In this document: positions 1 through 64,000 of the stretch, one piece after another
Layout of the letters: each line of letters opens with the position of its first letter
How positions within the stretch are numbered: position 1 is the first letter of the stretch
Virus record (IMG/VR): IMGVR_UViG_3300034198_027116
Span: 1-64,000 of that record
DNA length: 64,000 bases
Source of the DNA: a virus
Direction: 5' to 3' (one strand)
Program-made: the position numbers and the translations under genes
The notes under the pieces: generated by a model
Told to the model about the DNA's origin: nothing
What the model saw: only the letters and a program-made list of their open reading frames with translations
Databases searched by the model: none

Positions 1-336
1 ACCCGCGAGGCTTTCGCCGCGCTCGGTAACGCGGCGAAGGTCGCGGAGTACGACGGAAAGATCGCGGAGGCTTCCGCCGCCGCGGGTAAGGATCTCGCGG
101 AAGCCTTCGCCGAGAAGCGGAACGGCGAGAAGCCGCTCCCCGAACTTAGCGCGACGGTAATCCGCGAGACGCTTATCGAGCTCGGCTTCGAGGGAGAGGA
201 ACTCGAGCGCTTCGTAAAGGACGGGGAGGCCTACCGCTACCTCTATAACCGGCTCGCTAAGGAAGGCCGGTTCGCTAAGCCGGAAGCCGTTACCCCGGTC
301 GCGGAAGCCGACGAGACGGAAGCGGGGGAGGCGTAA
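1..336 (+). CDS. Hypothetical protein, C-terminal part (5' end outside window)
   Basis: The reading frame is open from base 1 to a TAA at 334-336, giving the last 111 residues of a protein whose start lies to the left. It is rich in Ala, Glu and Arg and looks helical, with a charged acidic tail; no family is recognised. The visible part contains no His, Gln, Cys, Trp or Met, because the DNA contains no CA or TG dinucleotide. Two GC-rich hairpins follow the stop. Confidence 0.75.
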   Translation, partial: TREAFAALGNAAKVAEYDGKIAEASAAAGKDLAEAFAEKRNGEKPLPELSATVIRETLIELGFEGEELERFVKDGEAYRYLYNRLAKEGRFAKPEAVTPVAEADETEAGEA

Positions 337-352
337 CCCCTCCGACGGTAAC

Positions 353-379
353 CCCCCCGCCCGGTAACCGGGCGGGGGG
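353..379 (+). terminator. GC-rich hairpin after first gene
   Basis: A 12-bp perfect stem (353-364 with 368-379) encloses a TAA loop, 17 bases after the stop at 336. No T-run follows, so it may act as a weak terminator or as a 3'-end stabiliser. The 337-643 gap holds this hairpin, a second one at 395-426 and a purine-rich stretch before the next ribosome binding site. No small gene is evident there. Confidence 0.6.
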
Positions 380-394
380 TAAGCGGTACGCGAT

Positions 395-426
395 AGCCCG
401 GCCGGGGGTAACCCCGGCCGGGCTTT
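395..426 (+). terminator. Second tandem hairpin terminator
   Basis: A 13-bp stem (395-407 with 412-424, AGCCCGGCCGGGG and its complement) has a GTAA loop and is followed by TT then CC. Tandem placement after the first hairpin suggests a real transcription end. Confidence 0.6.
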
Positions 427-643
427 CCGGCGTTCTCGGTTACCGCGCCGGCGGTTACCGTCGAGAGGATAGCCGTCGGTTCGGTAATCCCTCCGGGGAT
501 AAGAGGGAAAACGTATTGGAAGGGCTCGGAAAGAGTCCCGGATTTCCCGAGTTCGTAAGCCGAAAGTCGATAACCGCTTCGGGGATTTCCCGAGTCGGTT
601 ATCGGAGTTCGGATAACCCGAACCCGAGAAAGGAAAGATAGGA

Positions 644-1186
644 ATGCGCTACTTCTATTTCGCGGAGGGCGGAAAGCGAGATCTCGTTATCCGCGGGTAC
701 GGTAACGCCCTACGGGGTACCGATACCGACGCTATCGTCCGGGGGCTTCTCGCGGCTCTTCTTACCCCGGAGCCGGTAATCGGGAAAAAGGTTATCCGGG
801 TTACGGATACCGAGGTCTTCTTCTCCGAGCCGGAAAGCCTCGACGAGGAAGCCTCGCTCTACGGTTACGGGCTCGCGGTTACGGTTATCCGCCCCGCCCG
901 TAACGCGACTAACCCTTTCGCGCCCGGGGTTCCGAGCCTCGCTTACCGGTTCCGGGTAACCTTCGACGGCGATCTCTCGAACGGAGTTACGTCCGGCGAT
1001 CTTCTCCGGCTCTTCGGTTACGAGCCCGAGGATTACCGGATCTTCCGAATCTCCCCGTACTTTCGCGCCGGGGTATCGGGAGTCGCGCTACCCGAGGGAA
1101 CGGAACTCGGCCCGGAGGGAACCGCCGAGCTCCTACCGGCCGAGGAGAACCGGGACGCGGAGATCGCCTACGCGATTCTCGACTAG
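644..1186 (+). CDS. Hypothetical protein free of five amino acids
   Basis: A 180-residue protein starting at ATG 644 with an AGGAAAG ribosome binding site at 631-637. No family is recognised. It is a mixed, soluble-looking protein with alternating hydrophobic stretches and no signal peptide. Apart from the initiator it has no Met, and it has no His, Gln, Cys or Trp at all. This follows from the total absence of CA and TG from the gene after the start codon. A hairpin with a TTCG loop follows the stop. Confidence 0.75.
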   Translation: MRYFYFAEGGKRDLVIRGYGNALRGTDTDAIVRGLLAALLTPEPVIGKKVIRVTDTEVFFSEPESLDEEASLYGYGLAVTVIRPARNATNPFAPGVPSLAYRFRVTFDGDLSNGVTSGDLLRLFGYEPEDYRIFRISPYFRAGVSGVALPEGTELGPEGTAELLPAEENRDAEIAYAILD

Positions 1187-1198
1187 CGGTAGTCGTCT

Positions 1199-1228
1199 CC
1201 CCCGTAACCGCTTCGGCGGTTACGGGGG
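1199..1228 (+). terminator. Hairpin with TTCG tetraloop
   Basis: A 13-bp perfect stem (1199-1211 with 1216-1228) is closed by TTCG, an especially stable tetraloop in RNA, 12 bases after a stop codon. A second imperfect stem (GGCCGATA around 1229-1236 with its partner near 1264-1273) follows. Confidence 0.6.
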
Positions 1229-1313
1229 CGGCCGATACCTCGCTCTCCGTAACCGGGGGTCGAGATATCGGCCGTCGAATAACCGACGGTCGAGAAAGAA
1301 AGGGAGGATTACC

Positions 1314-2069
1314 GTGAAAGCGGAAATCCGTTATACGAGTGGCGCGACGCCGAATATCGGGGTCGTTCTTACCGATATCGGGGTTACGTTCCCCGACGGT
1401 TACGAGCCGGCGGCTTGGCGAAAGTACGAGTTCGTCGCCCGGCGTTACCCCGCCGAAATCTACGTCGGGGGATTCGGGAAGGGCGGTAGCCCGATCTCGG
1501 CAAGCGATCTCCGGTACTCCCCGCGGCCTTGGCAGCCGGAGTTTCCGGGAACGTCTTACCTCGACGCTCGGATGTACCCCTCGGCGATAATCGAAACCGT
1601 CGATTACCCGAACCCGGGTATCGCTCCGGTCGTAACCCTCGAGGATTTCGCCTCGACGGTTCTCGAGGACGTCGGTTCTCCCCGCGAGGCTTCTCCGTAC
1701 CGGCGCTATCGTCTAACCGATAGCGATCCGATCGAAGACCCGGACGGGGCTTTCTACGACCTCGGCAGCGCCCTCGGCGTTACCTTCCGCGTCGATGTCC
1801 CTCGCCGCGATACCGAGCGCCGTTACCACGACGTCGGAACCCTCTATACGGATACCTACGAGGTTCTTCTTCTCGCCGGGGATACCGAGTACGGGGATTC
1901 CTCGGGCGTCGTTCTCGTCGCTCGTAACCCCGAGGGGGGATTCCTCGACGACGAGAAGCTCGCGCCGCTTTTCTGGTTCGGTTATACCGCCTACGGAACC
2001 CTCGCCGAGTACGACGAGAACGGTTACGTCAGGAACGGCTGGCGCGCCGGCTTCCTCGCCGGCGAATAA
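1314..2069 (+). CDS. Hypothetical protein, partly CA/TG-depleted gene
   Basis: A 251-residue protein beginning at GTG 1314, seven bases after a GGGAGG ribosome binding site (1302-1307). It is rich in Tyr, Gly, Asp and Pro and looks like a soluble beta-rich protein; no family is recognised. It has no Cys and very few His, Gln, Trp and internal Met. The gene carries 12 internal CA/TG dinucleotides, so the depletion is strong but weaker than in the two genes before it. It is the last gene before normal composition returns. Confidence 0.72.
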   Translation: MKAEIRYTSGATPNIGVVLTDIGVTFPDGYEPAAWRKYEFVARRYPAEIYVGGFGKGGSPISASDLRYSPRPWQPEFPGTSYLDARMYPSAIIETVDYPNPGIAPVVTLEDFASTVLEDVGSPREASPYRRYRLTDSDPIEDPDGAFYDLGSALGVTFRVDVPRRDTERRYHDVGTLYTDTYEVLLLAGDTEYGDSSGVVLVARNPEGGFLDDEKLAPLFWFGYTAYGTLAEYDENGYVRNGWRAGFLAGE

Positions 2070-2075
2070 GCGACG

Positions 2076-2105
2076 AGCCGGCTATCCGATCGGAGATAGC
2101 CGGCT
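2076..2105 (+). terminator. Hairpin at the end of the depleted tract
   Basis: An 11-bp stem (AGCCGGCTATC at 2076-2086 with its complement at 2095-2105) has an 8-base loop and starts six bases after the stop of the preceding gene. Confidence 0.55.
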
Positions 2106-2106
2106 A

Positions 2107-2123
2107 TCGCGCAATCGAAAACG
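2107..2123. repeat. 17-base repeat, copy 1
   Basis: TCGCGCAATCGAAAACG is found here and again at 5877-5893. Both copies are intergenic and lie downstream of a hairpin. The flanks differ. Confidence 0.6.
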
Positions 2124-2224
2124 TCGCGCTTGCCGCGGCGCGATTACGGTTACGCGTCGAAGTACATCCAAGTTCTACAACCAAATCGGGAAAGCGATTT
2201 CCCGGCAACCCGGAAGGAACAACC

Positions 2225-2602
2225 ATGAGCGACAACCAAGATAACGCCAACCGCCTCGCTGGCATCTACCTCGCGAGTCTCCGTAGGAGGATTGCGAGTA
2301 CGAAGAAAATCACGATCGAGTATGTCCGGGAGGATACACTCGAGATCCTGGATACGGCAACGATCCCGGTGGATACCCGGATCACGCTGGCGCTAACGAT
2401 CCTGCGCCGGCTCGACATCCCCTGTCCCGTCAAGGCCGAGATCCTCAGCGCCGACGAGGTTGGCCATGACGAGCACCCCGAATGGCTTGTCATGACCTAC
2501 GCCAACCAGAACGGCTCCAGCTCCAAGATCCGCAGCGCCAGCAGCGCCGACGTCAAGCGCGGCCGGCTGGTGCCCGAGATCCCACTCCGAAACCGAATGT
2601 AG
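2225..2602 (+). CDS. Hypothetical protein
   Basis: A 125-residue protein with ATG at 2225 and a GGAAGGA ribosome binding site just upstream. It begins with a helical Arg-rich segment and has a basic C-terminal region (residues about 95-125). No family is recognised. It is the first gene of normal composition after the depleted tract and is followed after 14 bases by another small gene, so the two are probably co-transcribed. Confidence 0.65.
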   Translation: MSDNQDNANRLAGIYLASLRRRIASTKKITIEYVREDTLEILDTATIPVDTRITLALTILRRLDIPCPVKAEILSADEVGHDEHPEWLVMTYANQNGSSSKIRSASSADVKRGRLVPEIPLRNRM

Positions 2603-2616
2603 AAAGGACTACAACG

Positions 2617-3078
2617 ATGAACGACAATCACGAGAACGACCTGCCGCAGTACTGCCATCGCATCGACGCCAACCCGCCGATGTACTGGCAGGCTTACCCA
2701 GGCGAGGGCTGGTATCTCCTCGTCGTCAACGAGGGGAACGCCTGGGACGACGCGCTGGAGGAAGCGATTGAGCCGGGCCACAGCGAGTACCCGTACTCGT
2801 CCGGCGCGTTGCCCTGGACGGCTTATACCGTCGCCCTCAACCCGCCCGGCAGGATGACGCATCGGCCATCGGCAAGCGACGTAGCCGCCATCCCGGAACT
2901 CGTCAAGTGCCTCTGCGCCAACGTCGCGTCGTTGCCGCCTGAGGTGGTTGGGACTCTGCTCAAGCACGTCTACGACAACGCTCAGGAGTTGTGTAACGAA
3001 GCGATTGCCCTCGACGTCGAGTGGCACTACGCGACTGCTGCGGAGGCGTTTGCCTCTTCGGTGACAACCAGCGTCTAG
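2617..3078 (+). CDS. Hypothetical protein
   Basis: A 153-residue acidic protein. The ATG at 2617 is chosen because an AGAAAGGA ribosome binding site (2601-2608) precedes it, although the frame is open further upstream. Aromatic residues are frequent near the N-terminus, and two Cys lie near residue 95. No family is recognised. A strong hairpin follows the stop. Confidence 0.65.
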   Translation: MNDNHENDLPQYCHRIDANPPMYWQAYPGEGWYLLVVNEGNAWDDALEEAIEPGHSEYPYSSGALPWTAYTVALNPPGRMTHRPSASDVAAIPELVKCLCANVASLPPEVVGTLLKHVYDNAQELCNEAIALDVEWHYATAAEAFASSVTTSV

Positions 3079-3084
3079 CGCAAC

Positions 3085-3112
3085 GGGGCGAGCGGTTGCT
3101 GCCGCTCGCCCC
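3085..3112 (+). terminator. Hairpin terminator
   Basis: An 11-bp stem (GGGGCGAGCGG at 3085-3095 with 3102-3112) has loop TTGCTG and starts six bases after the stop codon. A new promoter follows 46 bases later, supporting a transcription boundary. Confidence 0.65.
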
Positions 3113-3157
3113 AAGCGTCGAAGCGGTTGCTGTTACGAAACTGTTACAGCAATCGCC

Positions 3158-3186
3158 TTGACTTTGGTTCGGCAATATGGTACAAT
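3158..3186 (+). promoter_or_regulatory. Sigma-70/SigA-type promoter with extended -10
   Basis: TTGACT (3158-3163), a 17-base spacer and TACAAT (3181-3186), with TGG directly before the -10. This is the best match to the vegetative consensus in the window. It heads the small membrane-peptide genes at 3238 and 3363. The ATATGG-TANNNT core recurs at five other rightward promoters. Confidence 0.8.
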
Positions 3187-3237
3187 AGGTTGTAAGTGTT
3201 CGAGATGTCACCGACAACCGCAACCAAGGGAGGGATT

Positions 3238-3336
3238 GTGAGTGAGTTGATTGAGGAGTTCGTGTTCTGGACAATCGTCGTAGCGGGTGGCCTGTTCTCC
3301 GCTGCGACGTCCGCCTGGCTGCTGCTGGCAGCCTGA
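3238..3336 (+). CDS. 32-residue single-span membrane peptide
   Basis: A GTG start at 3238 has a GGGAGGGA ribosome binding site (3229-3235) and lies 51 bases after the -10 at 3181. Residues about 8-31 form one hydrophobic helix after a short acidic N-terminus, so it should insert in the host membrane. Such peptides are often holin-like, host-modulating or superinfection-exclusion factors in phages, but no function can be assigned here. Confidence 0.6.
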   Translation: MSELIEEFVFWTIVVAGGLFSAATSAWLLLAA

Positions 3337-3362
3337 CCCAACCAAGACTGGAAGGAACAATC

Positions 3363-3563
3363 ATGAGCAACACCATCGTCAAGCCGCGCATCTACACCAC
3401 GATCAGCGCGAGCCACCGCAACGTCGAGACCGACTGGGCCGAGCGGCGTGTCGCGTTCTACCGCAAGCGCGCCGAGCGCAAGTGGGAGTACGGATTCCTC
3501 GTCGGGCTGGCCATGGCGACCGCAATCACCGTCGCCTGGTTCTACCCGATGGTCAACCCGTAG
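3363..3563 (+). CDS. Small basic protein with C-terminal membrane helix
   Basis: A 66-residue protein with ATG at 3363 behind GGAAGGAA. Residues 1-43 are strongly basic and soluble, and residues about 45-60 form one membrane span. It follows the 32-residue membrane peptide by 26 bases, so both probably come from the promoter at 3158. No family is recognised. Confidence 0.65.
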   Translation: MSNTIVKPRIYTTISASHRNVETDWAERRVAFYRKRAERKWEYGFLVGLAMATAITVAWFYPMVNP

Positions 3564-3571
3564 GAGGGCAC

Positions 3572-3598
3572 TGCGCGGGGGCTTACTGCCCCCGCGCA
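3572..3598 (+). terminator. Hairpin terminator
   Basis: An 11-bp GC-rich stem (TGCGCGGGGGC at 3572-3582 with 3588-3598) has loop TTACT and starts eight bases after the stop. It is followed by another promoter at 3638. Confidence 0.65.
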
Positions 3599-3637
3599 AC
3601 CCTTCGTAACGGTTAGGTAACGATGATGCACAGTACC

Positions 3638-3666
3638 TTTCATTTGGTTACACAGTATGGTAATCT
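3638..3666 (+). promoter_or_regulatory. Promoter with extended -10 (TGG-TAATCT)
   Basis: TTTCAT (3638-3643), a 17-base spacer and TAATCT (3661-3666), preceded by AGTATGG. The AGTATGG core matches the promoters at 6002, 13371 and 38945. A leader of about 120 bases precedes the gene at 3792. Confidence 0.65.
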
Positions 3667-3791
3667 TGAAGAGTGAGAAGTTTCCGTTATCGCTTTCGCA
3701 ACCCGGCAGCGACAAGGGCAACTGATTGCCTCAGCTCGATTGACCCGTCGAGCGCCAATCTCTTACAGGGTCAACAGGAAGGATGGTTGTC

Positions 3792-4292
3792 ATGACCACC
3801 AGCAACGAGATCGTCCCCAGCAGCCTCACCGACATCGAGGGACTGGACACCAACGACCCGGCGGTTGCCGCGCTGCTCCAGCGCTACGCCGACCTGGAGG
3901 CCAAAGCGCAGCGCTCCCCGCGCCAGCGCAAGTCCTTCGGCGAGATGTGGAACAAGCGCATCGCCACTCCCGTCGAGAAGATGCCGGCCGGCTACAAGAT
4001 CATCGTCGAGTGGCTCATCGACGAGGGCCACATCGAGCAGGAGCAGGCCGGGCTGGTGTACGCCGCCTGCTGGTCGTACCAGTGCGCCGAGGGCAAGGAG
4101 GTCCGCCACGCCGGGGGCGCCAGCCGCGAGGCGCTGAAGGAGGCGCGGGAGGCGCTGGAGAAGGCCGCGCACTCGCGCATGACCAGCCAGCCCGAGGCCA
4201 ACGCCGACGACGACACCGACGACGACGACATTGAGGACGAGGACATCGACCTCGACGACATCGACGACGAGGACATCGACGACGAGGAGTAG
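3792..4292 (+). CDS. Hypothetical protein with highly acidic tail
   Basis: A 166-residue protein. The ATG at 3792 is preferred over the in-frame ATG at 3783 because it leaves nine bases after the AGGAAGG ribosome binding site. Residues about 15-37 carry the pattern LDTNDPAVAALLQRYADLE, which recurs in the gene at 6113. The middle is helical, and the last 33 residues are almost all Asp, Glu and Ile. Acidic tails occur in DNA-mimic proteins and SSBs; a role in DNA or protein binding is only a guess. It is the first gene of its transcription unit. Confidence 0.7.
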   Translation: MTTSNEIVPSSLTDIEGLDTNDPAVAALLQRYADLEAKAQRSPRQRKSFGEMWNKRIATPVEKMPAGYKIIVEWLIDEGHIEQEQAGLVYAACWSYQCAEGKEVRHAGGASREALKEAREALEKAAHSRMTSQPEANADDDTDDDDIEDEDIDLDDIDDEDIDDEE

Positions 4293-4299
4293 CGCAACC

Positions 4300-4326
4300 G
4301 GGGCGGCCGGCAACGCCGGCCGCCCC
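4300..4326 (+). terminator. Hairpin terminator
   Basis: A 12-bp perfect stem (GGGGCGGCCGGC at 4300-4311 with 4315-4326) has a three-base loop and lies just after the stop at 4292. Confidence 0.65.
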
Positions 4327-4405
4327 TGCGTCGCCCCGGGGTGGTGCCCGGCGGCCTGATGAGGCAGCCCTTGCCGAAACGCAGCAACTACCAACCTCCT
4401 ATGGC

Positions 4406-4440
4406 CTAGCCGATTGCCGTTTCTGACGGCAATCGGCTAG
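4406..4440 (+). promoter_or_regulatory. 15-bp perfect inverted repeat before a gene
   Basis: Arms CTAGCCGATTGCCGT (4406-4420) and its exact complement (4426-4440) enclose TTCTG. It lies directly upstream of the ribosome binding site of the gene at 4464, so it could be an operator, an mRNA 5' stem or a processing site. No T-run follows. Confidence 0.5.
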
Positions 4441-4463
4441 CGGCCAAGGAGAAGGGAGATGGA

Positions 4464-4694
4464 ATGGACCCGCAACTGCGAGCGTATTGGGAGATCGCCA
4501 TTCTCAAGCGCACCTGCGCCGAGCACGCGCAACGCAGGATTCAGCTGGAGCAGAATCGCCTGACGATCCGCTCCGCAACCGATCAGATCGGCTGCCGCAT
4601 CTGGCACGTTCGCGCGCTCCAAGCGACGCGGCGTGCCATTCGTGATTGCGAGCGCGACATCAAGGAGTGCCTCGGATGCGCGTGCGGCGACTGA
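4464..4694 (+). CDS. Hypothetical helical protein
   Basis: A 76-residue basic, Arg-rich protein with ATG at 4464 behind AAGGAGAAGG. It is probably all-helical, with four Cys, three of them in the last 10 residues. No family is recognised. It overlaps the next gene by 19 bases in another frame. Confidence 0.55.
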   Translation: MDPQLRAYWEIAILKRTCAEHAQRRIQLEQNRLTIRSATDQIGCRIWHVRALQATRRAIRDCERDIKECLGCACGD

Positions 4695-4876
4695 TCGAAC
4701 TCGGACAACTCACGCGCGCAACGGAGCCGGCGCTGGTCGAGCTGTGGCAGCGTCAGCTGGAGTTGCCCTACCTCGGCGATGCCACGATCGGGATGCTGAA
4801 GCTCAGCAACGGCGCGTTGGCAACCAACGTCGAGGCAATCAACGCTCTGGTAAGAGGAGGTCGCATCGATGCCTGA
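4676..4876 (+). CDS. Hypothetical protein
   Basis: A 66-residue protein; ATG 4676 is chosen because AAGGAG (4662-4667) lies eight bases upstream. It is predicted to be helical, with a basic N-terminus. It overlaps the genes on both sides (19 and 8 bases), a sign of translational coupling. No family is recognised. Confidence 0.55.
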   Translation: MRVRRLIELGQLTRATEPALVELWQRQLELPYLGDATIGMLKLSNGALATNVEAINALVRGGRIDA

Positions 4877-5468
4877 CATCGAGCGCTGCAACTGCGGCGA
4901 CGACTGGCGCCGCTGCGACTGCAGCTGCGCGCCAACCGAGAACCCGCAGTTCATCGGCGAGTACGCGGCCGGTCAGCTGGCCGAGGGCGACGTTGCCGCT
5001 CCGTGGATGTACCCGGAGACCGACATCCAGTGCTACCGCAGCGTGCCCTGGTTGTACGCGGACGGCAAGTTGGAGGACGTACTGCGGCACGACCTGCTGT
5101 ACGTCCTCAACGACCACCGCGCAACCAGCCTCATCTGGCGTCGCAGGGAAACCTTCGACGGCGATGTCTACTGGTTCGCAGCCATGCTGCCCGGCATCCA
5201 CCACGTGACTGTCGAGCGCATCCCCTGCGTGGCCTACGTGTGGCACCGCATGGTTGACGTAGGCTTCAGCGGTGAGATCCGCAACCTGCACGAGACAAGC
5301 GGCCACGTGATGATGCTGGACGACAGCGAAGCCATCGCCAACGCGGCTGAGATCCAGGCGCAGCACAACGCAAGAGCGCTGCCGTTGCTCAACGCAGCGA
5401 CTGGCGAGGAGCGGCGTGCGCTGGACCGCGCAGCCTACCTCGCCGACATCCTCTCCGACACCAACTAG
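4869..5468 (+). CDS. Hypothetical protein with Cys-rich N-terminus
   Basis: A 199-residue protein with ATG 4869 behind AGAGGAGG. Residues 7-21 contain five Cys in a CxCxx..CxCxC arrangement that could bind a metal. The rest is aromatic-rich and acidic, with several His. No family is recognised. It ends 15 bases before the next gene. Confidence 0.65.
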   Translation: MPDIERCNCGDDWRRCDCSCAPTENPQFIGEYAAGQLAEGDVAAPWMYPETDIQCYRSVPWLYADGKLEDVLRHDLLYVLNDHRATSLIWRRRETFDGDVYWFAAMLPGIHHVTVERIPCVAYVWHRMVDVGFSGEIRNLHETSGHVMMLDDSEAIANAAEIQAQHNARALPLLNAATGEERRALDRAAYLADILSDTN

Positions 5469-5483
5469 AACAGGAGCAAGACT

Positions 5484-5774
5484 ATGCCCAAGAAGCCCCC
5501 GAAGCGCACTCGCGAGCGCGACACCCTCAACAAGGCAGCCAAGATGGAGCGCAACCGTTTCATCCGGGTGGTGCGCGGCGCACGCAAGGTCGGCAACCCC
5601 GATCCCGGCTACGGCGCGTGGCGCAACGAGTGGCTCGATGCCACCGAGCACAGCGGCAAGCGGGTCAACCGCGACGGCCGCATCCTGACCGACCACTCCC
5701 AGGTCGTCAGCCAGACGGAGCGGCTGCGCGCCGAGTTCCAGCGCTTCGCCGCACCGCACTTCGGCCTGCGCTAG
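5484..5774 (+). CDS. Hypothetical basic protein
   Basis: A 96-residue Arg/Lys-rich protein with ATG 5484 behind AGGAGCAAG. The N-terminal 30 residues are strongly basic and could contact nucleic acid. No family is recognised. It is the last gene before the strong terminator at 5795. Confidence 0.6.
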   Translation: MPKKPPKRTRERDTLNKAAKMERNRFIRVVRGARKVGNPDPGYGAWRNEWLDATEHSGKRVNRDGRILTDHSQVVSQTERLRAEFQRFAAPHFGLR

Positions 5775-5794
5775 CTGCTCAAGCGCGACCCACC

Positions 5795-5829
5795 AGCCCC
5801 GGTAGACGGCAACGTCTACCGGGGCTTTC
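5795..5829 (+). terminator. Intrinsic terminator
   Basis: A 14-bp perfect stem (AGCCCCGGTAGACG at 5795-5808 with 5813-5826) has a GCAA loop and is followed by TTT. It lies 20 bases after a stop codon and is the clearest terminator in the window. The 5775-6112 gap also holds the 17-base repeat and the promoter at 6002; no gene is seen in it. Confidence 0.8.
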
Positions 5830-5876
5830 GTGCTTTCTGGGTGCGCGCCGAGGGCTGCTGAGCCTGGTTGCCGCCC

Positions 5877-5893
5877 TCGCGCAATCGAAAACG
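5877..5893. repeat. 17-base repeat, copy 2
   Basis: This is the same TCGCGCAATCGAAAACG word as at 2107-2123, again in a leader-like gap between a terminator and a promoter. Confidence 0.6.
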
Positions 5894-6001
5894 CGCAGAT
5901 TGCGGACAACGACGCATCCCGCTTTGCGAAAGTGAAAGCCGGTTGTCTTGGTGCGCGCAGTTGTTGCGTGCTTAGCCAGACGAAAGCAAGTCGTACAGGG
6001 A

Positions 6002-6030
6002 TTTCCTTTCTATCGACAGTATGGTATAAT
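6002..6030 (+). promoter_or_regulatory. Promoter with perfect extended -10
   Basis: TTTCCT (6002-6007), a 17-base spacer ending in ATGG, then TATAAT (6025-6030). TGG-TATAAT is a consensus extended -10. It drives the gene at 6113 through an 80-base leader. Confidence 0.75.
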
Positions 6031-6112
6031 CTAATCAGACAGAAGAAACGTCTCGCAGATGTACAATCCCCGATGCATCCGCTATCACCAATCAGGGGAA
6101 GGGAGAACCATC

Positions 6113-6715
6113 ATGTCCAATGTCGACGAGATGCCGGATCTGGATACCAGCGATCCGGCGATCGCAGAACTGGTTGACCGGCTGGAAGACCTCGAACAGC
6201 AGGTGGAGGCCAAGGAGCAGGCCAAACTGGCAAAGGCGAACCGCAAGCGCCCGGGTCAGTCCGTGCCGCGCATGACGCTCGAGGAGCAGTTCGTCTACGA
6301 CCTGGCCCTCACCGAGGTGGACGTGCCGGGTGGCCGTCGCCGCGATGCCATCGCGGACGGATACGCCAAGATCTACGACCTGCTCATGTCGCGCGTGGGC
6401 ACCGAACTGGAGGAGTACGTCGAGGCCAACGGCTTCACGCTCCAGCTGCTCATGGCAACCATGAAGGTGTACTACTCCAAGGAGGGTCGCATCGTGCGCG
6501 GTGAGCAGCCGCGCGCCAAGGGTGACCAGACCCCGCAGCCGGCCGCTCCGATCGCCACTCCTGGTCCTACCACGGACGGCAACACGGAGGACGAGCAGCC
6601 GACTCAGGAGGCAGACGTTCTCGGCATCGACGCTGACGACATCGGCATCGACCTGAGCGACCTGGTCGGCGACGACGTGCTCGCCGGCTTCGTGTTCGGC
6701 GACGACGATGACTGA
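6113..6715 (+). CDS. Hypothetical protein with acidic tail, relative of the 3792 gene
   Basis: A 200-residue protein. ATG 6113 follows a GGGAAGGGAGAA ribosome binding site; an upstream in-frame ATG at 6059 lacks one. Residues 9-28 (LDTSDPAIAELVDRLEDLE) match the N-terminal motif of the gene at 3792. A helical middle, a Pro/Gln linker (about 140-170) and an Asp-rich tail follow. The two genes share layout and promoter type but little else, so they look like diverged paralogs. Function is unknown. Confidence 0.7.
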   Translation: MSNVDEMPDLDTSDPAIAELVDRLEDLEQQVEAKEQAKLAKANRKRPGQSVPRMTLEEQFVYDLALTEVDVPGGRRRDAIADGYAKIYDLLMSRVGTELEEYVEANGFTLQLLMATMKVYYSKEGRIVRGEQPRAKGDQTPQPAAPIATPGPTTDGNTEDEQPTQEADVLGIDADDIGIDLSDLVGDDVLAGFVFGDDDD

Positions 6716-6722
6716 TCGCTCG

Positions 6723-6749
6723 CAGCCGCCCGGCGTTGCCGGGCGGCTG
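6723..6749 (+). terminator. Hairpin terminator
   Basis: A 12-bp perfect stem (CAGCCGCCCGGC at 6723-6734 with 6738-6749) starts eight bases after the stop. The 6750-6921 stretch after it shows no convincing gene. Confidence 0.65.
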
Positions 6750-6921
6750 TGGCTTCGCTGGAAACTAATCCAGCCTGAACGAGCGCTGGGTAGTTACCAG
6801 CCGAAAAGCCACGCGTGGACGATCTGGTCGGTACGGGCACTGCCACCCCATTCCTTGGTGAACCCGTGCGCGTGTCATCGACTGCTATCCAGCGCTCGTT
6901 CATCAACCAACAGGAGGGGTT

Positions 6922-7002
6922 ATGCGAATCCAGATGCTGATGATCGGAATCGTGGTGCTAGCGTTGCTGATCGGCGCCGCAGCCAGCGGCGATAGCAAGT
7001 GA
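6922..7002 (+). CDS. 26-residue membrane peptide
   Basis: ATG 6922 has a strong CAGGAGGGG ribosome binding site (6911-6919). Almost the whole peptide is one hydrophobic helix, with an Arg at position 2 and a Lys at the C-terminus. Its stop overlaps the GTG start of the next gene, which suggests coupled translation. No homolog is recognised. Confidence 0.55.
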   Translation: MRIQMLMIGIVVLALLIGAAASGDSK

Positions 7003-7253
7003 CGAGTGCGGAGATCGTTGCGGAGGAGGCGCCAACCGCTACGATAGAGCCAGTGGTAAAGGAACTGGACTCGCGCATCGTCGATACCGACAAGGGTCGC
7101 TACAGCGTCAGGTTGCTGTGGCGCAGCACCGACAACACCCTAGTCGTCACGGCGTCAGTTATCGGTGGCGAGGAAGTCGCCACCCGCAAGGTACCCCGGC
7201 ACATGGCCAGCGAGGCCATGCGACATCCGGTCGTGTACCTGAACCTCATCTGA
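6999..7253 (+). CDS. Hypothetical protein
   Basis: An 84-residue protein with GTG 6999 overlapping the previous stop. Its N-terminus is acidic, followed by a probable small beta domain (residues 30-75). No family is recognised. Confidence 0.6.
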   Translation: MTSAEIVAEEAPTATIEPVVKELDSRIVDTDKGRYSVRLLWRSTDNTLVVTASVIGGEEVATRKVPRHMASEAMRHPVVYLNLI

Positions 7254-7274
7254 TTCGCTCAAAGGAGAGAAGCG

Positions 7275-7634
7275 ATGTCCGAGCAACTGCCCTATCGGGT
7301 AACCCTGCGCTTTGAGATCCCTGTCGACGTGACGGCAAGCACCGAGGCGTCTGCGGTTGACCGCGCAATGGCCGAGTGCTACAGGCAGCACCCCTCGCTG
7401 GAGTCTCGCGACTTCGAGCACGAGGTCGAGAGCAGCCTGTGCGCAGACTGCGGCAAGCAGTTTCCCTTCCAGCGCTTTGAGGCTGGCTACGAGAACTGTC
7501 TGGCCTGCAGCCAGGCCAACCCGATCGTTGACACGTACGTGCTCAGCGCCAGCGGGTTCAAGAACAACGGCGCCGAGCTGGTGCGCGTCGAGCAGCACTT
7601 CAAGAACCAGCAGGACAATCACGTCCGCGGATAG
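7275..7634 (+). CDS. Putative zinc-ribbon protein
   Basis: A 119-residue protein with ATG 7275 behind AAAGGAGAGA. CxxC pairs at residues about 56-59 and 75-78 form a four-Cys zinc ribbon in the second half. The first half is a small mixed domain. Function is unknown. It is the last gene before the promoter at 7659. Confidence 0.65.
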   Translation: MSEQLPYRVTLRFEIPVDVTASTEASAVDRAMAECYRQHPSLESRDFEHEVESSLCADCGKQFPFQRFEAGYENCLACSQANPIVDTYVLSASGFKNNGAELVRVEQHFKNQQDNHVRG

Positions 7635-7658
7635 CCAGATCGAAACTCCACACAATCA

Positions 7659-7687
7659 TTTAGTTTCTAGCCGCAATATGGTATACT
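7659..7687 (+). promoter_or_regulatory. Promoter with extended -10 (TGG-TATACT)
   Basis: TTTAGT (7659-7664), a 17-base spacer ending in ATATGG, and TATACT (7682-7687). The leader it produces carries the four 9-base repeats at 7701-7736. Confidence 0.7.
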
Positions 7688-7700
7688 ACCTCTAGGCAAG

Positions 7701-7736
7701 AAATCTAGGAAATCTAGGAAATCTAGGAAATGTAGG
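7701..7736 (+). repeat. Four tandem 9-base repeats in a leader
   Basis: Three exact AAATCTAGG units are followed by AAATGTAGG, and the last unit runs into the AGGAAGG ribosome binding site of the gene at 7750. Each unit contains a weak Shine-Dalgarno-like AGG. The array could hold 30S subunits, bind a regulator, or vary in copy number. Confidence 0.85.
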
Positions 7737-7749
7737 AAGGGGAACTGCG

Positions 7750-8175
7750 ATGTACGAAACGCATTGCGAACTACGGCTTCAGGAGTTGCGGCGCAGGCTC
7801 GCCGCGATGCTAGAGGATGACAGGCGCTGCGGCGTCGATGGCCTAGCCACGCATACCAGCCACGTGCTGGAGCGCGGCCATGCGCTGTTCAGCATCTTCA
7901 GCGACTACCACGCACTCTTCTCGGTCATCGAGGAGATGGTCGCTGGCATGGAGGCTAATGAGGCGCGCGACCTGTACTCGGTGCGCTTCGACTGTCAGAC
8001 CGAGGGGCACTTCACCGGCTCCTACAGCCAGTGCGAGGACTGGATCGAGCAGGACCAGGATGCCGTCGCCTCTGACATCCGCTACGTCATCGACGACGCC
8101 ACGCAGGACGAGGTTGCCGAGTGGCGCAAGCAGCGCACCGACCTGGCGATGGCTCGGCTGGAGGCGACATCGTGA
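7750..8175 (+). CDS. Hypothetical acidic protein
   Basis: A 141-residue protein starting at ATG 7750, first in the unit driven from 7659. It is mostly helical and rich in Glu, Asp, His and aromatic residues. No family is recognised. Its stop overlaps the GTG of the next gene. Confidence 0.65.
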   Translation: MYETHCELRLQELRRRLAAMLEDDRRCGVDGLATHTSHVLERGHALFSIFSDYHALFSVIEEMVAGMEANEARDLYSVRFDCQTEGHFTGSYSQCEDWIEQDQDAVASDIRYVIDDATQDEVAEWRKQRTDLAMARLEATS

Positions 8176-8951
8176 GCGCCGTCGACGCATTCGCAGAGGC
8201 GCAGCGCCGCCTGGAGCAGCTCGAGCTGCTGGTGGACGAGCGCAAGGTGCGGTCCAACGCCAAGCCGTGGGACGGTAGCCTGCTGGACCTCGTGCAGAAG
8301 TACGTCGAACTCACCATCGACAACGGTTCGCATCACGAGACCGTGCGCTTTCGCGCCTGGGGCAACCTCAGCGACAAGCTGAACGAGCGCAAGACGTTTC
8401 TCAAGCCTGCCTTCTACTTCGTGGACCTTGGCAGCGGATGGAACGCGCTGAACATCGCTCGCGTCCAGGTGTACTACGCCAAGGACGATAACGGTGAGGA
8501 GATCATCGACCAGCGCACGTACCGCTTCAACCTCAACCAGGAACTGGTCAGGGACTCGCGCTTGCACGGTCGGGTCAACGAGCGCATGCACAACGTGATC
8601 GCTCGCAAGCTGGGCGTTCACGTCGACAGCCCCATGGGTTTGGCGTCTAGCGACGAAGCCATGGCAGCCGTCCTGCGCTACACGCGCAGCGGTGCCTACG
8701 CGGCGCACCTCTGCTTCCTGGCGCTGACCGGCACTGACCTGGAGCAGGACGCGTACACCGACGTACTGGGCGTGCACCGCCAGCCGTCGTCGAAGTACAC
8801 CATCCAACCCGTGACGCGTTGCGTGCGTTGCGCTCGCAAGTTGACGGCGCCTGCGTCCATCGACGCAGCCTTCGGCCCAGACTGCCAGCGCATCGTGTTC
8901 GGCTCCACCGAGGCGTACAACACGCGAGTGCTGGGAGGGAAGCGACGATGA
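8172..8951 (+). CDS. Hypothetical protein with C-terminal Cys motif
   Basis: A 259-residue protein with GTG 8172 in a GTGA overlap. An N-terminal coiled segment (about 1-25) is followed by a mixed domain. The C-terminus has CVRCARKL...GPDC, a short treble-clef-like motif often appended to actinobacterial and phage proteins. No enzymatic motif is seen. It overlaps the next gene by four bases. Confidence 0.65.
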   Translation: MSAVDAFAEAQRRLEQLELLVDERKVRSNAKPWDGSLLDLVQKYVELTIDNGSHHETVRFRAWGNLSDKLNERKTFLKPAFYFVDLGSGWNALNIARVQVYYAKDDNGEEIIDQRTYRFNLNQELVRDSRLHGRVNERMHNVIARKLGVHVDSPMGLASSDEAMAAVLRYTRSGAYAAHLCFLALTGTDLEQDAYTDVLGVHRQPSSKYTIQPVTRCVRCARKLTAPASIDAAFGPDCQRIVFGSTEAYNTRVLGGKRR

Positions 8952-9145
8952 GCAGAAAGTACGACCACGGGCAACCCTTCGTCAGCAACACCGAGACATG
9001 GTCCGAGACTGCTCCATCCAACGGGATCGGCAAGGGGCCATGGCGATGGCGGTGCATGAGTTGCGAGCGCACCAGTTCGGTCAAGTACAGCACGTTCGTC
9101 AACGCCCGCAACGCAGCGGTCACGCATCAGAGGTCACACAAGTGA
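8948..9145 (+). CDS. Small C2H2-like zinc-finger protein
   Basis: A 65-residue protein with ATG 8948 in an ATGA overlap. CxxC (residues about 36-39) and HxxxH (about 59-63) are spaced like a C2H2 finger. It is basic and probably binds nucleic acid or a protein. Its stop overlaps the next GTG. Confidence 0.6.
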   Translation: MSRKYDHGQPFVSNTETWSETAPSNGIGKGPWRWRCMSCERTSSVKYSTFVNARNAAVTHQRSHK

Positions 9146-9297
9146 GCCAGGACATCACCCATCATCCAGACTGTCCCAAGCACCGCGAATGGCCCATGTG
9201 CTGCGGGTCGCCTGCCCAGGTCGAGGAGCACTTCGACGAGCACTTCGACGACTACTACGCCGAGGACTACAACCTCGCAGAAGCAGAGGAGAACTGA
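9142..9297 (+). CDS. Small Cys/His-containing protein
   Basis: A 51-residue protein with GTG 9142 overlapping the previous stop. CPKH and CC motifs in the first half could bind a metal; the second half is very acidic. No family is recognised. Confidence 0.5.
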   Translation: MSQDITHHPDCPKHREWPMCCGSPAQVEEHFDEHFDDYYAEDYNLAEAEEN

Positions 9298-9298
9298 C

Positions 9299-9529
9299 AT
9301 GAGCGACAAGATCTTCGATGGTGTCGATTGTTCCACAGTCCTACGAGGAGGCATGATGCGTCACAATGTTCAGTTCATTGGCGACTACTTCGTCCACCAC
9401 ACCACGATGACTGACACCGAGGGAATGGACGAGGAGCAGATCATCGCCAAGGCTAACGAGTTGCTGAAGCAATACTACGGCTGGGATGTTGCAGCCGCAT
9501 CCAACGATATCGAAGTGGAGGAAGCATGA
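9299..9529 (+). CDS. Hypothetical protein
   Basis: A 76-residue acidic protein with ATG 9299 one base after the previous stop, suggesting coupling. An internal start at 9354 is also possible. No family is recognised. Confidence 0.55.
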   Translation: MSDKIFDGVDCSTVLRGGMMRHNVQFIGDYFVHHTTMTDTEGMDEEQIIAKANELLKQYYGWDVAAASNDIEVEEA

Positions 9530-9747
9530 GCGTACAGATCGAAACGAATGCGGTCAGTGAGAACTTTGTCATTGACTACAGCGAGGAGCAGGTGACGGTT
9601 CGCCTGCATCCTGATTGCACTGGCTGTTTCAGTGTTCACGTTGTCGATGACACCGCAGAGACGCTAGAGTTCACTCTCCAGCATGATGGTGAGTCCTGCC
9701 CGGTCCACTCGGTTTCCACCGGGTTGGCGCCGCGAGAGGGGGCGTGA
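9526..9747 (+). CDS. Hypothetical protein
   Basis: A 73-residue, beta-rich, acidic protein with ATG 9526 in an ATGA overlap. Three Cys, two as CTGC, may bind a metal. No family is recognised. Confidence 0.55.
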   Translation: MSVQIETNAVSENFVIDYSEEQVTVRLHPDCTGCFSVHVVDDTAETLEFTLQHDGESCPVHSVSTGLAPREGA

Positions 9748-9971
9748 TGCGCGCCGTGTGCAAGGTCATCCTCAACGACGAGCAGTGGGCCGAGGTGCTG
9801 CAGTGCTTGTGGTGGCAGACCGTCAGCAGCCAATCCTCGCACCTCGCCGCGATTGCCCACTCCGTACAGGAGCAGGTAGAGCGCCAGCAGGAGGCCTCGC
9901 TCATCGACCTCGACCCACGCGAGGTCGAGTTGCGTCGGTGGGATGGCGAGCGCGAGGTGCCGGCACTGTGA
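9747..9971 (+). CDS. Hypothetical helical protein
   Basis: A 74-residue protein; ATG 9747 shares its A with the previous TGA, and an in-frame GTG lies at 9744. It is predicted to be largely helical. Its stop overlaps the GTG of the ligase, so the two may be translated together. Confidence 0.55.
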   Translation: MRAVCKVILNDEQWAEVLQCLWWQTVSSQSSHLAAIAHSVQEQVERQQEASLIDLDPREVELRRWDGEREVPAL

Positions 9972-10750
9972 ACTCGCAAGACCCGACGACCTGGCCAGCC
10001 TTCGCACTCTGCGCCGAGGCAGAGGCGCTTCCGCGCAACGCGGGAGAGCGCCTCTGGCAGCGCAAGGCAGATGGGTGCCGCGCTTACCTGACGAAAGAGC
10101 TGCTGATGTTTCGGGGCGGCAAGCCCACGCGGCACAACCTCGCCATCGCGGAGCGGATGCCTAGCGACTGGTTGCTGGACGGAGAGCTGGTGTCTCCCGC
10201 GCAAAACGTAGGCGAGTGCACCTCGCTCGTGGCATCTAGGTCCTGGCAGTCGCTCTCGTTCCAGGTATTCGATGCGCTGACGATGAGCGGCATCGACCTT
10301 CGCGTCCTGCCCTACTACAAGCGGTGGGATGCGCTCAACCAGGTCTTGCCAAACGACGTGGTAGAGGTGCACTGCCTGCCCAACCACGAGATGCCTCCCA
10401 TCCCCGAGGGATGGGAGGGCATCGTGGGCAAGGACCTCAACGCGCGCTGGCAACCGGGGCGTACCCGTGCTTCCGTCAAGTGGAAGATCACCGGCGAGCT
10501 GCAGGCGATCATCACAGGCTTTAGCGAGGGCAGCGGGTCGTGGCGTCACAGCGTTGGCAAGGTGCACTTTGGCCTCGCTAACGCTCAGGGCGAGATCGTT
10601 GAGGTAGGCGTCGCTGGCGGCCTCGGCACCTTCGATCGGCGGCGCTTCTGGGCAACGCCCGAGCAGTTCGTAGGTAGAGGGTGCGTCATCCGTCACTACG
10701 GCATGAACCGCAACAAGCTGCGCAATCCCATCTTCGTGGGACTGCGCTGA
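9968..10750 (+). CDS. ATP-dependent DNA ligase
   Basis: A 260-residue enzyme that should seal DNA nicks through a lysyl-AMP intermediate. The nucleotidyltransferase motifs are present in order: KADGCR (33-38, with the adenylated Lys), DGEL (71-74), FQVFD (98-102), EGIVGKD (150-156) and VKWK (170-173), followed by an OB-like domain (about 180-260). It has no extra N-terminal DNA-binding domain, so it is a minimal ligase. GTG 9968 overlaps the previous stop. A Ku gene lies 1.5 kb downstream. Its TGA is the first triplet of the palindrome at 10748. Confidence 0.9.
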   Translation: MNSQDPTTWPAFALCAEAEALPRNAGERLWQRKADGCRAYLTKELLMFRGGKPTRHNLAIAERMPSDWLLDGELVSPAQNVGECTSLVASRSWQSLSFQVFDALTMSGIDLRVLPYYKRWDALNQVLPNDVVEVHCLPNHEMPPIPEGWEGIVGKDLNARWQPGRTRASVKWKITGELQAIITGFSEGSGSWRHSVGKVHFGLANAQGEIVEVGVAGGLGTFDRRRFWATPEQFVGRGCVIRHYGMNRNKLRNPIFVGLR

Positions 10751-10774
10751 AATGTGCCACATTGGCACGTTTCG
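10748..10774. promoter_or_regulatory. 27-bp palindrome, copy 1
   Basis: Left arm TGAAATGTGCCA (10748-10759), spacer CAT, right arm TGGCACGTTTCG (10763-10774); 10 of 12 pairs match. It belongs to a four-member family (also 22657, 34183 and 58139). It begins with the ligase stop codon and lies in the 200-base gap before the gene at 10952. No T-run follows. Confidence 0.75.
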
Positions 10775-10887
10775 AGCACTCGCATGAACTGCTCTCGCAG
10801 TCATGCTCCGATGCTTTCGCACGGAGGTTCTCGCTGCGCCAGGTGCCGCGCATGGCTTCTGCCGCTAGGCATATCAAACCCAACCCA

Positions 10888-10911
10888 CACGGCCTTTACC
10901 CCAAGGCCGTG
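10888..10911 (+). terminator. Hairpin in the ligase-downstream gap
   Basis: A 9-bp perfect stem (CACGGCCTT at 10888-10896 with 10903-10911) has loop TACCCC. It stands 30 bases upstream of the ribosome binding site for the next gene, so it may be a terminator or a leader attenuator. Confidence 0.5.
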
Positions 10912-10951
10912 CGCGGTATCCTATAGGGGTAACTATCCACGAGGAGAGATT

Positions 10952-11500
10952 ATGACAACCGGAGATGAGTTGCGCGGCAGATGCCGTGGCCTCAGCATCG
11001 AGCAGTTAGAGGAACTGATCGAGGAGCAGGAGAGCGACGAGATGCGCGAGGTGCTGGTGGACGTGCTGCAGCAGCGACGCGATCGGCAGACCGGCGAAGC
11101 ACCCGCTCCCGCTCGCAAGAAGCGCGGACGAACCGCACTTCGCGCGGAGCAGCCCCGAGACATCGCAACCAACTCCGCTGACCTGTTCATGCAGGATGAG
11201 GAGCGCGCGGCTGCCTGGCGCGAGGCTCTCGTGGAAGCGACTGACGAGAACGGCAACGTCGCCCTGACCGGACGCATCGTGCAGCTGGCGGTGGGCGCTT
11301 ACTACGCTGAGCGTCGCGCGCAGAAGCGCAAGCGAGTGAGCGAGGCAAAGGTTGTCTCCGAGGCCGCACCTGAGCCGGTTGCTGCTCAGGCCGAGGCCGA
11401 ACCGGCGCAGCTCGATGACGTCAATCCCGACGACCTGCTGCTCTCGGCGGATCTGGTAGCGGACGGCTTCCTGCCCATCCGCGCACCCGGAGAGGAGTGA
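10952..11500 (+). CDS. Hypothetical protein with acidic C-terminus
   Basis: A 182-residue protein. ATG 10952 is chosen for its GAGGAGAG ribosome binding site (10941-10948), although the frame stays open to 10754. A helical Glu-rich N-terminus is followed by a basic patch (about 50-65) and a helical middle. The end (DDVNPDDLLLSADLVADGF) resembles the tail of the 6113 protein. Function is unknown. Confidence 0.65.
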   Translation: MTTGDELRGRCRGLSIEQLEELIEEQESDEMREVLVDVLQQRRDRQTGEAPAPARKKRGRTALRAEQPRDIATNSADLFMQDEERAAAWREALVEATDENGNVALTGRIVQLAVGAYYAERRAQKRKRVSEAKVVSEAAPEPVAAQAEAEPAQLDDVNPDDLLLSADLVADGFLPIRAPGEE

Positions 11501-11501
11501 T

Positions 11502-11906
11502 GTGGTCGCTCAGTTCGCAGCGGCGATAGCAATCGTACTTCTGATTGCCTTCATCATCGGTTGTGCGATCGAGCAGATTACGCCGGAGATTCACGTCATC
11601 GAAGTGATAGAGCGCGTTGTCGAAAAGCCAGCACCAACCACCGCCAAGAGCAATAAGTCAAAGCCGAAGCCCACGCCTCGGCCAGCAAGACCAACGCCAA
11701 CAAGCCAGCCAGCGCCGCAGCAACCCCCGCCACCTACTCCACCACCGCCAGAGGTAGACGAGACAGACAAGCAAGCGCTGGAGGAAACCGCGATGGGTCT
11801 GCGCTCCTTGGGCTTCCCCGCCAAGACGGCAAAGGCGATGGCCGAAGGCACCAGCGGTACGGTCGAGCAGCGAATCAAGCAAGCACTCAACGGAGGTAAG
11901 ACATGA
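11502..11906 (+). CDS. Membrane-anchored protein with Pro-rich linker and UBA/RuvA-III-like end
   Basis: A 134-residue protein with GTG 11502 two bases after the previous stop. Residues 3-22 form one membrane span with a Cys at its end (IIGCAIEQ). Residues about 45-85 are a Lys/Pro/Thr linker. Residues about 90-130 resemble the three-helix domain found at the end of RuvA (LxSLGF..KTAKAMAEG). This could tether a partner to the membrane; the domain call is tentative. Confidence 0.55.
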   Translation: MVAQFAAAIAIVLLIAFIIGCAIEQITPEIHVIEVIERVVEKPAPTTAKSNKSKPKPTPRPARPTPTSQPAPQQPPPPTPPPPEVDETDKQALEETAMGLRSLGFPAKTAKAMAEGTSGTVEQRIKQALNGGKT

Positions 11907-12094
11907 CAGTCCTGGGACCCAACGACGATATGCGCATCATCATCGGAAACCGACCGGTGCGACGCGTCGGCGTGGATGTCTCGTTCGACGAGTTGATGAG
12001 CGGGATGATCAACCGCCTGAGCAACCCGCAGCATCGCATCGCAACCCCGCACGTAGATCGCCTCGGTCGCCCCAAGGCCGAGGACGGTGAGTAG
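11903..12094 (+). CDS. Hypothetical protein
   Basis: A 63-residue protein with ATG 11903 in an ATGA overlap and an AACGGAGG site upstream. It is basic and has no recognised family. Confidence 0.55.
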   Translation: MTVLGPNDDMRIIIGNRPVRRVGVDVSFDELMSGMINRLSNPQHRIATPHVDRLGRPKAEDGE

Positions 12095-12100
12095 GGCGAG

Positions 12101-12274
12101 ATGTTCAACCTACAGGCCGAGGTCTCGGAGTGGCTCGTGCAGATGGTGTTCAAGCATCTGCAGATCGACCCCGCAGATCAGAAGGAGTTCAATCGCATCA
12201 TCACCGATGCGCGGTTCCACGAGACAGTTCTCTACTTACAGGAAGGTCAAGACGATGAACACACCGCAGGCTAA
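12101..12274 (+). CDS. Hypothetical small protein overlapping Ku
   Basis: A 57-residue helical protein with ATG 12101, six bases after the previous stop. It ends inside the Ku gene (20-base overlap, different frame), so Ku translation may depend on it. No family is recognised. Confidence 0.5.
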   Translation: MFNLQAEVSEWLVQMVFKHLQIDPADQKEFNRIITDARFHETVLYLQEGQDDEHTAG

Positions 12275-13103
12275 GGCACCCAGCCGAGCCACCACCACGA
12301 CCGTGCTAAGCCTCGGGCTAGCCAGCATCTCGGTCGAGCTGCTGACGGGATCGGAGGAGTCGCGTGTCTCGCGCTCGCAGTTCGTGGTCGTGAGCAGCGA
12401 CGGCGAGCACCCGCTGCCCGAGTACCACCCGGTCGGTACCAAGCCGTACGACAAGGTCACCGGCGAGGACGTCAGCCGAGACGCCATCGTCAAGGGTGTG
12501 ACGGTCGGCAGTGACGTCGTCCTCGTGAGCGACGAGGAGATGGCATCCTTCGGCATGGAGCGCGGCGAGACTCCCATCCTGGGCTTCGTGCGCCGCGCAG
12601 ACCTGACCGCCGAGCAGCTGCGCTGGCTGGTCCCCACCAAGATCTACCAGGTGCGCCCCGCCGCTCTGCGCGTCGGCAAGGACAAGCGCCCCAACCGCTC
12701 GGCGCAGAAGCTGTTCACGCTGCTGATGGGATCGCTGGAGCGCAGCGACGCGTGGGCGCTCGTCGCCCTGACGCTGCGCGACGGCGGCGCCAAGCGGTAC
12801 GGGATGCTCGACCATCACGGGCGCCTATCCGTGATGGCGTACGCGCAGGATCTGCGCGAGGAGGCTGACCTGCCGGTGATCGACACCACGGAACAGGAGC
12901 AGGCGCTGATGGATCAGATGATCGCCGGCAACGTCCTCTCGGATCTGCCGTCCTTCGACAACGAGTCCCGCCAGATGCTCGACGATCTGGTGACGCGCAA
13001 GCTCAACGGCGAAGAGATCGTGCAGGTCGCCGCCGTGACCGCGACCGAGCAGGAGCAGGATGTCGCTGAGCTGCTGCGCAAGAGCCTGGGGCTGGACTCG
13101 TGA
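12255..13103 (+). CDS. ku: Ku-family DNA end-binding protein
   Basis: A 282-residue protein with ATG 12255 behind AGGAAGG. The sequence follows bacterial Ku: an opening strand (LSLGLASISVELL), a lysine-containing KPYDKVTGEDV stretch, a DEEM region, IYQVRPA near residue 135 and RSAQKLFTLL. The C-terminal region is acidic and helical. Bacterial Ku homodimers ring double-strand ends and recruit ligase. Mycobacteriophages Omega and Corndog are known to encode Ku. The phage ligase upstream (9968) and a SWIM protein directly downstream support an end-joining or genome-circularising role, which is inferred. Confidence 0.82.
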   Translation: MNTPQAKAPSRATTTTVLSLGLASISVELLTGSEESRVSRSQFVVVSSDGEHPLPEYHPVGTKPYDKVTGEDVSRDAIVKGVTVGSDVVLVSDEEMASFGMERGETPILGFVRRADLTAEQLRWLVPTKIYQVRPAALRVGKDKRPNRSAQKLFTLLMGSLERSDAWALVALTLRDGGAKRYGMLDHHGRLSVMAYAQDLREEADLPVIDTTEQEQALMDQMIAGNVLSDLPSFDNESRQMLDDLVTRKLNGEEIVQVAAVTATEQEQDVAELLRKSLGLDS

Positions 13104-13369
13104 CCCTCATCGTACGCTACGGGGTCTCGCGCCAGCGTCCCGACTCGCCAGAGTTCTACTCCGTCACCGAGGAGAGCGGGCAGCTGGCGTGCGACTGCCC
13201 GGGCTTTGTATTTCGCCAGACGTGTCGTCACGTGACTGCCGTTCAGCGCTATCGCAAGTGGCGCATCAACCTGCCTACCGATCGCGTGCTACCGCCTCCT
13301 GCTGCTTGGCTAGAGCGCGAGATTCACATCGCCGGCGACGACGGTCAGACCGATTCAAGCGCACAGTGA
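13100..13369 (+). CDS. SWIM zinc-finger protein
   Basis: An 89-residue protein with GTG 13100 overlapping the Ku stop. CDCPGFVFRQTCRH (about 31-44) is a CxC...CxH SWIM motif, known in DNA- and protein-binding contexts, including SWI2/SNF2 partners and recombination factors. Overlap with Ku suggests a shared job in DNA end handling, but this is inference from position. Confidence 0.75.
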   Translation: MTLIVRYGVSRQRPDSPEFYSVTEESGQLACDCPGFVFRQTCRHVTAVQRYRKWRINLPTDRVLPPPAAWLEREIHIAGDDGQTDSSAQ

Positions 13370-13370
13370 C

Positions 13371-13399
13371 TTTATTCTTAGTACGCAGTATGGTATGAT
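13371..13399 (+). promoter_or_regulatory. Promoter with extended -10 (TGG-TATGAT)
   Basis: TTTATT (13371-13376), a 17-base spacer ending in AGTATGG, and TATGAT (13394-13399). It begins directly after the SWIM gene and drives the MoxR/VWA operon from 13426. Confidence 0.7.
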
Positions 13400-13425
13400 G
13401 AATCAAAGGGAAAGGAAGGGGTTTC

Positions 13426-13995
13426 ATGAGCAGGCGATACGTGATGAAGGTCAGCGAACTGACCGAGCTCGCCAGCAAGCAGGTACAGGCGATCAACGCG
13501 ATCGAGCGCCAGGCCAACGCGCGCGTCAAGGCAGCCTACGAGACGCACGCCAGCGATGCGGTGCGCGAAGCGCTGGGCCGGCTGGACGTGCTGGACGACT
13601 TCAAGCGCATCGGCCAGCTGCAGCAGGAACTCAACGTGCTGCAGCGCCGGGTGCGCGAGAACCTGGGTGATACCACCCAGTCCTACGCCTACCACAGCAT
13701 CGTATACGCCGCGAACGCAGAGGACGCGATCGCTGCGTGCTCTCGCTTCGGTACGCAGCTCCCGCCGTATCTGGCCGAGGAGATCCAGCAGGTCATGCTG
13801 GAGCGCGGCGTGCAGATCGCCCTGGGCTACAGAGCCCCGGATACCGCGCAACTCGTGCGCGAGTTCAAGCAGTGTCAGTCCTTGGCTGAACTCAAGAACG
13901 TCATGCACAAGCACCACCAAGAGGCACTGACCCACTTCGGTCCAGTACTCAAGGCCACCACGCCCACCCACCAGGAAGGACACATCCATGCCTGA
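13426..13995 (+). CDS. Hypothetical coiled-coil protein heading the MoxR/VWA operon
   Basis: A 189-residue protein with ATG 13426 behind AAAGGAAGGGG; an internal ATG at 13444 is possible. Residues about 10-85 are helical and probably coiled-coil. The C-terminal half is helical with a His-rich end. It overlaps the AAA+ gene by eight bases. It may be an adaptor or substrate of the ATPase; nothing in the sequence proves this. Confidence 0.65.
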   Translation: MSRRYVMKVSELTELASKQVQAINAIERQANARVKAAYETHASDAVREALGRLDVLDDFKRIGQLQQELNVLQRRVRENLGDTTQSYAYHSIVYAANAEDAIAACSRFGTQLPPYLAEEIQQVMLERGVQIALGYRAPDTAQLVREFKQCQSLAELKNVMHKHHQEALTHFGPVLKATTPTHQEGHIHA

Positions 13996-15037
13996 TCTGA
14001 CCCACCTCATCCCCGCCAAGCGCTTCGGCAGCAAGGCTACCGGCGGCTCGTACATCTCGCGCCGGCTGCCCGGCTTCGACCAGCCCGACACCGAGGTGCT
14101 CACCACCGCGGTCAAGGAGGGCTGGAACGTGCTCAAGCTGGGCCCAACCGGCAACGGCAAGACGTCGGCCATCCAGGCCACGTGTGCCGACAACGAGTGG
14201 CCGCTGGCCATCGTCAACTGCAACGGCATGACCACCGTCGAGGATCTGGTCGGCCAGGTGCTGCCCAGCGAGGGTGCTGATCGCGACTCGCAGGCGCTCA
14301 TCGACCGCGTGGCGAAGGCCAAGCAGCAGACGCTGGTTTGCAAGGCGAAGTCCGACACGCAGGGCTTCTTCGCCGCGCAGCTCGAGCAGACGCGTGCGGA
14401 GCTGGAGCTGGAGGTCGCCTACAAGGAGGGCGCGTCCGGGCTGGAGTGGCACGACGGCGTGCTCGTCGCGCTGATGAAGGGCGACCCCAACTACGAGCAC
14501 ACCGTGCTGCTCGCTGACGAGATCAACTTCGGCCCAGCCAAGGTGCTGTCCGTGATCAACGGCGTCACCGACGATCGGCGGCAGCTGACCCTCGCCCAGC
14601 ACAAGGGCGAGGTGGTCCAGGCACACGACGGGTTCGCGTTCATGGCAGCCATGAACCCCAACTACGAGGGCACTCGTCCGCTGAACAAGGCGCTCCGCGA
14701 CCGGTTCCACCTCACGCTGTCCTACGACTACGATGAGGAGATCGAGGCGCAGCTGATCCCGAACGACAAGCTCCGCGGCCTCGCCAAGAAGCTGCGCGAC
14801 ATGCACGCCAAGGAGGAGTTGCTGACGCCGACTTCCACCCGCGGCCTACTTCACTTCATGGAGATCGAACGCGTGCTGGGCACGACCGCAGCCATCGAGT
14901 CGTTCGTCGCCATGTTCGAGGAGGACGAGCGCGCTGCGGTGCGCGAGAGCATGATGCTTCATCTGCGCGGTGGCGCAGGCACGACCCGCGGCGGCATCGG
15001 CCGCACGGACATCAACGACCCGAACGAGGTGCAGTAG
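13988..15037 (+). CDS. MoxR/CbbQ-type AAA+ ATPase
   Basis: A 349-residue ATPase with Walker A GPTGNGKT (52-59), Walker B VLLADE (173-178) and sensor 1 within AAMNP (about 220-224), followed by a lid region. MoxR-type ATPases act as chaperones that remodel partners or insert metal cofactors, almost always with a VWA protein encoded next door. The next gene is such a partner. The stop TAG overlaps its GTG by one base, so a stoichiometric complex is likely. The substrate is unknown. Confidence 0.88.
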   Translation: MPDLTHLIPAKRFGSKATGGSYISRRLPGFDQPDTEVLTTAVKEGWNVLKLGPTGNGKTSAIQATCADNEWPLAIVNCNGMTTVEDLVGQVLPSEGADRDSQALIDRVAKAKQQTLVCKAKSDTQGFFAAQLEQTRAELELEVAYKEGASGLEWHDGVLVALMKGDPNYEHTVLLADEINFGPAKVLSVINGVTDDRRQLTLAQHKGEVVQAHDGFAFMAAMNPNYEGTRPLNKALRDRFHLTLSYDYDEEIEAQLIPNDKLRGLAKKLRDMHAKEELLTPTSTRGLLHFMEIERVLGTTAAIESFVAMFEEDERAAVRESMMLHLRGGAGTTRGGIGRTDINDPNEVQ

Positions 15038-17205
15038 TGGAGGCCGCCGACCAGCAGGTGCACGGCAAGCGCCACAAGGGTATGACGTCGGCTGAGCGCG
15101 AGCACATGCGCCGCAACGCCATCTGCGCCGTGCTCCAAAAGACGGATCGCATCCTGCTGGGCGACGTGGACCTGGCCGTGCAGCATCGCGACAACCCGGA
15201 CATGCCGCCTGGCTGGACCACCGGCACCGAGATCGTCGTGAACATGCACGCGATCCCGTCCGTCACCGACGAGGACTTGGTGGCCCTGTGGGGTCTCAAC
15301 TACCACGAACTCGCCCACGTGATGCTCACCCCGCGCATCAAGGGCAAGTTCCGTGACCTCGTGCGCGAGCACGAGTTTCGAGTGGCCATGAACCTCGCGG
15401 AGGACTGGCGCATCGAGACCCAGTTCGCCTCTCTGTTCGAGGCCGCAGACCGCTACTTCAAGTGCACGTTCAAGAAGCTGGTGATCGACGGCAACGACGA
15501 GACCAAGGCCATGACGTACCCGCTGGCAGTGGGTCGGGTGTACCTCGCCACCACTGACCGCGAGCGCTACAGACGGCGCTTCGTCCAGGAGCACGCCGGC
15601 AAGACGCCGCGCGACAGCTTCAACGAGGAGCAGATCCAGCAGATCGAGGGTGGCCCTAACGCGCACCTGCTCGACCTCGATGCAGAGGCGTGGTCGCTCG
15701 CTCTGCGCGACCTGGCCCATCGGTACGTGAGCGTGTCGTGGTCGCGTGACGACCGCGAGCATAACCAGAAGCTCATCGGCATCATCGAGCAGATCAAGAT
15801 CCTCGTGCCCTGGGAAACCTCCAAGGACGCCGACAACCACGGCATGCCGGTGGCAGGTAACGAGAGCGGCGTGTACGGCCCAGACCTTCCCTCGTCTGGC
15901 CAGACCTCGCCAGAGCTGGAGAGCGATGCGGCCGAGGCTGCGATGCGCGTCGTCGCTCGCAGCGAGGAGGAGGCCGAGCGCATCGCCGAGATGCTGGAGG
16001 AGATCGAGAACGCCAGCCTCTCCGACGCACCCGATGACGGTGCAGGCAGCGCGCCCGACGGCACCGATGGAGATACCACGAGTGCACAGGGCGAGGGTGC
16101 CAGCGGCGAGAGCCGGGTGGGTGGCGCCCCGCAGGACCACAACGAGGTCATCGTCGATCCCAACCAGTCCATCTCTACCTCTGGCGGCGGCGGCAGCGTC
16201 GGCGGCTCTACGGTATCGGGCGGTGCTAGCGCCGGCGGTTACACCGGCGAGGCCGTGCGTACCGCTCAGCTCAGCGACGAGCAGCGCCAGCTCATCGACC
16301 GGATGTTCTCCAACGACGAGCAGTATGACGCGCTGCTCAGCGATGAGGTGCGCGACGAGATGGAGGGACGGGCGATCAAGCGCGATCTCCAGTCCATGCG
16401 TCGAGCTGTCTCCGAGGCGCTGGGCGAGGGCATGCACCTGCGCCCCGAGGACAACGGCTCCCTGATGGTCGCTCCGAGCGACGTGCGCGTCGAGCGCAAT
16501 CGCCTCGCGCGTGAACTCAAGCAGCTGCGCGCCTCGCTGGAGGGCACCTACGTCAACGAGCAGCCGAGCGGCAAGGTCCACGTGCGTTCGTGGATCAACG
16601 CTTCTCCCGCGCAGCGCACATCGGCGTTCCGCTCCTGGCTGCCCGACGAACTCGATGCCGCTGGCACCGAGGTGGTCGGGCTCATCGACCGCTCTGGCTC
16701 GATGTCGGGCGTGAGCGATCACGCGTCTCAGGTGACCTGGGCGCTGGCGTCTGCCATCCAGGAAGCCGATGGCCACGTGACGGTGATCGGCTTTGCCGAT
16801 CCTGGCAAGGACGAGGTGCTCATCGGCCGTGAGACGCGGATGGACAAGCATCGCTACGCCTCGTACGGCACGTACGGCGGTACCACGATCGCCCCCGCGT
16901 TGGTCAAGGCGCGACAGGTGCTCGTCGCCTCGCCGATGCCTAACCGCCTGCTCTACATCGTGACGGACGGCGGCTGGTCGGACATGCCGCAGGCTGCCGA
17001 CGAGCTGCGCAAGATCAACGCGGCCGGCATCGACACGGTGCTCGTGCTGCTCGGCATGCATCTCGAGCGTGAGACGCGCGGGTGCCGCCACGTCGTGCAG
17101 GCCAACGACGTAAGCCAGATGGGGCACGAACTCCAGAAGATCGTGCGCCGCATCAACCGCGACGTGGTGCGCCGCGTCGCCTCAGAGAGGGGACTGATGG
17201 TATGA
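15037..17205 (+). CDS. VWA-domain protein with N-terminal metallopeptidase-like domain
   Basis: A 722-residue protein. An HELAH (HExxH zincin motif) sits near residue 90 within an N-terminal helical domain resembling the DUF2201 putative metallopeptidase region. A Gly/Ser/Asp-rich low-complexity linker spans about 285-405. The VWA domain starts near 545 with DRSGS (551-555), GGTT near 614 and a TDGG near 643, completing a MIDAS metal site. It pairs with the MoxR ATPase directly upstream. Whether the zincin motif is catalytic cannot be told. Confidence 0.85.
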   Translation: MEAADQQVHGKRHKGMTSAEREHMRRNAICAVLQKTDRILLGDVDLAVQHRDNPDMPPGWTTGTEIVVNMHAIPSVTDEDLVALWGLNYHELAHVMLTPRIKGKFRDLVREHEFRVAMNLAEDWRIETQFASLFEAADRYFKCTFKKLVIDGNDETKAMTYPLAVGRVYLATTDRERYRRRFVQEHAGKTPRDSFNEEQIQQIEGGPNAHLLDLDAEAWSLALRDLAHRYVSVSWSRDDREHNQKLIGIIEQIKILVPWETSKDADNHGMPVAGNESGVYGPDLPSSGQTSPELESDAAEAAMRVVARSEEEAERIAEMLEEIENASLSDAPDDGAGSAPDGTDGDTTSAQGEGASGESRVGGAPQDHNEVIVDPNQSISTSGGGGSVGGSTVSGGASAGGYTGEAVRTAQLSDEQRQLIDRMFSNDEQYDALLSDEVRDEMEGRAIKRDLQSMRRAVSEALGEGMHLRPEDNGSLMVAPSDVRVERNRLARELKQLRASLEGTYVNEQPSGKVHVRSWINASPAQRTSAFRSWLPDELDAAGTEVVGLIDRSGSMSGVSDHASQVTWALASAIQEADGHVTVIGFADPGKDEVLIGRETRMDKHRYASYGTYGGTTIAPALVKARQVLVASPMPNRLLYIVTDGGWSDMPQAADELRKINAAGIDTVLVLLGMHLERETRGCRHVVQANDVSQMGHELQKIVRRINRDVVRRVASERGLMV

Positions 17206-17855
17206 GCGATACACCGATCATCACGCCGGAGCAGCACGAGGAGATCCTTCGTGCCGTTCAACCTCGGCTGTCGTATGCCGAGCAGCGCGCGCAGCAGCGC
17301 GAGGCGATGCGCGAGGTCGCTGGGGAGATCTGCGGCGCGCTCACCGACTACGGCATCGAGGCCATCTGGGCAGAGTTCAACGGCTCAGGAGACTCGGGCG
17401 ACGTGGCCGAGGTGGCGTTGCAGCGCACCGCGCCCACCATGATGTACCAGCGCGGGGAGGACGGGCACGCCCGATTCGATCTTCCGCAGGTGCCGATGCT
17501 CGATGACAAGGGCGAACCGGTAATGCAGCTGGAAAACGTGTATGTAGGTGAGGAGTACCAACCCCAGCCAGTCATTCAGGCAAATGAGTTCCCGCTGCCC
17601 GACGAGCTGCAGGGAACCCCGCTGCCCGACTTCACCAAAGAGATGGAGAAGGCACTCTGCGACAAGATGGAGACGCTGACCTTCATGGTGCTGAGCCAGG
17701 AGCGCGGGGGCTGGGAGAACAACGACGGTGCCTTCGGGTCCATGACCCTACACGCCAACGGTCGGCTCGTCTGTGACTACAACGAGCGCGTCACGGAGAC
17801 GCTCGACAACTCGTTCGAGCTGGAGAACCCGTTTCAGATGGAGCAGGTCTCGTGA
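17202..17855 (+). CDS. DUF6878-like protein, probable third member of the MoxR/VWA set
   Basis: A 217-residue acidic protein with ATG 17202 in an ATGA overlap with the VWA gene. GIEAIWAEFNGSGDSGDVAEV (about residues 50-70) and GGWENNDGAFGSM (about 168-180) match the pattern I associate with DUF6878, a family of unknown function in phages and mobile elements. Four-base overlaps on both sides tie it to the chaperone operon. Confidence 0.65.
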   Translation: MSDTPIITPEQHEEILRAVQPRLSYAEQRAQQREAMREVAGEICGALTDYGIEAIWAEFNGSGDSGDVAEVALQRTAPTMMYQRGEDGHARFDLPQVPMLDDKGEPVMQLENVYVGEEYQPQPVIQANEFPLPDELQGTPLPDFTKEMEKALCDKMETLTFMVLSQERGGWENNDGAFGSMTLHANGRLVCDYNERVTETLDNSFELENPFQMEQVS

Positions 17856-18289
17856 GCGCTAGGTACCACTACGAACCGGCTACGGAACTGACGCGAGACC
17901 TTCGTTCCGCGAGTGGCGACGTACTCAAGTCGGAGCTGCAGGTGTCGTTCGGCCTACCCCTGCCTACTGACTTCGAGGCCTGGGTTGGCGAGGTGATGCG
18001 GTTGGCCCAGCTGCACAACGTCCCGCTATCCGTGAATCGCTACGGCAGCTACGACCCGTACGTGTGGATGAACAACCTGGTGCGCTACTACACGCAGGAC
18101 TCAGAGAAGCTGTCTAGGTTGATCAAGTCCTACGCCGCCTGCCGCGTGACGCAAGCGCAGCACGCCAAGCGCATGAGCGCGCGGGTTTCATCGATGCTGG
18201 GCATCATCGACGAGGTGCGAAAGCTCGACCATAGGGTAGGAAGCCAGCTCTACGGGAAGCCTGCGGCGGCATCGGAGTTTCCTCTGTGA
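17852..18289 (+). CDS. Hypothetical protein
   Basis: A 145-residue, Tyr- and Arg-rich helical protein with GTG 17852 overlapping the previous stop. No family is recognised. It is co-transcribed with the MoxR/VWA genes. Confidence 0.65.
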   Translation: MSARYHYEPATELTRDLRSASGDVLKSELQVSFGLPLPTDFEAWVGEVMRLAQLHNVPLSVNRYGSYDPYVWMNNLVRYYTQDSEKLSRLIKSYAACRVTQAQHAKRMSARVSSMLGIIDEVRKLDHRVGSQLYGKPAAASEFPL

Positions 18290-18975
18290 TCGCTACCGCG
18301 ACATCTCAGCAGACGCGCCTGTCAGCGCCAGCAATAGCGGCGATGATCATGCGCGAGTCCTGCAGGCGCTCGCTCAAGAGCCAGAGCCGCATGTCCTTCG
18401 ACGCGCTCATTCAAGAGTACGCAGACGGCAACGCGCCTGTCATCGAGGGTGGCGTGCGCAGCGCTCGCATCAACGATACCGTCGCGTGGACGGTCGTCAG
18501 CGGCAGCAGCGGCGGCCTGCGCCCCCACTCTCACGCCTGGCACCTGTTCTCCTCCGGCTTATCTAAGCAGGTCGATGAGGAACTCACCGAGTGTACCTTC
18601 CTGCTGCACTACGGGACTCCGATGCTCGCGTGGCGCAACTACGACGACGGCGAGTTCCCGCTGGACGACGGCGGCAAGCAGCGAGTGCCCTACCTGGTGT
18701 CCTGCGGACGCGTGAGCGCCACCGACCAGCGCGGCTTTCACAAGGCCTGCGAAGCGCTGGGGTTTGAACTGCGGTTCGTGCGTAGCAAGCAGCGCTTCGA
18801 CCAGATGGTCAAGCGCCTGTCCAAGGAGGAGCAGCCAGCCGAGTACTGGTCGCACCCTCACTCCAAGTGCATGGTGTTAGACGCTAGCGGTCGCGTTCTC
18901 AACCGAGAGCACAACATCGTGCACATCTGTGGTGCTAGGTGCCACGTCATCGACCTACCAGGAGGATTGCGATGA
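18286..18975 (+). CDS. Hypothetical protein
   Basis: A 229-residue protein with GTG 18286 in a GTGA overlap. The middle (about 45-140) looks beta-rich, with conserved-looking His, Trp and Tyr; several Cys lie near the C-terminus. No family is recognised. Confidence 0.62.
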   Translation: MIATATSQQTRLSAPAIAAMIMRESCRRSLKSQSRMSFDALIQEYADGNAPVIEGGVRSARINDTVAWTVVSGSSGGLRPHSHAWHLFSSGLSKQVDEELTECTFLLHYGTPMLAWRNYDDGEFPLDDGGKQRVPYLVSCGRVSATDQRGFHKACEALGFELRFVRSKQRFDQMVKRLSKEEQPAEYWSHPHSKCMVLDASGRVLNREHNIVHICGARCHVIDLPGGLR

Positions 18976-19250
18976 TCTCGCTCAAGACACGTCCCGACGG
19001 CATCCAGGTGGTAGACCTGGGTGACCTCTGCACCCACTGCCTGTGCGACACGTCGCCGGGCAGCGGGGCGTTCGTCAACCGCGTTCCTAGTACGCGTCAC
19101 GACGCACTCGAGCTGCCCGAGTTCGACGGGTGGATGTGCGCCGACTGCCAGGCGACCAAGTGCGACGCCTGTTCTGAACGATCCATCGACTGCACCCAGT
19201 ACGGAGATCACTGGCTCTGCGAGGAGTGCGCTCCTGAGGAGGAGAACTGA
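18972..19250 (+). CDS. Cys-rich zinc-binding protein
   Basis: A 92-residue protein with ATG 18972 behind CAGGAGGA. It has 10 Cys in paired CxxC groups (CTHC, CADC, CDAC, CEEC) plus His, consistent with two or three zinc knuckles or a LIM/RING-like fold. It probably mediates protein contacts. Its stop shares a base with the next ATG. Confidence 0.65.
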   Translation: MISLKTRPDGIQVVDLGDLCTHCLCDTSPGSGAFVNRVPSTRHDALELPEFDGWMCADCQATKCDACSERSIDCTQYGDHWLCEECAPEEEN

Positions 19251-19417
19251 TGAGCAAGATGTCTGACCTGCATATCGACATGCAGGAACTGATTCACCTG
19301 GGCGTCACCGCCGAGGACGCCAGGGAGATGTTGCAGGAGGAGGGCGACTCCATCGACCCGGGTCGTAAGATCATCCTGGAGTGGATCGCCGACGGCAACG
19401 AGCAGGAGGAGAACTGA
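19250..19417 (+). CDS. Small acidic protein
   Basis: A 55-residue protein with ATG 19250 in a TGATG junction and another TGATG junction at its end. GGAGAAC repeats before both starts serve as ribosome binding sites. It is acidic and helical, of unknown function. Confidence 0.6.
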   Translation: MSKMSDLHIDMQELIHLGVTAEDAREMLQEEGDSIDPGRKIILEWIADGNEQEEN

Positions 19418-19797
19418 TGGCTCACAGCTACCACCACGCAGTCTCCAGCGCCAAGCGCTACGGAGGCACGCCCGTGGACTACCTGGAGATCCACGCCTGG
19501 TTCGACGAGACGAAGGCCATCCTGGCCGACGCGCGACACCGCGCCCTGCGGCACCACGCCGAGGGCATCTTCCTGTGCGAGCGCATCTTCGGCGTCACCA
19601 TCACGAACTCGGCTGGCAAGGAGATCCCCGTGCGGCTCATCGGCGAGCAGCACGTGCTCGAGGACATGGGGTGCATCCCCAGCGCCGTCGACTGGCTGCG
19701 CAAGATGTCGATCGAGGAGTGGATGAACAAGCCCAAGCGCCTGCAGGTGGAGATCGACATGCTGGCAGACGTGCGAAAGCCGCAGCCGGTAGCATGA
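19417..19797 (+). CDS. DUF6915-like protein
   Basis: A 126-residue protein with ATG 19417. SYHHAVSSAKRYGG at the start, HAWFDETK (about 26-33), HRALRHHAEG (about 41-50) and a GEQHVLEDMG stretch match a family seen in phages and bacteria (DUF6915, recalled from memory). The conserved His residues suggest a metal site or an enzyme, but no function is established. Confidence 0.65.
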   Translation: MAHSYHHAVSSAKRYGGTPVDYLEIHAWFDETKAILADARHRALRHHAEGIFLCERIFGVTITNSAGKEIPVRLIGEQHVLEDMGCIPSAVDWLRKMSIEEWMNKPKRLQVEIDMLADVRKPQPVA

Positions 19798-19916
19798 ATG
19801 GTCTGTGGATGCTGCGCGTACTTCTGGCTATAACGCTGGGAGTGCTGGCCCTAAACGCTGTAGCGTCTCTAGCGATTTGCTGGGTCATCATGCGTGAGCG
19901 AAGGCGCCGATGCTAA
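19794..19916 (+). CDS. 40-residue membrane protein, possible holin
   Basis: ATG 19794 overlaps the previous stop by four bases. There is one long hydrophobic helix (about 6-33) and a strongly basic end (RERRRRC). It lies directly upstream of two exported wall hydrolases, where a holin or spanin-type lysis gene is expected. A single span with a positive C-terminus fits a small class III holin, but this is inference. Confidence 0.55.
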   Translation: MNGLWMLRVLLAITLGVLALNAVASLAICWVIMRERRRRC

Positions 19917-19983
19917 ACTGAGGTATCCACTCACACGAATCGCGCGCCGGGTACGCCTGGCACTCGCGAGTCTGGAGGCTTCC

Positions 19984-20409
19984 TTGCGAACCATCGCACT
20001 CATCATCACGTTGCTATTCATGTATCTGTTTCTCCCAGCATCCGCGCTCGCGCTCGCTCCGCCAAACCCATGGCGCCACGACGCCAAGACGAGGCAGATG
20101 TACGCGTGTAACCATCGCCCCGCAGCGTGGACGGAGCGCGAACTCCGCTGCGTCGTGCGGTTGGGGTTCGGGGCGCAGTCGGAAAACGCCGCCGCTGTCG
20201 TAGCGTGCGAATCCGTCTGGAATCCTCGCGCCGTGTCCCCAACCTCGGACTACGGACTGTTTCAGATCAACCGTAACTACAACCAGGAGGGCTGGAGGTT
20301 GGGCGCAAACATCTTTGATCCGGTCTGGAACACTCGCATCGCCTATTACTTCTGGGAGACACGGGGATGGGGAGACTGGACCTGCGGACGCATGACGGGA
20401 GCGGCGTGA
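19984..20409 (+). CDS. Exported lysozyme-like transglycosylase (probable endolysin)
   Basis: A 141-residue protein. TTG 19984 is preferred because TGGAGG (19972-19977) precedes it and it places a signal peptide at the N-terminus (hydrophobic 3-24, ending ASALALA). A longer form from GTG 19894 is possible. VVACESVWNPRAVS followed by DYGLFQINRNYN is the SLT/lysozyme core with catalytic Glu; FDPVWNTRIAYYFW is the family's usual C-terminal helix. It should cut peptidoglycan outside the membrane through the Sec route. Its TGA overlaps the next ATG. Confidence 0.82.
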   Translation: MRTIALIITLLFMYLFLPASALALAPPNPWRHDAKTRQMYACNHRPAAWTERELRCVVRLGFGAQSENAAAVVACESVWNPRAVSPTSDYGLFQINRNYNQEGWRLGANIFDPVWNTRIAYYFWETRGWGDWTCGRMTGAA

Positions 20410-20903
20410 TGCGGTGGTTCGCGTTGGCAGCGCTGATCTGCACCGTGGGTCTCATCGCCGCTACCAACAGCCCCGCTGACGCTACCCGCGTGGGGGCTGC
20501 GTCCATCAGCCGTCCTGCTCCTCGCGTAGCCGAGCGCAGCTGGCCTCCGGTAGCACGAAAGGCGAAGGCAAAACTCCCGAAGAACTGGCGCTTCTTCGTG
20601 GCCATCGGCCGGTGCGAGCAGCCGGCACCCGAGACCCGCAAGCGGCACGGGCGGTGGCCGAAGCGCTACGCGTGGGGCATCGACTGGCACCAGACCCGTA
20701 ACTACTCATATCCAGGAGGCTTGGGCGTGTGGGCTCCTCTCTGGAGCGAGAAGGGAATCGCCGGTACCAAGATGGCTCCCTCCGCAGATCGGGCGACCCC
20801 GATCCAGCAGATGATCCAGGCCCAGCGCATCGTTGACCGATATGGCAAGTACGCGTGGGGTTGTACTGGGGTAGCGCTCGCGCAGGCGAAGTTCGTCCCC
20901 TAA
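20409..20903 (+). CDS. Exported Rpf-like lysozyme-fold wall hydrolase
   Basis: A 164-residue protein with ATG 20409 in a TGATG junction. Residues 1-24 form a signal peptide, followed by a basic linker. From about 60 the pattern FVAIGRCEQPAP, then YPGGLGVWAPLW, ATPIQQMIQAQRI and YAWGC follows the resuscitation-promoting-factor/transglycosylase-like fold of actinobacteria, which cleaves peptidoglycan. Cys67 and the late WGC Cys probably form the family disulfide. Two exported hydrolases in tandem suggest a two-enzyme lysis or entry strategy. Confidence 0.75.
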   Translation: MRWFALAALICTVGLIAATNSPADATRVGAASISRPAPRVAERSWPPVARKAKAKLPKNWRFFVAIGRCEQPAPETRKRHGRWPKRYAWGIDWHQTRNYSYPGGLGVWAPLWSEKGIAGTKMAPSADRATPIQQMIQAQRIVDRYGKYAWGCTGVALAQAKFVP

Positions 20904-20942
20904 GTACAGATAGAAACTGCTAGCAGTTGCTGGCAGCTGATC

Positions 20943-20963
20943 GCTCAAGATGCTATCTTGAGC
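20943..20963 (+). promoter_or_regulatory. 9-bp perfect dyad overlapping an extended -10-like sequence
   Basis: GCTCAAGAT (20943-20951), GCT, then ATCTTGAGC (20955-20963). Within it TGC-TATCTT (20951-20959) reads as an extended -10; the -35 is weak. It lies between the lysis genes and a 22-residue membrane peptide, so it may be an operator-promoter or a terminator stem without a T-run. Confidence 0.5.
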
Positions 20964-20986
20964 CTAGTAAGTAAGAGGGAGATACC

Positions 20987-21055
20987 GTGGAACTCATAGC
21001 CATGCTCATCGTGGTCGTCATCCTGGCGCCCCTGTGGCCCTTTGGAAGAAGGTAG
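20987..21055 (+). CDS. 22-residue membrane peptide
   Basis: GTG 20987 lies behind AAGAGGGA (20972-20979). A hydrophobic run of about 15 residues ends in PFGRR. It is too short to identify, but the ribosome binding site, the stop five bases before the next start and the presence of similar peptides elsewhere support it. Confidence 0.45.
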   Translation: MELIAMLIVVVILAPLWPFGRR

Positions 21056-21059
21056 TACC

Positions 21060-21434
21060 GTGACCGAAACGCTAGACGACATGATCGAACGCCTCGCTCG
21101 TGCAGAAGCGGAGCTGATGGCGCAGAAGGAGATCGTCGAGCAACTACGCGTGAGCCTGGTCGAGCAGCTCGGCGCACTGGGCGTGTCCTCCACCGTTACG
21201 GAATCCGGCCGTCGGGTGACGGTCGTCCGCAGCACCTCTACCTCCTGGGACGTCGAGGTGCTCAAGGACATCCTGGCGCCGCGCGGTCTCTGGGAGCAGG
21301 CGCGCATCGTGCAGGAGGTCGTGGACGACAAGGCGATCGAACGACTGGTCGATCGGGGCGACGTCCGGCTCGAGGAAATCGAACCGGCGCTCAGCGTCAA
21401 GGAGCGCAAGCCCTACCCGAAGGTCAGCGGATGA
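21060..21434 (+). CDS. Hypothetical protein with N-terminal coiled coil
   Basis: A 124-residue protein with GTG 21060 behind GAAGAAGG. Residues 1-40 are heptad-like; residues about 45-70 look like a small beta hairpin and the rest is helical. No family is recognised. It overlaps the next gene by four bases. Confidence 0.62.
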   Translation: MTETLDDMIERLARAEAELMAQKEIVEQLRVSLVEQLGALGVSSTVTESGRRVTVVRSTSTSWDVEVLKDILAPRGLWEQARIVQEVVDDKAIERLVDRGDVRLEEIEPALSVKERKPYPKVSG

Positions 21435-21883
21435 ACTACGACATCAGCGACGAGACGTTCGCGGACATCAGCTACTGCATCGAGGTTACGGCGTGGCTTG
21501 CCATGACGCACGGGAACGACGCTCTTCGCAACGCCTGCAACGCCATCACGCGGCAGCTCAACGCGGCGTGGCCAGACTCGGTTCCGCCTCATTATCTGCC
21601 GAGCAACCTATCGGCGCTCGCGATGGAGCACCACCGCAACGACCTCGAAGAAAGATGGATCAGGCTATCTGGCGCAGACGTCAACGCAATCATCCTCAGC
21701 GCCGAGCGCTTGCAGCAAATGACGCCAGACGTGATCGTCGTCGGTACCGAGCCCTTCACCGAAACGAGCCTCATGCTTTCCGGGATCGCCCGGCGATGGG
21801 AGGACGCACCCAGCTGCTGCCCATCGGAAGTGCGATGCTCGTCTTACCCCGAGTGCGCATGCTCGGGTGGAGTACCCGTCTAG
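21431..21883 (+). CDS. Hypothetical protein
   Basis: A 150-residue protein with ATG 21431 in an ATGA overlap. It is helical through residue 110, with a C-terminal Cys cluster (CCPS..CSSYPECAC). No family is recognised. Confidence 0.6.
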   Translation: MNYDISDETFADISYCIEVTAWLAMTHGNDALRNACNAITRQLNAAWPDSVPPHYLPSNLSALAMEHHRNDLEERWIRLSGADVNAIILSAERLQQMTPDVIVVGTEPFTETSLMLSGIARRWEDAPSCCPSEVRCSSYPECACSGGVPV

Positions 21884-21921
21884 GCAATACCGCCTAGCAC
21901 CTAGCAGGGAGAACGAACCTC

Positions 21922-22659
21922 ATGACCAAGAACCAGCGCACGCTACTTCACAAGCTGGAACCCCTCGGCTATCGCGCCACGGGGTACGACCGCAGGGGGC
22001 ACCTCGTGGTGCAGCACCCGGAGGCCGGCTACGTGTCGATCGCCGGAACCCCGGGCAACCACCGCGACACCGTCAACACGCTGCTCGAAGCCAAGCGCCG
22101 CCTGCGCTTTGCTCGCAGTCACCACGCTCAGTTCCTACAGTACCTGTACGAGAAGTTCGAGATCCTGCCGGGTGAGACCAAGATCGTCGAGATGAACGCG
22201 CAGAGCTTGCTTCGAGAGTACCTGGATACCAACCAGGTGACGTGCGACCGCAAGCAGTTTCATTCCGTGTACGAGAACGCGAGGCGCAACATGACGTGCA
22301 TGCGTCGGGGCGCGAACGGTCAGTGGAAGATTCAGCGCCCAGCAGAGCCGAAGGTACAGCACCCCTACGCCGCAGAACGCGATAGCGCCGCTCTCGCGCC
22401 CGTCGCGCCGAAGGGTACCCCGCTCCCGGTGATCGCGCCGAAGGCCGCTAGCGACGCGGGAAAGGCTCCCGACGCCGATTTGGGCGGCCTCTCGCCCGTC
22501 GTGGTCGCCGAGTTGCGGCGCGTTCTAGAGCTGCCGGACGATCGCGAGCGCCTCGTGCTCGCCCAGTCCACGGCGAGTCAGCTGGCAGATCGCATCGAGG
22601 CCGATGCCCGGCACGTCGTCGCTGAGCTGCGCGCCCTGGCCAGTCTGCTCGCTGTGTGA
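21922..22659 (+). CDS. Hypothetical, possibly DNA-binding protein
   Basis: A 245-residue basic protein with ATG 21922 behind CAGGGAGA. An N-terminal small domain (1-55) is followed by a helical basic region (55-125), an Ala/Pro linker and a helical end (about 190-245). No family is recognised. Its TGA stop is the first triplet of the palindrome at 22657. Confidence 0.62.
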   Translation: MTKNQRTLLHKLEPLGYRATGYDRRGHLVVQHPEAGYVSIAGTPGNHRDTVNTLLEAKRRLRFARSHHAQFLQYLYEKFEILPGETKIVEMNAQSLLREYLDTNQVTCDRKQFHSVYENARRNMTCMRRGANGQWKIQRPAEPKVQHPYAAERDSAALAPVAPKGTPLPVIAPKAASDAGKAPDADLGGLSPVVVAELRRVLELPDDRERLVLAQSTASQLADRIEADARHVVAELRALASLLAV

Positions 22660-22683
22660 AACATGCCAACGTGGCATGTTTCA
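22657..22683. promoter_or_regulatory. 27-bp palindrome, copy 2 (perfect)
   Basis: TGAAACATGCCA (22657-22668), ACG, then the exact complement TGGCATGTTTCA (22672-22683). All 12 pairs match, making it the reference copy. It begins with the stop codon of the upstream gene and touches the CAGGAG ribosome binding site of the gene at 22694, so a bound protein or an RNA stem there would affect that gene. Confidence 0.85.
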
Positions 22684-22693
22684 GGAGACTAAG

Positions 22694-23155
22694 ATGCAGA
22701 CCTTTGTTCCAGAGTACGACTACGCAGTATGCGCGCGCGTGCTCGATCGCCAGCGCCTAGGTAAGCAGCGCGTAGAGTGCCTGCAAATCCTCAAGACGAT
22801 CGTCGCAGGTGACTCGGCGCGTGGCTGGCGCAACCATCCTGCGGTCGCGATGTGGAGGGGACACGAGTACGCGCTCGTGCAGTACTCCAACGCGGTATGC
22901 GACGAGTGGACTCGCAGGGGGTACCGCGATACCTGCCGGGAGAGCATCAGGCAGATCTTCGACGAGTGGCAGGAGGGCAAGTGCCTATCCTGGCACGAGT
23001 ACCCGTCGTGGTGGCTCGAAGCTGACATCCACGAGTCGCACAAGTCCAACCTCGTGCGTAAGCTGCCCGAGCACTACAAGAAGCTGTGGCCATCCGTAGC
23101 GGACGATATTTCGTATGTATGGCCGATATTTCGTACACAAGGAGAAACGAAGTGA
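22694..23155 (+). CDS. MSMEG_6728-like protein, possible DNA repair glycosylase
   Basis: A 153-residue protein with ATG 22694 behind CAGGAG. MQTFVPEYDY, LDRQRLGKQRVECLQIL (about 17-33), GWRNHPAVAMW (about 44-54), WTRRGY and YVWP near the end match the MSMEG_6728 family, which I associate with the pyrimidine-dimer glycosylase fold (T4 endonuclease V). If so it may excise UV lesions. The family link is from memory and the activity is untested. Confidence 0.65.
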   Translation: MQTFVPEYDYAVCARVLDRQRLGKQRVECLQILKTIVAGDSARGWRNHPAVAMWRGHEYALVQYSNAVCDEWTRRGYRDTCRESIRQIFDEWQEGKCLSWHEYPSWWLEADIHESHKSNLVRKLPEHYKKLWPSVADDISYVWPIFRTQGETK

Positions 23156-23655
23156 ATCGCACCGATGACATCCTCAGCATGAGAAGGGAAGGCATGACGC
23201 TCAAGGCAATCGGTGATCGCTATAACATCACGCCGCAGCGGGTGCAGCAGATCTGCAAGCAGCACGCTCCTGATCTAGCGAGCGAGCGTAACTGGCGATC
23301 GATCAGCGCGAGCAAGAAATACGACGATCGGCGCCAGCGTGTGCTTGACCTGTACCGAGGCGGCACGCGCAACCTCCACGAGATCGGCCGTCAGACCAAC
23401 AGCTCCTACAAGTTCGTACGCACAACGCTCTCTGACAGCGGGGACATCCAGATCAAGGAACCTTGGACGCAAGATCAGGTCGTCTCAGCGATGATCGAGT
23501 GGCGTCGTCTGCACGGCTCATGGCCTCGCAGCGATCAGTGGATGCGCCGAGGCTCGTGGTGGCCGTGTCGCGCTACCGTCGTCGGCCGATTCGGATGGAA
23601 GTCGTGCCTAGATCACGCCAAGGTACGGTGGGCGCAGAGAGAGATGGCGAAATGA
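23152..23655 (+). CDS. Helix-turn-helix DNA-binding protein
   Basis: A 167-residue protein with GTG 23152 overlapping the previous stop. A sigma region 4-like helix-turn-helix spans about 13-36 (GMTLKAIGDRYNITPQRVQQ). A second is likely near 60-85 (NLHEIGRQTNSSYKFVRTTL). The C-terminal 55 residues contain a Trp-rich homeodomain-like repeat known from actinobacterial and HNH-associated proteins. It is a candidate regulator, possibly of the nearby palindrome family. Confidence 0.65.
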   Translation: MNRTDDILSMRREGMTLKAIGDRYNITPQRVQQICKQHAPDLASERNWRSISASKKYDDRRQRVLDLYRGGTRNLHEIGRQTNSSYKFVRTTLSDSGDIQIKEPWTQDQVVSAMIEWRRLHGSWPRSDQWMRRGSWWPCRATVVGRFGWKSCLDHAKVRWAQREMAK

Positions 23656-23744
23656 TGTCCTTCATCTCTCACGTCCTCGGCATCCTGCTGGTGCTATCCA
23701 TCGCACTCTTCATCATCACGGGGTTGATGGGACGAGATAGATAG
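23652..23744 (+). CDS. 30-residue membrane peptide
   Basis: ATG 23652 overlaps the previous stop by four bases. One hydrophobic helix covers about residues 4-25, ending GRDR. It is the last rightward gene of this arm. The 23745-23846 gap after it carries only GC-rich sequence where the two arms converge. Confidence 0.5.
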   Translation: MMSFISHVLGILLVLSIALFIITGLMGRDR

Positions 23745-23846
23745 GCTCCGCGGGTGCGCCCGAGGGAGGGGAGGCGCGTCGCATTTTGCCTTGCGGCTTT
23801 ACCCTATCTGCCGGCGGAGGGGATACGCCAGCAGCTGGTCGTGGAG

Positions 23847-24515
23847 CTACGCAATCTTACCGTGCGGCATACCCAGGCCAGCCGTCACCGTACCGTCCTT
23901 GAGCACGACCTCCGTAACGCGAGCGCGCTTTCTGCCAGCGCAGATGTTAGAGACGTGAGCCCACGAGCAGTTGAAACGCTTGGAAATCTCCTCGAGCGTG
24001 GCTCCGTCCCTGCGCATGCGCCTAATCTGCACCACGTCCTCGTCGGATAGCGACTTGCCGCGCGGGATGAACATCCTGCCCTTGGCCGCCGCGTCTCGAA
24101 GGTTCTCGGCCTGCGTACCGGCGACCAGATGCTCGGGCGCCACGCACCAGCGGTTGTCGCAGGTGTGCATGACCACCTGTGGCATGACCTGACCAGGGTT
24201 GCTCAGGGCCCAGGCTACCCGGTGGGCCTTGCGCTTCCCGCCTGCTGCTCGGCAGGTGCCGTATCCGAGTCGGTCGAAGGTGCCCTTCCAGCGGCGGCAC
24301 CCGTTGTCGTCCGCGACCTCAACGTGGTCCCAGAAGTTCGCGGATTCGGCCGCGATGTCCCCGCTCAGCGCAGCGTCGCGATGACGCTTTAGCTTTCGCC
24401 GGCTACTAGGAGTAGCGGCTCGAACGACGTGATCTGGCTTGACAAAGCGCCCGTTCGCACCGCGCCAGATGCGAGTGTCGCCGAATCCCCTGAGCTCTGT
24501 GAGCTGCGCCTGCAT
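23847..24515 (-). CDS. HNH endonuclease, homing type
   Basis: A 222-residue protein. ATG 24515 is chosen because a -10 (TACAAT) ends six bases before it; the frame is open to 24599. The core has HRVAWAL, then HTCDNRWCVAPEHLVAGT, the HNH zinc-finger nuclease motif with metal Cys/His and catalytic His. A C-terminal helix-turn-helix (about 165-195, DGATLEEISKRFNCSWAHVSN) should bind the target. Free-standing HNH genes of this layout are usually homing endonucleases, here inserted at the junction of convergent operons. Confidence 0.85.
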   Translation of the reverse strand: MQAQLTELRGFGDTRIWRGANGRFVKPDHVVRAATPSSRRKLKRHRDAALSGDIAAESANFWDHVEVADDNGCRRWKGTFDRLGYGTCRAAGGKRKAHRVAWALSNPGQVMPQVVMHTCDNRWCVAPEHLVAGTQAENLRDAAAKGRMFIPRGKSLSDEDVVQIRRMRRDGATLEEISKRFNCSWAHVSNICAGRKRARVTEVVLKDGTVTAGLGMPHGKIA

Positions 24516-24521
24516 AACGGT

Positions 24522-24530
24522 ATTGTAACA
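24522..24530 (-). promoter_or_regulatory. Extended -10 placed for a leaderless mRNA
   Basis: Read leftward: TGT-TACAAT (24530-24522), then six bases, then ATG 24515. No ribosome binding site lies between, so transcription probably starts at the initiation codon. Confidence 0.6.
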
Positions 24531-24553
24531 ACTCGTATTACCGATTTCGCTGT

Positions 24554-24751
24554 CTATAGATAGATGGCGCTGAGCACCTCTCCACACTTGACGGCGCACT
24601 CCATGTCCCAGGTATAGACCACAAGCTGCACGGACTTCGAGTCTCTAGCTGCATACGGCCTGATCCTCAGGAGGTAGGCGGACACGCGGCCGTCCTCACC
24701 CTCATCCCACTCCCCTTCGTCGCAGTCGTCCCAGTCGCCCCAGTCAGACAT
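24554..24751 (-). CDS. Hypothetical acidic protein
   Basis: A 65-residue protein with an extremely acidic, Trp-rich N-terminus (Asp, Glu, Trp, Gly in residues 2-20) and a beta-like remainder. It overlaps the upstream gene by eight bases. No family is recognised. Confidence 0.55.
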   Translation of the reverse strand: MSDWGDWDDCDEGEWDEGEDGRVSAYLLRIRPYAARDSKSVQLVVYTWDMECAVKCGEVLSAIYL

Positions 24752-24947
24752 CGTCTAGGTCATCTTCGCCTAGATCGCGATGCCCGATCAGCTCGTCGAC
24801 GTTAGCTGCGATGCTACCCAGCGTAACCTCAAGACGCTCGAGCGTGTCCAGAGCGGTCAACCATGCGCATACCATCGCCCGATGATATGGATTATGGATC
24901 TCCTCCAGCGTCATGCGGAGTTCGTCTAGCGGTTCGTATTCGCTCAC
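24744..24947 (-). CDS. Hypothetical helical acidic protein
   Basis: A 67-residue, all-helical, acidic protein starting at GTG 24947, six bases after a TACAAT hexamer, so it may be leaderless. No family is recognised. Confidence 0.55.
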   Translation of the reverse strand: MSEYEPLDELRMTLEEIHNPYHRAMVCAWLTALDTLERLEVTLGSIAANVDELIGHRDLGEDDLDDV

Positions 24948-24953
24948 CCGCGC

Positions 24954-24959
24954 ATTGTA
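24954..24959 (-). promoter_or_regulatory. -10 hexamer for a leaderless start
   Basis: TACAAT read leftward, six bases before GTG 24947. A TTGACC lies upstream, but only 11 bases away, too close for a normal -35. Confidence 0.45.
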
Positions 24960-24972
24960 CTCAACGTCCAGG

Positions 24973-25668
24973 TCAAGCCGGGTACCAGACGCCGGCGACG
25001 GCCGCTAGGAAGTACCATGCCCCAAATAGCATCGCCAACGCGCTGCCCCAGATCACGATTAGTCGAGGACTAGCTACGTCGTCTAGGCGGTCAACGCCCC
25101 TGCACATGAGCCACGAGCAGAACATCATCGAGAGGCCTGCGAACGTCGCGATCACGACCAGCGCTACGCAGGCAAGCGTTCGATCATCTAGCGCAGACAG
25201 GATCAGCGCCACGGCTCCCGCGCTACCCCCGGCCCCGTGCATCATGCCTACCAGAAAAGCGCTACGTGGCGTGCGATGGACGTGCTCTCCGCCGTGCGTA
25301 TGAGAGTGCGCTACGCCCTGGTGGTGATAGTGCTGGTGTCTGTGCGGCAGCCTAAACAGAGCTCGAGTAGCCATTACCATGATGACAACGCCGACGCCAG
25401 CTTCGAGCCCCTGCTGAACCTTCTCGGGAAGCTCGGCCAAGAACAAGATGGCTGGTACGCCGAGGGCAATCATGGTAACGGCGTGACCCAGACCCCAACC
25501 CATCCCGATCAGGTGCGGGTTTCTGCGTTTTGCCCCGAGCCTGAGGGTTAGCAACGCGGTCAGATGATCGGGATCGGTGGCATGACGTAACCCCAACAGC
25601 ACCGCAAAGAGGCACACGAATACCCAACCGCTCCCGAGAGAGGCCAACCAGTGATCGAGGCCTAGCAT
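24973..25668 (-). CDS. Nickel/cobalt transporter-like membrane protein (NicO/NiCoT type)
   Basis: A 231-residue polytopic protein with about six membrane spans. GLRHATDPDHLTA (26-38) is the RHxxDxDH-type signature with which NiCoT and NicO transporters bind Ni2+ or Co2+. A His-rich loop (109-131) between spans is typical of metal-sensing or chaperoning segments. ATG 25668 overlaps the stop of the upstream gene. Such transporters are very unusual in phages. HupE/UreJ-type or other divalent-metal carriers are alternatives. Confidence 0.78.
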   Translation of the reverse strand: MLGLDHWLASLGSGWVFVCLFAVLLGLRHATDPDHLTALLTLRLGAKRRNPHLIGMGWGLGHAVTMIALGVPAILFLAELPEKVQQGLEAGVGVVIMVMATRALFRLPHRHQHYHHQGVAHSHTHGGEHVHRTPRSAFLVGMMHGAGGSAGAVALILSALDDRTLACVALVVIATFAGLSMMFCSWLMCRGVDRLDDVASPRLIVIWGSALAMLFGAWYFLAAVAGVWYPA

Positions 25669-26123
25669 CAGCGAGCCAGATTTGCCTCTACCTGCCGGCG
25701 AGTGAGCTCGCGCGAACAGGCCTCTGCGTACCGCTTGTGGGCTTCTACCAAGCCAGAGACCATGGCGTCTGCGGCATCTACCCGCGCAAACTCAGCCTCG
25801 ATCTGCAGGCGTCGATCGTTGACTCGGTCTCCCCCTAGTTGATCGCCGATAGAACGGAGTCGTCCTAGCTCGAACTTCAGCGATCGCTTCTGCGCTACGA
25901 CGATGCCGTGCAAGCTGGTGGTGCGAGCGAACTGCGCCGTGTAGTACGAGTGCATCTCGCCTAGCTCCAGCAGGCTAACGCTCGTGATGTCGGACGGGAA
26001 GGGCATCTCCTCTGCCTCTACCGCGCGCGGGAAGAACAGGCCTAGATCCTCCAGCATCGTCACTACCTGGTTGGTGATGGCGTCCAGGTCTCCCACTCCC
26101 ACTCCGCCCTTGAGCCTCGTCAT
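25668..26123 (-). CDS. Hypothetical helical protein next to Cas4-like nuclease
   Basis: A 151-residue protein. ATG 26123 is chosen for GGAGAG upstream and the ATGA overlap with the nuclease gene; the frame is open much further. Residues about 50-150 are helical with heptads. No family is recognised. Its position suggests it assists the nuclease, as small helical partners often do in phage recombination cassettes. Confidence 0.65.
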   Translation of the reverse strand: MTRLKGGVGVGDLDAITNQVVTMLEDLGLFFPRAVEAEEMPFPSDITSVSLLELGEMHSYYTAQFARTTSLHGIVVAQKRSLKFELGRLRSIGDQLGGDRVNDRRLQIEAEFARVDAADAMVSGLVEAHKRYAEACSRELTRRQVEANLAR

Positions 26124-26953
26124 AGCGGCAACTCTCCTTCGATGTAGTCCTTGGTCCACTCGGCGGCGACGCAGTCGATCTGAAAAGAGCAGGATCGGCA
26201 GTCTGGGTTTGCTGGCGCCTGCGGCAGGGGATCCGGCAACTTCTCTGCGTCGTAATAGTGACGTAACGCTGCGAGACGAGCCTCCAGAGCGGCCGCTACG
26301 TCGGAGTCTGCGTCCACCTTCACCTCTAGGTAGTCCTGCGATCCCTTGTCCTCGTAGAACAGCATCGCCTTGTCGATGCCCGACGCCTGCATGTAAGCCA
26401 GCAGCTGCATCTGATACGCGCGGTACGGTGCGGCGTCCTGCTTGATCGACGAAAAAACTCGGGGGTTCGCCCCCTTGATGTCGACTATCCATAGCTCGCC
26501 GTCGATCAGCAGCACGCAGTCGATGGTGCCACGAACCATCTGATCTGGCATCTCTACCCCGACCTCTAGGAGTAGTTCGCCTCCTTCGTCGAGCACGATG
26601 CCCGTTCCGGGCACCCAGCTTCCGCGCGCCACCAGACCCATCTCCACGAACAACGCCTGCCACCGCAGATGGCGCCAGTTACCGTCGAAGAAGATGTTTG
26701 CCAACCTCGCGTCTGGCACCTCCTCCTGCGGGTATCCCAGCAGCTGGAAGAACTGTTGCCGCATGCAGCGATCTAGCCCACTCGCGCTAAAGCTACGAGA
26801 ACGAGAGCGCGGGGGCTTGACAGCCAACGCTACTATCGCTTGCAAGGTATCGCTGGAGAACTGTGGAGTACCCAGGCGCAGAAACGCGTCTACTCGGGGC
26901 GTCAGCACGTCACCCCGTCGGTGCTGCAGCAGCCTCTTTCTGATGTTACTCAT
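26120..26953 (-). CDS. Cas4/RecB-like PD-(D/E)XK exonuclease with Fe-S cluster
   Basis: A 277-residue nuclease. Active-site motifs are H95, D145 (RGTIDCVL), D158-I-K160 (IVDIKG) and QMQLLAY (183-187, motif QxxxY). Cys63 plus Cys252, Cys255 and Cys261 match the four ligands of the 4Fe-4S cluster of Cas4 and AddB. Such enzymes resect DNA ends. No CRISPR array or cas1 is present, so it most likely serves phage recombination together with RecA three genes away. Confidence 0.85.
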   Translation of the reverse strand: MSNIRKRLLQHRRGDVLTPRVDAFLRLGTPQFSSDTLQAIVALAVKPPRSRSRSFSASGLDRCMRQQFFQLLGYPQEEVPDARLANIFFDGNWRHLRWQALFVEMGLVARGSWVPGTGIVLDEGGELLLEVGVEMPDQMVRGTIDCVLLIDGELWIVDIKGANPRVFSSIKQDAAPYRAYQMQLLAYMQASGIDKAMLFYEDKGSQDYLEVKVDADSDVAAALEARLAALRHYYDAEKLPDPLPQAPANPDCRSCSFQIDCVAAEWTKDYIEGELPL

Positions 26954-27308
26954 CGCCGCGCTCTAACTCGCGCAAGTCGTCCAGCCTCACGACGGCCCAG
27001 GTCTCCCCGCGATCTCCGTCCTTCCAAAAGGTAACCGCTAGCATCGGGCGGCGACCCTCTCGCAGCGCTCGTTCGGTCAGATCCTTGGTCAGCGATAGCT
27101 TGACGCCGTACGAGGCGGCCGAGGTCTCCTTGGAGTCCACGAGCCAGCGATCTGCAGCTACGTCAAAGGGCAGGTTCCCCGCCCCGGACATGGCTCGACG
27201 ACGTCCTCCGCTGAGCTTAGCGGCGATGTCGCTCTCACCTGGCAGAGAGCTGAAGCCCTTCTTGCCCGGCTCCGGGCGTTCTGGGCGAGCCCAGTTAGGC
27301 AGCTTCAC
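26946..27308 (-). CDS. Putative PD-(D/E)XK Holliday-junction resolvase-like protein
   Basis: A 120-residue protein. GESDIAAKLSGGRRR near residue 25, a following FDV/ADRW and VDSKETSAAS near residue 57 resemble the E...D...(D/E)xK core of archaeal-type and phage junction resolvases. It overlaps both neighbours (Cas4-like nuclease and a small gene). The call rests on motif pattern alone. Confidence 0.55.
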   Translation of the reverse strand: MKLPNWARPERPEPGKKGFSSLPGESDIAAKLSGGRRRAMSGAGNLPFDVAADRWLVDSKETSAASYGVKLSLTKDLTERALREGRRPMLAVTFWKDGDRGETWAVVRLDDLRELERGDE

Positions 27309-27577
27309 AGCGGTAGCACTCCCTTGGCGGCGGAGCGATAACGCTGAACAAGCTCTATCGCGTCGCTCGTGGTCGTTGCCTCCTTGGCGTGCTCCATCAC
27401 CTCTTCGGCAACCGAGCTAGCAGCCATCTCGTCGAGGCCTAGCACCGTGATCCCGTACGTCATCAGCGATACGTGCATCGCCATGTTGGCGGCCATACGC
27501 GTGCTCTGAGCGCCCATGGCCGTATCGTAGATCATGGGGGCGATGGTACCGACGCTGCTGGTGGTGCCGTTACTCAT
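27305..27577 (-). CDS. Hypothetical Met/Ala-rich protein
   Basis: A 90-residue, helical protein, rich in Met, Ala and Thr, overlapping recA by eight bases. No family is recognised. Confidence 0.58.
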   Translation of the reverse strand: MSNGTTSSVGTIAPMIYDTAMGAQSTRMAANMAMHVSLMTYGITVLGLDEMAASSVAEEVMEHAKEATTTSDAIELVQRYRSAAKGVLPL

Positions 27578-28646
27578 CAGCTTCGTCTTCTGCGTCGTCG
27601 TCCTCGGGTACGCCGTCGTCGCTGTCGTCGGTCATGGGCAGCACGCCGTCGCGGAGTAGGTCATCGACCATCTGCCCAAGCTCGTCCGGGTTCTCGGCGA
27701 TCTTCTTGAGCGCCCCCTTGGCGAAGCGCACCCTGTTGTCTCCCCACACGTAGTACTGGCCCTCGATCTTGATCAGGCCCATCTCCAACCCGAGGTTCAG
27801 GAGCTCGTTGGCCTCGTCGACCAACCCACGCTCCAGGTCAAACAGGAAGATCGCCTCCTGGAAGGGCTGCCCTACCTTCGACTTCTCGATCTTGGCCTGG
27901 ATCATCTGAGCAACCTCTACCTTGCCGTTGACGACCTTGCCACCTCTCCAGCGCTTGCGCTCTTCCTTGATGGTCTCGATGCGGCTAAAGCGCACGCGAT
28001 GAGTCGCGTAGAAACCGAGAGCCTTTCCGCCCGGCGCGCGCACCGGAGACCCAAACATCACTCCCACCGCTTCGCGTAGCTGGTTGATGCAGATCAGAAT
28101 CGAGTCGGTGTTGGCGCTCGTCAACTTGCGCATCGCCTTGCTCATGAGCGCGGCCTGGCGCGCCATCGTCTCCTCGCCCATGCGCCGTTCGGCCTCGGCC
28201 TTTGGGACCAAGGCAGCGATGGAGTCCACGACGATGATGAAGTCCCCCTGCAGCAACAGCTGCTCGATCACGTCGAGCCCCTCGTCACCTCGCAGCGAGC
28301 GATCGATGAGCAGCAGGTTCTCTACGTCTACCCCCAGCTGCTCGGCGCGTTCCGGCTCGAAGCTACCCTCTAGGTCGTAGAACGCGGCTCGCATGCCGGC
28401 GGCCTGAGCGTTTGCGATCGCCTTCAGGGAGAAGTAGGTCTTCAGGGTGGATAGCTCGCCGGAGAACTCCACCGTGCGCCCCTTGACGAGGCCACCTCCG
28501 AGCGCGCGGTCTAGGGAGCGCGAGCCCGTTGAGACAAAGTCGAGCACGATCTCAGAGGCTCCCACGAGAACGTCTCGCTTAGCTCCGCCCTCCTTCCGAT
28601 AGAAGTCATTGATCTGCTTACGCAGGTCTTCGATGTCAGCTCTCAC
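27570..28646 (-). CDS. recA: RecA recombinase with atypical P-loop
   Basis: A 358-residue RecA. Walker A reads GELSTLKT (63-70) where bacterial RecA has GPESSGKT, so the Gly before the Lys is Leu. The catalytic Glu lies in DLEGSFEP (about 91-98), Walker B is VVDSIAAL (139-146), and the L2 region has GVMFGSPVRAPGGKALGFY. The acidic C-terminal tail is typical. From memory, T4 UvsX also lacks the canonical Gly (GPSKSFKS). The gene overlaps dnaE by 11 bases. It should form the strand-exchange filament for phage recombination. Confidence 0.92.
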   Translation of the reverse strand: MRADIEDLRKQINDFYRKEGGAKRDVLVGASEIVLDFVSTGSRSLDRALGGGLVKGRTVEFSGELSTLKTYFSLKAIANAQAAGMRAAFYDLEGSFEPERAEQLGVDVENLLLIDRSLRGDEGLDVIEQLLLQGDFIIVVDSIAALVPKAEAERRMGEETMARQAALMSKAMRKLTSANTDSILICINQLREAVGVMFGSPVRAPGGKALGFYATHRVRFSRIETIKEERKRWRGGKVVNGKVEVAQMIQAKIEKSKVGQPFQEAIFLFDLERGLVDEANELLNLGLEMGLIKIEGQYYVWGDNRVRFAKGALKKIAENPDELGQMVDDLLRDGVLPMTDDSDDGVPEDDDAEDEADE

Positions 28647-31320
28647 CGTGATTCTCCTTTGCTGTCTTCTTCTTCTGAGCGGTTAGCTCGGCCACCGCGT
28701 CTACCAGAGCCTGCTCGTCCTCGATTCCGAGGCTAGCTAGGGCGCGGGCGCGAGCCAGCTTCTTGAGCACGCCGACGTTGCACGCGGTCGGGCTCACGTT
28801 GTTACGCAGTTCTTCGAGAGAGTGGAAGGGGCGAGCGGCAGCGATCGCCTGGGCTGCCTTCTCGCCTACCCCGCCTACCGACGTGAGGCCGCGCCGAAGT
28901 GCCGTACCCTCGATCTGCCAGGTGACTCCCGACCGCATGATGCAGGCCGGCAGCACCTTGATGTTGTCCTTGCGAGCCAGGCGAACGTACAGCTGCTGAT
29001 CGGTCTTGGCCGTCTGGGTCTCGAGCGTTGCGCAGTAGAACTCCAGCGGGTGGTTGGCCTTCAGATAGGCCATGCGGTACCCGAAGCGTGCGTATGCGTA
29101 CGAGTGCGAGCGGTTGAAGCCGTATCGGGTGTAGCCCTCCATCAGCTCCCAGAGCTGCTCTACTAGGTCGGGCTCCTTCTCGGCGATGCGCCGACGCACC
29201 TCAGCCATGAGCGTGGCGTCCTTCTTCTTGACCGCTCGCAGCATGGTCATCACGTCGTCGGCTGAAAATCCCAGGCCCTTCATCACCTGGATGACCTGCT
29301 CCTGGTACACCGCGATGCCGTAGGTCTCCTTGAGCACCGAAGCGAGCACGGGATGCCAGCTATCCGGCGGCACCCACTTGGCAGCTCGTCGATCTAGGTA
29401 GAGCTGCTCGAGGCCTAACTCTAGGCACGACGGGCGCCACATGGCGGCTACGAGTGAGCAGTCATCGATGTTCTTCGGCTTGAGCAGCTTGCATCCCTTC
29501 TTGGCCGACCATCCCTGGAACGTAAAGACTCCATCGGTATCACCACGCCCGATCAACTTGATGGTCTCTCGGTCGCGCTCAGGAATCCAGTTCCAGTCTC
29601 GCTTCTCCATCAACTCTAGGCAGCGGCGAACGGTGCGCAGGCTGCGAACGCCCAGGATGTCCACCTTTACGAATCCCAGAGATTCGATCGCATCCATGCT
29701 GTACTGCGTTACCCAGCGATCAGACGACGAGATCATCATCATGGGAACCAGGTCAGCTACCGGGCGACGCGCCGTCTCGGCGATGACGCCCGCGGGGTGC
29801 CCACCGAAGGCTCGCTTGAGCCCTGTGATCTTAGAGAGCATCAGCCTACCTCGCTCACTATCGAGGGCGTCGTCGTCGGTCTCGAGCTCAAGCGCGGGGT
29901 TCTCCCGCTTGAGCTGTGCAGCTATCTCGTTGCGCGCGGATCGATCTGCGTAGGTCAGGTTGGTGCCGATCTGCGTAGTGGCAAAGCGGCGCGACACGTA
30001 CTCGAGCACCTCGTCGCGCCGATGATCTTCCACGTCTAGATCGATGTCCGGCGGCTTAGAGCGATCGTTCGACAGGAATCGCTCGAACAACAGCTTGTGC
30101 TCGATGGGATCCATCTGAGTGATGTTGAGCAGGTGGCACACCAGCGAACCACTCGCCGAACCGCGGGCGATTACGAAGATATCGTTGTCCTCGCAGAACT
30201 TGACGATGAGGCGTACCAGCAGGAAGTACTGGGCGAAGCCGGTATCGCGGATCACCCCCATCTCGGTCGCGTAGCGCTGACGGTAAGCCTCGCGCTTCGA
30301 GGCTGGAGCTGACTCCACAAGGGCCTTGAGCGGAGGCTGGGTGATGGCGAGCAGCGCTCTTAGCGCGTCGCCCTCGACGACCTCTGGAACCTCGTAGGAA
30401 TAGGTATCCAACGGCGGGAAGGACATGCCGGAGCAGTCTGCGCGAAGGGCGTCTAGACCGCGAAGGGCTTCGGCGAATCGCGTCGCTCCGAGCTGCTGTT
30501 CAAGCAACTCTGGGCCACAGAGGTGAAAGCCGGTCGTGCCGTTGAACTGAGCCCCGCTGGCCTTCTTGTAAGCCAATCCCTTGAAGAAGTTATGCACCTC
30601 GAGATCATCTGGTTCTAGATAGTGCACGTCGTGCGCGGCGATTACCGGAATGGACAGGCGCTGACCGAGGTCCCAGAGGTAGTCGACCACCTGGTCGTCT
30701 TCCTCGATGCCGTGATGCTGAAGTTCGATCGCGAACCGCTCGCCGTATAGGTCGCGGTAGTGGCGCGCTCGCCGCTCGGCGTGTTCCTCGCGTCCCTGGA
30801 TGATGAGTTTGGGGATCTCGCCGTTGAGACACCCCGTCGTTAGCCATACGTGACCGCCCTGAGCCAGTTCTTCGATGTCGGAAAACTGAAAGAGAGGCTT
30901 GAAGTAGCCCTGCTGAAATGATCTACTAGCCGCTCGGCACAACATCTGGTAACCGGTAAAGTCTCTCGCCATCAGCAGGCAGTGACGACGCATCTTGGCC
31001 GCCTGCCCAGCGACCGTGGTCGCGTGCTTGCGCTGGCCGTTCTCCCTAGCCTCCTTGTTTATCGCGTCGGTCTTCTCCTTGGCGAGAGCGCGGTGCTCTT
31101 CGACGTCGGGAACCATGTAGGCCTCGATGCCAAGGATGGGTAGCACGTCGAAGCTTCTGCAGGCCTGATAGAACTCCACGCATCCCGCCATGGTGCCGTG
31201 ATCGGTCAACGCCATGGCGGGCTGACCCATCTCCGCGGCTCGCTTCGCCGCCTCCTTGATCCTGAGGATCGCATCGTTGACGCTGTACTCAGAGTGAAGG
31301 TGTGAGTGAAAGAAGCTCAA
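28636..31320 (-). CDS. dnaE: DNA polymerase III alpha subunit (family C)
   Basis: An 894-residue replicative polymerase. TTG 31320 overlaps the previous TGA (TTGA) and gives an N-terminus that begins directly with the PHP domain (SFFHSHLHSEYS); the frame upstream is open but looks non-coding. PHP residues HSHLH and LTDHG are intact. The catalytic core has PPDIDLDVEDHRR. A helix-hairpin-helix (SVGGVGEKAAQAI) lies near the C-terminus. It is about 250 residues shorter than bacterial DnaE and probably lacks the OB and tau-binding end, so it may work without a host clamp-loader contact. Confidence 0.92.
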   Translation of the reverse strand: MSFFHSHLHSEYSVNDAILRIKEAAKRAAEMGQPAMALTDHGTMAGCVEFYQACRSFDVLPILGIEAYMVPDVEEHRALAKEKTDAINKEARENGQRKHATTVAGQAAKMRRHCLLMARDFTGYQMLCRAASRSFQQGYFKPLFQFSDIEELAQGGHVWLTTGCLNGEIPKLIIQGREEHAERRARHYRDLYGERFAIELQHHGIEEDDQVVDYLWDLGQRLSIPVIAAHDVHYLEPDDLEVHNFFKGLAYKKASGAQFNGTTGFHLCGPELLEQQLGATRFAEALRGLDALRADCSGMSFPPLDTYSYEVPEVVEGDALRALLAITQPPLKALVESAPASKREAYRQRYATEMGVIRDTGFAQYFLLVRLIVKFCEDNDIFVIARGSASGSLVCHLLNITQMDPIEHKLLFERFLSNDRSKPPDIDLDVEDHRRDEVLEYVSRRFATTQIGTNLTYADRSARNEIAAQLKRENPALELETDDDALDSERGRLMLSKITGLKRAFGGHPAGVIAETARRPVADLVPMMMISSSDRWVTQYSMDAIESLGFVKVDILGVRSLRTVRRCLELMEKRDWNWIPERDRETIKLIGRGDTDGVFTFQGWSAKKGCKLLKPKNIDDCSLVAAMWRPSCLELGLEQLYLDRRAAKWVPPDSWHPVLASVLKETYGIAVYQEQVIQVMKGLGFSADDVMTMLRAVKKKDATLMAEVRRRIAEKEPDLVEQLWELMEGYTRYGFNRSHSYAYARFGYRMAYLKANHPLEFYCATLETQTAKTDQQLYVRLARKDNIKVLPACIMRSGVTWQIEGTALRRGLTSVGGVGEKAAQAIAAARPFHSLEELRNNVSPTACNVGVLKKLARARALASLGIEDEQALVDAVAELTAQKKKTAKENHGES

Positions 31321-31661
31321 GACTGGATCGCCCGGAGCACGCACAGTCCCGTAAGCGCGCCGCCGAGAGCGAGAAAGCCTCCGCCTACTCCCCAGATGGC
31401 AGTCGCCCCCGCAGCAAGAGACATCGTCGCAGCCAGTCCATAGAAGTGGCTGTGCTCGGTCATGCGAGCCTGGCGATCTCGATGGTACTGGATGCTGTCG
31501 TCCAGCTGACGCTTGACGTCGTAAACACTTTCGGTGCATGCCGCGCAGGCGGTGACCATCCTGTTGTCACCGTTCCCGGTGGGGAGGAGCATGAAGGTCA
31601 AGCGCTCCTCCCCACCGCAGAACTGACAGGCGATCCCAGTGGGCTCGTCGTCTTCGTCCAT
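31317..31661 (-). CDS. Zinc-ribbon membrane protein
   Basis: A 114-residue protein with CQFC (12-15) and CAAC (about 39-42) forming a zinc ribbon, a helical middle and two membrane spans in the last 40 residues. Sitting between SSB and polymerase genes, it could tether replication to the membrane; this is conjecture. Confidence 0.6.
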   Translation of the reverse strand: MDEDDEPTGIACQFCGGEERLTFMLLPTGNGDNRMVTACAACTESVYDVKRQLDDSIQYHRDRQARMTEHSHFYGLAATMSLAAGATAIWGVGGGFLALGGALTGLCVLRAIQS

Positions 31662-32515
31662 TACTTCTTAGCGACCAGGCACTCGGAGACGTCGAAGGAG
31701 CAGATGGTGCACTTCCCGTCGGCGCCCTTGTCGCACGGGAGACCGTTGGCCTTGGCTGCGGCCCACGCGTCGTCGGCGGGGGCATCCTCCTCCCAGGGGA
31801 GAGGATCGGTCTCGGCATCTCCGAACTTGGCCTTCAGCTCGGCCTCCTTCTTCGCGTCCTCGTCCGCCTTGCGCTGGGCGCGCTCGGCCGCCGCGTCCTG
31901 GGCGCGCTGCGTCGCGTCGGCATCCTCGTCGAGGGTGTTGCCGCCGTTGCTGCGCTCGTACTCCTCGGCGTAGTCCGTGCCGTGGTAGCGGTCCGCCTCC
32001 TGAAGCAGGAAGAGGGTCATGTCGTGCAGCTTGCTAGAGAAGCGGGCCAGGTCCATCGGTTCCGGGTCGTCCGGCTCGATGTCGTAGACGGTCTGCAGGC
32101 CGGTGCCTGAGCGCACGATCTCGTAGTTGCGGTCGGTGAGGTTCTCGTACCGGTTGAACCGCATCATCAGGCGATTGGTCAGGTCCTGGTTCATCTTCAG
32201 GAGCTGCACCTGCATGGTCTCGATGTTGAGGACGTTGGCCATGTGGCGCAACGACGTGCGCCGAACGCGCTCGTCGGGATGAGACGAGAGTGGGTCAGGA
32301 TCGAGAGCCGGCACGAACATCTTGCTATCGGGCACGTAGTGCTCGTAGAAGATCATCCACTCGTCGGGGTTCTGGAGAAAGCGAACCTTGACCGGCTCGT
32401 CTTCCCTGATCAGCAGCAGCTTTCGCGAGTTCCCCGCTCCGCTCGCCGCGGTGAGATTCTGGCGCAGCTTCTGCACCGAGCCGGCGATACCGCCGGCCAA
32501 CGGACTATTGGACAT
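31661..32515 (-). CDS. Putative single-stranded DNA-binding protein
   Basis: A 284-residue protein; ATG 32515 has GGAGG six bases upstream. Residues about 35-165 (VRFLQNPDEWMIFYEHY and the following region) resemble the DNA-binding domain of gp32-type phage SSBs. A charged coiled segment (about 195-245) and a final CTICSFDVSEC follow. Location between primase and polymerase supports the role. A recombination mediator or a structural protein cannot be excluded from sequence alone. Confidence 0.6.
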   Translation of the reverse strand: MSNSPLAGGIAGSVQKLRQNLTAASGAGNSRKLLLIREDEPVKVRFLQNPDEWMIFYEHYVPDSKMFVPALDPDPLSSHPDERVRRTSLRHMANVLNIETMQVQLLKMNQDLTNRLMMRFNRYENLTDRNYEIVRSGTGLQTVYDIEPDDPEPMDLARFSSKLHDMTLFLLQEADRYHGTDYAEEYERSNGGNTLDEDADATQRAQDAAAERAQRKADEDAKKEAELKAKFGDAETDPLPWEEDAPADDAWAAAKANGLPCDKGADGKCTICSFDVSECLVAKK

Positions 32516-32549
32516 CCTCAGCCTCCTTGGGCTTCCCTTTTGACTAACT

Positions 32550-33509
32550 CTACCAGGTGTGGTCGCGGGACAGTAGCATGCTGCGCGACCAAGTGGAACT
32601 AGGAATCGCTCTGTCGATAGCCCCTGCGATCTCCTCATCGCTCAAGCCATCAGGGTCCTTGGCCTCCGAGTTGCGCGGGTACCTGGCGATGCGGAACAAC
32701 CTGCTGTGCTGGGCGACCATTCGACGAGTAGCCGCCTCGCCGGCAGGATCGCGATCGAAGAAGGTGACTACCCGCAGACTACGGAGCGCCGCTAGCTGCT
32801 GATCGAACACGCCGCTACCCAGCAGGGCCACGACGTTCGTGTATCCGGCTTGCCACACGCGCATCGCGTCGATGGACCCCTCGGTGACTATAACCTCGCG
32901 TCGAGGATCTACTCGATGCAGGTTGAAGACTGCCGATCTAAGGGGAAATCCCTTCGGATATCGGTAGCGTGGACCATCGTGGTCTGGCAGAGTAGCTCGC
33001 CGAATGAGATAACGTGCGACCCCGTCGGCGTCGCGATAAGGAATCACGGCGGTCGACGTCTCGTCATCGAACCCGAGATCGAACGCGTCGATAGTAGCCG
33101 AAGCTAGTCCGCGCTCCGAAGCCCAGTAGCGCGTGCTTCGCATCTCGTCTATCAGCGCCTGCGAGATTTGGCGTGGCGCCACCTCGGGCGAGCGAAACTC
33201 CGCGAGTCGTTCGCGAACCGCCTGGACGCGCCGCTTGCCGCCCATCGATAGCTCGGCTGCCACGGCCTCTAGATCGATGCCGCTGATCTTGGCCACGAGC
33301 TCAAACGCAGAACCCTTTTCGCCGCAGGCTGTGCTCATGCAGATGAAGACACCCTTGCGTACGTTTAGGTACAGGTCGGGCTTGTTGGTGCCAGAGTCCT
33401 GATGGAAGGGGCATACGCACTGCCACTCGTCGCCCATGCGGTTACGCACATCGAGTTCCGCCTCAGCCCATTCCGCCAGGCGATCGGGATCAACGCGCCG
33501 TTTGTTCAC
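32550..33509 (-). CDS. dnaG: DnaG-type DNA primase
   Basis: A 319-residue primase. The N-terminal CHC2 zinc finger has CPFH (33-36), Cys57 and Cys62. The Toprim domain has VTEGSIDA (208-214, Glu210) and DRDPAG (252-257). It lacks the C-terminal helicase-binding domain of host DnaG, so it is a short phage form. GTG 33509 overlaps the next gene upstream by four bases. It should lay RNA primers for the phage polymerase. Confidence 0.88.
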   Translation of the reverse strand: MNKRRVDPDRLAEWAEAELDVRNRMGDEWQCVCPFHQDSGTNKPDLYLNVRKGVFICMSTACGEKGSAFELVAKISGIDLEAVAAELSMGGKRRVQAVRERLAEFRSPEVAPRQISQALIDEMRSTRYWASERGLASATIDAFDLGFDDETSTAVIPYRDADGVARYLIRRATLPDHDGPRYRYPKGFPLRSAVFNLHRVDPRREVIVTEGSIDAMRVWQAGYTNVVALLGSGVFDQQLAALRSLRVVTFFDRDPAGEAATRRMVAQHSRLFRIARYPRNSEAKDPDGLSDEEIAGAIDRAIPSSTWSRSMLLSRDHTW

Positions 33510-33832
33510 AGCGGAATATCCTCTTGCTCGTGCTCGACCGCGGTCTCAGATCGCAGAAACTCGACGTAGACGGCCGCCTGATCAGGGGTGATCTTCTCCG
33601 TCAACTCGACGCCGCTCGACTGCTCGCAGAAGCGCAGCAGCGCACGCTGGCTCGGAGAACACCACTCGTTGACCTTTACCAGCTGGCGCGCTAGCTGACT
33701 GCTAGCCCAGCCCGGATCGAACATCATCTCGCGTAGTCCCTCGGGCACGGTAGCCACCTCTAGGTGATGAGCTAGGGCTGACTCGACCTTGCGCAGCAGG
33801 GACGCCGAGTTCACTGATCGAGTGCTCGCCAC
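33506..33832 (-). CDS. Hypothetical helical protein
   Basis: A 108-residue helical protein with an acidic tail that overlaps primase by four bases. Its position suggests a replication accessory role. No family is recognised. Confidence 0.6.
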   Translation of the reverse strand: MASTRSVNSASLLRKVESALAHHLEVATVPEGLREMMFDPGWASSQLARQLVKVNEWCSPSQRALLRFCEQSSGVELTEKITPDQAAVYVEFLRSETAVEHEQEDIPL

Positions 33833-34005
33833 AGCTTCTCTAGATCGCCGGGGAATGTGATCACCCGCACCTCGCCATCTCGGAAGAATCGCAGTTCCGG
33901 CATGCGCTCGGTGATCCGAGCGTCTACCCTGCGCTCAATCTCCCAGATTTCCAGTCGATTCCCCTCGCGCGGAATCGAGCAGATCAATCTCTCTTTTGTC
34001 ATCAT
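33811..34005 (-). CDS. Hypothetical protein
   Basis: A 64-residue protein with ATG 34005 behind GAGGGG. It is a mixed small domain with many Arg and Glu. It overlaps its neighbours by 22 and 71 bases in other frames. No family is recognised. Confidence 0.5.
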   Translation of the reverse strand: MMTKERLICSIPREGNRLEIWEIERRVDARITERMPELRFFRDGEVRVITFPGDLEKLWRALDQ

Positions 34006-34156
34006 GAGCCCCCTCGAGCTTCTCGACTCTCAACCTAAGATCCACCAGCATCAGCAGCATGCTGAGGATGACCTCGCTGCCGATCTCCTTGCCGTCCTGC
34101 AGCAGGCGCAGCATGCGCATCTCGAGCTCCTTGACGTCCTCTGCAGCCGGCCTCAT
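33935..34156 (-). CDS. Hypothetical helical protein, first gene of the replication operon
   Basis: A 73-residue helical protein. ATG 34156 is chosen because TATAGT ends seven bases before it. A longer form from GTG 34195 would start inside the palindrome at 34183 and lacks a ribosome binding site. It overlaps the next gene by 71 bases. No family is recognised. Confidence 0.5.
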   Translation of the reverse strand: MRPAAEDVKELEMRMLRLLQDGKEIGSEVILSMLLMLVDLRLRVEKLEGAHDDKREIDLLDSARGESTGNLGD

Positions 34157-34163
34157 GCACTCG

Positions 34164-34169
34164 ACTATA
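34164..34169 (-). promoter_or_regulatory. -10 of the leftward replication operon
   Basis: TATAGT read leftward (34169-34164), seven bases before ATG 34156. With a 17-base spacer the -35 would fall at 34187-34192, inside the palindrome at 34183-34209, so a protein bound there would block this promoter. Confidence 0.55.
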
Positions 34170-34182
34170 GCGCGAATGCTCG

Positions 34183-34209
34183 CGAAATCTGCCACGTTGG
34201 CATGTTTCG
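34183..34209. promoter_or_regulatory. 27-bp palindrome, copy 3, between divergent replication operons
   Basis: CGAAATCTGCCA (34183-34194), CGT, TGGCATGTTTCG (34198-34209); 10 of 12 pairs match. It lies between the leftward polymerase operon and the rightward helicase operon and covers the predicted -35 of the former. This is the placement expected of an operator. Confidence 0.8.
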
Positions 34210-34260
34210 GTCTGACTAGTACGCTAATCGCTTAGAAGACCTACCGACCCTGGAGAAGTG

Positions 34261-34269
34261 TGGTACCGT
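34261..34269 (+). promoter_or_regulatory. Possible extended -10 for the helicase operon
   Basis: TGG-TACCGT has the TGG of the other rightward promoters but a poor hexamer and no clear -35. It lies about 25 bases before the small leader frame at 34294. Confidence 0.35.
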
Positions 34270-34293
34270 CCAATCACTTTCGAGGAGGCAACG

Positions 34294-34320
34294 GTGCGAA
34301 CAGGAGAGGAAAGTGCGTGA
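34294..34320 (+). CDS. Eight-residue leader peptide before dnaB
   Basis: GTG 34294 has its own GAGGAGG (34282-34288) and runs eight codons to a TGA at 34318-34320, inside the start of the helicase gene (GTG 34313). The helicase ribosome binding site lies within this little frame, so its translation would modulate helicase initiation. It may also be chance. Confidence 0.3.
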   Translation: MRTGEESA

Positions 34321-35596
34321 CTTTCAACGGCTAGCGCTAGCGGCCATGATCGATTCGGGGTCGATCAAATCTGCCCTGGAGGAGGGGGTAAACGAGGAGC
34401 ACTTTCCCGCGTATGCCGATATCTGGCGCTTCGTTGAGCAGTACGTTCGGCGCAACGGCAAGGCGCCAACGCGGCAGATCATGGAGGCTCGCTACCCGAA
34501 GCTGGATCTTCCTATCGGCCAGCAAGAGGAGGTCGGCGCCCTGCTGGAGCACCTCAAGCACGACTGGCTGTTTGAGCGCGCCTCTACCATGCTAGACGAA
34601 GCGTCGCAGCTGCTGCTCAAGGATGAGCCTCAGCAGGCCGTTGCGTTTCTGCAGGGCAAGGCGCGCGACCTGTCGGCGTTTGCGAGCACCGGGCAGCAGG
34701 ACTCAAACCTGCTCCAGGACTGGGACAAGTTCTTCCAGGACGCGGTGGGTCGCATGGCCGCCGTTCAGGGAGGCGCCATTCGCGGAACGACGACCGGTTT
34801 TGCGACGCTCGACGAACGCACCGGTGGCCTAGACTCTGGCGAGCTGGTTACCGTGGTAGCTCGCCAGGGAGAGGGCAAGTCGTGGGCGCTCATGCACATG
34901 GCCGTCTCGGCCGTCATGCAGGGCAAGAAGGTGTGCTTCTTCCCGCTGGAGATGAGCCCTACTCAGGTCGCGTTTCGCATGCACGTGATGTTTCAGCATC
35001 GCCTCGACCCCAGCGGCGCATTGCGCAACAACTCACTCGTTCAGGGCAAGGGCTACAATCTCGCCGCCTACCGCGCGTTTCTTGAGCGGCTCGCCGAGGA
35101 GGTGCCTGGTCAGCTGATTATGTGTCAGTCCGATCGCCGCTTCAGCACCACCCAGGTACTGGCCAAGCTGCAGGAGCACCAGCCCGACCTAATCGTCATC
35201 GACTACCTGACGCTGATGGCGCTAGACAGCCGTGAGCTGGAGGGCTGGAGTGACATCCGCATCCTGACTAAGGAGCTGAAGTCCCTCGCTACGGAGTTTC
35301 AGATCCCCATCATCGTAGCTGCGCAGGCAAACCGCGTTGCTACCAACCGCAAGGGCCCGCCCGAGCTAGCTGACATCGCTTTCGGAGACGCGATCGGCAT
35401 GGACTCGGATCGGGTATTGTCGTTCAAGAAGGTGAGCAACCGAGTTACGCACGGACGCGTCATCAAGAACCGGCATGGCGACGACATGCGGAAGGATCTG
35501 TGGCTGTACACGGACTACAACCGGGGGCAGATCATGGAGATCGACCAGAACAGAGCTAGCGAGATCATCGACGAAGACAAGGACCACAGCGAATGA
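34313..35596 (+). CDS. dnaB: DnaB-type replicative helicase
   Basis: A 427-residue hexameric helicase. The N-terminal helical domain (1-125) is the primase-interacting part. The RecA-like motor has RQGEGKS (184-190) as Walker A, FFPLEMS (helicase motif 1a) near 210, and LIVIDYLTLM (about 292-301) as Walker B, with AQANR as the following sensor region. GTG 34313 follows AGGAGAGG. It should unwind DNA ahead of the phage polymerase, although it is transcribed away from primase and polymerase. Confidence 0.9.
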   Translation: MRDFQRLALAAMIDSGSIKSALEEGVNEEHFPAYADIWRFVEQYVRRNGKAPTRQIMEARYPKLDLPIGQQEEVGALLEHLKHDWLFERASTMLDEASQLLLKDEPQQAVAFLQGKARDLSAFASTGQQDSNLLQDWDKFFQDAVGRMAAVQGGAIRGTTTGFATLDERTGGLDSGELVTVVARQGEGKSWALMHMAVSAVMQGKKVCFFPLEMSPTQVAFRMHVMFQHRLDPSGALRNNSLVQGKGYNLAAYRAFLERLAEEVPGQLIMCQSDRRFSTTQVLAKLQEHQPDLIVIDYLTLMALDSRELEGWSDIRILTKELKSLATEFQIPIIVAAQANRVATNRKGPPELADIAFGDAIGMDSDRVLSFKKVSNRVTHGRVIKNRHGDDMRKDLWLYTDYNRGQIMEIDQNRASEIIDEDKDHSE

Positions 35597-35934
35597 ACCT
35601 CGACGACCTCCTCAGCCAGTCAGATGAGAGCGATGCGCGCAGGCGCAGCATTCTCTCCGCGTCAAACAGAGCGTACGCTAGAGACGGGGACGCGCTCGCG
35701 AACTTCAAGAACACCGCGAGCCTCCTGACGCAGGCCGGAATGCCTACGTCGCCCGCTCAGGTCTGGGGAGTGTTCTTCTTCAAGCACCTCACCGCGATTC
35801 TCAAGGCCGCCAGCGATAGCGGCTTCCAGGACCGCGAGCCGATCGGGGGGCGAATCGACGACGCGCAGATCTACCTAGAGTTGCTTCGGGCCATCCACAG
35901 CGAGGGGGACGGGGATGCTGCTCTACGAGAATGA
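35593..35934 (+). CDS. DUF6378-like protein
   Basis: A 113-residue protein with ATG 35593 in an ATGA overlap with dnaB. NRAYARDGDALANFKNTASLL (about 25-45), then a KHLTAILKAA stretch and a DAQIYLELL end resemble the DUF6378 pattern (ARxxYGdpxxNf..A), a family of all-helical, MazG-like proteins. It could act on nucleotides, but this is not shown. Confidence 0.55.
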   Translation: MNLDDLLSQSDESDARRRSILSASNRAYARDGDALANFKNTASLLTQAGMPTSPAQVWGVFFFKHLTAILKAASDSGFQDREPIGGRIDDAQIYLELLRAIHSEGDGDAALRE

Positions 35935-36670
35935 TCGGTTCGACGACCTCCCCCTAGAGATACAGGGCGGGCACCACGTCATGCAACACGAGTTTGAGGA
36001 ACGCGACGATCCGCGAGAGATGATGATCGAGCGTATGAGCTGGCTCTCGCAAACGCCTACCGACGGCGTGCTCCTCAGAGCCAACATGATCACCCCGCTA
36101 CTCGCCCACTTTCACGAGCGCACCGTGATCGAGATGATGCTGATGACGCGAGGCTGCTCTCTGCTGCTCTCCTACCTACCTGGCTCGATCCTAATGCCCG
36201 CCGGAGAGCACGGAGAGGACGATCACGCCTCCTTAGCGGCGGCCTATCGCCGCGCGTTCCCCGGCATGCCCGGGATCGGCAGCCTCGCGCCCTACGTCGT
36301 GTTGGTAGGCGAGACGCCGAACCCTCGCACCCTAGACAAGACGCTGGGGGTACCGTTCTCAAACGGCCCCTCGGGCGAGTGGCTCATGACTAGCGTCGGC
36401 TGCATAGACATTCGCCCAACCGCGTACATCACCAACGCGATCAAGGCGGACGGCGACGAACGCACGGCGGCGCAGGAAATCCGATGGTTGCGTCCACAGG
36501 CCGTGGTCGCCCTAGGGCAGGTGGCCTCGAAGATGCTGCGCAAGGCCAAGATCGAGCACACCACTATCGTTCATCCTCAATACGCGCGACGATTTCACTT
36601 TAAGGAGCAGGGAGCATATGTCGACCAGATTCGCCGAGCCATCCTCGAGTCAGCCCGCCATCGAGCCTAG
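35915..36670 (+). CDS. Uracil-DNA glycosylase superfamily-like protein
   Basis: A 251-residue protein with ATG 35915, 20 bases inside the previous gene. The C-terminal part (about 125-245) has VLVGETPNP, then PFSNGPSGEWL, AYITNAIK, VALGQVASKML and HTTIVHPQYARRF, the order of motifs in family 4/5-like uracil-DNA glycosylases. The N-terminal 120 residues are an unusual helical extension. A diverged glycosylase or a DNA-binding inactive relative are both possible. Confidence 0.68.
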   Translation: MLLYENDRFDDLPLEIQGGHHVMQHEFEERDDPREMMIERMSWLSQTPTDGVLLRANMITPLLAHFHERTVIEMMLMTRGCSLLLSYLPGSILMPAGEHGEDDHASLAAAYRRAFPGMPGIGSLAPYVVLVGETPNPRTLDKTLGVPFSNGPSGEWLMTSVGCIDIRPTAYITNAIKADGDERTAAQEIRWLRPQAVVALGQVASKMLRKAKIEHTTIVHPQYARRFHFKEQGAYVDQIRRAILESARHRA

Positions 36671-37154
36671 TGGCCTGTGCATGTGCGGTTGCGGAGAGCG
36701 TACGCAGCCCTGGATCGTGGACGGCAAGATCGACGGATACAGGATGTACGCGACGGGTCACGCAGAGCTAGACACCGACCCCGCCGCCAAGATGCAGGAC
36801 GACGAGAGCATGCGCGTTGACCCACTGTGCCTTTGCGTCGGAGACCCGATGGGAGTAGAGCTGATCAATCGGTGCATCGAGCACTATGGCACAGCCATGA
36901 ACCTTGAGGATCATCTAGGGCTGTCGCACGGTGGGCTCAACCGATACCGAGGTGAGCGTTACATTCACCTAGACCTGGTCGACAAGCTACTCGTGATGAT
37001 GGGTGATCAGCACATGCTCGAGGACTTCGACTTCCGTCGTCGGAGTGAATGGGGCAGGTCGCCGGCGACGGACGCTAGAAACGAGCGGCGCAAGGCCGAT
37101 CGCGAACGGCGACGCAAGCAGCGAGCAGCTAAGAAGACTTCTGCTGCTGCCTAG
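36618..37154 (+). CDS. Cys-motif protein with basic tail
   Basis: A 178-residue protein with ATG 36618 behind AGGAGCAGGGAG, overlapping the glycosylase-like gene by 53 bases in another frame. CMCGCGERT near residue 21 is the short Cys motif common in actinobacterial and phage DNA-binding proteins. The middle is helical and the last 35 residues are nearly all Arg, Lys and Ala, so it probably binds DNA. It meets a leftward gene tail to tail with a 26-base overlap. Confidence 0.62.
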   Translation: MSTRFAEPSSSQPAIEPSGLCMCGCGERTQPWIVDGKIDGYRMYATGHAELDTDPAAKMQDDESMRVDPLCLCVGDPMGVELINRCIEHYGTAMNLEDHLGLSHGGLNRYRGERYIHLDLVDKLLVMMGDQHMLEDFDFRRRSEWGRSPATDARNERRKADRERRRKQRAAKKTSAAA

Positions 37155-37362
37155 TCGCTAGATAGGCGTCAAAGCGCACCATCTTGTCGAGGTCGTCCTC
37201 GATCAGGATCATCCACTGTTGCACGATGGCGTCGTGCAACCAGCGCTTCTGCTTCTCGGAGATGGCCTGTAGCTGGGCTGAGCGCTCGCAGGCAGCACAC
37301 CTACCTTCAATCGTGAAGGCGGTATGCGCCAGCGAGGTGCGGCAGTCTCGGCAGAAAGCCAT
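37129..37362 (-). CDS. Small zinc-ribbon protein
   Basis: A 77-residue protein with CRDC (4-7) and CAAC (about 22-25) at the N-terminus and a helical remainder. ATG 37362 follows the phosphoesterase TAG with no gap, suggesting coupling. Function is unknown. Confidence 0.6.
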   Translation of the reverse strand: MAFCRDCRTSLAHTAFTIEGRCAACERSAQLQAISEKQKRWLHDAIVQQWMILIEDDLDKMVRFDAYLATRQQQKSS

Positions 37363-38913
37363 CTACTGAATGACGAGAGGCACCGACTCCACCGACTCGC
37401 TCAACTTGACGCGATGCGTGGCGATGAGCCCGTGCTCCGGGTGAAGCACGTGCATGTTCTGACTCGGGGCGCTAGCTCCACCGCGGCCGATCGAGAGGTT
37501 GTTAGTGCCGATCCATGCGCCTGACCAGATGGTCATGCTGTCGGCGCCGACCGTTATCTGGGTAGGGCGATGGTAGTGGCCCTTGAGGTGAAGGTAGTGC
37601 TGAATCCCGGTAGAAAGACGAACCTGCAGGTCGTTCTTGAGACCCGTGACCACCGGGGCGCCGACTAGTCCGCCTCCTCGGTCCTGGTCTCCGTGCGTCA
37701 GCAGGATGATGCCCCCAGAGGTCTCGAAGTAGACGGCCTTGCGCGCCTCCGGGTCGTACCAGTCCACGCCACCGTTGTCTGGAAGAGCGGCGAGCTGGTG
37801 GCGCACCGACTCGTAGCACAGATAGTCGAACGACAGCGACGGGGGCAGCGCGCCTCCCTTTCGCCCCTGAGGAACGCCATGGTTGCCGACCACCGACACC
37901 ACAGCCACTCGATCTGCGCCAACCGACTTAGCTCGAGTAGCGATGCGCGCTACGGCTCCTGCCCAGGCGCGCGAAAGGCGTACTACCTGGGAGCCGGCGT
38001 CCAGCGCGAGGTGCCACTCCTGCCCATTGAAAACTCCGTGACCCTCGACGAAGTCGCCACCCTGCGCGAACCAGACGGTTCCGATGGGGTTGGAGTAGCT
38101 GACGTTCTCGAGCAGAGCCTCGACGGCCTCGACGTACCTCGGCAGGCGCTCGTCCTCGTAGACCTCAGGCGAGTAGCGGCCGCCCGGAGTGTCCTCGGCG
38201 TGCACGATCTCGCCGTACTGCTTGTCCGAGACGTGTAGCACGACGTCTACCGGAGTCTGACGCTTACGCTTGCGATCGGCCACAGGCAGCGGTGGAGGCG
38301 GCGTCACGCTCACGGTCTCGGCTGCGTAGCGCAGCTCGTCGATGAGCTCGCGAATCGCGTTTCCCTCGGTCTCGAGCTCGCGAACTCGGCGCTGCAACAT
38401 GGCAACCTTGGGCGTGCTGGTGGCGCGCACCGAGATGTCTCGATCCGAAGCGATGGCTGCCAGATGACTACGCGACACGCCGAAGACCGCAGCTGCGCGC
38501 TCGTACCCCATCGCCCCTAGGATCGCCTCCAGCTCGGCGTTCGTCATGCGGTCTACCACCAGGCGATCATCGCTCTTGGGAGTATCGCGGTGAGTTGGCA
38601 CCCCTCGCTCACGACACCAGCGTAGAGCCGTGTTGTAGGCCACGTTGTGATGTCGGGCCATCTCGGCCACCGAACCTAGTTCGTCGAGCCCGGCCTTGAG
38701 CTCGTCGGCAGAGGCGTACGGGCACCCTGCGCGAGGAGCGCCCACCTTGCCCGTGCGAGTAGACGCGCCCATCTCGCGGCACCACTTACGCACGGTAGAG
38801 GGAGAAGCGGCGATTTGCTGAGCGAGGATGTCTACGCTTCCTGCGGCAGCGATGGCCTCTTGCAGTTCATCGGTGTTGGCGTACGGACACTCACGCCTGC
38901 GACGGTTTGTCAT
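37363..38913 (-). CDS. Calcineurin-like phosphoesterase with N-terminal HTH repeats
   Basis: A 516-residue protein. ATG 38913 is chosen over GTG 38919 because TAGTGT ends six bases before it. Residues 1-165 hold three related helix-turn-helix units, two opening with CPYA (CPYANTDELQ, CPYASADELK). After a coiled segment and a PPPP linker, residues about 225-490 carry the metallophosphoesterase motifs HVSDKQYGE, GGDFVEGHG, VVGNHG, THGDQD and LKGHYHRP. It may be a DNA-targeted nuclease or phosphatase; the fusion is uncommon. Confidence 0.75.
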   Translation of the reverse strand: MTNRRRRECPYANTDELQEAIAAAGSVDILAQQIAASPSTVRKWCREMGASTRTGKVGAPRAGCPYASADELKAGLDELGSVAEMARHHNVAYNTALRWCRERGVPTHRDTPKSDDRLVVDRMTNAELEAILGAMGYERAAAVFGVSRSHLAAIASDRDISVRATSTPKVAMLQRRVRELETEGNAIRELIDELRYAAETVSVTPPPPLPVADRKRKRQTPVDVVLHVSDKQYGEIVHAEDTPGGRYSPEVYEDERLPRYVEAVEALLENVSYSNPIGTVWFAQGGDFVEGHGVFNGQEWHLALDAGSQVVRLSRAWAGAVARIATRAKSVGADRVAVVSVVGNHGVPQGRKGGALPPSLSFDYLCYESVRHQLAALPDNGGVDWYDPEARKAVYFETSGGIILLTHGDQDRGGGLVGAPVVTGLKNDLQVRLSTGIQHYLHLKGHYHRPTQITVGADSMTIWSGAWIGTNNLSIGRGGASAPSQNMHVLHPEHGLIATHRVKLSESVESVPLVIQ

Positions 38914-38919
38914 TGCCAC

Positions 38920-38928
38920 ACACTACCA
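38920..38928 (-). promoter_or_regulatory. Leaderless extended -10 of the phosphoesterase gene
   Basis: Read leftward: TGG-TAGTGT (38928-38920), six bases, ATG 38913. It is back to back with the rightward promoter at 38945, so the two are probably mutually exclusive. Confidence 0.5.
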
Positions 38929-38944
38929 CAAAATGTACCTAGTA

Positions 38945-38953
38945 TGGTATGCT
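38945..38953 (+). promoter_or_regulatory. Leaderless extended -10 of the MerR-like gene
   Basis: TGG-TATGCT (38945-38953), six bases, ATG 38960. The AGTATGG core is the same as at 3638, 6002 and 13371. No ribosome binding site fits before the ATG. Confidence 0.65.
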
Positions 38954-38959
38954 ATTTAC

Positions 38960-39256
38960 ATGGACAAGCTGTACAGCATCGGAGAAGCGGCAACGGAACT
39001 GGGTACGTCTTCGCAGCAGCTGCGCCGCTGGGAACGCGAGGGCCTGATTCCTCCTCCGTCCTCGCGCATTCAGAGAGGCAAGCGCCTTGACCGACGCTAC
39101 ACGCAGGACGACATCGACCAGCTCAAGGAGCTGCGCTGGCTGTTCAAGGTCGGCGCGCCCACGGCAGAAGAGGTCGAGGAGCGGGAGCGCCGGCGGCGTG
39201 AGTTTCTGCCCATGCGCAGTCAGGTCCAGGACCAGGGCAAAAAGCTAGGGGAGTAA
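38960..39256 (+). CDS. MerR-family-like transcriptional regulator
   Basis: A 98-residue protein. Residues 5-70 form the winged helix-turn-helix of MerR proteins (YSIGEAATELGTSSQQLRRWEREG, then RRYTQDDIDQLKELRWL). There is no effector domain, only a short charged helix, so it is a minimal MerR or an excisionase/AlpA-like factor. It diverges from the phosphoesterase gene with overlapping promoters, where MerR proteins usually act. Confidence 0.78.
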   Translation: MDKLYSIGEAATELGTSSQQLRRWEREGLIPPPSSRIQRGKRLDRRYTQDDIDQLKELRWLFKVGAPTAEEVEERERRRREFLPMRSQVQDQGKKLGE

Positions 39257-39257
39257 C

Positions 39258-39458
39258 ATGAGTCAGATCGACGAGGGAGACGAGCTGGAGTACGGGCTCT
39301 CGATCGAGGCCGCCCCGGGCGTCTGGGTGAAAGCGGCATTGAAGGTAAAGGCTCGTCCGGGCGAGACTCCGATGGCTTGCTGGGAGCGAGCTAGCGAAAC
39401 GGTGGACTCGCTGCTGCGCTTTCACGCAGACCGATTAGCCTCAGAACTCTCGAAGTAG
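39258..39458 (+). CDS. Hypothetical protein
   Basis: A 66-residue protein one base after the MerR-like gene, with AGGGGAG as ribosome binding site. A short beta region (10-30) is followed by a helix. No family is recognised. Confidence 0.6.
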   Translation: MSQIDEGDELEYGLSIEAAPGVWVKAALKVKARPGETPMACWERASETVDSLLRFHADRLASELSK

Positions 39459-39462
39459 CCGC

Positions 39463-39468
39463 TATAAT
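39463..39468 (+). promoter_or_regulatory. Consensus -10 (TATAAT)
   Basis: A perfect TATAAT lies just after the stop at 39458. The -35 is poor. It would start RNA near 39475, exactly where the folded element at 39474 begins. Confidence 0.5.
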
Positions 39469-39473
39469 AGGTA

Positions 39474-39587
39474 GCGGATAAGGCGCGAGAGTCCTAGCTA
39501 CGAGCCGTCATGTCATGGCCCTTCCAGGGGTGGCCCAGCCTCCAGCTATCCGCGCAGGGCAGGCGGGGGACGTTATAGTCCCCCGCC
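39474..39587 (+). ncRNA. Candidate structured small RNA or leader element
   Basis: GCGGATA (39474-39480) can pair with TATCCGC (39547-39553), closing an 80-base domain that contains a CCCT/AGGG hairpin. After it comes a 10-bp perfect hairpin, GGCGGGGGAC (39562-39571) with 39578-39587 and loop GTTATA, resembling a terminator. A consensus -10 lies at its 5' end. The 149-base gap holds no plausible ORF. It is not a tRNA: the D, anticodon and T arms do not form. It may be an independent sRNA or the leader of the gene at 39608. Confidence 0.4.
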
Positions 39588-39607
39588 ATCCCTGATATCC
39601 TTTAGGC

Positions 39608-39928
39608 ATGGCTCTCTACTACCTAGCAGGTCCCATGAGCGGTATCCAGGACTTCAACTATCCTGCGTTTGACGCGGCCGCGCGCGACCTAAGGGCGCAG
39701 GGATTTGAGGTACTCAACCCAGCGGAGCAGTTTGAGGGCGATCAGAGCCTGCCTCGCTCCGTCTACCTGCGAAGAGCGGTCGAGAACCTGCTGCAGTGCG
39801 AGGCCATCGTGATGCTGCCGGACTGGCAGCGGTCGCCTGGAGCCATCTTCGAGATGACCGTGGCGAGCGCCCTCGAACTCAGCATTCATCGCTACGTGGC
39901 ACACATGCCTCCGGCCTCGCTGCTGTGA
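39608..39928 (+). CDS. DUF4406 (nucleoside deoxyribosyltransferase-like) protein
   Basis: A 106-residue protein. YYLAGPMSGI at the start, YPAFDAAARDLRAQGFEVLNPAE (about 16-38) and SPGAIFEMTVA near residue 77 match DUF4406, a Rossmann-like family close to nucleoside 2-deoxyribosyltransferases and common in phages. A nucleotide or nucleoside substrate is likely, but the reaction is unknown. It overlaps ruvC by four bases. Confidence 0.8.
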   Translation: MALYYLAGPMSGIQDFNYPAFDAAARDLRAQGFEVLNPAEQFEGDQSLPRSVYLRRAVENLLQCEAIVMLPDWQRSPGAIFEMTVASALELSIHRYVAHMPPASLL

Positions 39929-40422
39929 TCGTCGGCGTTGACTTCTCCACCAAGGCGCTGCATTGCTGCTTTGCAGCTGACTCGGTACCTCAGATCGCTC
40001 GACTAGAGATCGCCTCTGCGGAGACCGAGGTGCAGGCCTCCTTGGTCTACGAGTTGCTAGGGGGTCTGTTGCGGACGCTGGAAGAGCGCTACGAGCAGGG
40101 GCCAGGGCTTTTGGTCATCGAGCGCCCATGGGCTGGTTCTAACGCCCGCTCGGTGGTAAAGCTCGGCCAGGTGCAGGGCGCAGTGATGGCGACCGCCTAC
40201 GCGCATGGGTGGGTGGTACGCGAGGAAGACCCTTCGGCCATTCGCAAGGCGGTGGTAGGGGTCGGAACCGCGAAGGGCAAGGGCGCCATCAAGCAGATCG
40301 TGCGCGACTGGGTGAAGATGGTGTACAAGATGGACCTGTCCGAGGACGCGGCCGACGCCGTGGTCATCTGGTCGTATGGAGCGGTACTGCAGAAACCTCG
40401 GCCGAGAGGTCTCGGGGCGTAA
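39925..40422 (+). CDS. ruvC: RuvC-like Holliday-junction resolvase
   Basis: A 165-residue RNase H-fold nuclease with GTG 39925 overlapping the previous stop. Acidic active-site residues are D6 (GVDFSTK), E66 (VIERPWAG), D141 and D144 (EDAADAVV). GVGTAKGKG matches the family's Lys-bearing loop. It should cut four-way junctions during recombination or packaging. Its last 59 bases overlap an opposing gene tail to tail. Confidence 0.85.
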   Translation: MIVGVDFSTKALHCCFAADSVPQIARLEIASAETEVQASLVYELLGGLLRTLEERYEQGPGLLVIERPWAGSNARSVVKLGQVQGAVMATAYAHGWVVREEDPSAIRKAVVGVGTAKGKGAIKQIVRDWVKMVYKMDLSEDAADAVVIWSYGAVLQKPRPRGLGA

Positions 40423-40759
40423 AGTGCGCAGCCGTGCGCCAGGCGAACTCCTCCGGCAGCGTATCTAGGCGCGACCGCAACCAGAACGCAGCGTCTTCAC
40501 CCCAGGCCCAGAGCTCGCGCCCGAACTGGCGCCGGTCAAAGGGCGATTCTATGCCAAAGCAGATCGAACCAACCGCAGCGTCGCGCGCGAGGTGAGCGTG
40601 AGCATCGTGCGTAGGACAGAGCTGAAAGGAATCGAGGATGCGCATCTCGCCGTACAGCTGAAGCTGCCAGCGCACGGGGATCAGATGATGCTGGCGAAAG
40701 GTGTATGGCAGCGGAAGATGGTGCGTCCGCACCGTACATCCGTGGTCAAGACTACTCAC
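40364..40759 (-). CDS. HNH-like protein overlapping ruvC
   Basis: A 131-residue protein with GTG 40759 overlapping the stop of the gene upstream. RTHHLPLPYTFRQHHLIPVRW near the N-terminus and LCPTHDAHAHL (about 47-57) resemble an HNH domain in which the central Asn is Ser. It may be a diverged nuclease. Its last 59 bases are antisense to the RuvC C-terminus, which constrains both proteins. Confidence 0.5.
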   Translation of the reverse strand: MSSLDHGCTVRTHHLPLPYTFRQHHLIPVRWQLQLYGEMRILDSFQLCPTHDAHAHLARDAAVGSICFGIESPFDRRQFGRELWAWGEDAAFWLRSRLDTLPEEFAWRTAAHFTPRDLSAEVSAVPLHTTR

Positions 40760-40982
40760 CGATCAGCTTGTTCAGCTCGAAACGCAGGCGCTCGAGCTGG
40801 CGGTCGATCCGAGCGATTCGTGCCGCTGCGGTCTCTCCTGGCCCCACGATGACCTGGTCGCCGTCATCGCTCATCTTGGAGTTGAGCTCCGCCTCAAAGC
40901 GGGTAGCTTCGAGCTGACGAAGGGCGTCGTGGATCATCTGGGCTCGATCGGGCACATCGAGAGCTTGGTACTCCGGGTTCAT
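40752..40982 (-). CDS. Hypothetical helical protein
   Basis: A 76-residue helical protein with a C-terminal heptad region (about 50-75) and ATG 40982. It follows the last tail gene by eight bases, so it is part of the structural transcript. No family is recognised. Confidence 0.55.
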   Translation of the reverse strand: MNPEYQALDVPDRAQMIHDALRQLEATRFEAELNSKMSDDGDQVIVGPGETAAARIARIDRQLERLRFELNKLIGE

Positions 40983-40990
40983 GCTTCTCC

Positions 40991-41767
40991 CTAGCCGGTG
41001 ACGACCAGCTGGTTCGAGTTGTTGATGGTAATCGTGGCGGACGTGCCGTCTGGCTTGTACAGCAGGATGGCGCTCTGAGCGGTATTGTTGCCAACCTCCA
41101 GCGTCTTAGCTCGCACGCACAACGATACGGTACCGGTATAGGTGCCGCTCGAGGTAGCGATCGAAGCCCCGTTGCTAAACGCGATGCCGCCCGTAGCCGC
41201 CGATCCGATCGAGATACCGTTGGTGGTAACCGAGAGCAGCGAACCTCCCGTAGACAGCTTGACGTCCAGCAGGTTGCCGGTCTGAGACGACGCCCCCTGC
41301 ACGGTGAGCGGCACGTCGGAGGGAACCAGCGGCCGCAGTACGAAGGCGTTGTACTGGTCAGCGCTGGCCTGCACCCCGTTGAGCAGCCTCAGGCTCGTGA
41401 TGGTAGAACCACTCCACGTAGCGGTTCCTACCTTGCGATAGAAGTCGCTAGTAGGCGTACCGTTGTTGATCTCGAGGGTAGCCGACTTGGGCGAGGCCAC
41501 ATCATCGCTAGTCACGTAAACGTCGTAGCCGCCCGCGCTACCGGTAGCGGTAGCGCTGACCGTGCTGGCGCCGTAGCGAGTCTTAGCTCCGATCCTAACC
41601 GCGTAGGCACCCTCGGTCAAAGCGTCCCCGTACAGCGTTACCTGATTGGTAGAGTCTCGGCGCAACCGCATACCCCAGCTCAGACCGGTGTTGATCTCCT
41701 GGGAGTCATTGAGCCACTCGGCGGTTACGGCGGTGGTGGCATCGCTGAAGTTGATGTCTCGACTCAT
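40991..41767 (-). CDS. Tail fibre-like protein
   Basis: A 258-residue beta-rich protein, very high in Ser, Thr, Gly and Asn, with repeating strand-turn patterns and an end (IGSAATGGIAFSNGASIA and onward) typical of trimeric fibre tips. ATG 41767 is six bases after TAGAAT, so it may be made from its own leaderless mRNA. It is a probable receptor-binding component. Confidence 0.65.
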   Translation of the reverse strand: MSRDINFSDATTAVTAEWLNDSQEINTGLSWGMRLRRDSTNQVTLYGDALTEGAYAVRIGAKTRYGASTVSATATGSAGGYDVYVTSDDVASPKSATLEINNGTPTSDFYRKVGTATWSGSTITSLRLLNGVQASADQYNAFVLRPLVPSDVPLTVQGASSQTGNLLDVKLSTGGSLLSVTTNGISIGSAATGGIAFSNGASIATSSGTYTGTVSLCVRAKTLEVGNNTAQSAILLYKPDGTSATITINNSNQLVVTG

Positions 41768-41773
41768 GGGTAC

Positions 41774-41779
41774 ATTCTA
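41774..41779 (-). promoter_or_regulatory. -10 of a leaderless fibre mRNA
   Basis: TAGAAT read leftward, then six bases, then ATG 41767. No ribosome binding site is present. It sits in the 14-base gap between two tail genes. Confidence 0.5.
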
Positions 41780-41781
41780 TC

Positions 41782-43005
41782 CTACGTGCGAGTTGCCGAG
41801 GAGTCGGTGGCGGTGGCCTGCTCCCCCTGTCGGTTGGTGGTAGATTCGAGCACGTCGCCGTGAGTATCCACGAAGTGGGTGGCGAGGGTGCTGCCCGCTA
41901 GATCGCCAGCGTAGAACACGTCGTAGTAGATGGTGACGCCTAGGTGAGCGGGCACGAGCCGATGGCAGCACGAATAGAAGTCAAAGCGCGCTCCATCCAG
42001 CGGCACGGAGACGTCGAGCGAGTAGTTCGCAAAGTCCTCGTGCAGGCGCACCTGCTGACCCGCGGCCAGGCTCAAGGCCTGCTGAAGCTCTGCGGTCGTC
42101 ACGGGCATCGACAGCAGCCCCTTGATGAGGTTGCGGCGGCGCACGTCGGAGTATAGGTAGGGTTCGGCCGGAAGACCCAAGGCGTCCTCGTGTCGCAGCA
42201 ACATTCTGCCGGCTAGCCCCGGGATACCTTGTGGCAGGCTCTCGTTGATAGCTGCCCACAGAGCGTCTAGCTCATAGCCCGCCCCCTGAGCGATGGCATC
42301 GTTGACGCTCTGATCCCAGTGATACTCGGGCAAGCGCTCGATGAAGGCGTTGGCTCTCGCCTCCTCTCGCGGAAGCTGAGTCCATCCAGAGAGTACGTCG
42401 AAGAAGATGGTACCGCCCGCCGTACTCTCCAGCGTGATCTCTACGGCCTCGATACGCCCCCAGGACGGAGTGCCTACGGCGCGAAAGCTAGTCTTGGCGA
42501 CGAGGGTGGTGACCCAGTCGCCAAAGGTAATCGACTGAGCGTAGCCATAGGAGGCCGCGCCCATCGAGGGATCTGCCTCGTCGTAGTAGGTAGCGGTGCC
42601 GTAGATCGAGGTACCTCCGCTCCCCGCTGCCGACGGAGACCAGCTAAACTCGAAGTAGCTGGCCGCGGCGCCCGGCATGTATGGCATCGGCGGAGGCATC
42701 GGCACCATGGGCACGTAGCTGGTATAGAGCCGCAGCGTGGCCTGAGCGAGCGGGGTGGCGTCGGGCGTATACGTCACGATGCCTACGCCGTGAAAGTCCG
42801 CGAAGTCCGTGGGATAGCGACTGGTGGCCGTGAGTACCTCGGTTCCCAGCGTGGTCAGCTGCAACGAATAGTCACCCTGTAGCTTGGGGTAGGTGGCAAG
42901 CTGCACGCTGCCGCCCACGGGATCAGACTCGCCCGTCCAGCCCTCGGACCGGCGCGCCAGGTAGAGAGGGGTCAGATACCCGCCGTCGAGAGAGGTATAG
43001 CTCAT
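41782..43005 (-). CDS. Baseplate/tail protein with gpI-like C-terminal domain
   Basis: A 407-residue protein. The N-terminal half (to about 205) looks like a jelly-roll carbohydrate-binding-type domain. From about 215 the pattern ARANAFIERLPEYHWD, then QGIPGLAGRMLLRHEDALGLP and RRRNLIKGLLSMPVTTAELQQAL follows P2 gpI/YmfQ-type tail proteins, which link baseplate to fibre. It overlaps the baseplate J gene by four bases, the usual gene order. Confidence 0.75.
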   Translation of the reverse strand: MSYTSLDGGYLTPLYLARRSEGWTGESDPVGGSVQLATYPKLQGDYSLQLTTLGTEVLTATSRYPTDFADFHGVGIVTYTPDATPLAQATLRLYTSYVPMVPMPPPMPYMPGAAASYFEFSWSPSAAGSGGTSIYGTATYYDEADPSMGAASYGYAQSITFGDWVTTLVAKTSFRAVGTPSWGRIEAVEITLESTAGGTIFFDVLSGWTQLPREEARANAFIERLPEYHWDQSVNDAIAQGAGYELDALWAAINESLPQGIPGLAGRMLLRHEDALGLPAEPYLYSDVRRRNLIKGLLSMPVTTAELQQALSLAAGQQVRLHEDFANYSLDVSVPLDGARFDFYSCCHRLVPAHLGVTIYYDVFYAGDLAGSTLATHFVDTHGDVLESTTNRQGEQATATDSSATRT

Positions 43006-44108
43006 GGCGTGCTTAGGATGATCGAGCCGAAGTAGCCCTTGGTGTTGCTGGCCAGCTGGTAGTTGGTGTTAGTGCCCTCGATCGTCAGCGACGCCCACGT
43101 GACGTCCTTGACGCCGTGCGTCTGAACGATCACAGCTAGCACCTCCGACAGGTACACGACGCCACCCGGGCTAACGGTCTTGAGGTAGCCCGCTACGTTG
43201 AGCTCGCACTCGGTCTGGACGTCGGCGATCCCGTACCCACTCTCCAGGGAGATCTGCGCGACGAAGTCCAGCCCAGCTAGGCTCGGAGTCGTGACGGTGA
43301 CGTCAGCTCCCACCGGCGTTACTGCCGCGATGGCCGCCGTAGCCTGCGCTAGCACGGCGCTCGACACCGGGGCGTAACCCGCGTCCATCACGATGACGCG
43401 CACGGTACCGTTCCCGGCCCAGAGCGGCTCTACCACTATCACTCCCACTCCGGCTACCGAGGTGCCTGCCGCTTCGTAGTCAGCGGTCGTACCTGCGCCG
43501 CGGCCCAGCCGCATCCGCTCTAGCAGAACCGTACGCAGATCGTCGTCGCTCTGCTCGTCGCTTCCTCCCGTAGCCGGAACAGAGTTATTGATCGAGGTGA
43601 TGCCGTCGATCGGATCCTCGAGGCGCACGACCGCGTTAGCCGCGACGTTACCTACCACGCCGCCGGTTGTGCACTGCGTGGCGATCGTCGCGGTCGTATC
43701 GCTCAGCGTAGTTTCGTTGAGAGTCTGAAAGTAGATGGGCTCGCCGAGGTTCGCAGAATCGAGCAGAGTGGACACCCTGGTACCGGCGGGCACGACCGTG
43801 CCGATGGTGCCGGTGAAGTCGACGTCTAGCGTGGCGTAGGCCGCGAGCTTACGAGACACGCCGAAGGACTCGGCGATGGCCTCCAGGTACACGTCCGTGG
43901 CTGTCTGCGGATACACCTGCGTGGCAACCTGGTCCATGGACTGATAGAAGGTCTCGAGCTCGGCTGCAAAGGTCGCGATCAGATCGTAGGCAAACGAACC
44001 CTCCGTGCGATCGTAGCTCGAGGGCAGCGAGACCAGCATGCGGGAGATGATCTCGGAGATGGTGTTGCGCGACGCGTACTCGGGGTCGCTGATGAAGGTG
44101 ACGGTCAT
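43002..44108 (-). CDS. Baseplate J-like protein
   Basis: A 368-residue protein matching the gpJ/Mu gp47 wedge family: SFAYDLIATFAAELE near residue 40, a V(P/V)AGTRV motif near 125, then DDDLRTVLLERM...G.GTTADY near 195-215. In contractile tails it forms the baseplate wedge that holds the ring before contraction. Confidence 0.85.
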   Translation of the reverse strand: MTVTFISDPEYASRNTISEIISRMLVSLPSSYDRTEGSFAYDLIATFAAELETFYQSMDQVATQVYPQTATDVYLEAIAESFGVSRKLAAYATLDVDFTGTIGTVVPAGTRVSTLLDSANLGEPIYFQTLNETTLSDTTATIATQCTTGGVVGNVAANAVVRLEDPIDGITSINNSVPATGGSDEQSDDDLRTVLLERMRLGRGAGTTADYEAAGTSVAGVGVIVVEPLWAGNGTVRVIVMDAGYAPVSSAVLAQATAAIAAVTPVGADVTVTTPSLAGLDFVAQISLESGYGIADVQTECELNVAGYLKTVSPGGVVYLSEVLAVIVQTHGVKDVTWASLTIEGTNTNYQLASNTKGYFGSIILSTP

Positions 44109-44116
44109 GGGGTCTC

Positions 44117-44590
44117 CTACAGCGTTACGACGAGCCTGGTCTCGCCGGCAAGCTTGTCATAGATGGTCATGTAGATCACGGCAGAATCGCTCGATAGCTG
44201 CTCGAGCCTCACGTCCTTGACCTGCAGGATGAGGGGGTGCATGAGCAGGCATCGCTCTAGATCGTCCTGCAAACCCATCTTGAGCTCGCTAAACGATCGC
44301 TTACCGATCTGAAGCGCGAAGTCCGTTCCGTAGTCGTCGCCGTAGATGACGTACGTGCCCCTGGGAGTTCGCAGCGCCTTTTCGATCCATACCAGAAGGG
44401 ATCGTTGGTCCTTTGACAGCACCAGGGTCTGCCGTCCCGCCTGCACGTAGCCGACCGCGCCAGGCCCAAACCTAAAGATGGGAGTCAGCGGATAGGCGGT
44501 CATCTCCTGCTCGATGGGCGCGTTGCTATCGGCCGTCTCGAGGTTGAAGAAGAACTGATCGTCTGGCAGCAGGGTTCCGAAGGTCGTCAC
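44117..44590 (-). CDS. DUF2634/gp25-like baseplate protein
   Basis: A 157-residue protein with a GTG start. RTPRGTYVIYGDDYGTDFALQIGK (about 73-96) is the DUF2634 (XkdS-like) signature, related to the gp25 lysozyme-like wedge. It sits directly before baseplate J, as in PBSX-type and many myovirus cassettes. GTG 44590 lies six bases after TAAGAT, so it may have its own leaderless transcript. Confidence 0.78.
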   Translation of the reverse strand: MTTFGTLLPDDQFFFNLETADSNAPIEQEMTAYPLTPIFRFGPGAVGYVQAGRQTLVLSKDQRSLLVWIEKALRTPRGTYVIYGDDYGTDFALQIGKRSFSELKMGLQDDLERCLLMHPLILQVKDVRLEQLSSDSAVIYMTIYDKLAGETRLVVTL

Positions 44591-44596
44591 TTGGGT

Positions 44597-44602
44597 ATCT
44601 TA
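44597..44602 (-). promoter_or_regulatory. -10-like hexamer before a leaderless start
   Basis: TAAGAT read leftward, then six bases, then GTG 44590. It overlaps the stop codon of the upstream gene. Confidence 0.4.
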
Positions 44603-45343
44603 CTCGCTTACCTGTTGAGCCGTGAGGATGACGGAGGGAATGGCTGGTACCGGTGACGCCGCCGGCACCGCCTTGAGCTGAACGCGGTTATCGCTAACCG
44701 ACCACATCAGCTCCGCGTACTGACCAGCCTCAGCCACCGTAACGAAGAAGTTCCAGGCGGCGATGTTCTGGGCGTTGGTTCCCTGGATGGCTACCTCGCT
44801 GGCGGAGTTGGCGACGTCGATACCGTCCTGGCGCAGCCAGATGTAGATGAGACCGGTAGAGCCAGCGCTCTTGTCTAGCTGAACCGAAAACTGCAGGTTG
44901 TAGACGCCGGGATGCTCGAAGACCACGTGGCTGGTGTGGGTAGGATCGATGTGCACCCCGTCGCTAGCGTCGGTATGGTTGTACGTCATCGCGTAGGCCG
45001 TGCCGGTAGCCGCGGCAGACTGCGTGGTCGTATCGTAGAACGAACCGTAGTAAGCGCGAGCGGGAACGCTCACGCCGGTGGCGTCTCCGATGAAGCCGAC
45101 GATGAAGTGACGTTCGTTCTGGTACAGCACGAGCACACGGTCTCCCACGGACAGCCCGCCGATGACGCCCATCGTCAGGCAGTCCCCGGCTAGTCCCACG
45201 CTGCTGTCGGGCCGTACCACGATGCCGTCCACGGGATCGTCCGTCGCTACCACCGTAGCGGTATCTAGCGTGGTGGTGCTCATGCGCGCCGCCAGCCTAG
45301 CCTCCTGGTGGATGACGCCGAGTAGGTCGCGGTAGGCGTTCAA
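44600..45343 (-). CDS. Baseplate/spike-region protein
   Basis: A 247-residue protein. GLSVGDRVLVLYQNERHFIVGFIG (about 65-88) resembles the OB-fold of tail spike and DUF2577-type proteins; the C-terminal half is beta-rich, like C1q/jelly-roll tips. Its position between the XkdQ-like hub and the gp25-like protein matches the spike slot of contractile tails. Confidence 0.6.
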   Translation of the reverse strand: MNAYRDLLGVIHQEARLAARMSTTTLDTATVVATDDPVDGIVVRPDSSVGLAGDCLTMGVIGGLSVGDRVLVLYQNERHFIVGFIGDATGVSVPARAYYGSFYDTTTQSAAATGTAYAMTYNHTDASDGVHIDPTHTSHVVFEHPGVYNLQFSVQLDKSAGSTGLIYIWLRQDGIDVANSASEVAIQGTNAQNIAAWNFFVTVAEAGQYAELMWSVSDNRVQLKAVPAASPVPAIPSVILTAQQVSE

Positions 45344-45344
45344 C

Positions 45345-46787
45345 TCATACCTCCTTGACCGCTACTGCCTTGACCTGGCTGCCGTTCGTCACGACGGGCC
45401 GCAGCGACTGAGCAGCCACCTTGGCGAGGCGGATCACGGCCTGGCTACTAGCCCTGGAATGCGTGTGAATGATCGATACGCGCTTGCCGGTCTTGCCCGA
45501 GTAGATCTCGACGGCCGGAAACTTAGCCAGCGGGTGATCGGCGCGAATCGTACAGATCGACTCAGTGCCCTTGTAGCTCGGCTCCGCGAGCTGAAAGTCG
45601 ACAACCGCTACGGTCACGTTGGGATAGGTATGCGCCTTATCCATCTTGTACTTGGTCTTCGCGGCGCTGGCCTTGAACGGGTCGGTCACGTCCGGGTACT
45701 TGATGTCGGCCTCGCGGCGGCGAAGCGTGAGCTGCGTCGACCCGCTGGCCGGGCCGATCTGGTGCGAGACGGCCTCGACCCAGAACAGCTGCGAGAAGCG
45801 CAGGTCATCGTCGTAAACGTACACTCCTAGACCCGGCTCCAGCGAGTTGATGACTGGTACCGTGAGCTGAATGCTCTCGTCTGGCTTACTGTGGTCGCGC
45901 AGGACCGTCTGCACCACCCTGCGCGTCTCGCTTGCCGAGTAGTCGCCGATGTCCGCGTACTTGTGCACCACGCCATACTTCTGCTCCGCCTGGTTCGAGA
46001 CGTAGTTCTTGAGGCGAATGGCCTTGTTCTTGTGACTCTTGACCGTGAGCCTCGTGGTCAGGTCCATGATCGACGTGCTGTGCGATCCGCTCTGGATGTT
46101 AAAGCGCGAGTCGAACGTCCAGGTGTCGTCGGGGTCGGCGCGCTGCCACAGGCAGACCTTGCCATACTTGGAGTGAAGGCGGAAGCGCTTTCCCGTGAGC
46201 TTCTGATTCTTCTGCAGCGCCAGCACGCAGCCGTCGTACAGCGTGAGCTCACGGGTAACGACTCGGCTGATGCGAGGTCCCGTCTCCTGAAACGGGGATC
46301 CCACCTTGAGCCCGGACTGACTGGCCAGACGGCGAATGATCTGATCCGCGCGCAGCTTCTTGAAGGCCAGGTCTGACTCGTTGAGCGACAGGTAGATCAT
46401 CGGATCGTAGGCGGTGATCGCCATCGAGTCCTGCAGAGAGGTGGAGGTGTTGTCTCGCGTAAAGACGTAGCCGCGGAACAGCTCGTTCTTGAGCGCTGGG
46501 GTATCGGACTTCATCGGAAGCGGATGGGTGCCGTCGAAGGTGTCCGCCATCACGCGAATGATGCCGCCCATCTGGATGATCGAGCGGAGCTGGTTGCCGG
46601 CCGCAGCGGTCGACAGCGTCAGCGAGACCTCCTTGGCAGGCTGCGCAAACGAGTCGGAGATGGTGATCTCCTCGACGAACTGCGAGATGTTGTATCGATC
46701 GGCCTTGCCGCTCTTGTCGTAGCGAGGCGCGTAGTACCAGACCAGGTATCGCCCAAACTCCGAGCTGAGCGTCGTGAAGTTATCCAC
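45345..46787 (-). CDS. Tail hub protein (XkdQ/gp27-like)
   Basis: A 480-residue protein. GTG 46787, two bases after the previous stop, is chosen; the frame is open to 46838 without a ribosome binding site. Features such as FVEEITISDSFAQPAKEVSLTL at the start, a D(S/T)MAITAYDPMIYLS stretch and QLFWVEAVSHQIG follow XkdQ-type hub proteins, which form the ring between tube and spike. The C-terminal 110 residues are an extra beta domain. Confidence 0.75.
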   Translation of the reverse strand: MDNFTTLSSEFGRYLVWYYAPRYDKSGKADRYNISQFVEEITISDSFAQPAKEVSLTLSTAAAGNQLRSIIQMGGIIRVMADTFDGTHPLPMKSDTPALKNELFRGYVFTRDNTSTSLQDSMAITAYDPMIYLSLNESDLAFKKLRADQIIRRLASQSGLKVGSPFQETGPRISRVVTRELTLYDGCVLALQKNQKLTGKRFRLHSKYGKVCLWQRADPDDTWTFDSRFNIQSGSHSTSIMDLTTRLTVKSHKNKAIRLKNYVSNQAEQKYGVVHKYADIGDYSASETRRVVQTVLRDHSKPDESIQLTVPVINSLEPGLGVYVYDDDLRFSQLFWVEAVSHQIGPASGSTQLTLRRREADIKYPDVTDPFKASAAKTKYKMDKAHTYPNVTVAVVDFQLAEPSYKGTESICTIRADHPLAKFPAVEIYSGKTGKRVSIIHTHSRASSQAVIRLAKVAAQSLRPVVTNGSQVKAVAVKEV

Positions 46788-46788
46788 G

Positions 46789-47739
46789 CTAGAAGACGTT
46801 GACGTTGGCGATGTTGGGCCGACCGCCCTGCACACCACCGTAGTTGCTGACGATGACCTTCTGTCCCGGCTTGAGCTTGTCGCCCACCAGCAGAGCCTTC
46901 TTGCCGTTGGCCTTCTTGACGTCCTTGTTCTGGCTCATCAACCACTTGCCTCCCAGAGCAGCCCAGTCCTTGCCGTAGAACTGTCCGGCGATGCCGGCGA
47001 ACGTCGACCCCCATGCCCCCTTGGTGGTGGTAACGGGGAAGTCGTTGGGGTGCTTCTTGCCGCCCACCGGGTTGCGAGGAGCCTTGGACCGCGTAAAGGT
47101 CTGGCTGAAGATCGGCTGCTCGACGTACTCGGTCAGCTCTAGGTCGTAGAACAGATCGAGGGGATGCCCGGCCTTGCGCGAGACGGAGAAGTTGGTCACG
47201 AAGCACGTCATGGACTCCAGCTTGGACTGGCTCTGGTCTATCGGAGCAGCCTCGGGCTGGACGCTGAGGTAGACGGGATCGGTGCGGTTCATGGTGTTCT
47301 CGATGAACGCTCGGCACTCCTCCGGCGTCCGCTCGAGCGCGTTCCCTCGACAGTAGTCGGGATCGAACGTGGCCGGAAAGAAGCTGGTCAGGGTGAGCGA
47401 GCGCAGCTGTACCTGACCCATCTGGGAGCGCTGGCGCCCGCCCACGACGTCGATGCCGCTGGAGGAACGCTGACGGGGTAGCGTGATCTCCTCGGGGTTG
47501 ACCGGGAATACCAGGCGGCTGCTCATGTCGCTCAGGTTGAGCGTCTCGCTGAGGTGCAGGACGTAGTAAAAGGCGTAGTCGTAGCTAGCGGCTACCTGTC
47601 GACCGTTGTCGTCAACGCTGGTCAGCCCCATGCGACCGAAGTGGTTCCAGATCGAACCAGTGGTCGAGGCGCTACCGCTGTCGGTCGGGGACGGCGCGAC
47701 AGGCGGCAGACCGTCGATGGTGGCAACCGTGATCGCCAT
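46789..47739 (-). CDS. LysM-type tail protein (XkdP-like)
   Basis: A 316-residue protein. The N-terminal domain (RLVFPVNPEEITL onwards) resembles XkdP/gp53-type baseplate proteins. The C-terminal 75 residues contain a LysM-like module (FAGIAGQFYGKDW...LMSQNKD, LLVGDKLKPGQKVIV), a peptidoglycan-binding fold used in tail tips. It lies between tape measure and hub, the usual place. The ATG at 47739 overlaps the tape-measure stop. Confidence 0.78.
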   Translation of the reverse strand: MAITVATIDGLPPVAPSPTDSGSASTTGSIWNHFGRMGLTSVDDNGRQVAASYDYAFYYVLHLSETLNLSDMSSRLVFPVNPEEITLPRQRSSSGIDVVGGRQRSQMGQVQLRSLTLTSFFPATFDPDYCRGNALERTPEECRAFIENTMNRTDPVYLSVQPEAAPIDQSQSKLESMTCFVTNFSVSRKAGHPLDLFYDLELTEYVEQPIFSQTFTRSKAPRNPVGGKKHPNDFPVTTTKGAWGSTFAGIAGQFYGKDWAALGGKWLMSQNKDVKKANGKKALLVGDKLKPGQKVIVSNYGGVQGGRPNIANVNVF

Positions 47740-50700
47740 TAGCCCGGACCCTTGACGGGCTCCGCAGCCCCACCGTTACCCTGCACGGACTTGAGCTTGT
47801 CCTTAAGCGCCTGGGCGATCTGGTCGGGGCTCATGCCATTCGTGTTGATGGTCACGTAGACCGTCTGGCCGCCCGTGTACGGCGAGCCCTGCGGGAACTT
47901 GGGTACCCCGAAGGTGGTGGCGCCCGAGAGGCTGTTGGAGAACACGCCGCCCAGCGTCTTGCCGGCCATGATCGCGGCGTTGTAGGCGGCAGAATCGGTG
48001 GTCGCGAGCTTGGTGAAGCCGGCGGCCGTGCCCGCGTTCAACGCGTGCTGTACGGTACCGACCAGCGACTGCGAGTAGTGCTTGCCGACGGCCTTGCCGC
48101 TATGAGCGGCTTTCTGCAGCGTCTCCTCGGTGACCTCCAGTTGCATCGCCTGCGGAATCTGCAGCCCCTTGATGTGCTTGCCAGCTCCCTTGATCGACGC
48201 CAGGTAGGGGTCGCGCCCCTCCATCTTGCTACGAGTCTTCTTATACTCTCGCATGGCCTTGCGGTTGGATCGGGCGATCTGCTTATTAGCTAGCTCGACG
48301 GTGATACGATTGGCCTCGCCCTGGTACACCGCGGCGACCGCGGCGCTGACCTGCGGCGAGTTGATGGCGGTGAGCACCGTGTTGAGCTGATCGTGCACCG
48401 CAGCTAGACCCTTGGTGCCGCGAACGTGCGCCAGCTTGTTCAGCAGCGGCTGCAGGTTGTTAACCGCCTTGACGGTGGCGACACCGTTCGTGCCGATGAT
48501 GCCGTCGAGCGTCAGCTTGTCGCGGCCGATTATCTTACCGCTCATGTCGGTGGTGTAACCGATCTTCTGACCCGTCACTGCCTGGGCGAAGGCATAGGTG
48601 GCCTGGCTTCGGTTGCCACCAAACTGGTTGTTGCGCAGCATGCCCATGTAGTTCTTGAGGCGGCCCTTGGCGGCGTCGCTGGCCTTGCCCTGCTGCCACG
48701 AGTCGTAGCCGCCTCCAGCCATGCCGCCCAGCATCCCGCCGACGCCGCTGAGCGCCATGGCGACCGGCGCCATCTCAGGTCCTAGCGCTAGCAAGGCCAT
48801 CGGAAGCGTGGCTCCGGCGATGCTGCCTACCTTCTGCCCCGTACCGCCTCCGCCCGCCAGACCCATGGCGATGTTGGCCGCCGCCATGGCGAGCGGGCCA
48901 CCGTAGGTCTTGCCGAACTTGAGCCCCTTGCCGATGCCGTAGCGCAGGCGCTGGAAGCGGTTGCCCTTGAGCATCGCCTGCTCGTCGAGCCGCATCTGAG
49001 CTCCGCCTCCGACGGGCGGTTTGGGCCCTGCGCCGCCGCCGATCATCAGCATGCCGTCGGTCTGGGTCGCTACCACCGGGCCGCGACCGGCGGGCGTGCC
49101 GCTGATCGGGAAGCCGTTGGCGTCGCGGTAGATCGGCTGGCCATGCACGCGGTAGACGCCGTCGGCGCCCTGAGTGAGCTGTGGCGTCGGTCCGCCGCGA
49201 ACGACGCCCAGCGCGTCGAGGCGGCCGCCGATGGGAGGCATCGGGTAGGGCGACATGGGCATCACGCCTGGCCCCAGCAGCAGCGGCTGGTGGCCCGCTC
49301 CGATCTGAGCCTGTGGGTTCATGGCGCGCTGACGAGCGCCGCCTCCCCCGATCCTACCGTTGACGATGACGGTGTTGGCGTTGACGATCATCTGGCTGAT
49401 GATGTCGCTGGCGGCAGCGCCGCCGATGGCCTTCTTGACCGCGGCCGCTGCCTCAGGGGCAGCGGGCGGGAAGAACATGCGGCTAAAGAGACCCTTGGCC
49501 GCACCTCCGATGCCGCCGGCGTACTGCTTTCCCATCGCTCGAATGCCGCCGCCCTTACCAAACATGCCCTGCGGCAACATCAGCCCCAGCATGCCCAGGA
49601 GCGCGGAGGTCTGCATGTCGGCGCCGCTCAGGGCGCCCGCTCCGCCCATCAGCGCTCCCATCTGAGCGCGGTTGCGGAGGCCACCGCCCGAGAACCGGCC
49701 GGCGAGGCCGGTGAACGCGGTGAGACCGATCGCTCCGGCGGTGAGCGTCTCGCTGAGGTTGCCGCCCGTGAACAGCTTGCTCGGTCCGCCGCTGAGGAAG
49801 CCGCTGACGCCACCGGTGCCGTTCCACGACTTCTTGAGCTGGTGCAGCATGCCCGTGGCGATCTGCGCGCCCATCTTGACCGCGAAGGAGTAGACGCCCG
49901 GGGAGCTGTCGAGCGCCTTGCCCAGGCTCTTGAACGTCAGGTCGATGATCGAGCTCACGAGGTCGAGGAACGTCTGGCGACCGCCGTTGTCCCACCATCC
50001 ACTGAGCGCGCCGCTGATGGCGCCGAAGGCCGACTGCACGATGGCCCCGCCGTTCATGGACGAGAATGCGCGATACTGGTTGAACGCCTTGGCCTGCCCG
50101 GGCTGGAGCGTCTGGGCGTACTCGCTGGGCGACATGTACTTGCTGAACCCGCCACCGTAGTAACGCGAGTTAGCCTTCATGCCCTTCTGGCCGCCGGTGA
50201 TCTGGTTGATGATGCTCGTGCCGGTGTTGAGCATCCCCTTGACGTACGGCATCAGCGAGATGCCCAGGCCGATCTTAAAGGTGTCGAACAGCGTCTGGAA
50301 CTGCTTGATCATGCCGTCTAGCGAGTTGCCCTGCTCGTCGAACGCCGCCTTGGTAGCCTTGACCGATCGCTCGATCAGTCCCAGCACACCGGCCTGGTCC
50401 TTGAGGGAGGTGTTGAACAGCGTGGTCGCCATGCGATAGCCGCGCTGGTCGTGAAAGAGCACGTTGAGCGCTGCGGCGGCGTCCTTGGCCGCTACCTTGT
50501 GGGCCTTCATCGCCTTGGTGATCTTGTCCATGGCGCTGCCGGGGCCGAAGATGCCCCCGGAGATGAGCGGCGCGCCGGGTGTCAGACCGAGCGCCTGGTA
50601 CTCCTTCTCGGCCGCCTTCGTCGGGTTGAGCAGCTTGTCCAGCATCATGTTCATGCCGATGCTGGACTTAGACGCCGTCAGGCCCTTCTGCGAGCCGATG

Positions 50701-51578
50701 ACGATGCCGCCGAGGATCTGGTTGAGGCCCATCTGGCCCCGGCTCTTCTTGCCGGTCGGGTTGAGGGCGGTACCGATCGGTCCGATGACGTTCGAGAGGC
50801 TAGCGGCGAGGTCCGAGTAGGTGACGTTGACGCCGTAGTTGACCGCGGCGAACATGCGATCGATGATGCGCTCCGGGCTGAGGTTTCCTCCCAGCGGAGC
50901 ACCGGCTCCGGCCGAGCCGATCTTCTTGCCCTTGAGGCCCAGGGCGTTCATGATCTGGATGAGCGCGCGAGTAGAGGTCTGGACGTCGCCGCCGCCGGCC
51001 GTGGCGCCCATGGCACCGGCGCTGAGGATGTTCATCGCAGCGGAGCGGGCGCGAGGTCCGCGACCCGTGTAACCGGCCGAGATGACCTCCTTGAGGCCGC
51101 CGGTCAGGTCGGTCGGGGACTGACGCAGGCCGACCGACATCGCCAGGATGTCGCGACGATAGGCGAGGTACTCCTTCTGCGAATCCTTGCGAGCCTTCTT
51201 GAGACGAGCCGCCATGGAGCCCGCCCCTCCTCCCGCCGCTATCGAGCCCGCAATGAGCGCGGTGGACTCTCGCAGCTTCTTATCGAAGTCGCGGAAAGAC
51301 TTGATGGCGTTGACGGCAAAGCCCGAGATCGCCGCGCCGCCCATGATGGCCCAGATGCGGAGGCCAAAGAAGAACGATCGGAAGACGTTGCCGACCTGAC
51401 GAGAGAAGAAGCGCATGACCCCGCTCATGGCCTTGGTCGTCATGCGCCCAAAGCCGTTCATCGCGCGAGCCGAGACGGCCGACTCGCGGGTAAGCGTTCG
51501 CATAGAGCGGTTGGCCTCGTTGAAGGCGCGCGCTCCCGAGAAGACGCCATCGATGATGAACTTTGCGCGGGGGTTCAT
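47739..51578 (-). CDS. Tail tape measure protein
   Basis: A 1,279-residue protein, the longest gene here. The N-terminus is helical and basic; TP901-type tape-measure features run through about 60-480 (RKARKDSQKEYLAYRRDILAM, VISAGYTGRG). Long Gly/Ala-rich hydrophobic stretches (about 650-720 and 890-960) could insert into the membrane during injection. At roughly 0.15 nm per residue, the family rule gives a tail near 190 nm. Its ATG overlaps the stop of the frameshifted chaperone. Confidence 0.9.
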   Translation of the reverse strand: MNPRAKFIIDGVFSGARAFNEANRSMRTLTRESAVSARAMNGFGRMTTKAMSGVMRFFSRQVGNVFRSFFFGLRIWAIMGGAAISGFAVNAIKSFRDFDKKLRESTALIAGSIAAGGGAGSMAARLKKARKDSQKEYLAYRRDILAMSVGLRQSPTDLTGGLKEVISAGYTGRGPRARSAAMNILSAGAMGATAGGGDVQTSTRALIQIMNALGLKGKKIGSAGAGAPLGGNLSPERIIDRMFAAVNYGVNVTYSDLAASLSNVIGPIGTALNPTGKKSRGQMGLNQILGGIVIGSQKGLTASKSSIGMNMMLDKLLNPTKAAEKEYQALGLTPGAPLISGGIFGPGSAMDKITKAMKAHKVAAKDAAAALNVLFHDQRGYRMATTLFNTSLKDQAGVLGLIERSVKATKAAFDEQGNSLDGMIKQFQTLFDTFKIGLGISLMPYVKGMLNTGTSIINQITGGQKGMKANSRYYGGGFSKYMSPSEYAQTLQPGQAKAFNQYRAFSSMNGGAIVQSAFGAISGALSGWWDNGGRQTFLDLVSSIIDLTFKSLGKALDSSPGVYSFAVKMGAQIATGMLHQLKKSWNGTGGVSGFLSGGPSKLFTGGNLSETLTAGAIGLTAFTGLAGRFSGGGLRNRAQMGALMGGAGALSGADMQTSALLGMLGLMLPQGMFGKGGGIRAMGKQYAGGIGGAAKGLFSRMFFPPAAPEAAAAVKKAIGGAAASDIISQMIVNANTVIVNGRIGGGGARQRAMNPQAQIGAGHQPLLLGPGVMPMSPYPMPPIGGRLDALGVVRGGPTPQLTQGADGVYRVHGQPIYRDANGFPISGTPAGRGPVVATQTDGMLMIGGGAGPKPPVGGGAQMRLDEQAMLKGNRFQRLRYGIGKGLKFGKTYGGPLAMAAANIAMGLAGGGGTGQKVGSIAGATLPMALLALGPEMAPVAMALSGVGGMLGGMAGGGYDSWQQGKASDAAKGRLKNYMGMLRNNQFGGNRSQATYAFAQAVTGQKIGYTTDMSGKIIGRDKLTLDGIIGTNGVATVKAVNNLQPLLNKLAHVRGTKGLAAVHDQLNTVLTAINSPQVSAAVAAVYQGEANRITVELANKQIARSNRKAMREYKKTRSKMEGRDPYLASIKGAGKHIKGLQIPQAMQLEVTEETLQKAAHSGKAVGKHYSQSLVGTVQHALNAGTAAGFTKLATTDSAAYNAAIMAGKTLGGVFSNSLSGATTFGVPKFPQGSPYTGGQTVYVTINTNGMSPDQIAQALKDKLKSVQGNGGAAEPVKGPG

Positions 51579-51742
51579 GCTCCGCTAGCTGCCTTCTGGT
51601 TCTCTTCCTGCTCGACCAGGATCGCCGCGTAGACCAACGCGCGCTCCCCACGAGGCAGATCGAGCACCTCGTGGGGAAAGCGACCGGTCTTCAGGAAGAT
51701 CGATGCCAAGATAGCTGCTTCCGCGTGGCACCTGATCAGTCT
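51575..51742 (-). CDS. Frameshift extension of the tail assembly chaperone
   Basis: After the slippery GGGAAAA (51748-51742, leftward) a -1 shift opens 55 codons ending at TGA 51577-51575, which overlaps the tape-measure ATG. The segment (RLIRCHAEAAILASIFLKTG, then LPRGERALVYAAILVEQEE) has no start codon of its own with a ribosome binding site. The fused product is 234 residues. This mirrors the lambda G/GT arrangement: the short form is abundant, the long form binds the tape measure. Confidence 0.82.
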   Translation of the reverse strand, partial: RLIRCHAEAAILASIFLKTGRFPHEVLDLPRGERALVYAAILVEQEENQKAASGA

Positions 51743-52278
51743 TTTCCCGTGTCCTCGAGGTCCTCGTCGAAGCCGGACAGCGTCAGGATCTTGGCTGCGA
51801 GGCCGTCGACCTCGCCCGGCAGCAGCGACAGCGCGATGATGTCGTGAGCCTGCGTGTTGGGGTAGCGCTTGGCCAGCTCGGGGCTAGCGAAGTCGGGCGA
51901 GACGGTACCCGACAGGCAGACGAGGAGGCTCATCGTCGTAGCGTCGAGGTCCCGATCCATGCGACCCGAGCGCTTGTTGCGGGTGAAGCGCGTCGAGCGC
52001 TCCTGGATCTGGTTGTACTCGCGGCTCGTCAGTGCCTTGATCGTGAACTCGGTGTTCAGACGCGGGCAGGCCCACTTGTCGGTGACGGGGCCCACGGGTG
52101 CGTCGAGCAGCGCGCGTAGCGGGTCGATCAGCTCGGTGATGCCGAGCTTCTCGCGCACCTCGGCCATGCCGCTGTCGCCACGGTCGGCGTCGTCGGTCTC
52201 GACCTCGTGCACCTCGTCGTCGAGGGCATCGATGGCCGCTTCGGCGAGGGAGTCCTCGGGGATGATGTTGGTTTCCAC
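51736..52278 (-). CDS. Tail assembly chaperone, zero-frame product
   Basis: A 180-residue protein with GTG 52278 behind AGGAGAG. It is acidic at both ends, with a central domain (TFTIKALTSREYNQIQERS-like region near 78-100) resembling XkdN-type chaperones. It lies between the tube and tape-measure genes and ends just after a canonical -1 slippery site. It should wrap the tape measure during tail assembly. Confidence 0.82.
   Translation of the reverse strand: METNIIPEDSLAEAAIDALDDEVHEVETDDADRGDSGMAEVREKLGITELIDPLRALLDAPVGPVTDKWACPRLNTEFTIKALTSREYNQIQERSTRFTRNKRSGRMDRDLDATTMSLLVCLSGTVSPDFASPELAKRYPNTQAHDIIALSLLPGEVDGLAAKILTLSGFDEDLEDTGKD
51742..51748 (-). promoter_or_regulatory. Programmed -1 frameshift site GGGAAAA
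   Basis: Read leftward, the frame is ACG GGA AAA GAC TGA. The heptamer G-GGA-AAA fits X-XXY-YYZ, with the zero-frame stop two codons downstream and a -1 frame open into the tape-measure start. Lambda uses the near-identical GGGAAAG at the same place. Confidence 0.85.
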
Positions 52279-52324
52279 TTGCTTGCTCTCCTGGGTTGGG
52301 GTGATCTCTCCGGGTGACTAACTA

Positions 52325-52879
52325 CTAGACGTTCGGGACGAAGACGCCGCCCGCCGAGTACGTGCCGTCGCTGCGCGTGCCGCTCGGGAGCGTGACGGCG
52401 TCGCCGCCGGTCGCGCTCTGAGCACCGTTGATGACGGAGTTCCAGACGATGTTCTGGAACGTGAAGGGGGTGTCCTCCTCGATGATCTGGTTGACGGCCC
52501 AGCCGAGGTTGATGCCCCACCACTTGCAGCGGGTGAGCGTGATGCTCTCAGACTGACCGTTCATGATCTCGGGGTCGTTGAGCTTCATCGTGATCTGACC
52601 GACGTACTGCGGCGTGCGCTCGTTGGTCATCACGTTGGCGATGCGCTGGGCCATGAGGGACGTGACGCGGAAGCCGCGCATCGTGCCCTCGCCGTGGACG
52701 GCCGTGTACTTGTAGCCGACCTTGCGGGACCCAGACATCATGATGTCCTGGCGATCGATCGTGATCGATGCCGAGACCTCCTGAATGTGGCTCAGGAAGT
52801 TGTTGTTCTCGTCGTACAGCTCGCCGAACGATCCGAGGATCGTGTACTCCGGCGTCAGCTGACCGGGATTGGTTGCCAT
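52325..52879 (-). CDS. Tail tube protein
   Basis: A 184-residue protein. VSASITIDRQDIMMSGSRKVGYKYTAVHGEGTMRG (about 35-70) matches XkdM-type tube subunits, which stack as hexamers inside the sheath. It follows the sheath gene by 26 bases, the standard myovirus order. Confidence 0.85.
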   Translation of the reverse strand: MATNPGQLTPEYTILGSFGELYDENNNFLSHIQEVSASITIDRQDIMMSGSRKVGYKYTAVHGEGTMRGFRVTSLMAQRIANVMTNERTPQYVGQITMKLNDPEIMNGQSESITLTRCKWWGINLGWAVNQIIEEDTPFTFQNIVWNSVINGAQSATGGDAVTLPSGTRSDGTYSAGGVFVPNV

Positions 52880-52905
52880 GGTAGTGACTTGCTCGCTTTC
52901 TGGGC

Positions 52906-54378
52906 CTAGAGGACCCGGGCGGTGATGAAGACCTTCTCGATGGAGTCGATCGGGGTGAGGCCGATCGTGACGAAGAACTCGTCGGAGTTCCCCGTCGCGC
53001 CGGGAGTGGGCTCGACCGTGAAGCCGGGCTCGATGGCCCCGGCGGCGCGGAACACGTCGAGGGCCGAGCGGATCAGGCCCATCGTGTACAGCTGACCATC
53101 CTGGTCGTTGTTGACGTAGCCGATCACCGACGAGTTGAGTGCCGTGTTGATCGTCTCGGCGACCGCATCGAGCGCGCGCACGACGCGGATCTTGCGGAAG
53201 TCGCGGCTCTTGGTCTGCGTGAACGTCGTCAGGGTGTTGATGCCCGACTCGACGACCGCGCTGCCAGCCTGAACCGTGAGGATGCAGAGGCCAGCGGCGA
53301 GGCCGGTCTTGATGTCCGCGTTGGTCAGGCGGGCCGTCACCTCCGCGGCACCCGTGGGGTGCTTGGTGATCGAGGAGTTGAAGCTACCGAGGCCGATCAT
53401 GCCGGCCACGCGAGCGGCCGACTCAGCGCCGGAGAGCGAGTCGCCGGAGACCTCGTCGACGATGCCCGGGAACACCATGACCACGCCCTCGTGGTTGCCG
53501 GTGTTCGAGGAGGTCGCCTTGGACTTCATGGCGGCGAACTCGGTCGCGAGGTCGCTGCTGTTCATCCCGGCGACCGACTGGCCGCCCATGACGGCGATGA
53601 CCTTGCGGCCCTCGTTGCGCATGCGCGCCACGTAGGCGCGGACCGTCTGCTGCGTGGTGTTGCTGGTCGTGCTCGAGGGAACGAGGATGTTCCACTCCTG
53701 GGTCTCGAGGGCGGCCAGCGCGGCGACGAACTCGGAGTTCGTCACGGAGAGGCCGGAGTTGCCACCCGTCATCGCCGTAGCGGACAGGTCGCCCAGCGAG
53801 CGGTTCGAGGAGCCGGAGATGGCGGCGGTCATGTACTGCGAAGCGTTGACCTCGCCGCTACCGTTGATCTGCGCCACCAGATCGTCGTTGTCCACGTGAG
53901 TGAACGTCTCGAGGATCTGACCGTTCTCGACGACCGTGAGATCCTTGAGATCGCTGTCGTTGGCGTTGACGCCGACGCTGACCTCGAAGCCGTTGGCGCG
54001 GATGCCCACGTACTTGGCGGTCAGAACGACCGCTGCGGCGGGGGTGAGGTCAGCGTCGTTGAGCGTGATCGACGCCGTCGCATCGGCCGAGGCCAGCGAG
54101 ATGCGGTAGGCCTTGACCGTGGCCGCACCGCCGCGCAGAGCCTGGCGGCACAACAGCGGAAGCGTGCCGCCCGTGCCGAAGAGGCCCTCGACCTGCATCT
54201 CCGAGGTCAGCTCGGTGACGGAGCCGACGGAGCCCCAGTCAGAGGTACCGATGATCGCCACGACGCCGTTCGCGCCGAGCGACACGCCACCCTGGGCCTG
54301 CGAGAGAAAGTTGATGTAGACGCCCGGACGCGTGGCGGTGTTGCCCGCATCGGAAGCGCTCCAGATACCACCAGACAT
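52906..54378 (-). CDS. Contractile tail sheath protein
   Basis: A 490-residue protein with ATG 54378 behind AGGAGA. The N-terminus (RPGVYINFLSQAQGGVSLGANGVVAI) and C-terminus (FRKIRVVRALDAVAETINTAL and onward) match XkdK/gp18-type sheath proteins; a variable domain lies in between. It polymerises around the tube and contracts to drive injection. This gene defines the phage as a myovirus. Confidence 0.92.
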   Translation of the reverse strand: MSGGIWSASDAGNTATRPGVYINFLSQAQGGVSLGANGVVAIIGTSDWGSVGSVTELTSEMQVEGLFGTGGTLPLLCRQALRGGAATVKAYRISLASADATASITLNDADLTPAAAVVLTAKYVGIRANGFEVSVGVNANDSDLKDLTVVENGQILETFTHVDNDDLVAQINGSGEVNASQYMTAAISGSSNRSLGDLSATAMTGGNSGLSVTNSEFVAALAALETQEWNILVPSSTTSNTTQQTVRAYVARMRNEGRKVIAVMGGQSVAGMNSSDLATEFAAMKSKATSSNTGNHEGVVMVFPGIVDEVSGDSLSGAESAARVAGMIGLGSFNSSITKHPTGAAEVTARLTNADIKTGLAAGLCILTVQAGSAVVESGINTLTTFTQTKSRDFRKIRVVRALDAVAETINTALNSSVIGYVNNDQDGQLYTMGLIRSALDVFRAAGAIEPGFTVEPTPGATGNSDEFFVTIGLTPIDSIEKVFITARVL

Positions 54379-54397
54379 GAAAGATCAGTCTCCTGTG

Positions 54398-54778
54398 TTA
54401 GACGGGGAGTTGCAGGTAGGCGTTGATCGCCTGGTTGACCTGCGAGACGGTTGCCTTGTCCTCGATTTCGGCGTGCGCGAGCGCGCCGACGACGACCTCC
54501 GGGTTGACGCCGAACAGACTCCGAGCAGAACCGACGAGCGAAGCGACCAGGTAGGCCTCCTCGTCGCGGGACCGCGCGGCCTGAGCGTCCTGCACTTCAG
54601 ACTTGGCTTCGGGCTGGGCTTCGGGCTGGACTTCGGTCGCCAGTTCGGGCTGCTCTGGGACCTGCGAGGTGACGTCCTCGTCGGCAGCGGTCTCCTCGAC
54701 CACGGCCTCCTCGGTCGTCACCTCGGACGCTTCCTTGGCCGCCTGCTGGCGGCGATTGCTGTTGGACTTGGTGCTCAT
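54398..54778 (-). CDS. Hypothetical protein with Glu-rich N-terminus
   Basis: A 126-residue protein with AGGAGC upstream of ATG 54778. Residues 1-70 are low-complexity Glu/Ala/Val/Gln. Residues about 72-126 (SARSLFGVNPEVVVGALAHAEI) form a compact helical domain seen before sheath genes in related phages. It is perhaps an assembly factor; the function is unknown. Confidence 0.65.
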   Translation of the reverse strand: MSTKSNSNRRQQAAKEASEVTTEEAVVEETAADEDVTSQVPEQPELATEVQPEAQPEAKSEVQDAQAARSRDEEAYLVASLVGSARSLFGVNPEVVVGALAHAEIEDKATVSQVNQAINAYLQLPV

Positions 54779-54799
54779 GAGAGAAATGCTCCTGTTGAC

Positions 54800-55648
54800 C
54801 TAGTTGATTGTAGTCGATGCCGTGACGTTCGCGAGCAAGGACTCTGGATCTCGACGATGGTAAGAATGACACAGCGCCTTGAGCTGAACGTAGCCGTGAA
54901 AGGCGTCCTCCAGCATCATGCTCTCGGTGATGTTCATGGTAGCCTCCTGCACCTTCATGTAACCATGTCGGATACGACAGGTAGTAGGTGGCGTGTGCCC
55001 CAGGCTCGAGAGCGAGGTGATCTCGATCTCCGTGGTGCTGTTGCCCTGCAGCGTTCCGTCTCGCAGCCAGATGCTTTGCTCCGCTACGCACGTCCAGGAC
55101 TGGCCTGCGCTCTCGCGCGTGTAGACGCGGTAGGCCGAGGCAAAGGGGCTCTGCGAGGGCCAGTTGCCAGCCAACACGATCAACCGCTTGCCGCCAGGAA
55201 CGTCGTAGTTTACCGGCATCGAGAGCAGGCTCTCGTCTCCGCCGCTGGTCAGAGCGGTGATCGCAAACTGACGCGTGCCGGAGGGGAACGAGCCGCCGGA
55301 GCGCAGGGTAACCGCCACCGACGGGTAGACCAGGTTGTAGAAGTAGTGCGGAATCACGCGCTCTTCCTGCAGGCGATTGGCCAGAAAGTCCAGCACCTCG
55401 CGCGTCCTCCAGTACACGTCAGAGGTCGGCGAGTTGACCGCGTTGCCCTCGGTGATCAGGTGGATGCGCATCGTTCGCAGCACGTCGTGGTAGTTGCGGC
55501 CGCGGTCCGTGTACTGGTCGTTGATGTGCTCTAGGTAGAAGTAGGGCTTGTCCGTGCGGGCGGCGTTGCGCTGCACGTGGATGGCCGAGTCTGGGTACAT
55601 GGCGTTCAGCCACGACCGCAGGGACCTGACGTCGTCGCTCGAGCTCAT
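54800..55648 (-). CDS. Neck/tail terminator-like protein
   Basis: A 282-residue protein. The N-terminal 100 residues (RSLRSWLNAMYPDS onward, with YHDVLRTMRIHLI) resemble tail terminator proteins; an FN3-like insert spans about 105-200. It precedes the sheath cassette and overlaps the small gene upstream by four bases, the position of head-tail joining proteins. Confidence 0.58.
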   Translation of the reverse strand: MSSSDDVRSLRSWLNAMYPDSAIHVQRNAARTDKPYFYLEHINDQYTDRGRNYHDVLRTMRIHLITEGNAVNSPTSDVYWRTREVLDFLANRLQEERVIPHYFYNLVYPSVAVTLRSGGSFPSGTRQFAITALTSGGDESLLSMPVNYDVPGGKRLIVLAGNWPSQSPFASAYRVYTRESAGQSWTCVAEQSIWLRDGTLQGNSTTEIEITSLSSLGHTPPTTCRIRHGYMKVQEATMNITESMMLEDAFHGYVQLKALCHSYHRRDPESLLANVTASTTIN

Positions 55649-55971
55649 ACCTCAAACTCCATCGTTCCGCCGGCGGGGATCATGGGCATACCCTCTGCGC
55701 CGCGGTGCGCGACGGTAACCGTCATGCGATGGCCGTCTCGCTGCACCAGCACGCTAATCGACTGCACATTTCGATTGTCCACCTGCACGCGCTCCACCAT
55801 GGTCTTGCCGCGGCTGGCGGCGTGCGTGCGCAGCAGGTACTCGTCGGCGGCACGCAGCTGGTCGCGCAGGTCGCTGAGAGCGCGGTACGCGCGGTCGATG
55901 TTGATGAGCCCAACCTCGGCAAAGCTGAGATCCTGCTCCTCGGGTACCTCGTTCATCGGCTCCTCGCTCAC
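55645..55971 (-). CDS. Small structural-region protein
   Basis: A 108-residue protein. GTG 55971 is chosen because it overlaps the previous TGA; the frame is open upstream without a start signal. A helical N-terminus (about 18-50) is followed by a beta sheet. No family is recognised. Its place among neck genes suggests a head-completion role. Confidence 0.6.
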   Translation of the reverse strand: MSEEPMNEVPEEQDLSFAEVGLINIDRAYRALSDLRDQLRAADEYLLRTHAASRGKTMVERVQVDNRNVQSISVLVQRDGHRMTVTVAHRGAEGMPMIPAGGTMEFEV

Positions 55972-57314
55972 TGTGGCCTCTTCGAGAACTGGCCGGTGTT
56001 GGCCGGGTTGCCGCCGCGGTACGAGAAGCCGCCACCGAACGCGTGCACCGCGGTCTGCACCGGTCCCGTTACGCGGAGCTGGCGCACGATCATGCGCTCC
56101 GCCTCCATGACGCTGCGCTTCTGACGCCAGACGTGGTCGAGGCCGCGCTGAGCCAGCGCGCCCCATTGTAGTCCCAGCTTGGTGGCGAAGTCGTCGAGCC
56201 CCTTCTCGAGCATGTGAAAGCCCTCGGTATGACCGTTGTCCTGCTGCCTAAACATGATGAACTCGAACGTGGTCGAGCCGCTAGGCTTGCCGTCCTTGCC
56301 CAAGGTGACGTTGCCGGCGGCCTCGTTGCGCGCACCCATCATGGCGCCGAAGTAGGGGTAGTCGCCGAGCTGCGCCGCGTGCACGAACACCTCGTTGCCG
56401 TAGTAGCGCTTGGTTCCCACGACGGGCTTGAGCACTCGATCAGCGCCGTGCTCCATGAACCAGCCGTAGTACGAGAGCGTCTGCGCCATCATCACGGCGT
56501 TAGGCCCGTCTCCCACGCAGGTGACGTCGATGGACTGAAAGAGGTTGCCCTCGGCCTCTCCGGGCGCGTGCACGAGACCGCCCCTGCCCTTGACGTTGGT
56601 GATGTAGCGTCCGCCGCCGCCGGCGGACTGGCCGCGCGAGCTAGCGAGCTTGGCGATCTCGCGCTCGTAGGCCGCGCCCATGTCCTCGGCACCCTTGAGC
56701 GCCTTGTGCAGCTCCGGCAGATTGATGCCCTCTGCCGAGGCGGCCTGCTCGATGTTGCGCTTCATGGAACCGGAGGCGCGGCTGTAGGCGTCGTAGTACT
56801 TGCCCAGCTCAGCGGCGGTCATCTTGAAGTCGTTGGTCATCTGGCTAGTCTTGGGCCCACCTCGACGATTGAGGTCCTGGATCAACGCTGCGCGGGACGC
56901 GGAGGCGTCGGAGTTCTGCGCTAGGCCCACGTAAGCCCGGTTCTGGGTCGGCTTGTAGGCAGAACCGCGCGGTGGTCCGATGGGCGTGTGCACCTGGATC
57001 GAGTGCTTCAACCCGAACGCCGCCTTCTCGCTCACCATGGCCGTGGTCGGATAGTTGCTGAGTACTCCGTAGGCCTTGGCGAGCGCGGTGGCCAGCTCGC
57101 CGACGTCCCACAGGACGTTGAAGCCCATACCCGCGCCCATGTAGTGGTACTTGCCACTGCCCAGGTAGGCGCCCGTGCCGAGGTCCTGGCGACCGGTCGA
57201 GAACTGCGGCATGCCCTGAGGGCCACCCGGTGCGCCGGAGACGCCGTAGGTTCCCAGGTGGGAGGCGGATCCTCCCATCGGCTGGGAGACGCCGGGGATC
57301 TGGCTAGCTTGCAT
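55968..57314 (-). CDS. HK97 gp10-like neck or tail completion protein (extended)
   Basis: A 448-residue protein. A Gly/Pro-rich N-terminus (1-60) is followed by a helix and IQVHTPIGPPRGSAY (about 105-120), the 'P-x-G/R-S' region of gp10-type completion proteins, then a long helical insertion and a C-terminal beta domain. It is much longer than typical gp10 (about 130-150 residues). A minor capsid or virion hydrolase role is possible. Confidence 0.5.
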   Translation of the reverse strand: MQASQIPGVSQPMGGSASHLGTYGVSGAPGGPQGMPQFSTGRQDLGTGAYLGSGKYHYMGAGMGFNVLWDVGELATALAKAYGVLSNYPTTAMVSEKAAFGLKHSIQVHTPIGPPRGSAYKPTQNRAYVGLAQNSDASASRAALIQDLNRRGGPKTSQMTNDFKMTAAELGKYYDAYSRASGSMKRNIEQAASAEGINLPELHKALKGAEDMGAAYEREIAKLASSRGQSAGGGGRYITNVKGRGGLVHAPGEAEGNLFQSIDVTCVGDGPNAVMMAQTLSYYGWFMEHGADRVLKPVVGTKRYYGNEVFVHAAQLGDYPYFGAMMGARNEAAGNVTLGKDGKPSGSTTFEFIMFRQQDNGHTEGFHMLEKGLDDFATKLGLQWGALAQRGLDHVWRQKRSVMEAERMIVRQLRVTGPVQTAVHAFGGGFSYRGGNPANTGQFSKRPQ

Positions 57315-57966
57315 TGAGCACCCGCTCGACCTCTACCTCGTTGTGATGCGCGCCAAAGGCCGCGAGAATCTGCTGGCCAGAGATGGTCTGTAGCACGTAG
57401 CCGGCGTGCGCACCGACGGTGATGGCGATGTGGTCAGACGGAAGTACCTCGACCTCTGGCGGCAGGTAGCAGACGCCGTGCTCCAGACTGGTGGTCGTCA
57501 TGTTGGTGCGGTACAGAGCGTCGCGGCGACCGCCCACGGGGTCGTACCGGCACGGCACGCTGGACTCGAGGATGCTAAGCCCCTGGATCGGCGTGCCCTC
57601 GTCGCTGCCGATCTGGAGGTATCGCATGATGGAGCAGCGCTCGCTGAGAAAGCGGTTCATCGTGCCGAAGCGGTTGGGATAGACCCCGGTCGGACCGGTA
57701 GTCGGCTGGTCGGCCGGTAACGAGCCGCTTACCACCAGCTCCTCTACCGCGATCAGGTTCGCGTTGCTTCCGCGATCCCAGATGATTGAGTAGGTACCGT
57801 TGGTCGTGGGTGCCGTACCAGCCCAGTGATACAGACCGCTATCGGCGGGGTTCTCCACGATGCCGATCGTCGTCGGATGGAGAAAGACGGCTCCGTTAGG
57901 CGTGTCGACGATCGAGATGCGGATCGTCCCGGCCAGGCCGGAGCTACCCGGCATCGCGGTGAGCAA
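57304..57966 (-). CDS. Probable head-closure/connector protein with Ig-like N-terminus
   Basis: A 220-residue protein starting at TTG 57966 seven bases after GAGG; ATG 57954 is an alternative. Residues 10-85 look like an Ig/BppU-type beta domain. The second half (CRYDPVGGRRDALYR, VEVLPSDHIAI) resembles head-closure proteins of the SPP1 gp16 type. It overlaps the next gene by 11 bases. Confidence 0.5.
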   Translation of the reverse strand: MLTAMPGSSGLAGTIRISIVDTPNGAVFLHPTTIGIVENPADSGLYHWAGTAPTTNGTYSIIWDRGSNANLIAVEELVVSGSLPADQPTTGPTGVYPNRFGTMNRFLSERCSIMRYLQIGSDEGTPIQGLSILESSVPCRYDPVGGRRDALYRTNMTTTSLEHGVCYLPPEVEVLPSDHIAITVGAHAGYVLQTISGQQILAAFGAHHNEVEVERVLNAS

Positions 57967-57967
57967 G

Positions 57968-57983
57968 CTAGCCTCGAGGCTAG
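57968..57983. repeat. 16-bp perfect palindrome CTAGCCTCGAGGCTAG
   Basis: This self-complementary 16-mer lies two bases upstream of the TTG start at 57966 and contains its GAGG ribosome binding site. As RNA it would pair out the site; as DNA it could bind a protein. The 57984-58125 stretch upstream shows no gene. Confidence 0.6.
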
Positions 57984-58125
57984 AGCGGGGTGCGACGTAG
58001 ATCGTCAGCGCTCTGGCCTATCATGGTGGCAGGCTGCGCCTACGAATGCTGTCAATGCGATGCCTCGGTGCTCGACCTAGACGATGGACTCACCCTCGGC
58101 GCTCGGCCTCAACAGGTGAGACCTC

Positions 58126-58134
58126 ATCATAGCA
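58126..58134 (-). promoter_or_regulatory. Extended -10 (TGC-TATGAT) of the neck/tail operon
   Basis: Read leftward, TGC-TATGAT (58134-58126). A -35 17 bases upstream would lie at 58149-58154, the centre of the palindrome at 58139. The leader of about 160 bases runs to TTG 57966. The same nine bases occur at 61979-61987. Confidence 0.6.
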
Positions 58135-58138
58135 AACT

Positions 58139-58165
58139 TGAAACGTGCCAGCGTGTCGCGTTTCA
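58139..58165. promoter_or_regulatory. 27-bp palindrome, copy 4, over a structural promoter
   Basis: TGAAACGTGCCA (58139-58150), GCG, TGTCGCGTTTCA (58154-58165); 10 of 12 pairs match. On the minus strand it starts with the stop codon of the collar gene and ends five bases before the extended -10 at 58134. Confidence 0.78.
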
Positions 58166-58870
58166 GGCCTTGATCAGGTGCCAGATACGAGCGTGATCGG
58201 GCTGAGTGCTGCCCGAGGAGATCGTCTGGGAGCTGTCTTGCGACACAGAGACTCCGTGGCCGTGTGAGCCCTCGGCGCCCACGGATGGAGCGTTTTGGGT
58301 ATGCGTGTGATCGCCATGTGCCTGAGCGTTGCCAATGAGAGCGTGGTAGTGGGCGTCGGCGGCGTCGTAGAAGCTAGTTCCTCCGTACGTGATGCCGGTA
58401 GCGCTCGGCCCACCGAGATTGGTGTTGGTGGCGTAGTGAGAACCCATGGCGGCCGCTCCATCACCGGAAGGATTCTTAGCGTTGGTGTTCACGGAGCCTG
58501 TGTTCATGTCGTGAGTATGGTTCGCAGCTGTGTTGTTGTTCTGGGTGGTGCCCGGGAGACCCGCCGCTACAGTGATGCTCGACGTGAACCGATGCGACGT
58601 AGAGTGGGTCCAGGCGCCGGGCGTGGCGGACGTCAGGTGGTTGTTGCCCGAGGCGTAGGCCGCCTGCGCCGTCCCAGGTAGCGCGAAGGTGGTGGAGCCG
58701 TCACCTACGCCGTAGGTCGTGCCAACGGCGGCAAAGAGCGCGGCGTAGGTCGTGCGGCTTCGAGGAAGCCCGTCGCACAGCAGCCAGCCCGCGGGGATCA
58801 TGGAGCTCGATAGGCCCAACCAGGGCACGATCGTGCCGACCGGAACGTATGGCTGGTTGGAGTCGCTCAT
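58163..58870 (-). CDS. Tail collar-domain fibre protein 1
   Basis: A 235-residue protein. GWLLCDGLPRSRTTYAALFAAVGTTYG (about 28-54) is the phage collar domain. A Gly/Ser/Asn/His-rich shaft follows, with repeated HxHxH patterns that in other short-tail-fibre tips coordinate Fe. It overlaps the next collar paralog by four bases. Confidence 0.8.
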   Translation of the reverse strand: MSDSNQPYVPVGTIVPWLGLSSSMIPAGWLLCDGLPRSRTTYAALFAAVGTTYGVGDGSTTFALPGTAQAAYASGNNHLTSATPGAWTHSTSHRFTSSITVAAGLPGTTQNNNTAANHTHDMNTGSVNTNAKNPSGDGAAAMGSHYATNTNLGGPSATGITYGGTSFYDAADAHYHALIGNAQAHGDHTHTQNAPSVGAEGSHGHGVSVSQDSSQTISSGSTQPDHARIWHLIKA

Positions 58871-59547
58871 GCGTATCGAATGTAGTAGCGCACCAGGTGA
58901 TACGGCGGATCGTTAGATCCGCTCACGCTGTGGTTTGACTGGGTTACCGTGAGCTTGTGGCTGTGGGCCCCGGAGGTATTTACCGTTCCCAAGTTGGCGT
59001 CGTGGGTATGGTTCCACCCCGTGTTGTCGGTGTTCCCGGCGTTCCAGCCGTGGGTGTGCTGAGCGGCGTTGTTGTAGGCCGTGGTGGTATAGGAAGATCG
59101 AGCGTCGTTCTGCAGCGAGCTGGAGTTCCCGGAGGTGCCCGCGTTATAGCTGTGCCCGTGGTCTCCGCTAGCGTACAGGGTCTGGGCTGGCACGTTGTGG
59201 GAATGGCCGCCGCCGCCGAGCGCGGTGCTCGAGACCGCGTTGGTGACGTTGTGGGAGTGCGTCATCGCGCCTCCCTGTGCGGCAAGGTTGCCGTTGGAAA
59301 CCGCTCCCCTCAGCATCCTTGGGCTGTTGTCGCTGGAGTTGAGTAGCGGAAGCTTGAAGTATCCCGCCGTGGCGCTGCCGTACGTCGTCGTGATGACGTT
59401 GTACAGCTGCTGGTAGGTCGCGATCAGCTGCTCAGAACCGTCACAGGGCAGATAGCCGGGCATGGCGGTGACCTTGCCGGCCATGATGACGGCTCCTATG
59501 GGCAAGCCTAGCTGCGGACTGAGGGGTTGAGCTAGCCTGAGCGTCAC
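58867..59547 (-). CDS. Tail collar-domain fibre protein 2
   Basis: A 226-residue paralog: YLPCDGSEQLIATYQQLYNVITTTYG (about 32-57), then FKLPLL and an HSHNV..HSHNV..HGHS..HTHGW..HTHDA shaft. It ends with DPPYHLVRYYIRYA, the usual collar-protein end. It overlaps its neighbours by four bases on both sides. Confidence 0.8.
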   Translation of the reverse strand: MTLRLAQPLSPQLGLPIGAVIMAGKVTAMPGYLPCDGSEQLIATYQQLYNVITTTYGSATAGYFKLPLLNSSDNSPRMLRGAVSNGNLAAQGGAMTHSHNVTNAVSSTALGGGGHSHNVPAQTLYASGDHGHSYNAGTSGNSSSLQNDARSSYTTTAYNNAAQHTHGWNAGNTDNTGWNHTHDANLGTVNTSGAHSHKLTVTQSNHSVSGSNDPPYHLVRYYIRYA

Positions 59548-60236
59548 GGGGTGCCACCAGCGTATACGACGTAGTGGAGCTGCAGGTTGCGCGGCAGGTG
59601 GTCCTGCGCCGCGGTGTTGACGGTGACGCCCTGCGTAACGGTGCCAGAGGTATGAAGGTGAAGGTCGGAGCTCGTGTTGTTGTCGCCCGGGGTCGTAGAG
59701 GCGATCGTGTGCCCGTGGCTCACCGAGCTGCTGCTCAGAGCGATGGAGTGCGAGTGGGTCTCGAACGAGCGAACCGTGCTGCCTCCCGATGCGCGCTTGA
59801 CGTTGGTGGCCGTGTCGTTGTTACCGCTGCCACCTACCCCGTGGCTGTGGTCGCCGGCGGCCGCGAGGTTACCTGGGGTGTGCGAGTGAGCGTGGCTGCT
59901 ACCGCCGCTGGTAGCGGTGAAGGCGGCGAAGTTGGAGTTGAACGTGTGCGTGTGCGTCGCGGCACCGGCGTACGTTCCTACGTCGCTGTCCTTGAGGGGA
60001 TTGAGTACGATGCGGCCGCTGAGGTCAGGCAGCTTGCCCTTGCCCGTCGCTCCTGTTCCAAACGTCGTGGAGATCAGCGCCGCTAGTCGTGGGTACGCCG
60101 CGGGGTCCACCTCCTGCCCGTTGCATAGCAGAAAGTTCTTGGGCGGCGTAGCGCTGTGCCAGGAGATCAACGCCCCTACGGGCAGCACGTCGTCCTTAGA
60201 CGTCACGCTGCTGCCGTAGGGGGTGGTGACCGACAC
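59544..60236 (-). CDS. Tail collar-domain fibre protein 3
   Basis: A 230-residue paralog. The collar motif has FLLCNGQEVDPAAYPRLAALI (about 35-55), with Asn in place of Asp in CDG, then LPDLSGR and a His-rich shaft ending NLQLHYVVYAGG. GTG 60236 shares a base with the previous stop TAG. Confidence 0.8.
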   Translation of the reverse strand: MSVTTPYGSSVTSKDDVLPVGALISWHSATPPKNFLLCNGQEVDPAAYPRLAALISTTFGTGATGKGKLPDLSGRIVLNPLKDSDVGTYAGAATHTHTFNSNFAAFTATSGGSSHAHSHTPGNLAAAGDHSHGVGGSGNNDTATNVKRASGGSTVRSFETHSHSIALSSSSVSHGHTIASTTPGDNNTSSDLHLHTSGTVTQGVTVNTAAQDHLPRNLQLHYVVYAGGTP

Positions 60237-61465
60237 TAGCCGATGACGATGACGCGGTAGGCGTTAGCGGTCGGCGCGCTGGCGAAGTTGAGCGTGACCG
60301 AGTTAGCCGTGGTGTACTCGACATCGACCTGAACCTGAGCGTAGGAGCCACCGTTCTCGCGCACCTGCACGATGCAGTCTCGCGTGTCCATGTCGTGCGT
60401 GATCACGAAAGACGTGTCGCTGCTATTACCGACGTTCGCCGCATAGGTCGTCGTGAAGCCAAGGTTCGTCTTCGCGCCCGCCGCGTCCGTGGCGCCGGTG
60501 CCACCGTAGTCGACCGCGATCGTATCGGCCTCCCAGGTGCCCGTCGCAACCGTGCCGAGGGTGTCGATCGAGGCCTGGCCGGCGTAGTTCTCGTCGATGT
60601 CGACCGAGTCGGAGTTGACGACGATACGGTCGGTGGTGCCGCCCACGTCGAGGCGGTTGCCGTCCTTGGTGAGGCCGTCGCCTGCCGTGATCTCGCCCGC
60701 ACCAGAGAACTGCACCCACGTGATGTCATCGTCACCGATCGTGACGGGGTTCGGGGTGGAGAGCACGTAGCCGTTGCTCGCGTTGAGATCGCCCTCCTCG
60801 ACGAACACAAACGCGCCGGCATTGAGCTTGCCCTGCACCGCGTCGTCGGCACGCGTCCACGCGCCGCCGGCGACGACGACGTAGATGCCATTCTCGGTGG
60901 CATCGTCCTGGTCCTTGACGAGCACGCGGTCGCCGGCGATTAGGGTGACGCTCGTATCGAGCGTCTGCAGGTTGGCAAGCACGATGTCCGCGGTAGTCGC
61001 GGCGCGCGCGGACTGCTTAACGTCAAGGCCGATTGAGACGGCGTCGACGTACGCCTTGGTGGCGGCGTCTTGCGGATCATCTGGATCGGCGAGACCGGTG
61101 ATCTTGTAGTCGTTCCAATCGACGTCCGCCTCGGGGGCCGCCATCTGATCAAGGCGGCTCGTGTGAACCTGGTCGTCGAAGTCCGAGATCGTCGAGGCGG
61201 TCTGCGTACCGGTGTGATTGGCGCGATCAAGCGGATCCGTCTCAAGCTTCGAGAGCTCGATGGCGGCGCTCGAGGAGATGTCGGCGTTGGTGAACAGCGC
61301 CGAGGCGTAGCGCCAGTCGGTGCCGTCGTAGATCTTGAGGCGGCCGTCAGAGCTGTTGAAGTAGATCTGCCCGGCAACGGGGCTCTCTGGGTCGGTACCC
61401 AGAACGTGGATCTTGGCCTTCTGCAGTTCGTTCTGCTGAAGATCGATGTTGTTGAGAAACTTCAT
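60236..61465 (-). CDS. Long tail-fibre protein
   Basis: A 409-residue protein with ATG 61465 behind TAGGAG. The N-terminus (IYFNSSDGRLKIYDGTDWRYA) is an attachment-type repeat common in actinophage and cyanophage fibres. The middle contains DPQDAATKAYVDA, a widespread fibre signature, and the C-terminus (DTSFVITHDMDTRDCIVQV) is another common fibre tip. Host adsorption is the likely role. Confidence 0.75.
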   Translation of the reverse strand: MKFLNNIDLQQNELQKAKIHVLGTDPESPVAGQIYFNSSDGRLKIYDGTDWRYASALFTNADISSSAAIELSKLETDPLDRANHTGTQTASTISDFDDQVHTSRLDQMAAPEADVDWNDYKITGLADPDDPQDAATKAYVDAVSIGLDVKQSARAATTADIVLANLQTLDTSVTLIAGDRVLVKDQDDATENGIYVVVAGGAWTRADDAVQGKLNAGAFVFVEEGDLNASNGYVLSTPNPVTIGDDDITWVQFSGAGEITAGDGLTKDGNRLDVGGTTDRIVVNSDSVDIDENYAGQASIDTLGTVATGTWEADTIAVDYGGTGATDAAGAKTNLGFTTTYAANVGNSSDTSFVITHDMDTRDCIVQVRENGGSYAQVQVDVEYTTANSVTLNFASAPTANAYRVIVIG

Positions 61466-61474
61466 GCGCCGCTC

Positions 61475-61924
61475 CTAGCAGACGTAGGCTTTGCCCCCAA
61501 AGGGGGCTGTAAAGATGATGTTCAGGGTGTTCGAGTCGATGTACACGACGTTGCCATAGACTACCGAATCTCCGCTGTCTACTACACTCACGCCGCCCGG
61601 ATGAACGCCTAGGTTGTGCTCTACGACCCACGCGTCAGACGCCGTGCTCTGCACGTGGGTGTAGCGGACGGGCTTGCCCGTCCACAGCGACGTAGCCTCG
61701 TCGTAGACGATGGCGTTGCCGTCTTGATCGGCGGATAGATCAAAGTTATGCGAAAAGCCGCTGTCGTTGAGCGGGATGCCCTCGCCCCATCCTGCCTGGC
61801 TCTTGGGTCCGTACAGCACGATGTCGGTGCTATCGAGCCAGTAGTCTCCGATCGTTCCCACGCCAGGATCTGGCGCTCCGGTTCCCTTGATGATCCGGGA
61901 TCCTTGTGGTTCGATGGCGGTCAA
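61475..61924 (-). CDS. Small fibre-associated protein
   Basis: A 149-residue protein starting at TTG 61924 behind GAAGGA. GTGAPDPGVGTIGDYWLDS (about 14-32) and a C-terminal VEHNLGVHPGGVSVVDS region resemble the N- and C-terminal modules of the next, longer fibre. It may be a fibre tip, linker or accessory fibre. Confidence 0.65.
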   Translation of the reverse strand: MTAIEPQGSRIIKGTGAPDPGVGTIGDYWLDSTDIVLYGPKSQAGWGEGIPLNDSGFSHNFDLSADQDGNAIVYDEATSLWTGKPVRYTHVQSTASDAWVVEHNLGVHPGGVSVVDSGDSVVYGNVVYIDSNTLNIIFTAPFGGKAYVC

Positions 61925-61978
61925 GAGCGCCTATCCTTCAGAACTAGCACAGAATACCTCGAATCGCCAACAAGGAGC

Positions 61979-61987
61979 ATCATAGCA
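61979..61987 (-). promoter_or_regulatory. Extended -10 (TGC-TATGAT) of the fibre operon
   Basis: Read leftward, TGC-TATGAT (61987-61979), identical over nine bases to that at 58126. The leader of about 50 bases ends at TTG 61924. No 27-bp palindrome lies at this one. Confidence 0.55.
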
Positions 61988-62010
61988 GCGCTCCGTGGCT
62001 ACAGCGAACG

Positions 62011-62820
62011 CTAGAGAGGAAGAGTTCCCCAACGAGACGGATCGCTGAGACGCTCAGTGATGGGCTGCCACCACTCGGGATACTCGACCCACAGACCCGG
62101 AGCCATGACGCTCTGAACGTGCTCGCGGAAGTACTTGATGATGGCGTCGATGCTGGTGACGCCATAGAGATCTACCTCGGTATCGATCTTCTTGAGCTCG
62201 TAGTCATAGGAGCCGATCGACTCCTTCTGGAAGGGGCCGTAGACCACCGATGGCTGCTGAACGATGAGCAGAGCTGCCAGCTGAGCGGTCAGGTCACGCA
62301 GCATGTTGGTCTGTAGCGGTGTGAGATCTGCGCCAACCAATAGGAAGATGTGACACTGGATGTAGGCCAAGCGGCGGGCGCGGTTGATGGCGGTCATCAT
62401 CACGTCACCGTCGATCTGGCTGCCGGCGTTCCCCATCGCCAGAGCTACCTCGTAGGAGGTGGGCACCGGCATCACGGCGTCTAGCGTGGCGTCGCGCTCG
62501 TCGAAGTCGTTAGGCAGGACCTCGACGTGCATCTGAGGGGGCGTCTCGAGCGACTGGCGAATCGTCGGAGAACCCACGGGAGAGAGCTGAATGATGGCGT
62601 GGTAGGCACCCGGCACCGTGAGATCTCCCTCCTCCCACTCGTAGGCGCACACCCCGTTGCTAGCGTCTACCTTAGCAGCAAGGCGTTCTGCGATCTCCGT
62701 CTGGTCCGCGCGCTGCCAACGCACGTATACGTTGATGTTCGTGACGTCGATGATCATGCCTGAGTCTCGAATCAAGATCTGCAGGTTGGGGCGAACGTCT
62801 CCTACGCGGTAGTAGTTCAT
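62011..62820 (-). CDS. Virion protein with BppU-like N-terminus
   Basis: A 269-residue protein; ATG 62820 overlaps the previous stop. Residues 5-100 (VRPNLQILIRDSGMIIDVTN, YEWEEGDLTVPGAYHAII) resemble the N-terminal domain of baseplate upper proteins. The rest is helical (ARRLAYIQCHIFLLVGADLTPLQ) and connector-like. Its exact place in the virion is uncertain. Confidence 0.55.
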   Translation of the reverse strand: MNYYRVGDVRPNLQILIRDSGMIIDVTNINVYVRWQRADQTEIAERLAAKVDASNGVCAYEWEEGDLTVPGAYHAIIQLSPVGSPTIRQSLETPPQMHVEVLPNDFDERDATLDAVMPVPTSYEVALAMGNAGSQIDGDVMMTAINRARRLAYIQCHIFLLVGADLTPLQTNMLRDLTAQLAALLIVQQPSVVYGPFQKESIGSYDYELKKIDTEVDLYGVTSIDAIIKYFREHVQSVMAPGLWVEYPEWWQPITERLSDPSRWGTLPL

Positions 62821-63257
62821 GCCAGCGTCACCGAGGCGGTCAGCGTCCACGTACCGCTGCTCTTGGTACCGAGGTTCTGCACGCGTCGCGAGAGCATCTT
62901 GGCGCCGCTAGCGCCCCAGAAGATCGCGTATTCGCGCCAGGTAAAGTTGGCCTCGCCGGTGGTAAACTGGGAACGAAGCGTGACCGTCTGAGATGCCCTG
63001 GACGGATAACCGGCCACCATGCCCTTGCGCAGCTTGCTGCTCGATGCCTGCAGGTCCGTCTGCGACGGCACAAAGGCCGTGGAGGAGTCTCCGACCCCGA
63101 TGTAGGCGTTGGTCGCGCTAACTGCCGTTCCACCCAGGCCAAAGGCGACGTCCAGCATGTTGTTGAGACCCGCGGTCGTAATCTCGTTGTGCCCGAGCTG
63201 CTCGACAACGCCGTCGCGCTCGAGTTCCCAGGTAATCACGAGAGCGCGCTCTTCCAC
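62817..63257 (-). CDS. Structural protein, unknown
   Basis: A 146-residue beta-rich protein. NAYIGVGDSSTAFVPSQTDL (about 52-71) and EYAIFWGASGAKMLSRRV near the end follow a widespread phage tail-region family whose role is unclear. GTG 63257 lies six bases after TATACT, so it may be leaderless. Confidence 0.62.
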   Translation of the reverse strand: MEERALVITWELERDGVVEQLGHNEITTAGLNNMLDVAFGLGGTAVSATNAYIGVGDSSTAFVPSQTDLQASSSKLRKGMVAGYPSRASQTVTLRSQFTTGEANFTWREYAIFWGASGAKMLSRRVQNLGTKSSGTWTLTASVTLA

Positions 63258-63263
63258 AGCGCA

Positions 63264-63269
63264 AGTATA
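63264..63269 (-). promoter_or_regulatory. -10 (TATACT) of a leaderless structural mRNA
   Basis: TATACT read leftward (63269-63264), six bases, GTG 63257. No ribosome binding site fits between them. Confidence 0.6.
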
Positions 63270-63287
63270 CCGCAGATGGAGGCTAGC

Positions 63288-64000
63288 TCATCGACGCGCG
63301 TAGATGACTCGGATGTCGGGGTTGACCGTCATCTGGCCCGTCCATACCGTCGCGTAGCCGTGGCGCTCGAGAGCGGCTAGTGCCCGCTCGTAGAGCTCGA
63401 TGGTGTGCGTCTCGATGGCGTACGCCTCGGGTACCGCAAAGAGCTGCGGAGACATCGCTAGGAGGTGCGCCTCGCCGCCCTCGAGGTCGCACTTGATCAC
63501 CTGCGGTCTATGAACCAGCACCATCTTCTCGAGGTCGGCGCTGGTGCTGATCTCCGCGACTATCGGCGTGATGCGGGGATCGTCGTAGCGCTCGAGGTCC
63601 TCGGCCCTCATGTCCACCGCTAGCACGCGACTAGCGCCCTCCGAGAGCCAGTGATCCGCCGTGGCGGGGTAGGGGCGGAGTCGATTGACGCCGAAGTCGC
63701 CAGCGCCGAGGTCGAGCACCACCCGATCGCGCACCTCCACGCCCGCCCAGTGCTCGCTCGGCTCCTCGCCGTAGATCAGGCGCGTCGTCGGCCATAGTTC
63801 CGCAAAGCGCGCTTGGTCGCGAGCGATCTTCGCCGCCTTATCGTGGTTGGAAGCGTCGCTACCGCTTCCGAGGTGGTCGCATCCCACTCCCCGGACGGTG
63901 CAAGCGCGCCCGCCGCGCACGTGGAGACGCCGCATGAGGTCGTCATCGCCGTACCACCACTCGAGCCGCGGATGCACGGCGTAGAGCTCGTCCCGCCAGA
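63288..64000 (-). CDS. Glycosyltransferase-methyltransferase fusion, N-terminus outside window
   Basis: The frame stays open through base 64000 (WRDELYA upstream of a GTG at 63977), so the gene begins to the right. The visible 237 residues open with RLEWWYGDDDLMRRL, the end of a GT2-type glycosyltransferase. From about residue 85 a methyltransferase follows with VVLDLGAGDFGVNRL (SAM-binding motif I), VLAVDMRAED (motif II) and VIKCDLEGGEAHLL, as in FkbM-type enzymes. It probably glycosylates and methylates a virion or host glycan; the substrate is unknown. Confidence 0.72.
   Translation of the reverse strand, partial: WRDELYAVHPRLEWWYGDDDLMRRLHVRGGRACTVRGVGCDHLGSGSDASNHDKAAKIARDQARFAELWPTTRLIYGEEPSEHWAGVEVRDRVVLDLGAGDFGVNRLRPYPATADHWLSEGASRVLAVDMRAEDLERYDDPRITPIVAEISTSADLEKMVLVHRPQVIKCDLEGGEAHLLAMSPQLFAVPEAYAIETHTIELYERALAALERHGYATVWTGQMTVNPDIRVIYARR

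What the first reader, a model, noticed from the sequence alone, without database searches (positions are those of the whole stretch)
1..1310. DNA virtually free of CA and TG dinucleotides
In 1,310 bases I find CA zero times and TG twice (517-518, and the ATG at 644), where about 160 would be expected from equal dinucleotide use. The avoidance covers coding, intergenic and hairpin DNA and both strands, so it acts on nucleic acid rather than on protein. TA takes over. Possible causes are a frequent-cutting host defence, a base modification tied to this step, extreme context mutation, or foreign DNA. I know of no described phage with this property.
Basis: seen in the sequence. Interest (0 to 1): 0.93.

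Follow-up and report, generated by a model that had tools for sequence, protein, structure and literature searches.

The report
Phage DNA stretch lacking CA/TG steps
The first 2.1 kb of this phage contig holds three genes and their RNA hairpins built almost entirely without the DNA step CA/TG, although the other 63 kb uses it normally; this looks like very strong selection against a two-letter DNA word, most likely because a host defence reads that word in the DNA that enters the cell first.

Summary
Bases 1-1310 hold CA 0 times and TG 2 times (152 expected); bases 1-2150 hold 17 (251 expected). Of these 17, about half are forced by Trp, Met, His, Gln or start codons. From about 2165 to the record's end at 65,765, CA/TG is normal. 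In 1.79 Mb of other viral DNA no dinucleotide falls below 0.11 of expectation in 1 kb; here CA/TG is at 0.01.

A chain that only forbids CA/TG reproduces the other dinucleotide counts to within about 20%. TA is not in excess of that, and T|G codon junctions are purged too. This argues for selection against the step and against CA->TA deamination.

The tract looks like genuine phage DNA: intact frames, Shine-Dalgarno-like sites, and a long perfect hairpin 7-21 bases after each stop. The next genes, which use CA/TG freely, share that design.

Best mechanism (inferred): the early, probably first-entering end has been purged of a two-base word read by a host defence before counter-defence proteins appear; a TG-PAM CRISPR effector is the most concrete candidate. 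Rivals: dinucleotide-reading nuclease, modification-free zone, insert from an unknown element. No relatives, reads or host were available.

The parts
1..2160 (.). CA/TG desert: 17 CA/TG steps to base 2150 where about 251 are expected; sharp right border between about 2131 and 2165; left border unknown because the contig starts inside it
1..336 (+). 3' part of ORF1 (111 aa seen, start lies off the contig), acidic, no Met/Trp/His/Gln/Cys, no homologue found
644..1186 (+). ORF2, 180 aa, ATG start, acidic (pI 4.6), no Met after the start, no Trp/His/Gln/Cys, no homologue found
1314..2069 (+). ORF3, 251 aa, GTG start, acidic (pI 4.5); keeps 4 Trp, 1 Met, 1 His, 1 Gln and five avoidable CA/TG steps; no homologue found
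353..379 (+). perfect 12-bp hairpin 17 bases after the ORF1 stop, loop TAA
395..424 (+). perfect 13-bp hairpin with GTAA (GNRA) loop; its last bases run into a short T run (CTTT)
520..640 (+). structured leader upstream of ORF2 (z = -4.2)
1199..1228 (+). perfect 13-bp hairpin with TTCG loop 13 bases after the ORF2 stop; the stretch 1190-1312 folds with z = -6.8
2076..2105 (+). perfect 11-bp hairpin 7 bases after the ORF3 stop
2225..6750 (+). adjoining left arm of small genes, normal CA/TG, with the same architecture: perfect 11-15 bp hairpins at 3085-3112, 3572-3598, 4300-4326, 4406-4440, 5795-5826 and 6723-6749, five of them 7-21 bases after a stop
2187..2204 (.). palindrome CGGGAAAGCGATTTCCCG just right of the border; the 9-mer GATTTCCCG occurs in the window only here and at 541 and 584 inside the tract (weak link)

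Best explanation
SHOWN: the tract is natural gene-bearing phage-type DNA from which one two-base word, CA/TG, has been almost completely removed, and the statistics fit selection against the word better than mutation. INFERRED: it is the early end of the phage genome, probably the DNA that enters the cell first, and it encodes counter-defence or takeover proteins. A host defence that recognises TG/CA steps can act on this DNA only until those proteins are made, so any TG/CA here is costly, while the same step in later DNA is harmless. Most concrete candidate: a CRISPR effector with a two-base TG PAM, as reported for Cas12c1 and OspCas12c. Every TG or CA is then a possible target for some spacer, and the phage has cleared its first gene cassettes of PAMs. 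A nuclease acting at entry with a CA/TG preference is the alternative within this explanation.
For: CA/TG at 0.01-0.07 of expectation over 2.1 kb and normal elsewhere. A ban-only maximum-entropy chain explains the other dinucleotide counts (O/E 0.81-1.15 for 1-1310, TA 0.81). Codon junctions C|A 2/90 and T|G 2/244. Met/Trp/His/Gln/Cys 0 of 290 residues in ORF1-2, 34 expected. Strand-symmetric and context-free, as expected of a short DNA-level word. The tract is continuous in design with the phage left arm: hairpins of 11 bp or more number 4 in 0-2.2 kb, 6 in 2.2-7 kb and 2 in the other 58.7 kb, mostly placed just after stops; coding regions fold ordinarily while intergenic regions do not. Avoidable CA/TG steps rise away from the contig end: 1 in 1-1310, 7 in 1311-2150 (positions; hand binomial P about 0.007). 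No terminase or portal was recognised among the genes scanned and the structural operon runs off the other end, so the tract is probably at the terminase-distal end, as are the small orphan genes of GMA6. T7 carries ocr as its first gene. Plasmid leading regions are rich in anti-defence genes (PMC11541004). Two-base TG PAMs exist (PMC9522604). PAM depletion in phages is documented (PMC4246573, PMC12174588). A nuclease that cuts phage DNA during injection exists (SNIPE, PMC13190303).
Against: Host, genome ends and reads are unknown. No anti-defence homologue was found. PAM depletions known so far are mild trends analysed genome-wide, not total and local. T7, SPO1, lambda, M6 and GMA6 end regions show no such ban. 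No restriction enzyme with a two-base word is known to me. One sequence only, with no relatives.
Confidence: 0.4

Rival explanations
1. Foreign module or chimeric join: the tract comes from another, unknown replicon whose DNA is CA/TG-free throughout, and was inserted recently into this phage or mis-joined to it in assembly.
For: Sharp border at a gene boundary, at the very end of a metagenomic contig; no homologues in the phage itself; some dinucleotide preferences differ from the bulk of the phage.
Against: Gene-stop-hairpin architecture is shared across the border and nearly absent elsewhere. The five palindromes missing from the phage are also missing from the tract, though some DnaE relatives nearly lack them too. 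A complete IMG/VR pattern scan expected to hit about 5 times per 100 kb of such DNA found none, so no CA/TG-free donor is known. It would also only move the puzzle to the donor.
Confidence: 0.22
2. Modification-free zone: the phage modifies a base at TG/CA steps, as T hypermodification favours TG/TC in M6-like phages, and the tract must stay unmodified, for example for host RNA polymerase, packaging or first transcription.
For: 5hmdU kinase of phage M6 is reported to modify TG dinucleotides (unpublished result cited in PMC6449724); a whole-genome modification with one exempt region would give a sharp, local, strand-symmetric ban.
Against: No hydroxymethylase, 5hmdU kinase or similar gene among the ORFs scanned. 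M6 itself shows no such zone in its first 8 kb. Known thymidine systems also take TC, which is not avoided here.
Confidence: 0.13
3. Context mutation: a CpA-specific cytosine deaminase or CpA methylation converted CA to TA on both strands (RIP-like).
For: CA/TG loss with raised raw TA is the RIP signature; TA is at 1.58 of expectation.
Against: TA is below the level implied by the ban alone (O/E 0.81) or near it (1.15 with left-arm biases). T|G junctions are purged although deamination there changes codon position 1. Frames are open and long hairpins are perfectly paired. The phage carries a uracil-DNA glycosylase.
Confidence: 0.06
4. RNA-level avoidance: early mRNAs avoid both CA and UG because of an RNase or toxin.
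For: All three tract genes lie on the + strand, so RNA and DNA readings cannot be separated by strand.
Against: It needs two independent words, CA and UG, that happen to be reverse complements, while UA, the usual labile step, is tolerated. Non-coding hairpins obey the ban too.
Confidence: 0.06

Closest known systems
PAM depletion in phages (PMC4246573; PMC12174588 for type I-F in Pseudomonas aeruginosa)
   Same: Strand-symmetric loss of a 2-3 base DNA word attributed to escape from CRISPR; TG is a reported PAM of Cas12c1/OspCas12c (PMC9522604)
   Different: Known cases are statistical reductions analysed over whole genomes; here the loss is nearly total, confined to 2.1 kb, and the PAM system and host are unknown
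Restriction-site avoidance in phages and plasmids
   Same: Recognition word removed by selection
   Different: Known words are palindromes or motifs of 4 or more bases; none known to me is two bases long
Leading-region anti-defence islands of plasmids (PMC11541004) and the T7 first-entering region with ocr
   Same: Early-entering DNA carries small, fast-evolving counter-defence genes
   Different: No dinucleotide ban is described; T7, SPO1, lambda and GMA6 end regions are normal
[quoted passage not shown]
   Same: A known phage process that reads TG steps
   Different: Modifies rather than removes the step; M6 DNA is not CA/TG-depleted in its first 8 kb
Repeat-induced point mutation (CpA->TpA) in fungi
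   Same: CA/TG depleted, TA raised
   Different: Genes intact here, no TA excess beyond the ban, codon junctions purged

Membership tests
Phage PAM depletion (CRISPR escape) | Short DNA word depleted on both strands beyond composition | tested here: met
Phage PAM depletion (CRISPR escape) | The word is the PAM of a CRISPR system of the host | not testable with these tools
   Host unknown; TG is a reported PAM of Cas12c1/OspCas12c
Phage PAM depletion (CRISPR escape) | Depletion seen across the phage genome | tested here: not met
   63 kb has normal CA/TG
Type II restriction-site avoidance | Missing word is a recognition site of 4 or more bases | tested here: not met
   The missing word is two bases and its ban accounts for the other dinucleotide counts
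RIP-like or CpA deamination mutation | TA in excess as the product | tested here: not met
   TA O/E 0.81 against a ban-only chain
RIP-like or CpA deamination mutation | Genes broken by stop codons | tested here: not met
   Three open frames
Leading-region anti-defence island | Located at the end that enters first | not testable with these tools
   Contig incomplete; layout only suggestive
Leading-region anti-defence island | Encodes proteins with counter-defence activity or homology | tested here: inconclusive
   No hits in PHROGs, Pfam or PADLOC; low-confidence folds
TG-directed thymidine hypermodification | 5hmdU synthesis and DNA kinase genes present | tested here: inconclusive
   None among the ORFs scanned; not every ORF was scanned and the genome is incomplete

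The most novel reading that the evidence does not exclude
A prokaryotic defence that reads a bare two-base step of double-stranded DNA (TG/CA) acts on phage DNA during entry, and this phage answers with a CA/TG-free entry segment encoding its inhibitors. A dinucleotide-specific attack and a dinucleotide-free landing zone would both be without precedent.
Probability: 0.15. Interest if true: 0.95.

Novelty: new variant of a known kind. Interest (0 to 1): 0.82.

Why it matters
I found no published case of natural protein-coding DNA that bans a whole dinucleotide step. If selection by a defence is the cause, the tract marks where in a phage genome that defence can still act, and its three orphan proteins are prime candidates for new counter-defence proteins. 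The signature is easy to compute, so other phage genomes can be screened for such deserts as a pointer to early-entering DNA and to unknown defences.

Tried and rejected
Homologue searches: all three ORFs in PHROGs, Pfam and PADLOC and in IMG/VR; ORF2 and ORF3 in GTDB genomes and INPHARED; ORF3 in the PDB. All empty; L005/L006 are a 15-residue chance match in CA/TG-normal DNA. Distant blastn against phages and plasmids gave only short chance hits. Six records found by DnaE similarity (L170-L175) have no desert and no match to the tail sheath protein. Single-sequence AlphaFold models of ORF2 and ORF3 are unusable (pLDDT about 33), so no fold search was made. Rfam: nothing at gathering score. 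I first took the shared absence of five palindromes as proof that the tract belongs to this phage, but relatives G001, G003, G004 and G006 nearly lack them too, so it is only weak evidence. Apparent protein similarity between tract ORFs and left-arm genes was chance-level.

Full report
OBSERVATION. The window is bases 1-64000 of a 65,765-base IMG/VR virus record, and the contig begins at window base 1. In 1-1310 CA occurs 0 times and TG twice (517, 645); composition predicts 151.9. The tract runs on to about 2160: 17 steps in 1-2150 against 250.6 expected. Of the 15 steps after 1310, eight are Trp, Met, His, Gln or start codons of ORF3; seven (1340, 1501, 1766, 1796, 2030, 2112, 2131) could have been avoided, against one (517) in the first 1310 bases (positions; assignment by reading the frame; binomial P about 0.007 by hand). 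From 2165 on CA/TG is normal to the end of the record. The longest CA/TG-free run outside the tract is 67 bases. In 1.79 Mb of other viral DNA collected here, no dinucleotide goes below 0.11 of expectation in 1 kb.

WHAT THE TRACT CONTAINS. The end of an ORF (1-336), ORF2 (644-1186) and ORF3 (1314-2069), all on the + strand, with purine-rich Shine-Dalgarno-like stretches upstream of ORF2 and ORF3. ORF1 and ORF2 contain no Met beyond the start and no Trp, His, Gln or Cys (34 expected at left-arm frequencies, observed 0; ORF3 7 against 29). All three are acidic (pI 4.5-4.6) and orphans. Intergenic DNA folds far better than shuffles (z -4.2 to -6.8 within the tract) while most coding DNA does not. 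The hairpins use CA/TG-free loops such as GTAA and TTCG.

DOES IT BELONG TO THE PHAGE? The rest of the record is a GC-rich tailed phage with sheath, tape measure, baseplate, DnaE, DnaB-like helicase, primase, RecA, Ku, ATP-dependent ligase, UDG, pyrimidine-dimer glycosylase and RuvC. Perfect stems of 11 bp or more lie at 353, 395, 1199 and 2076 in the tract and at 3085, 3572, 4300, 4406, 5795 and 6723 in the adjoining arm; only two more occur in the remaining 58.7 kb. Eight of these ten begin 7-21 bases after a stop codon, on both sides of the border (stops). The left-arm hairpins contain CA/TG, the tract hairpins do not. I read this as one genome arm whose first cassettes obey an extra rule. 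Weaker support: AATT, AACGTT, TACGTA, TCCGGA and TTCGAA are absent from the phage (about 10-13 expected each) and from the tract (8.3 expected by an order-2 chain, 4.4 by order 3; synonymous shuffle P 0.0025), but some relatives nearly lack them too. A chimeric join is not excluded without reads. Even then, the CA/TG-free DNA would be real, since an assembly error cannot create open frames and perfect hairpins under such a ban.

SELECTION OR MUTATION? A maximum-entropy chain that forbids only CA/TG, at the tract's base composition, predicts the other dinucleotide counts for 1-1310 with O/E 0.81-1.15; TA is 0.81, so the raw TA rise is a consequence of the ban and not a product of CA->TA change. 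Adding the left-arm biases gives 0.84-1.24 for 1-2150. At codon junctions, third-base C before A occurs 2 of 90 times (55% elsewhere in the phage), and third-base T before G 2 of 244 times, though T is used 23-29% before C or T. CpA deamination on the other strand would change the G, a first codon position, and would leave T|G junctions in place. Selection against the step itself fits better.

MECHANISM. Inferred: the structural operon runs leftward from the unseen right side, no terminase or portal was recognised among the genes scanned, and the tract is at the opposite, early side with small orphan genes. In the known phage with the best DnaE match, Gordonia phage GMA6, the terminase is at one end and small orphan genes at the other. 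In T7 the left end carries the anti-restriction gene ocr first (that this end enters first is general knowledge); plasmid leading regions are hotspots of anti-defence genes (PMC11541004). DNA that arrives before its own inhibitors is exposed; everything later is protected. That would explain a local, near-total, strand-symmetric, context-free ban that weakens away from the contig end. What reads a two-base step? I know of no two-base restriction enzyme. Two-base PAMs exist, and TG is reported for Cas12c1 and OspCas12c (PMC9522604); CasY/Cas12d systems use TA and TG (PMC6509639), but TA is not avoided here. PAM depletion in phages is documented as milder trends. A nuclease that cuts DNA during injection is known (SNIPE, PMC13190303); no sequence word turned up in its text. 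I put about 0.4 on early-region defence evasion, with TG-PAM evasion the largest single part.

RIVALS. An insert from, or join to, an unknown CA/TG-free replicon (0.22); a zone kept free of TG-directed base modification (0.13), prompted by TG/TC-directed thymidine hypermodification (PMC6449724); mutation (0.06); RNA-level avoidance (0.06). About 0.13 is left for causes not thought of.

LIMITS. One sequence, no relatives of the tract, no reads, host unknown, genome incomplete. First- or last-entry status is not tested. End regions of T7, SPO1, lambda, M6 and GMA6 show no comparable ban, so if the model is right the phenomenon is rare or specific to one defence. A complete IMG/VR pattern scan that should hit roughly 5 times per 100 kb of similar DNA (estimate) found none, so such GC-rich DNA is very scarce in that collection.

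Noticed in passing
2160-64000 (and on to 65765 in the record): AATT and the palindromes AACGTT, TACGTA, TCCGGA and TTCGAA are completely absent (about 10-13 expected each); records G001, G003, G004 and G006, found through DnaE similarity, nearly lack them too, suggesting restriction avoidance in this group.
   Followed up: partly
353-6749: Most genes of the left arm are followed 7-21 bases after the stop by a perfect 11-15 bp GC-rich hairpin, mostly without a T run; the rest of the phage has almost none.
   Followed up: partly
9683-13103, 22604-23155, 35915-36670: Repair set on one phage: ATP-dependent ligase and Ku (a possible end-joining pair), pyrimidine-dimer glycosylase and uracil-DNA glycosylase.
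   Followed up: no
13988-17205: AAA_5 ATPase next to a 722-aa protein with a VWA domain, resembling a MoxR-VWA pair, in a phage.
   Followed up: no
58163-60236: Three tandem genes of about 230 aa, all tail-collar or fibre-like, probably duplicated receptor-binding proteins.
   Followed up: no
541, 584, 2196: The 9-mer GATTTCCCG occurs only three times in the window, all upstream of the first genes on either side of the tract border; it may be a regulatory site.
   Followed up: partly
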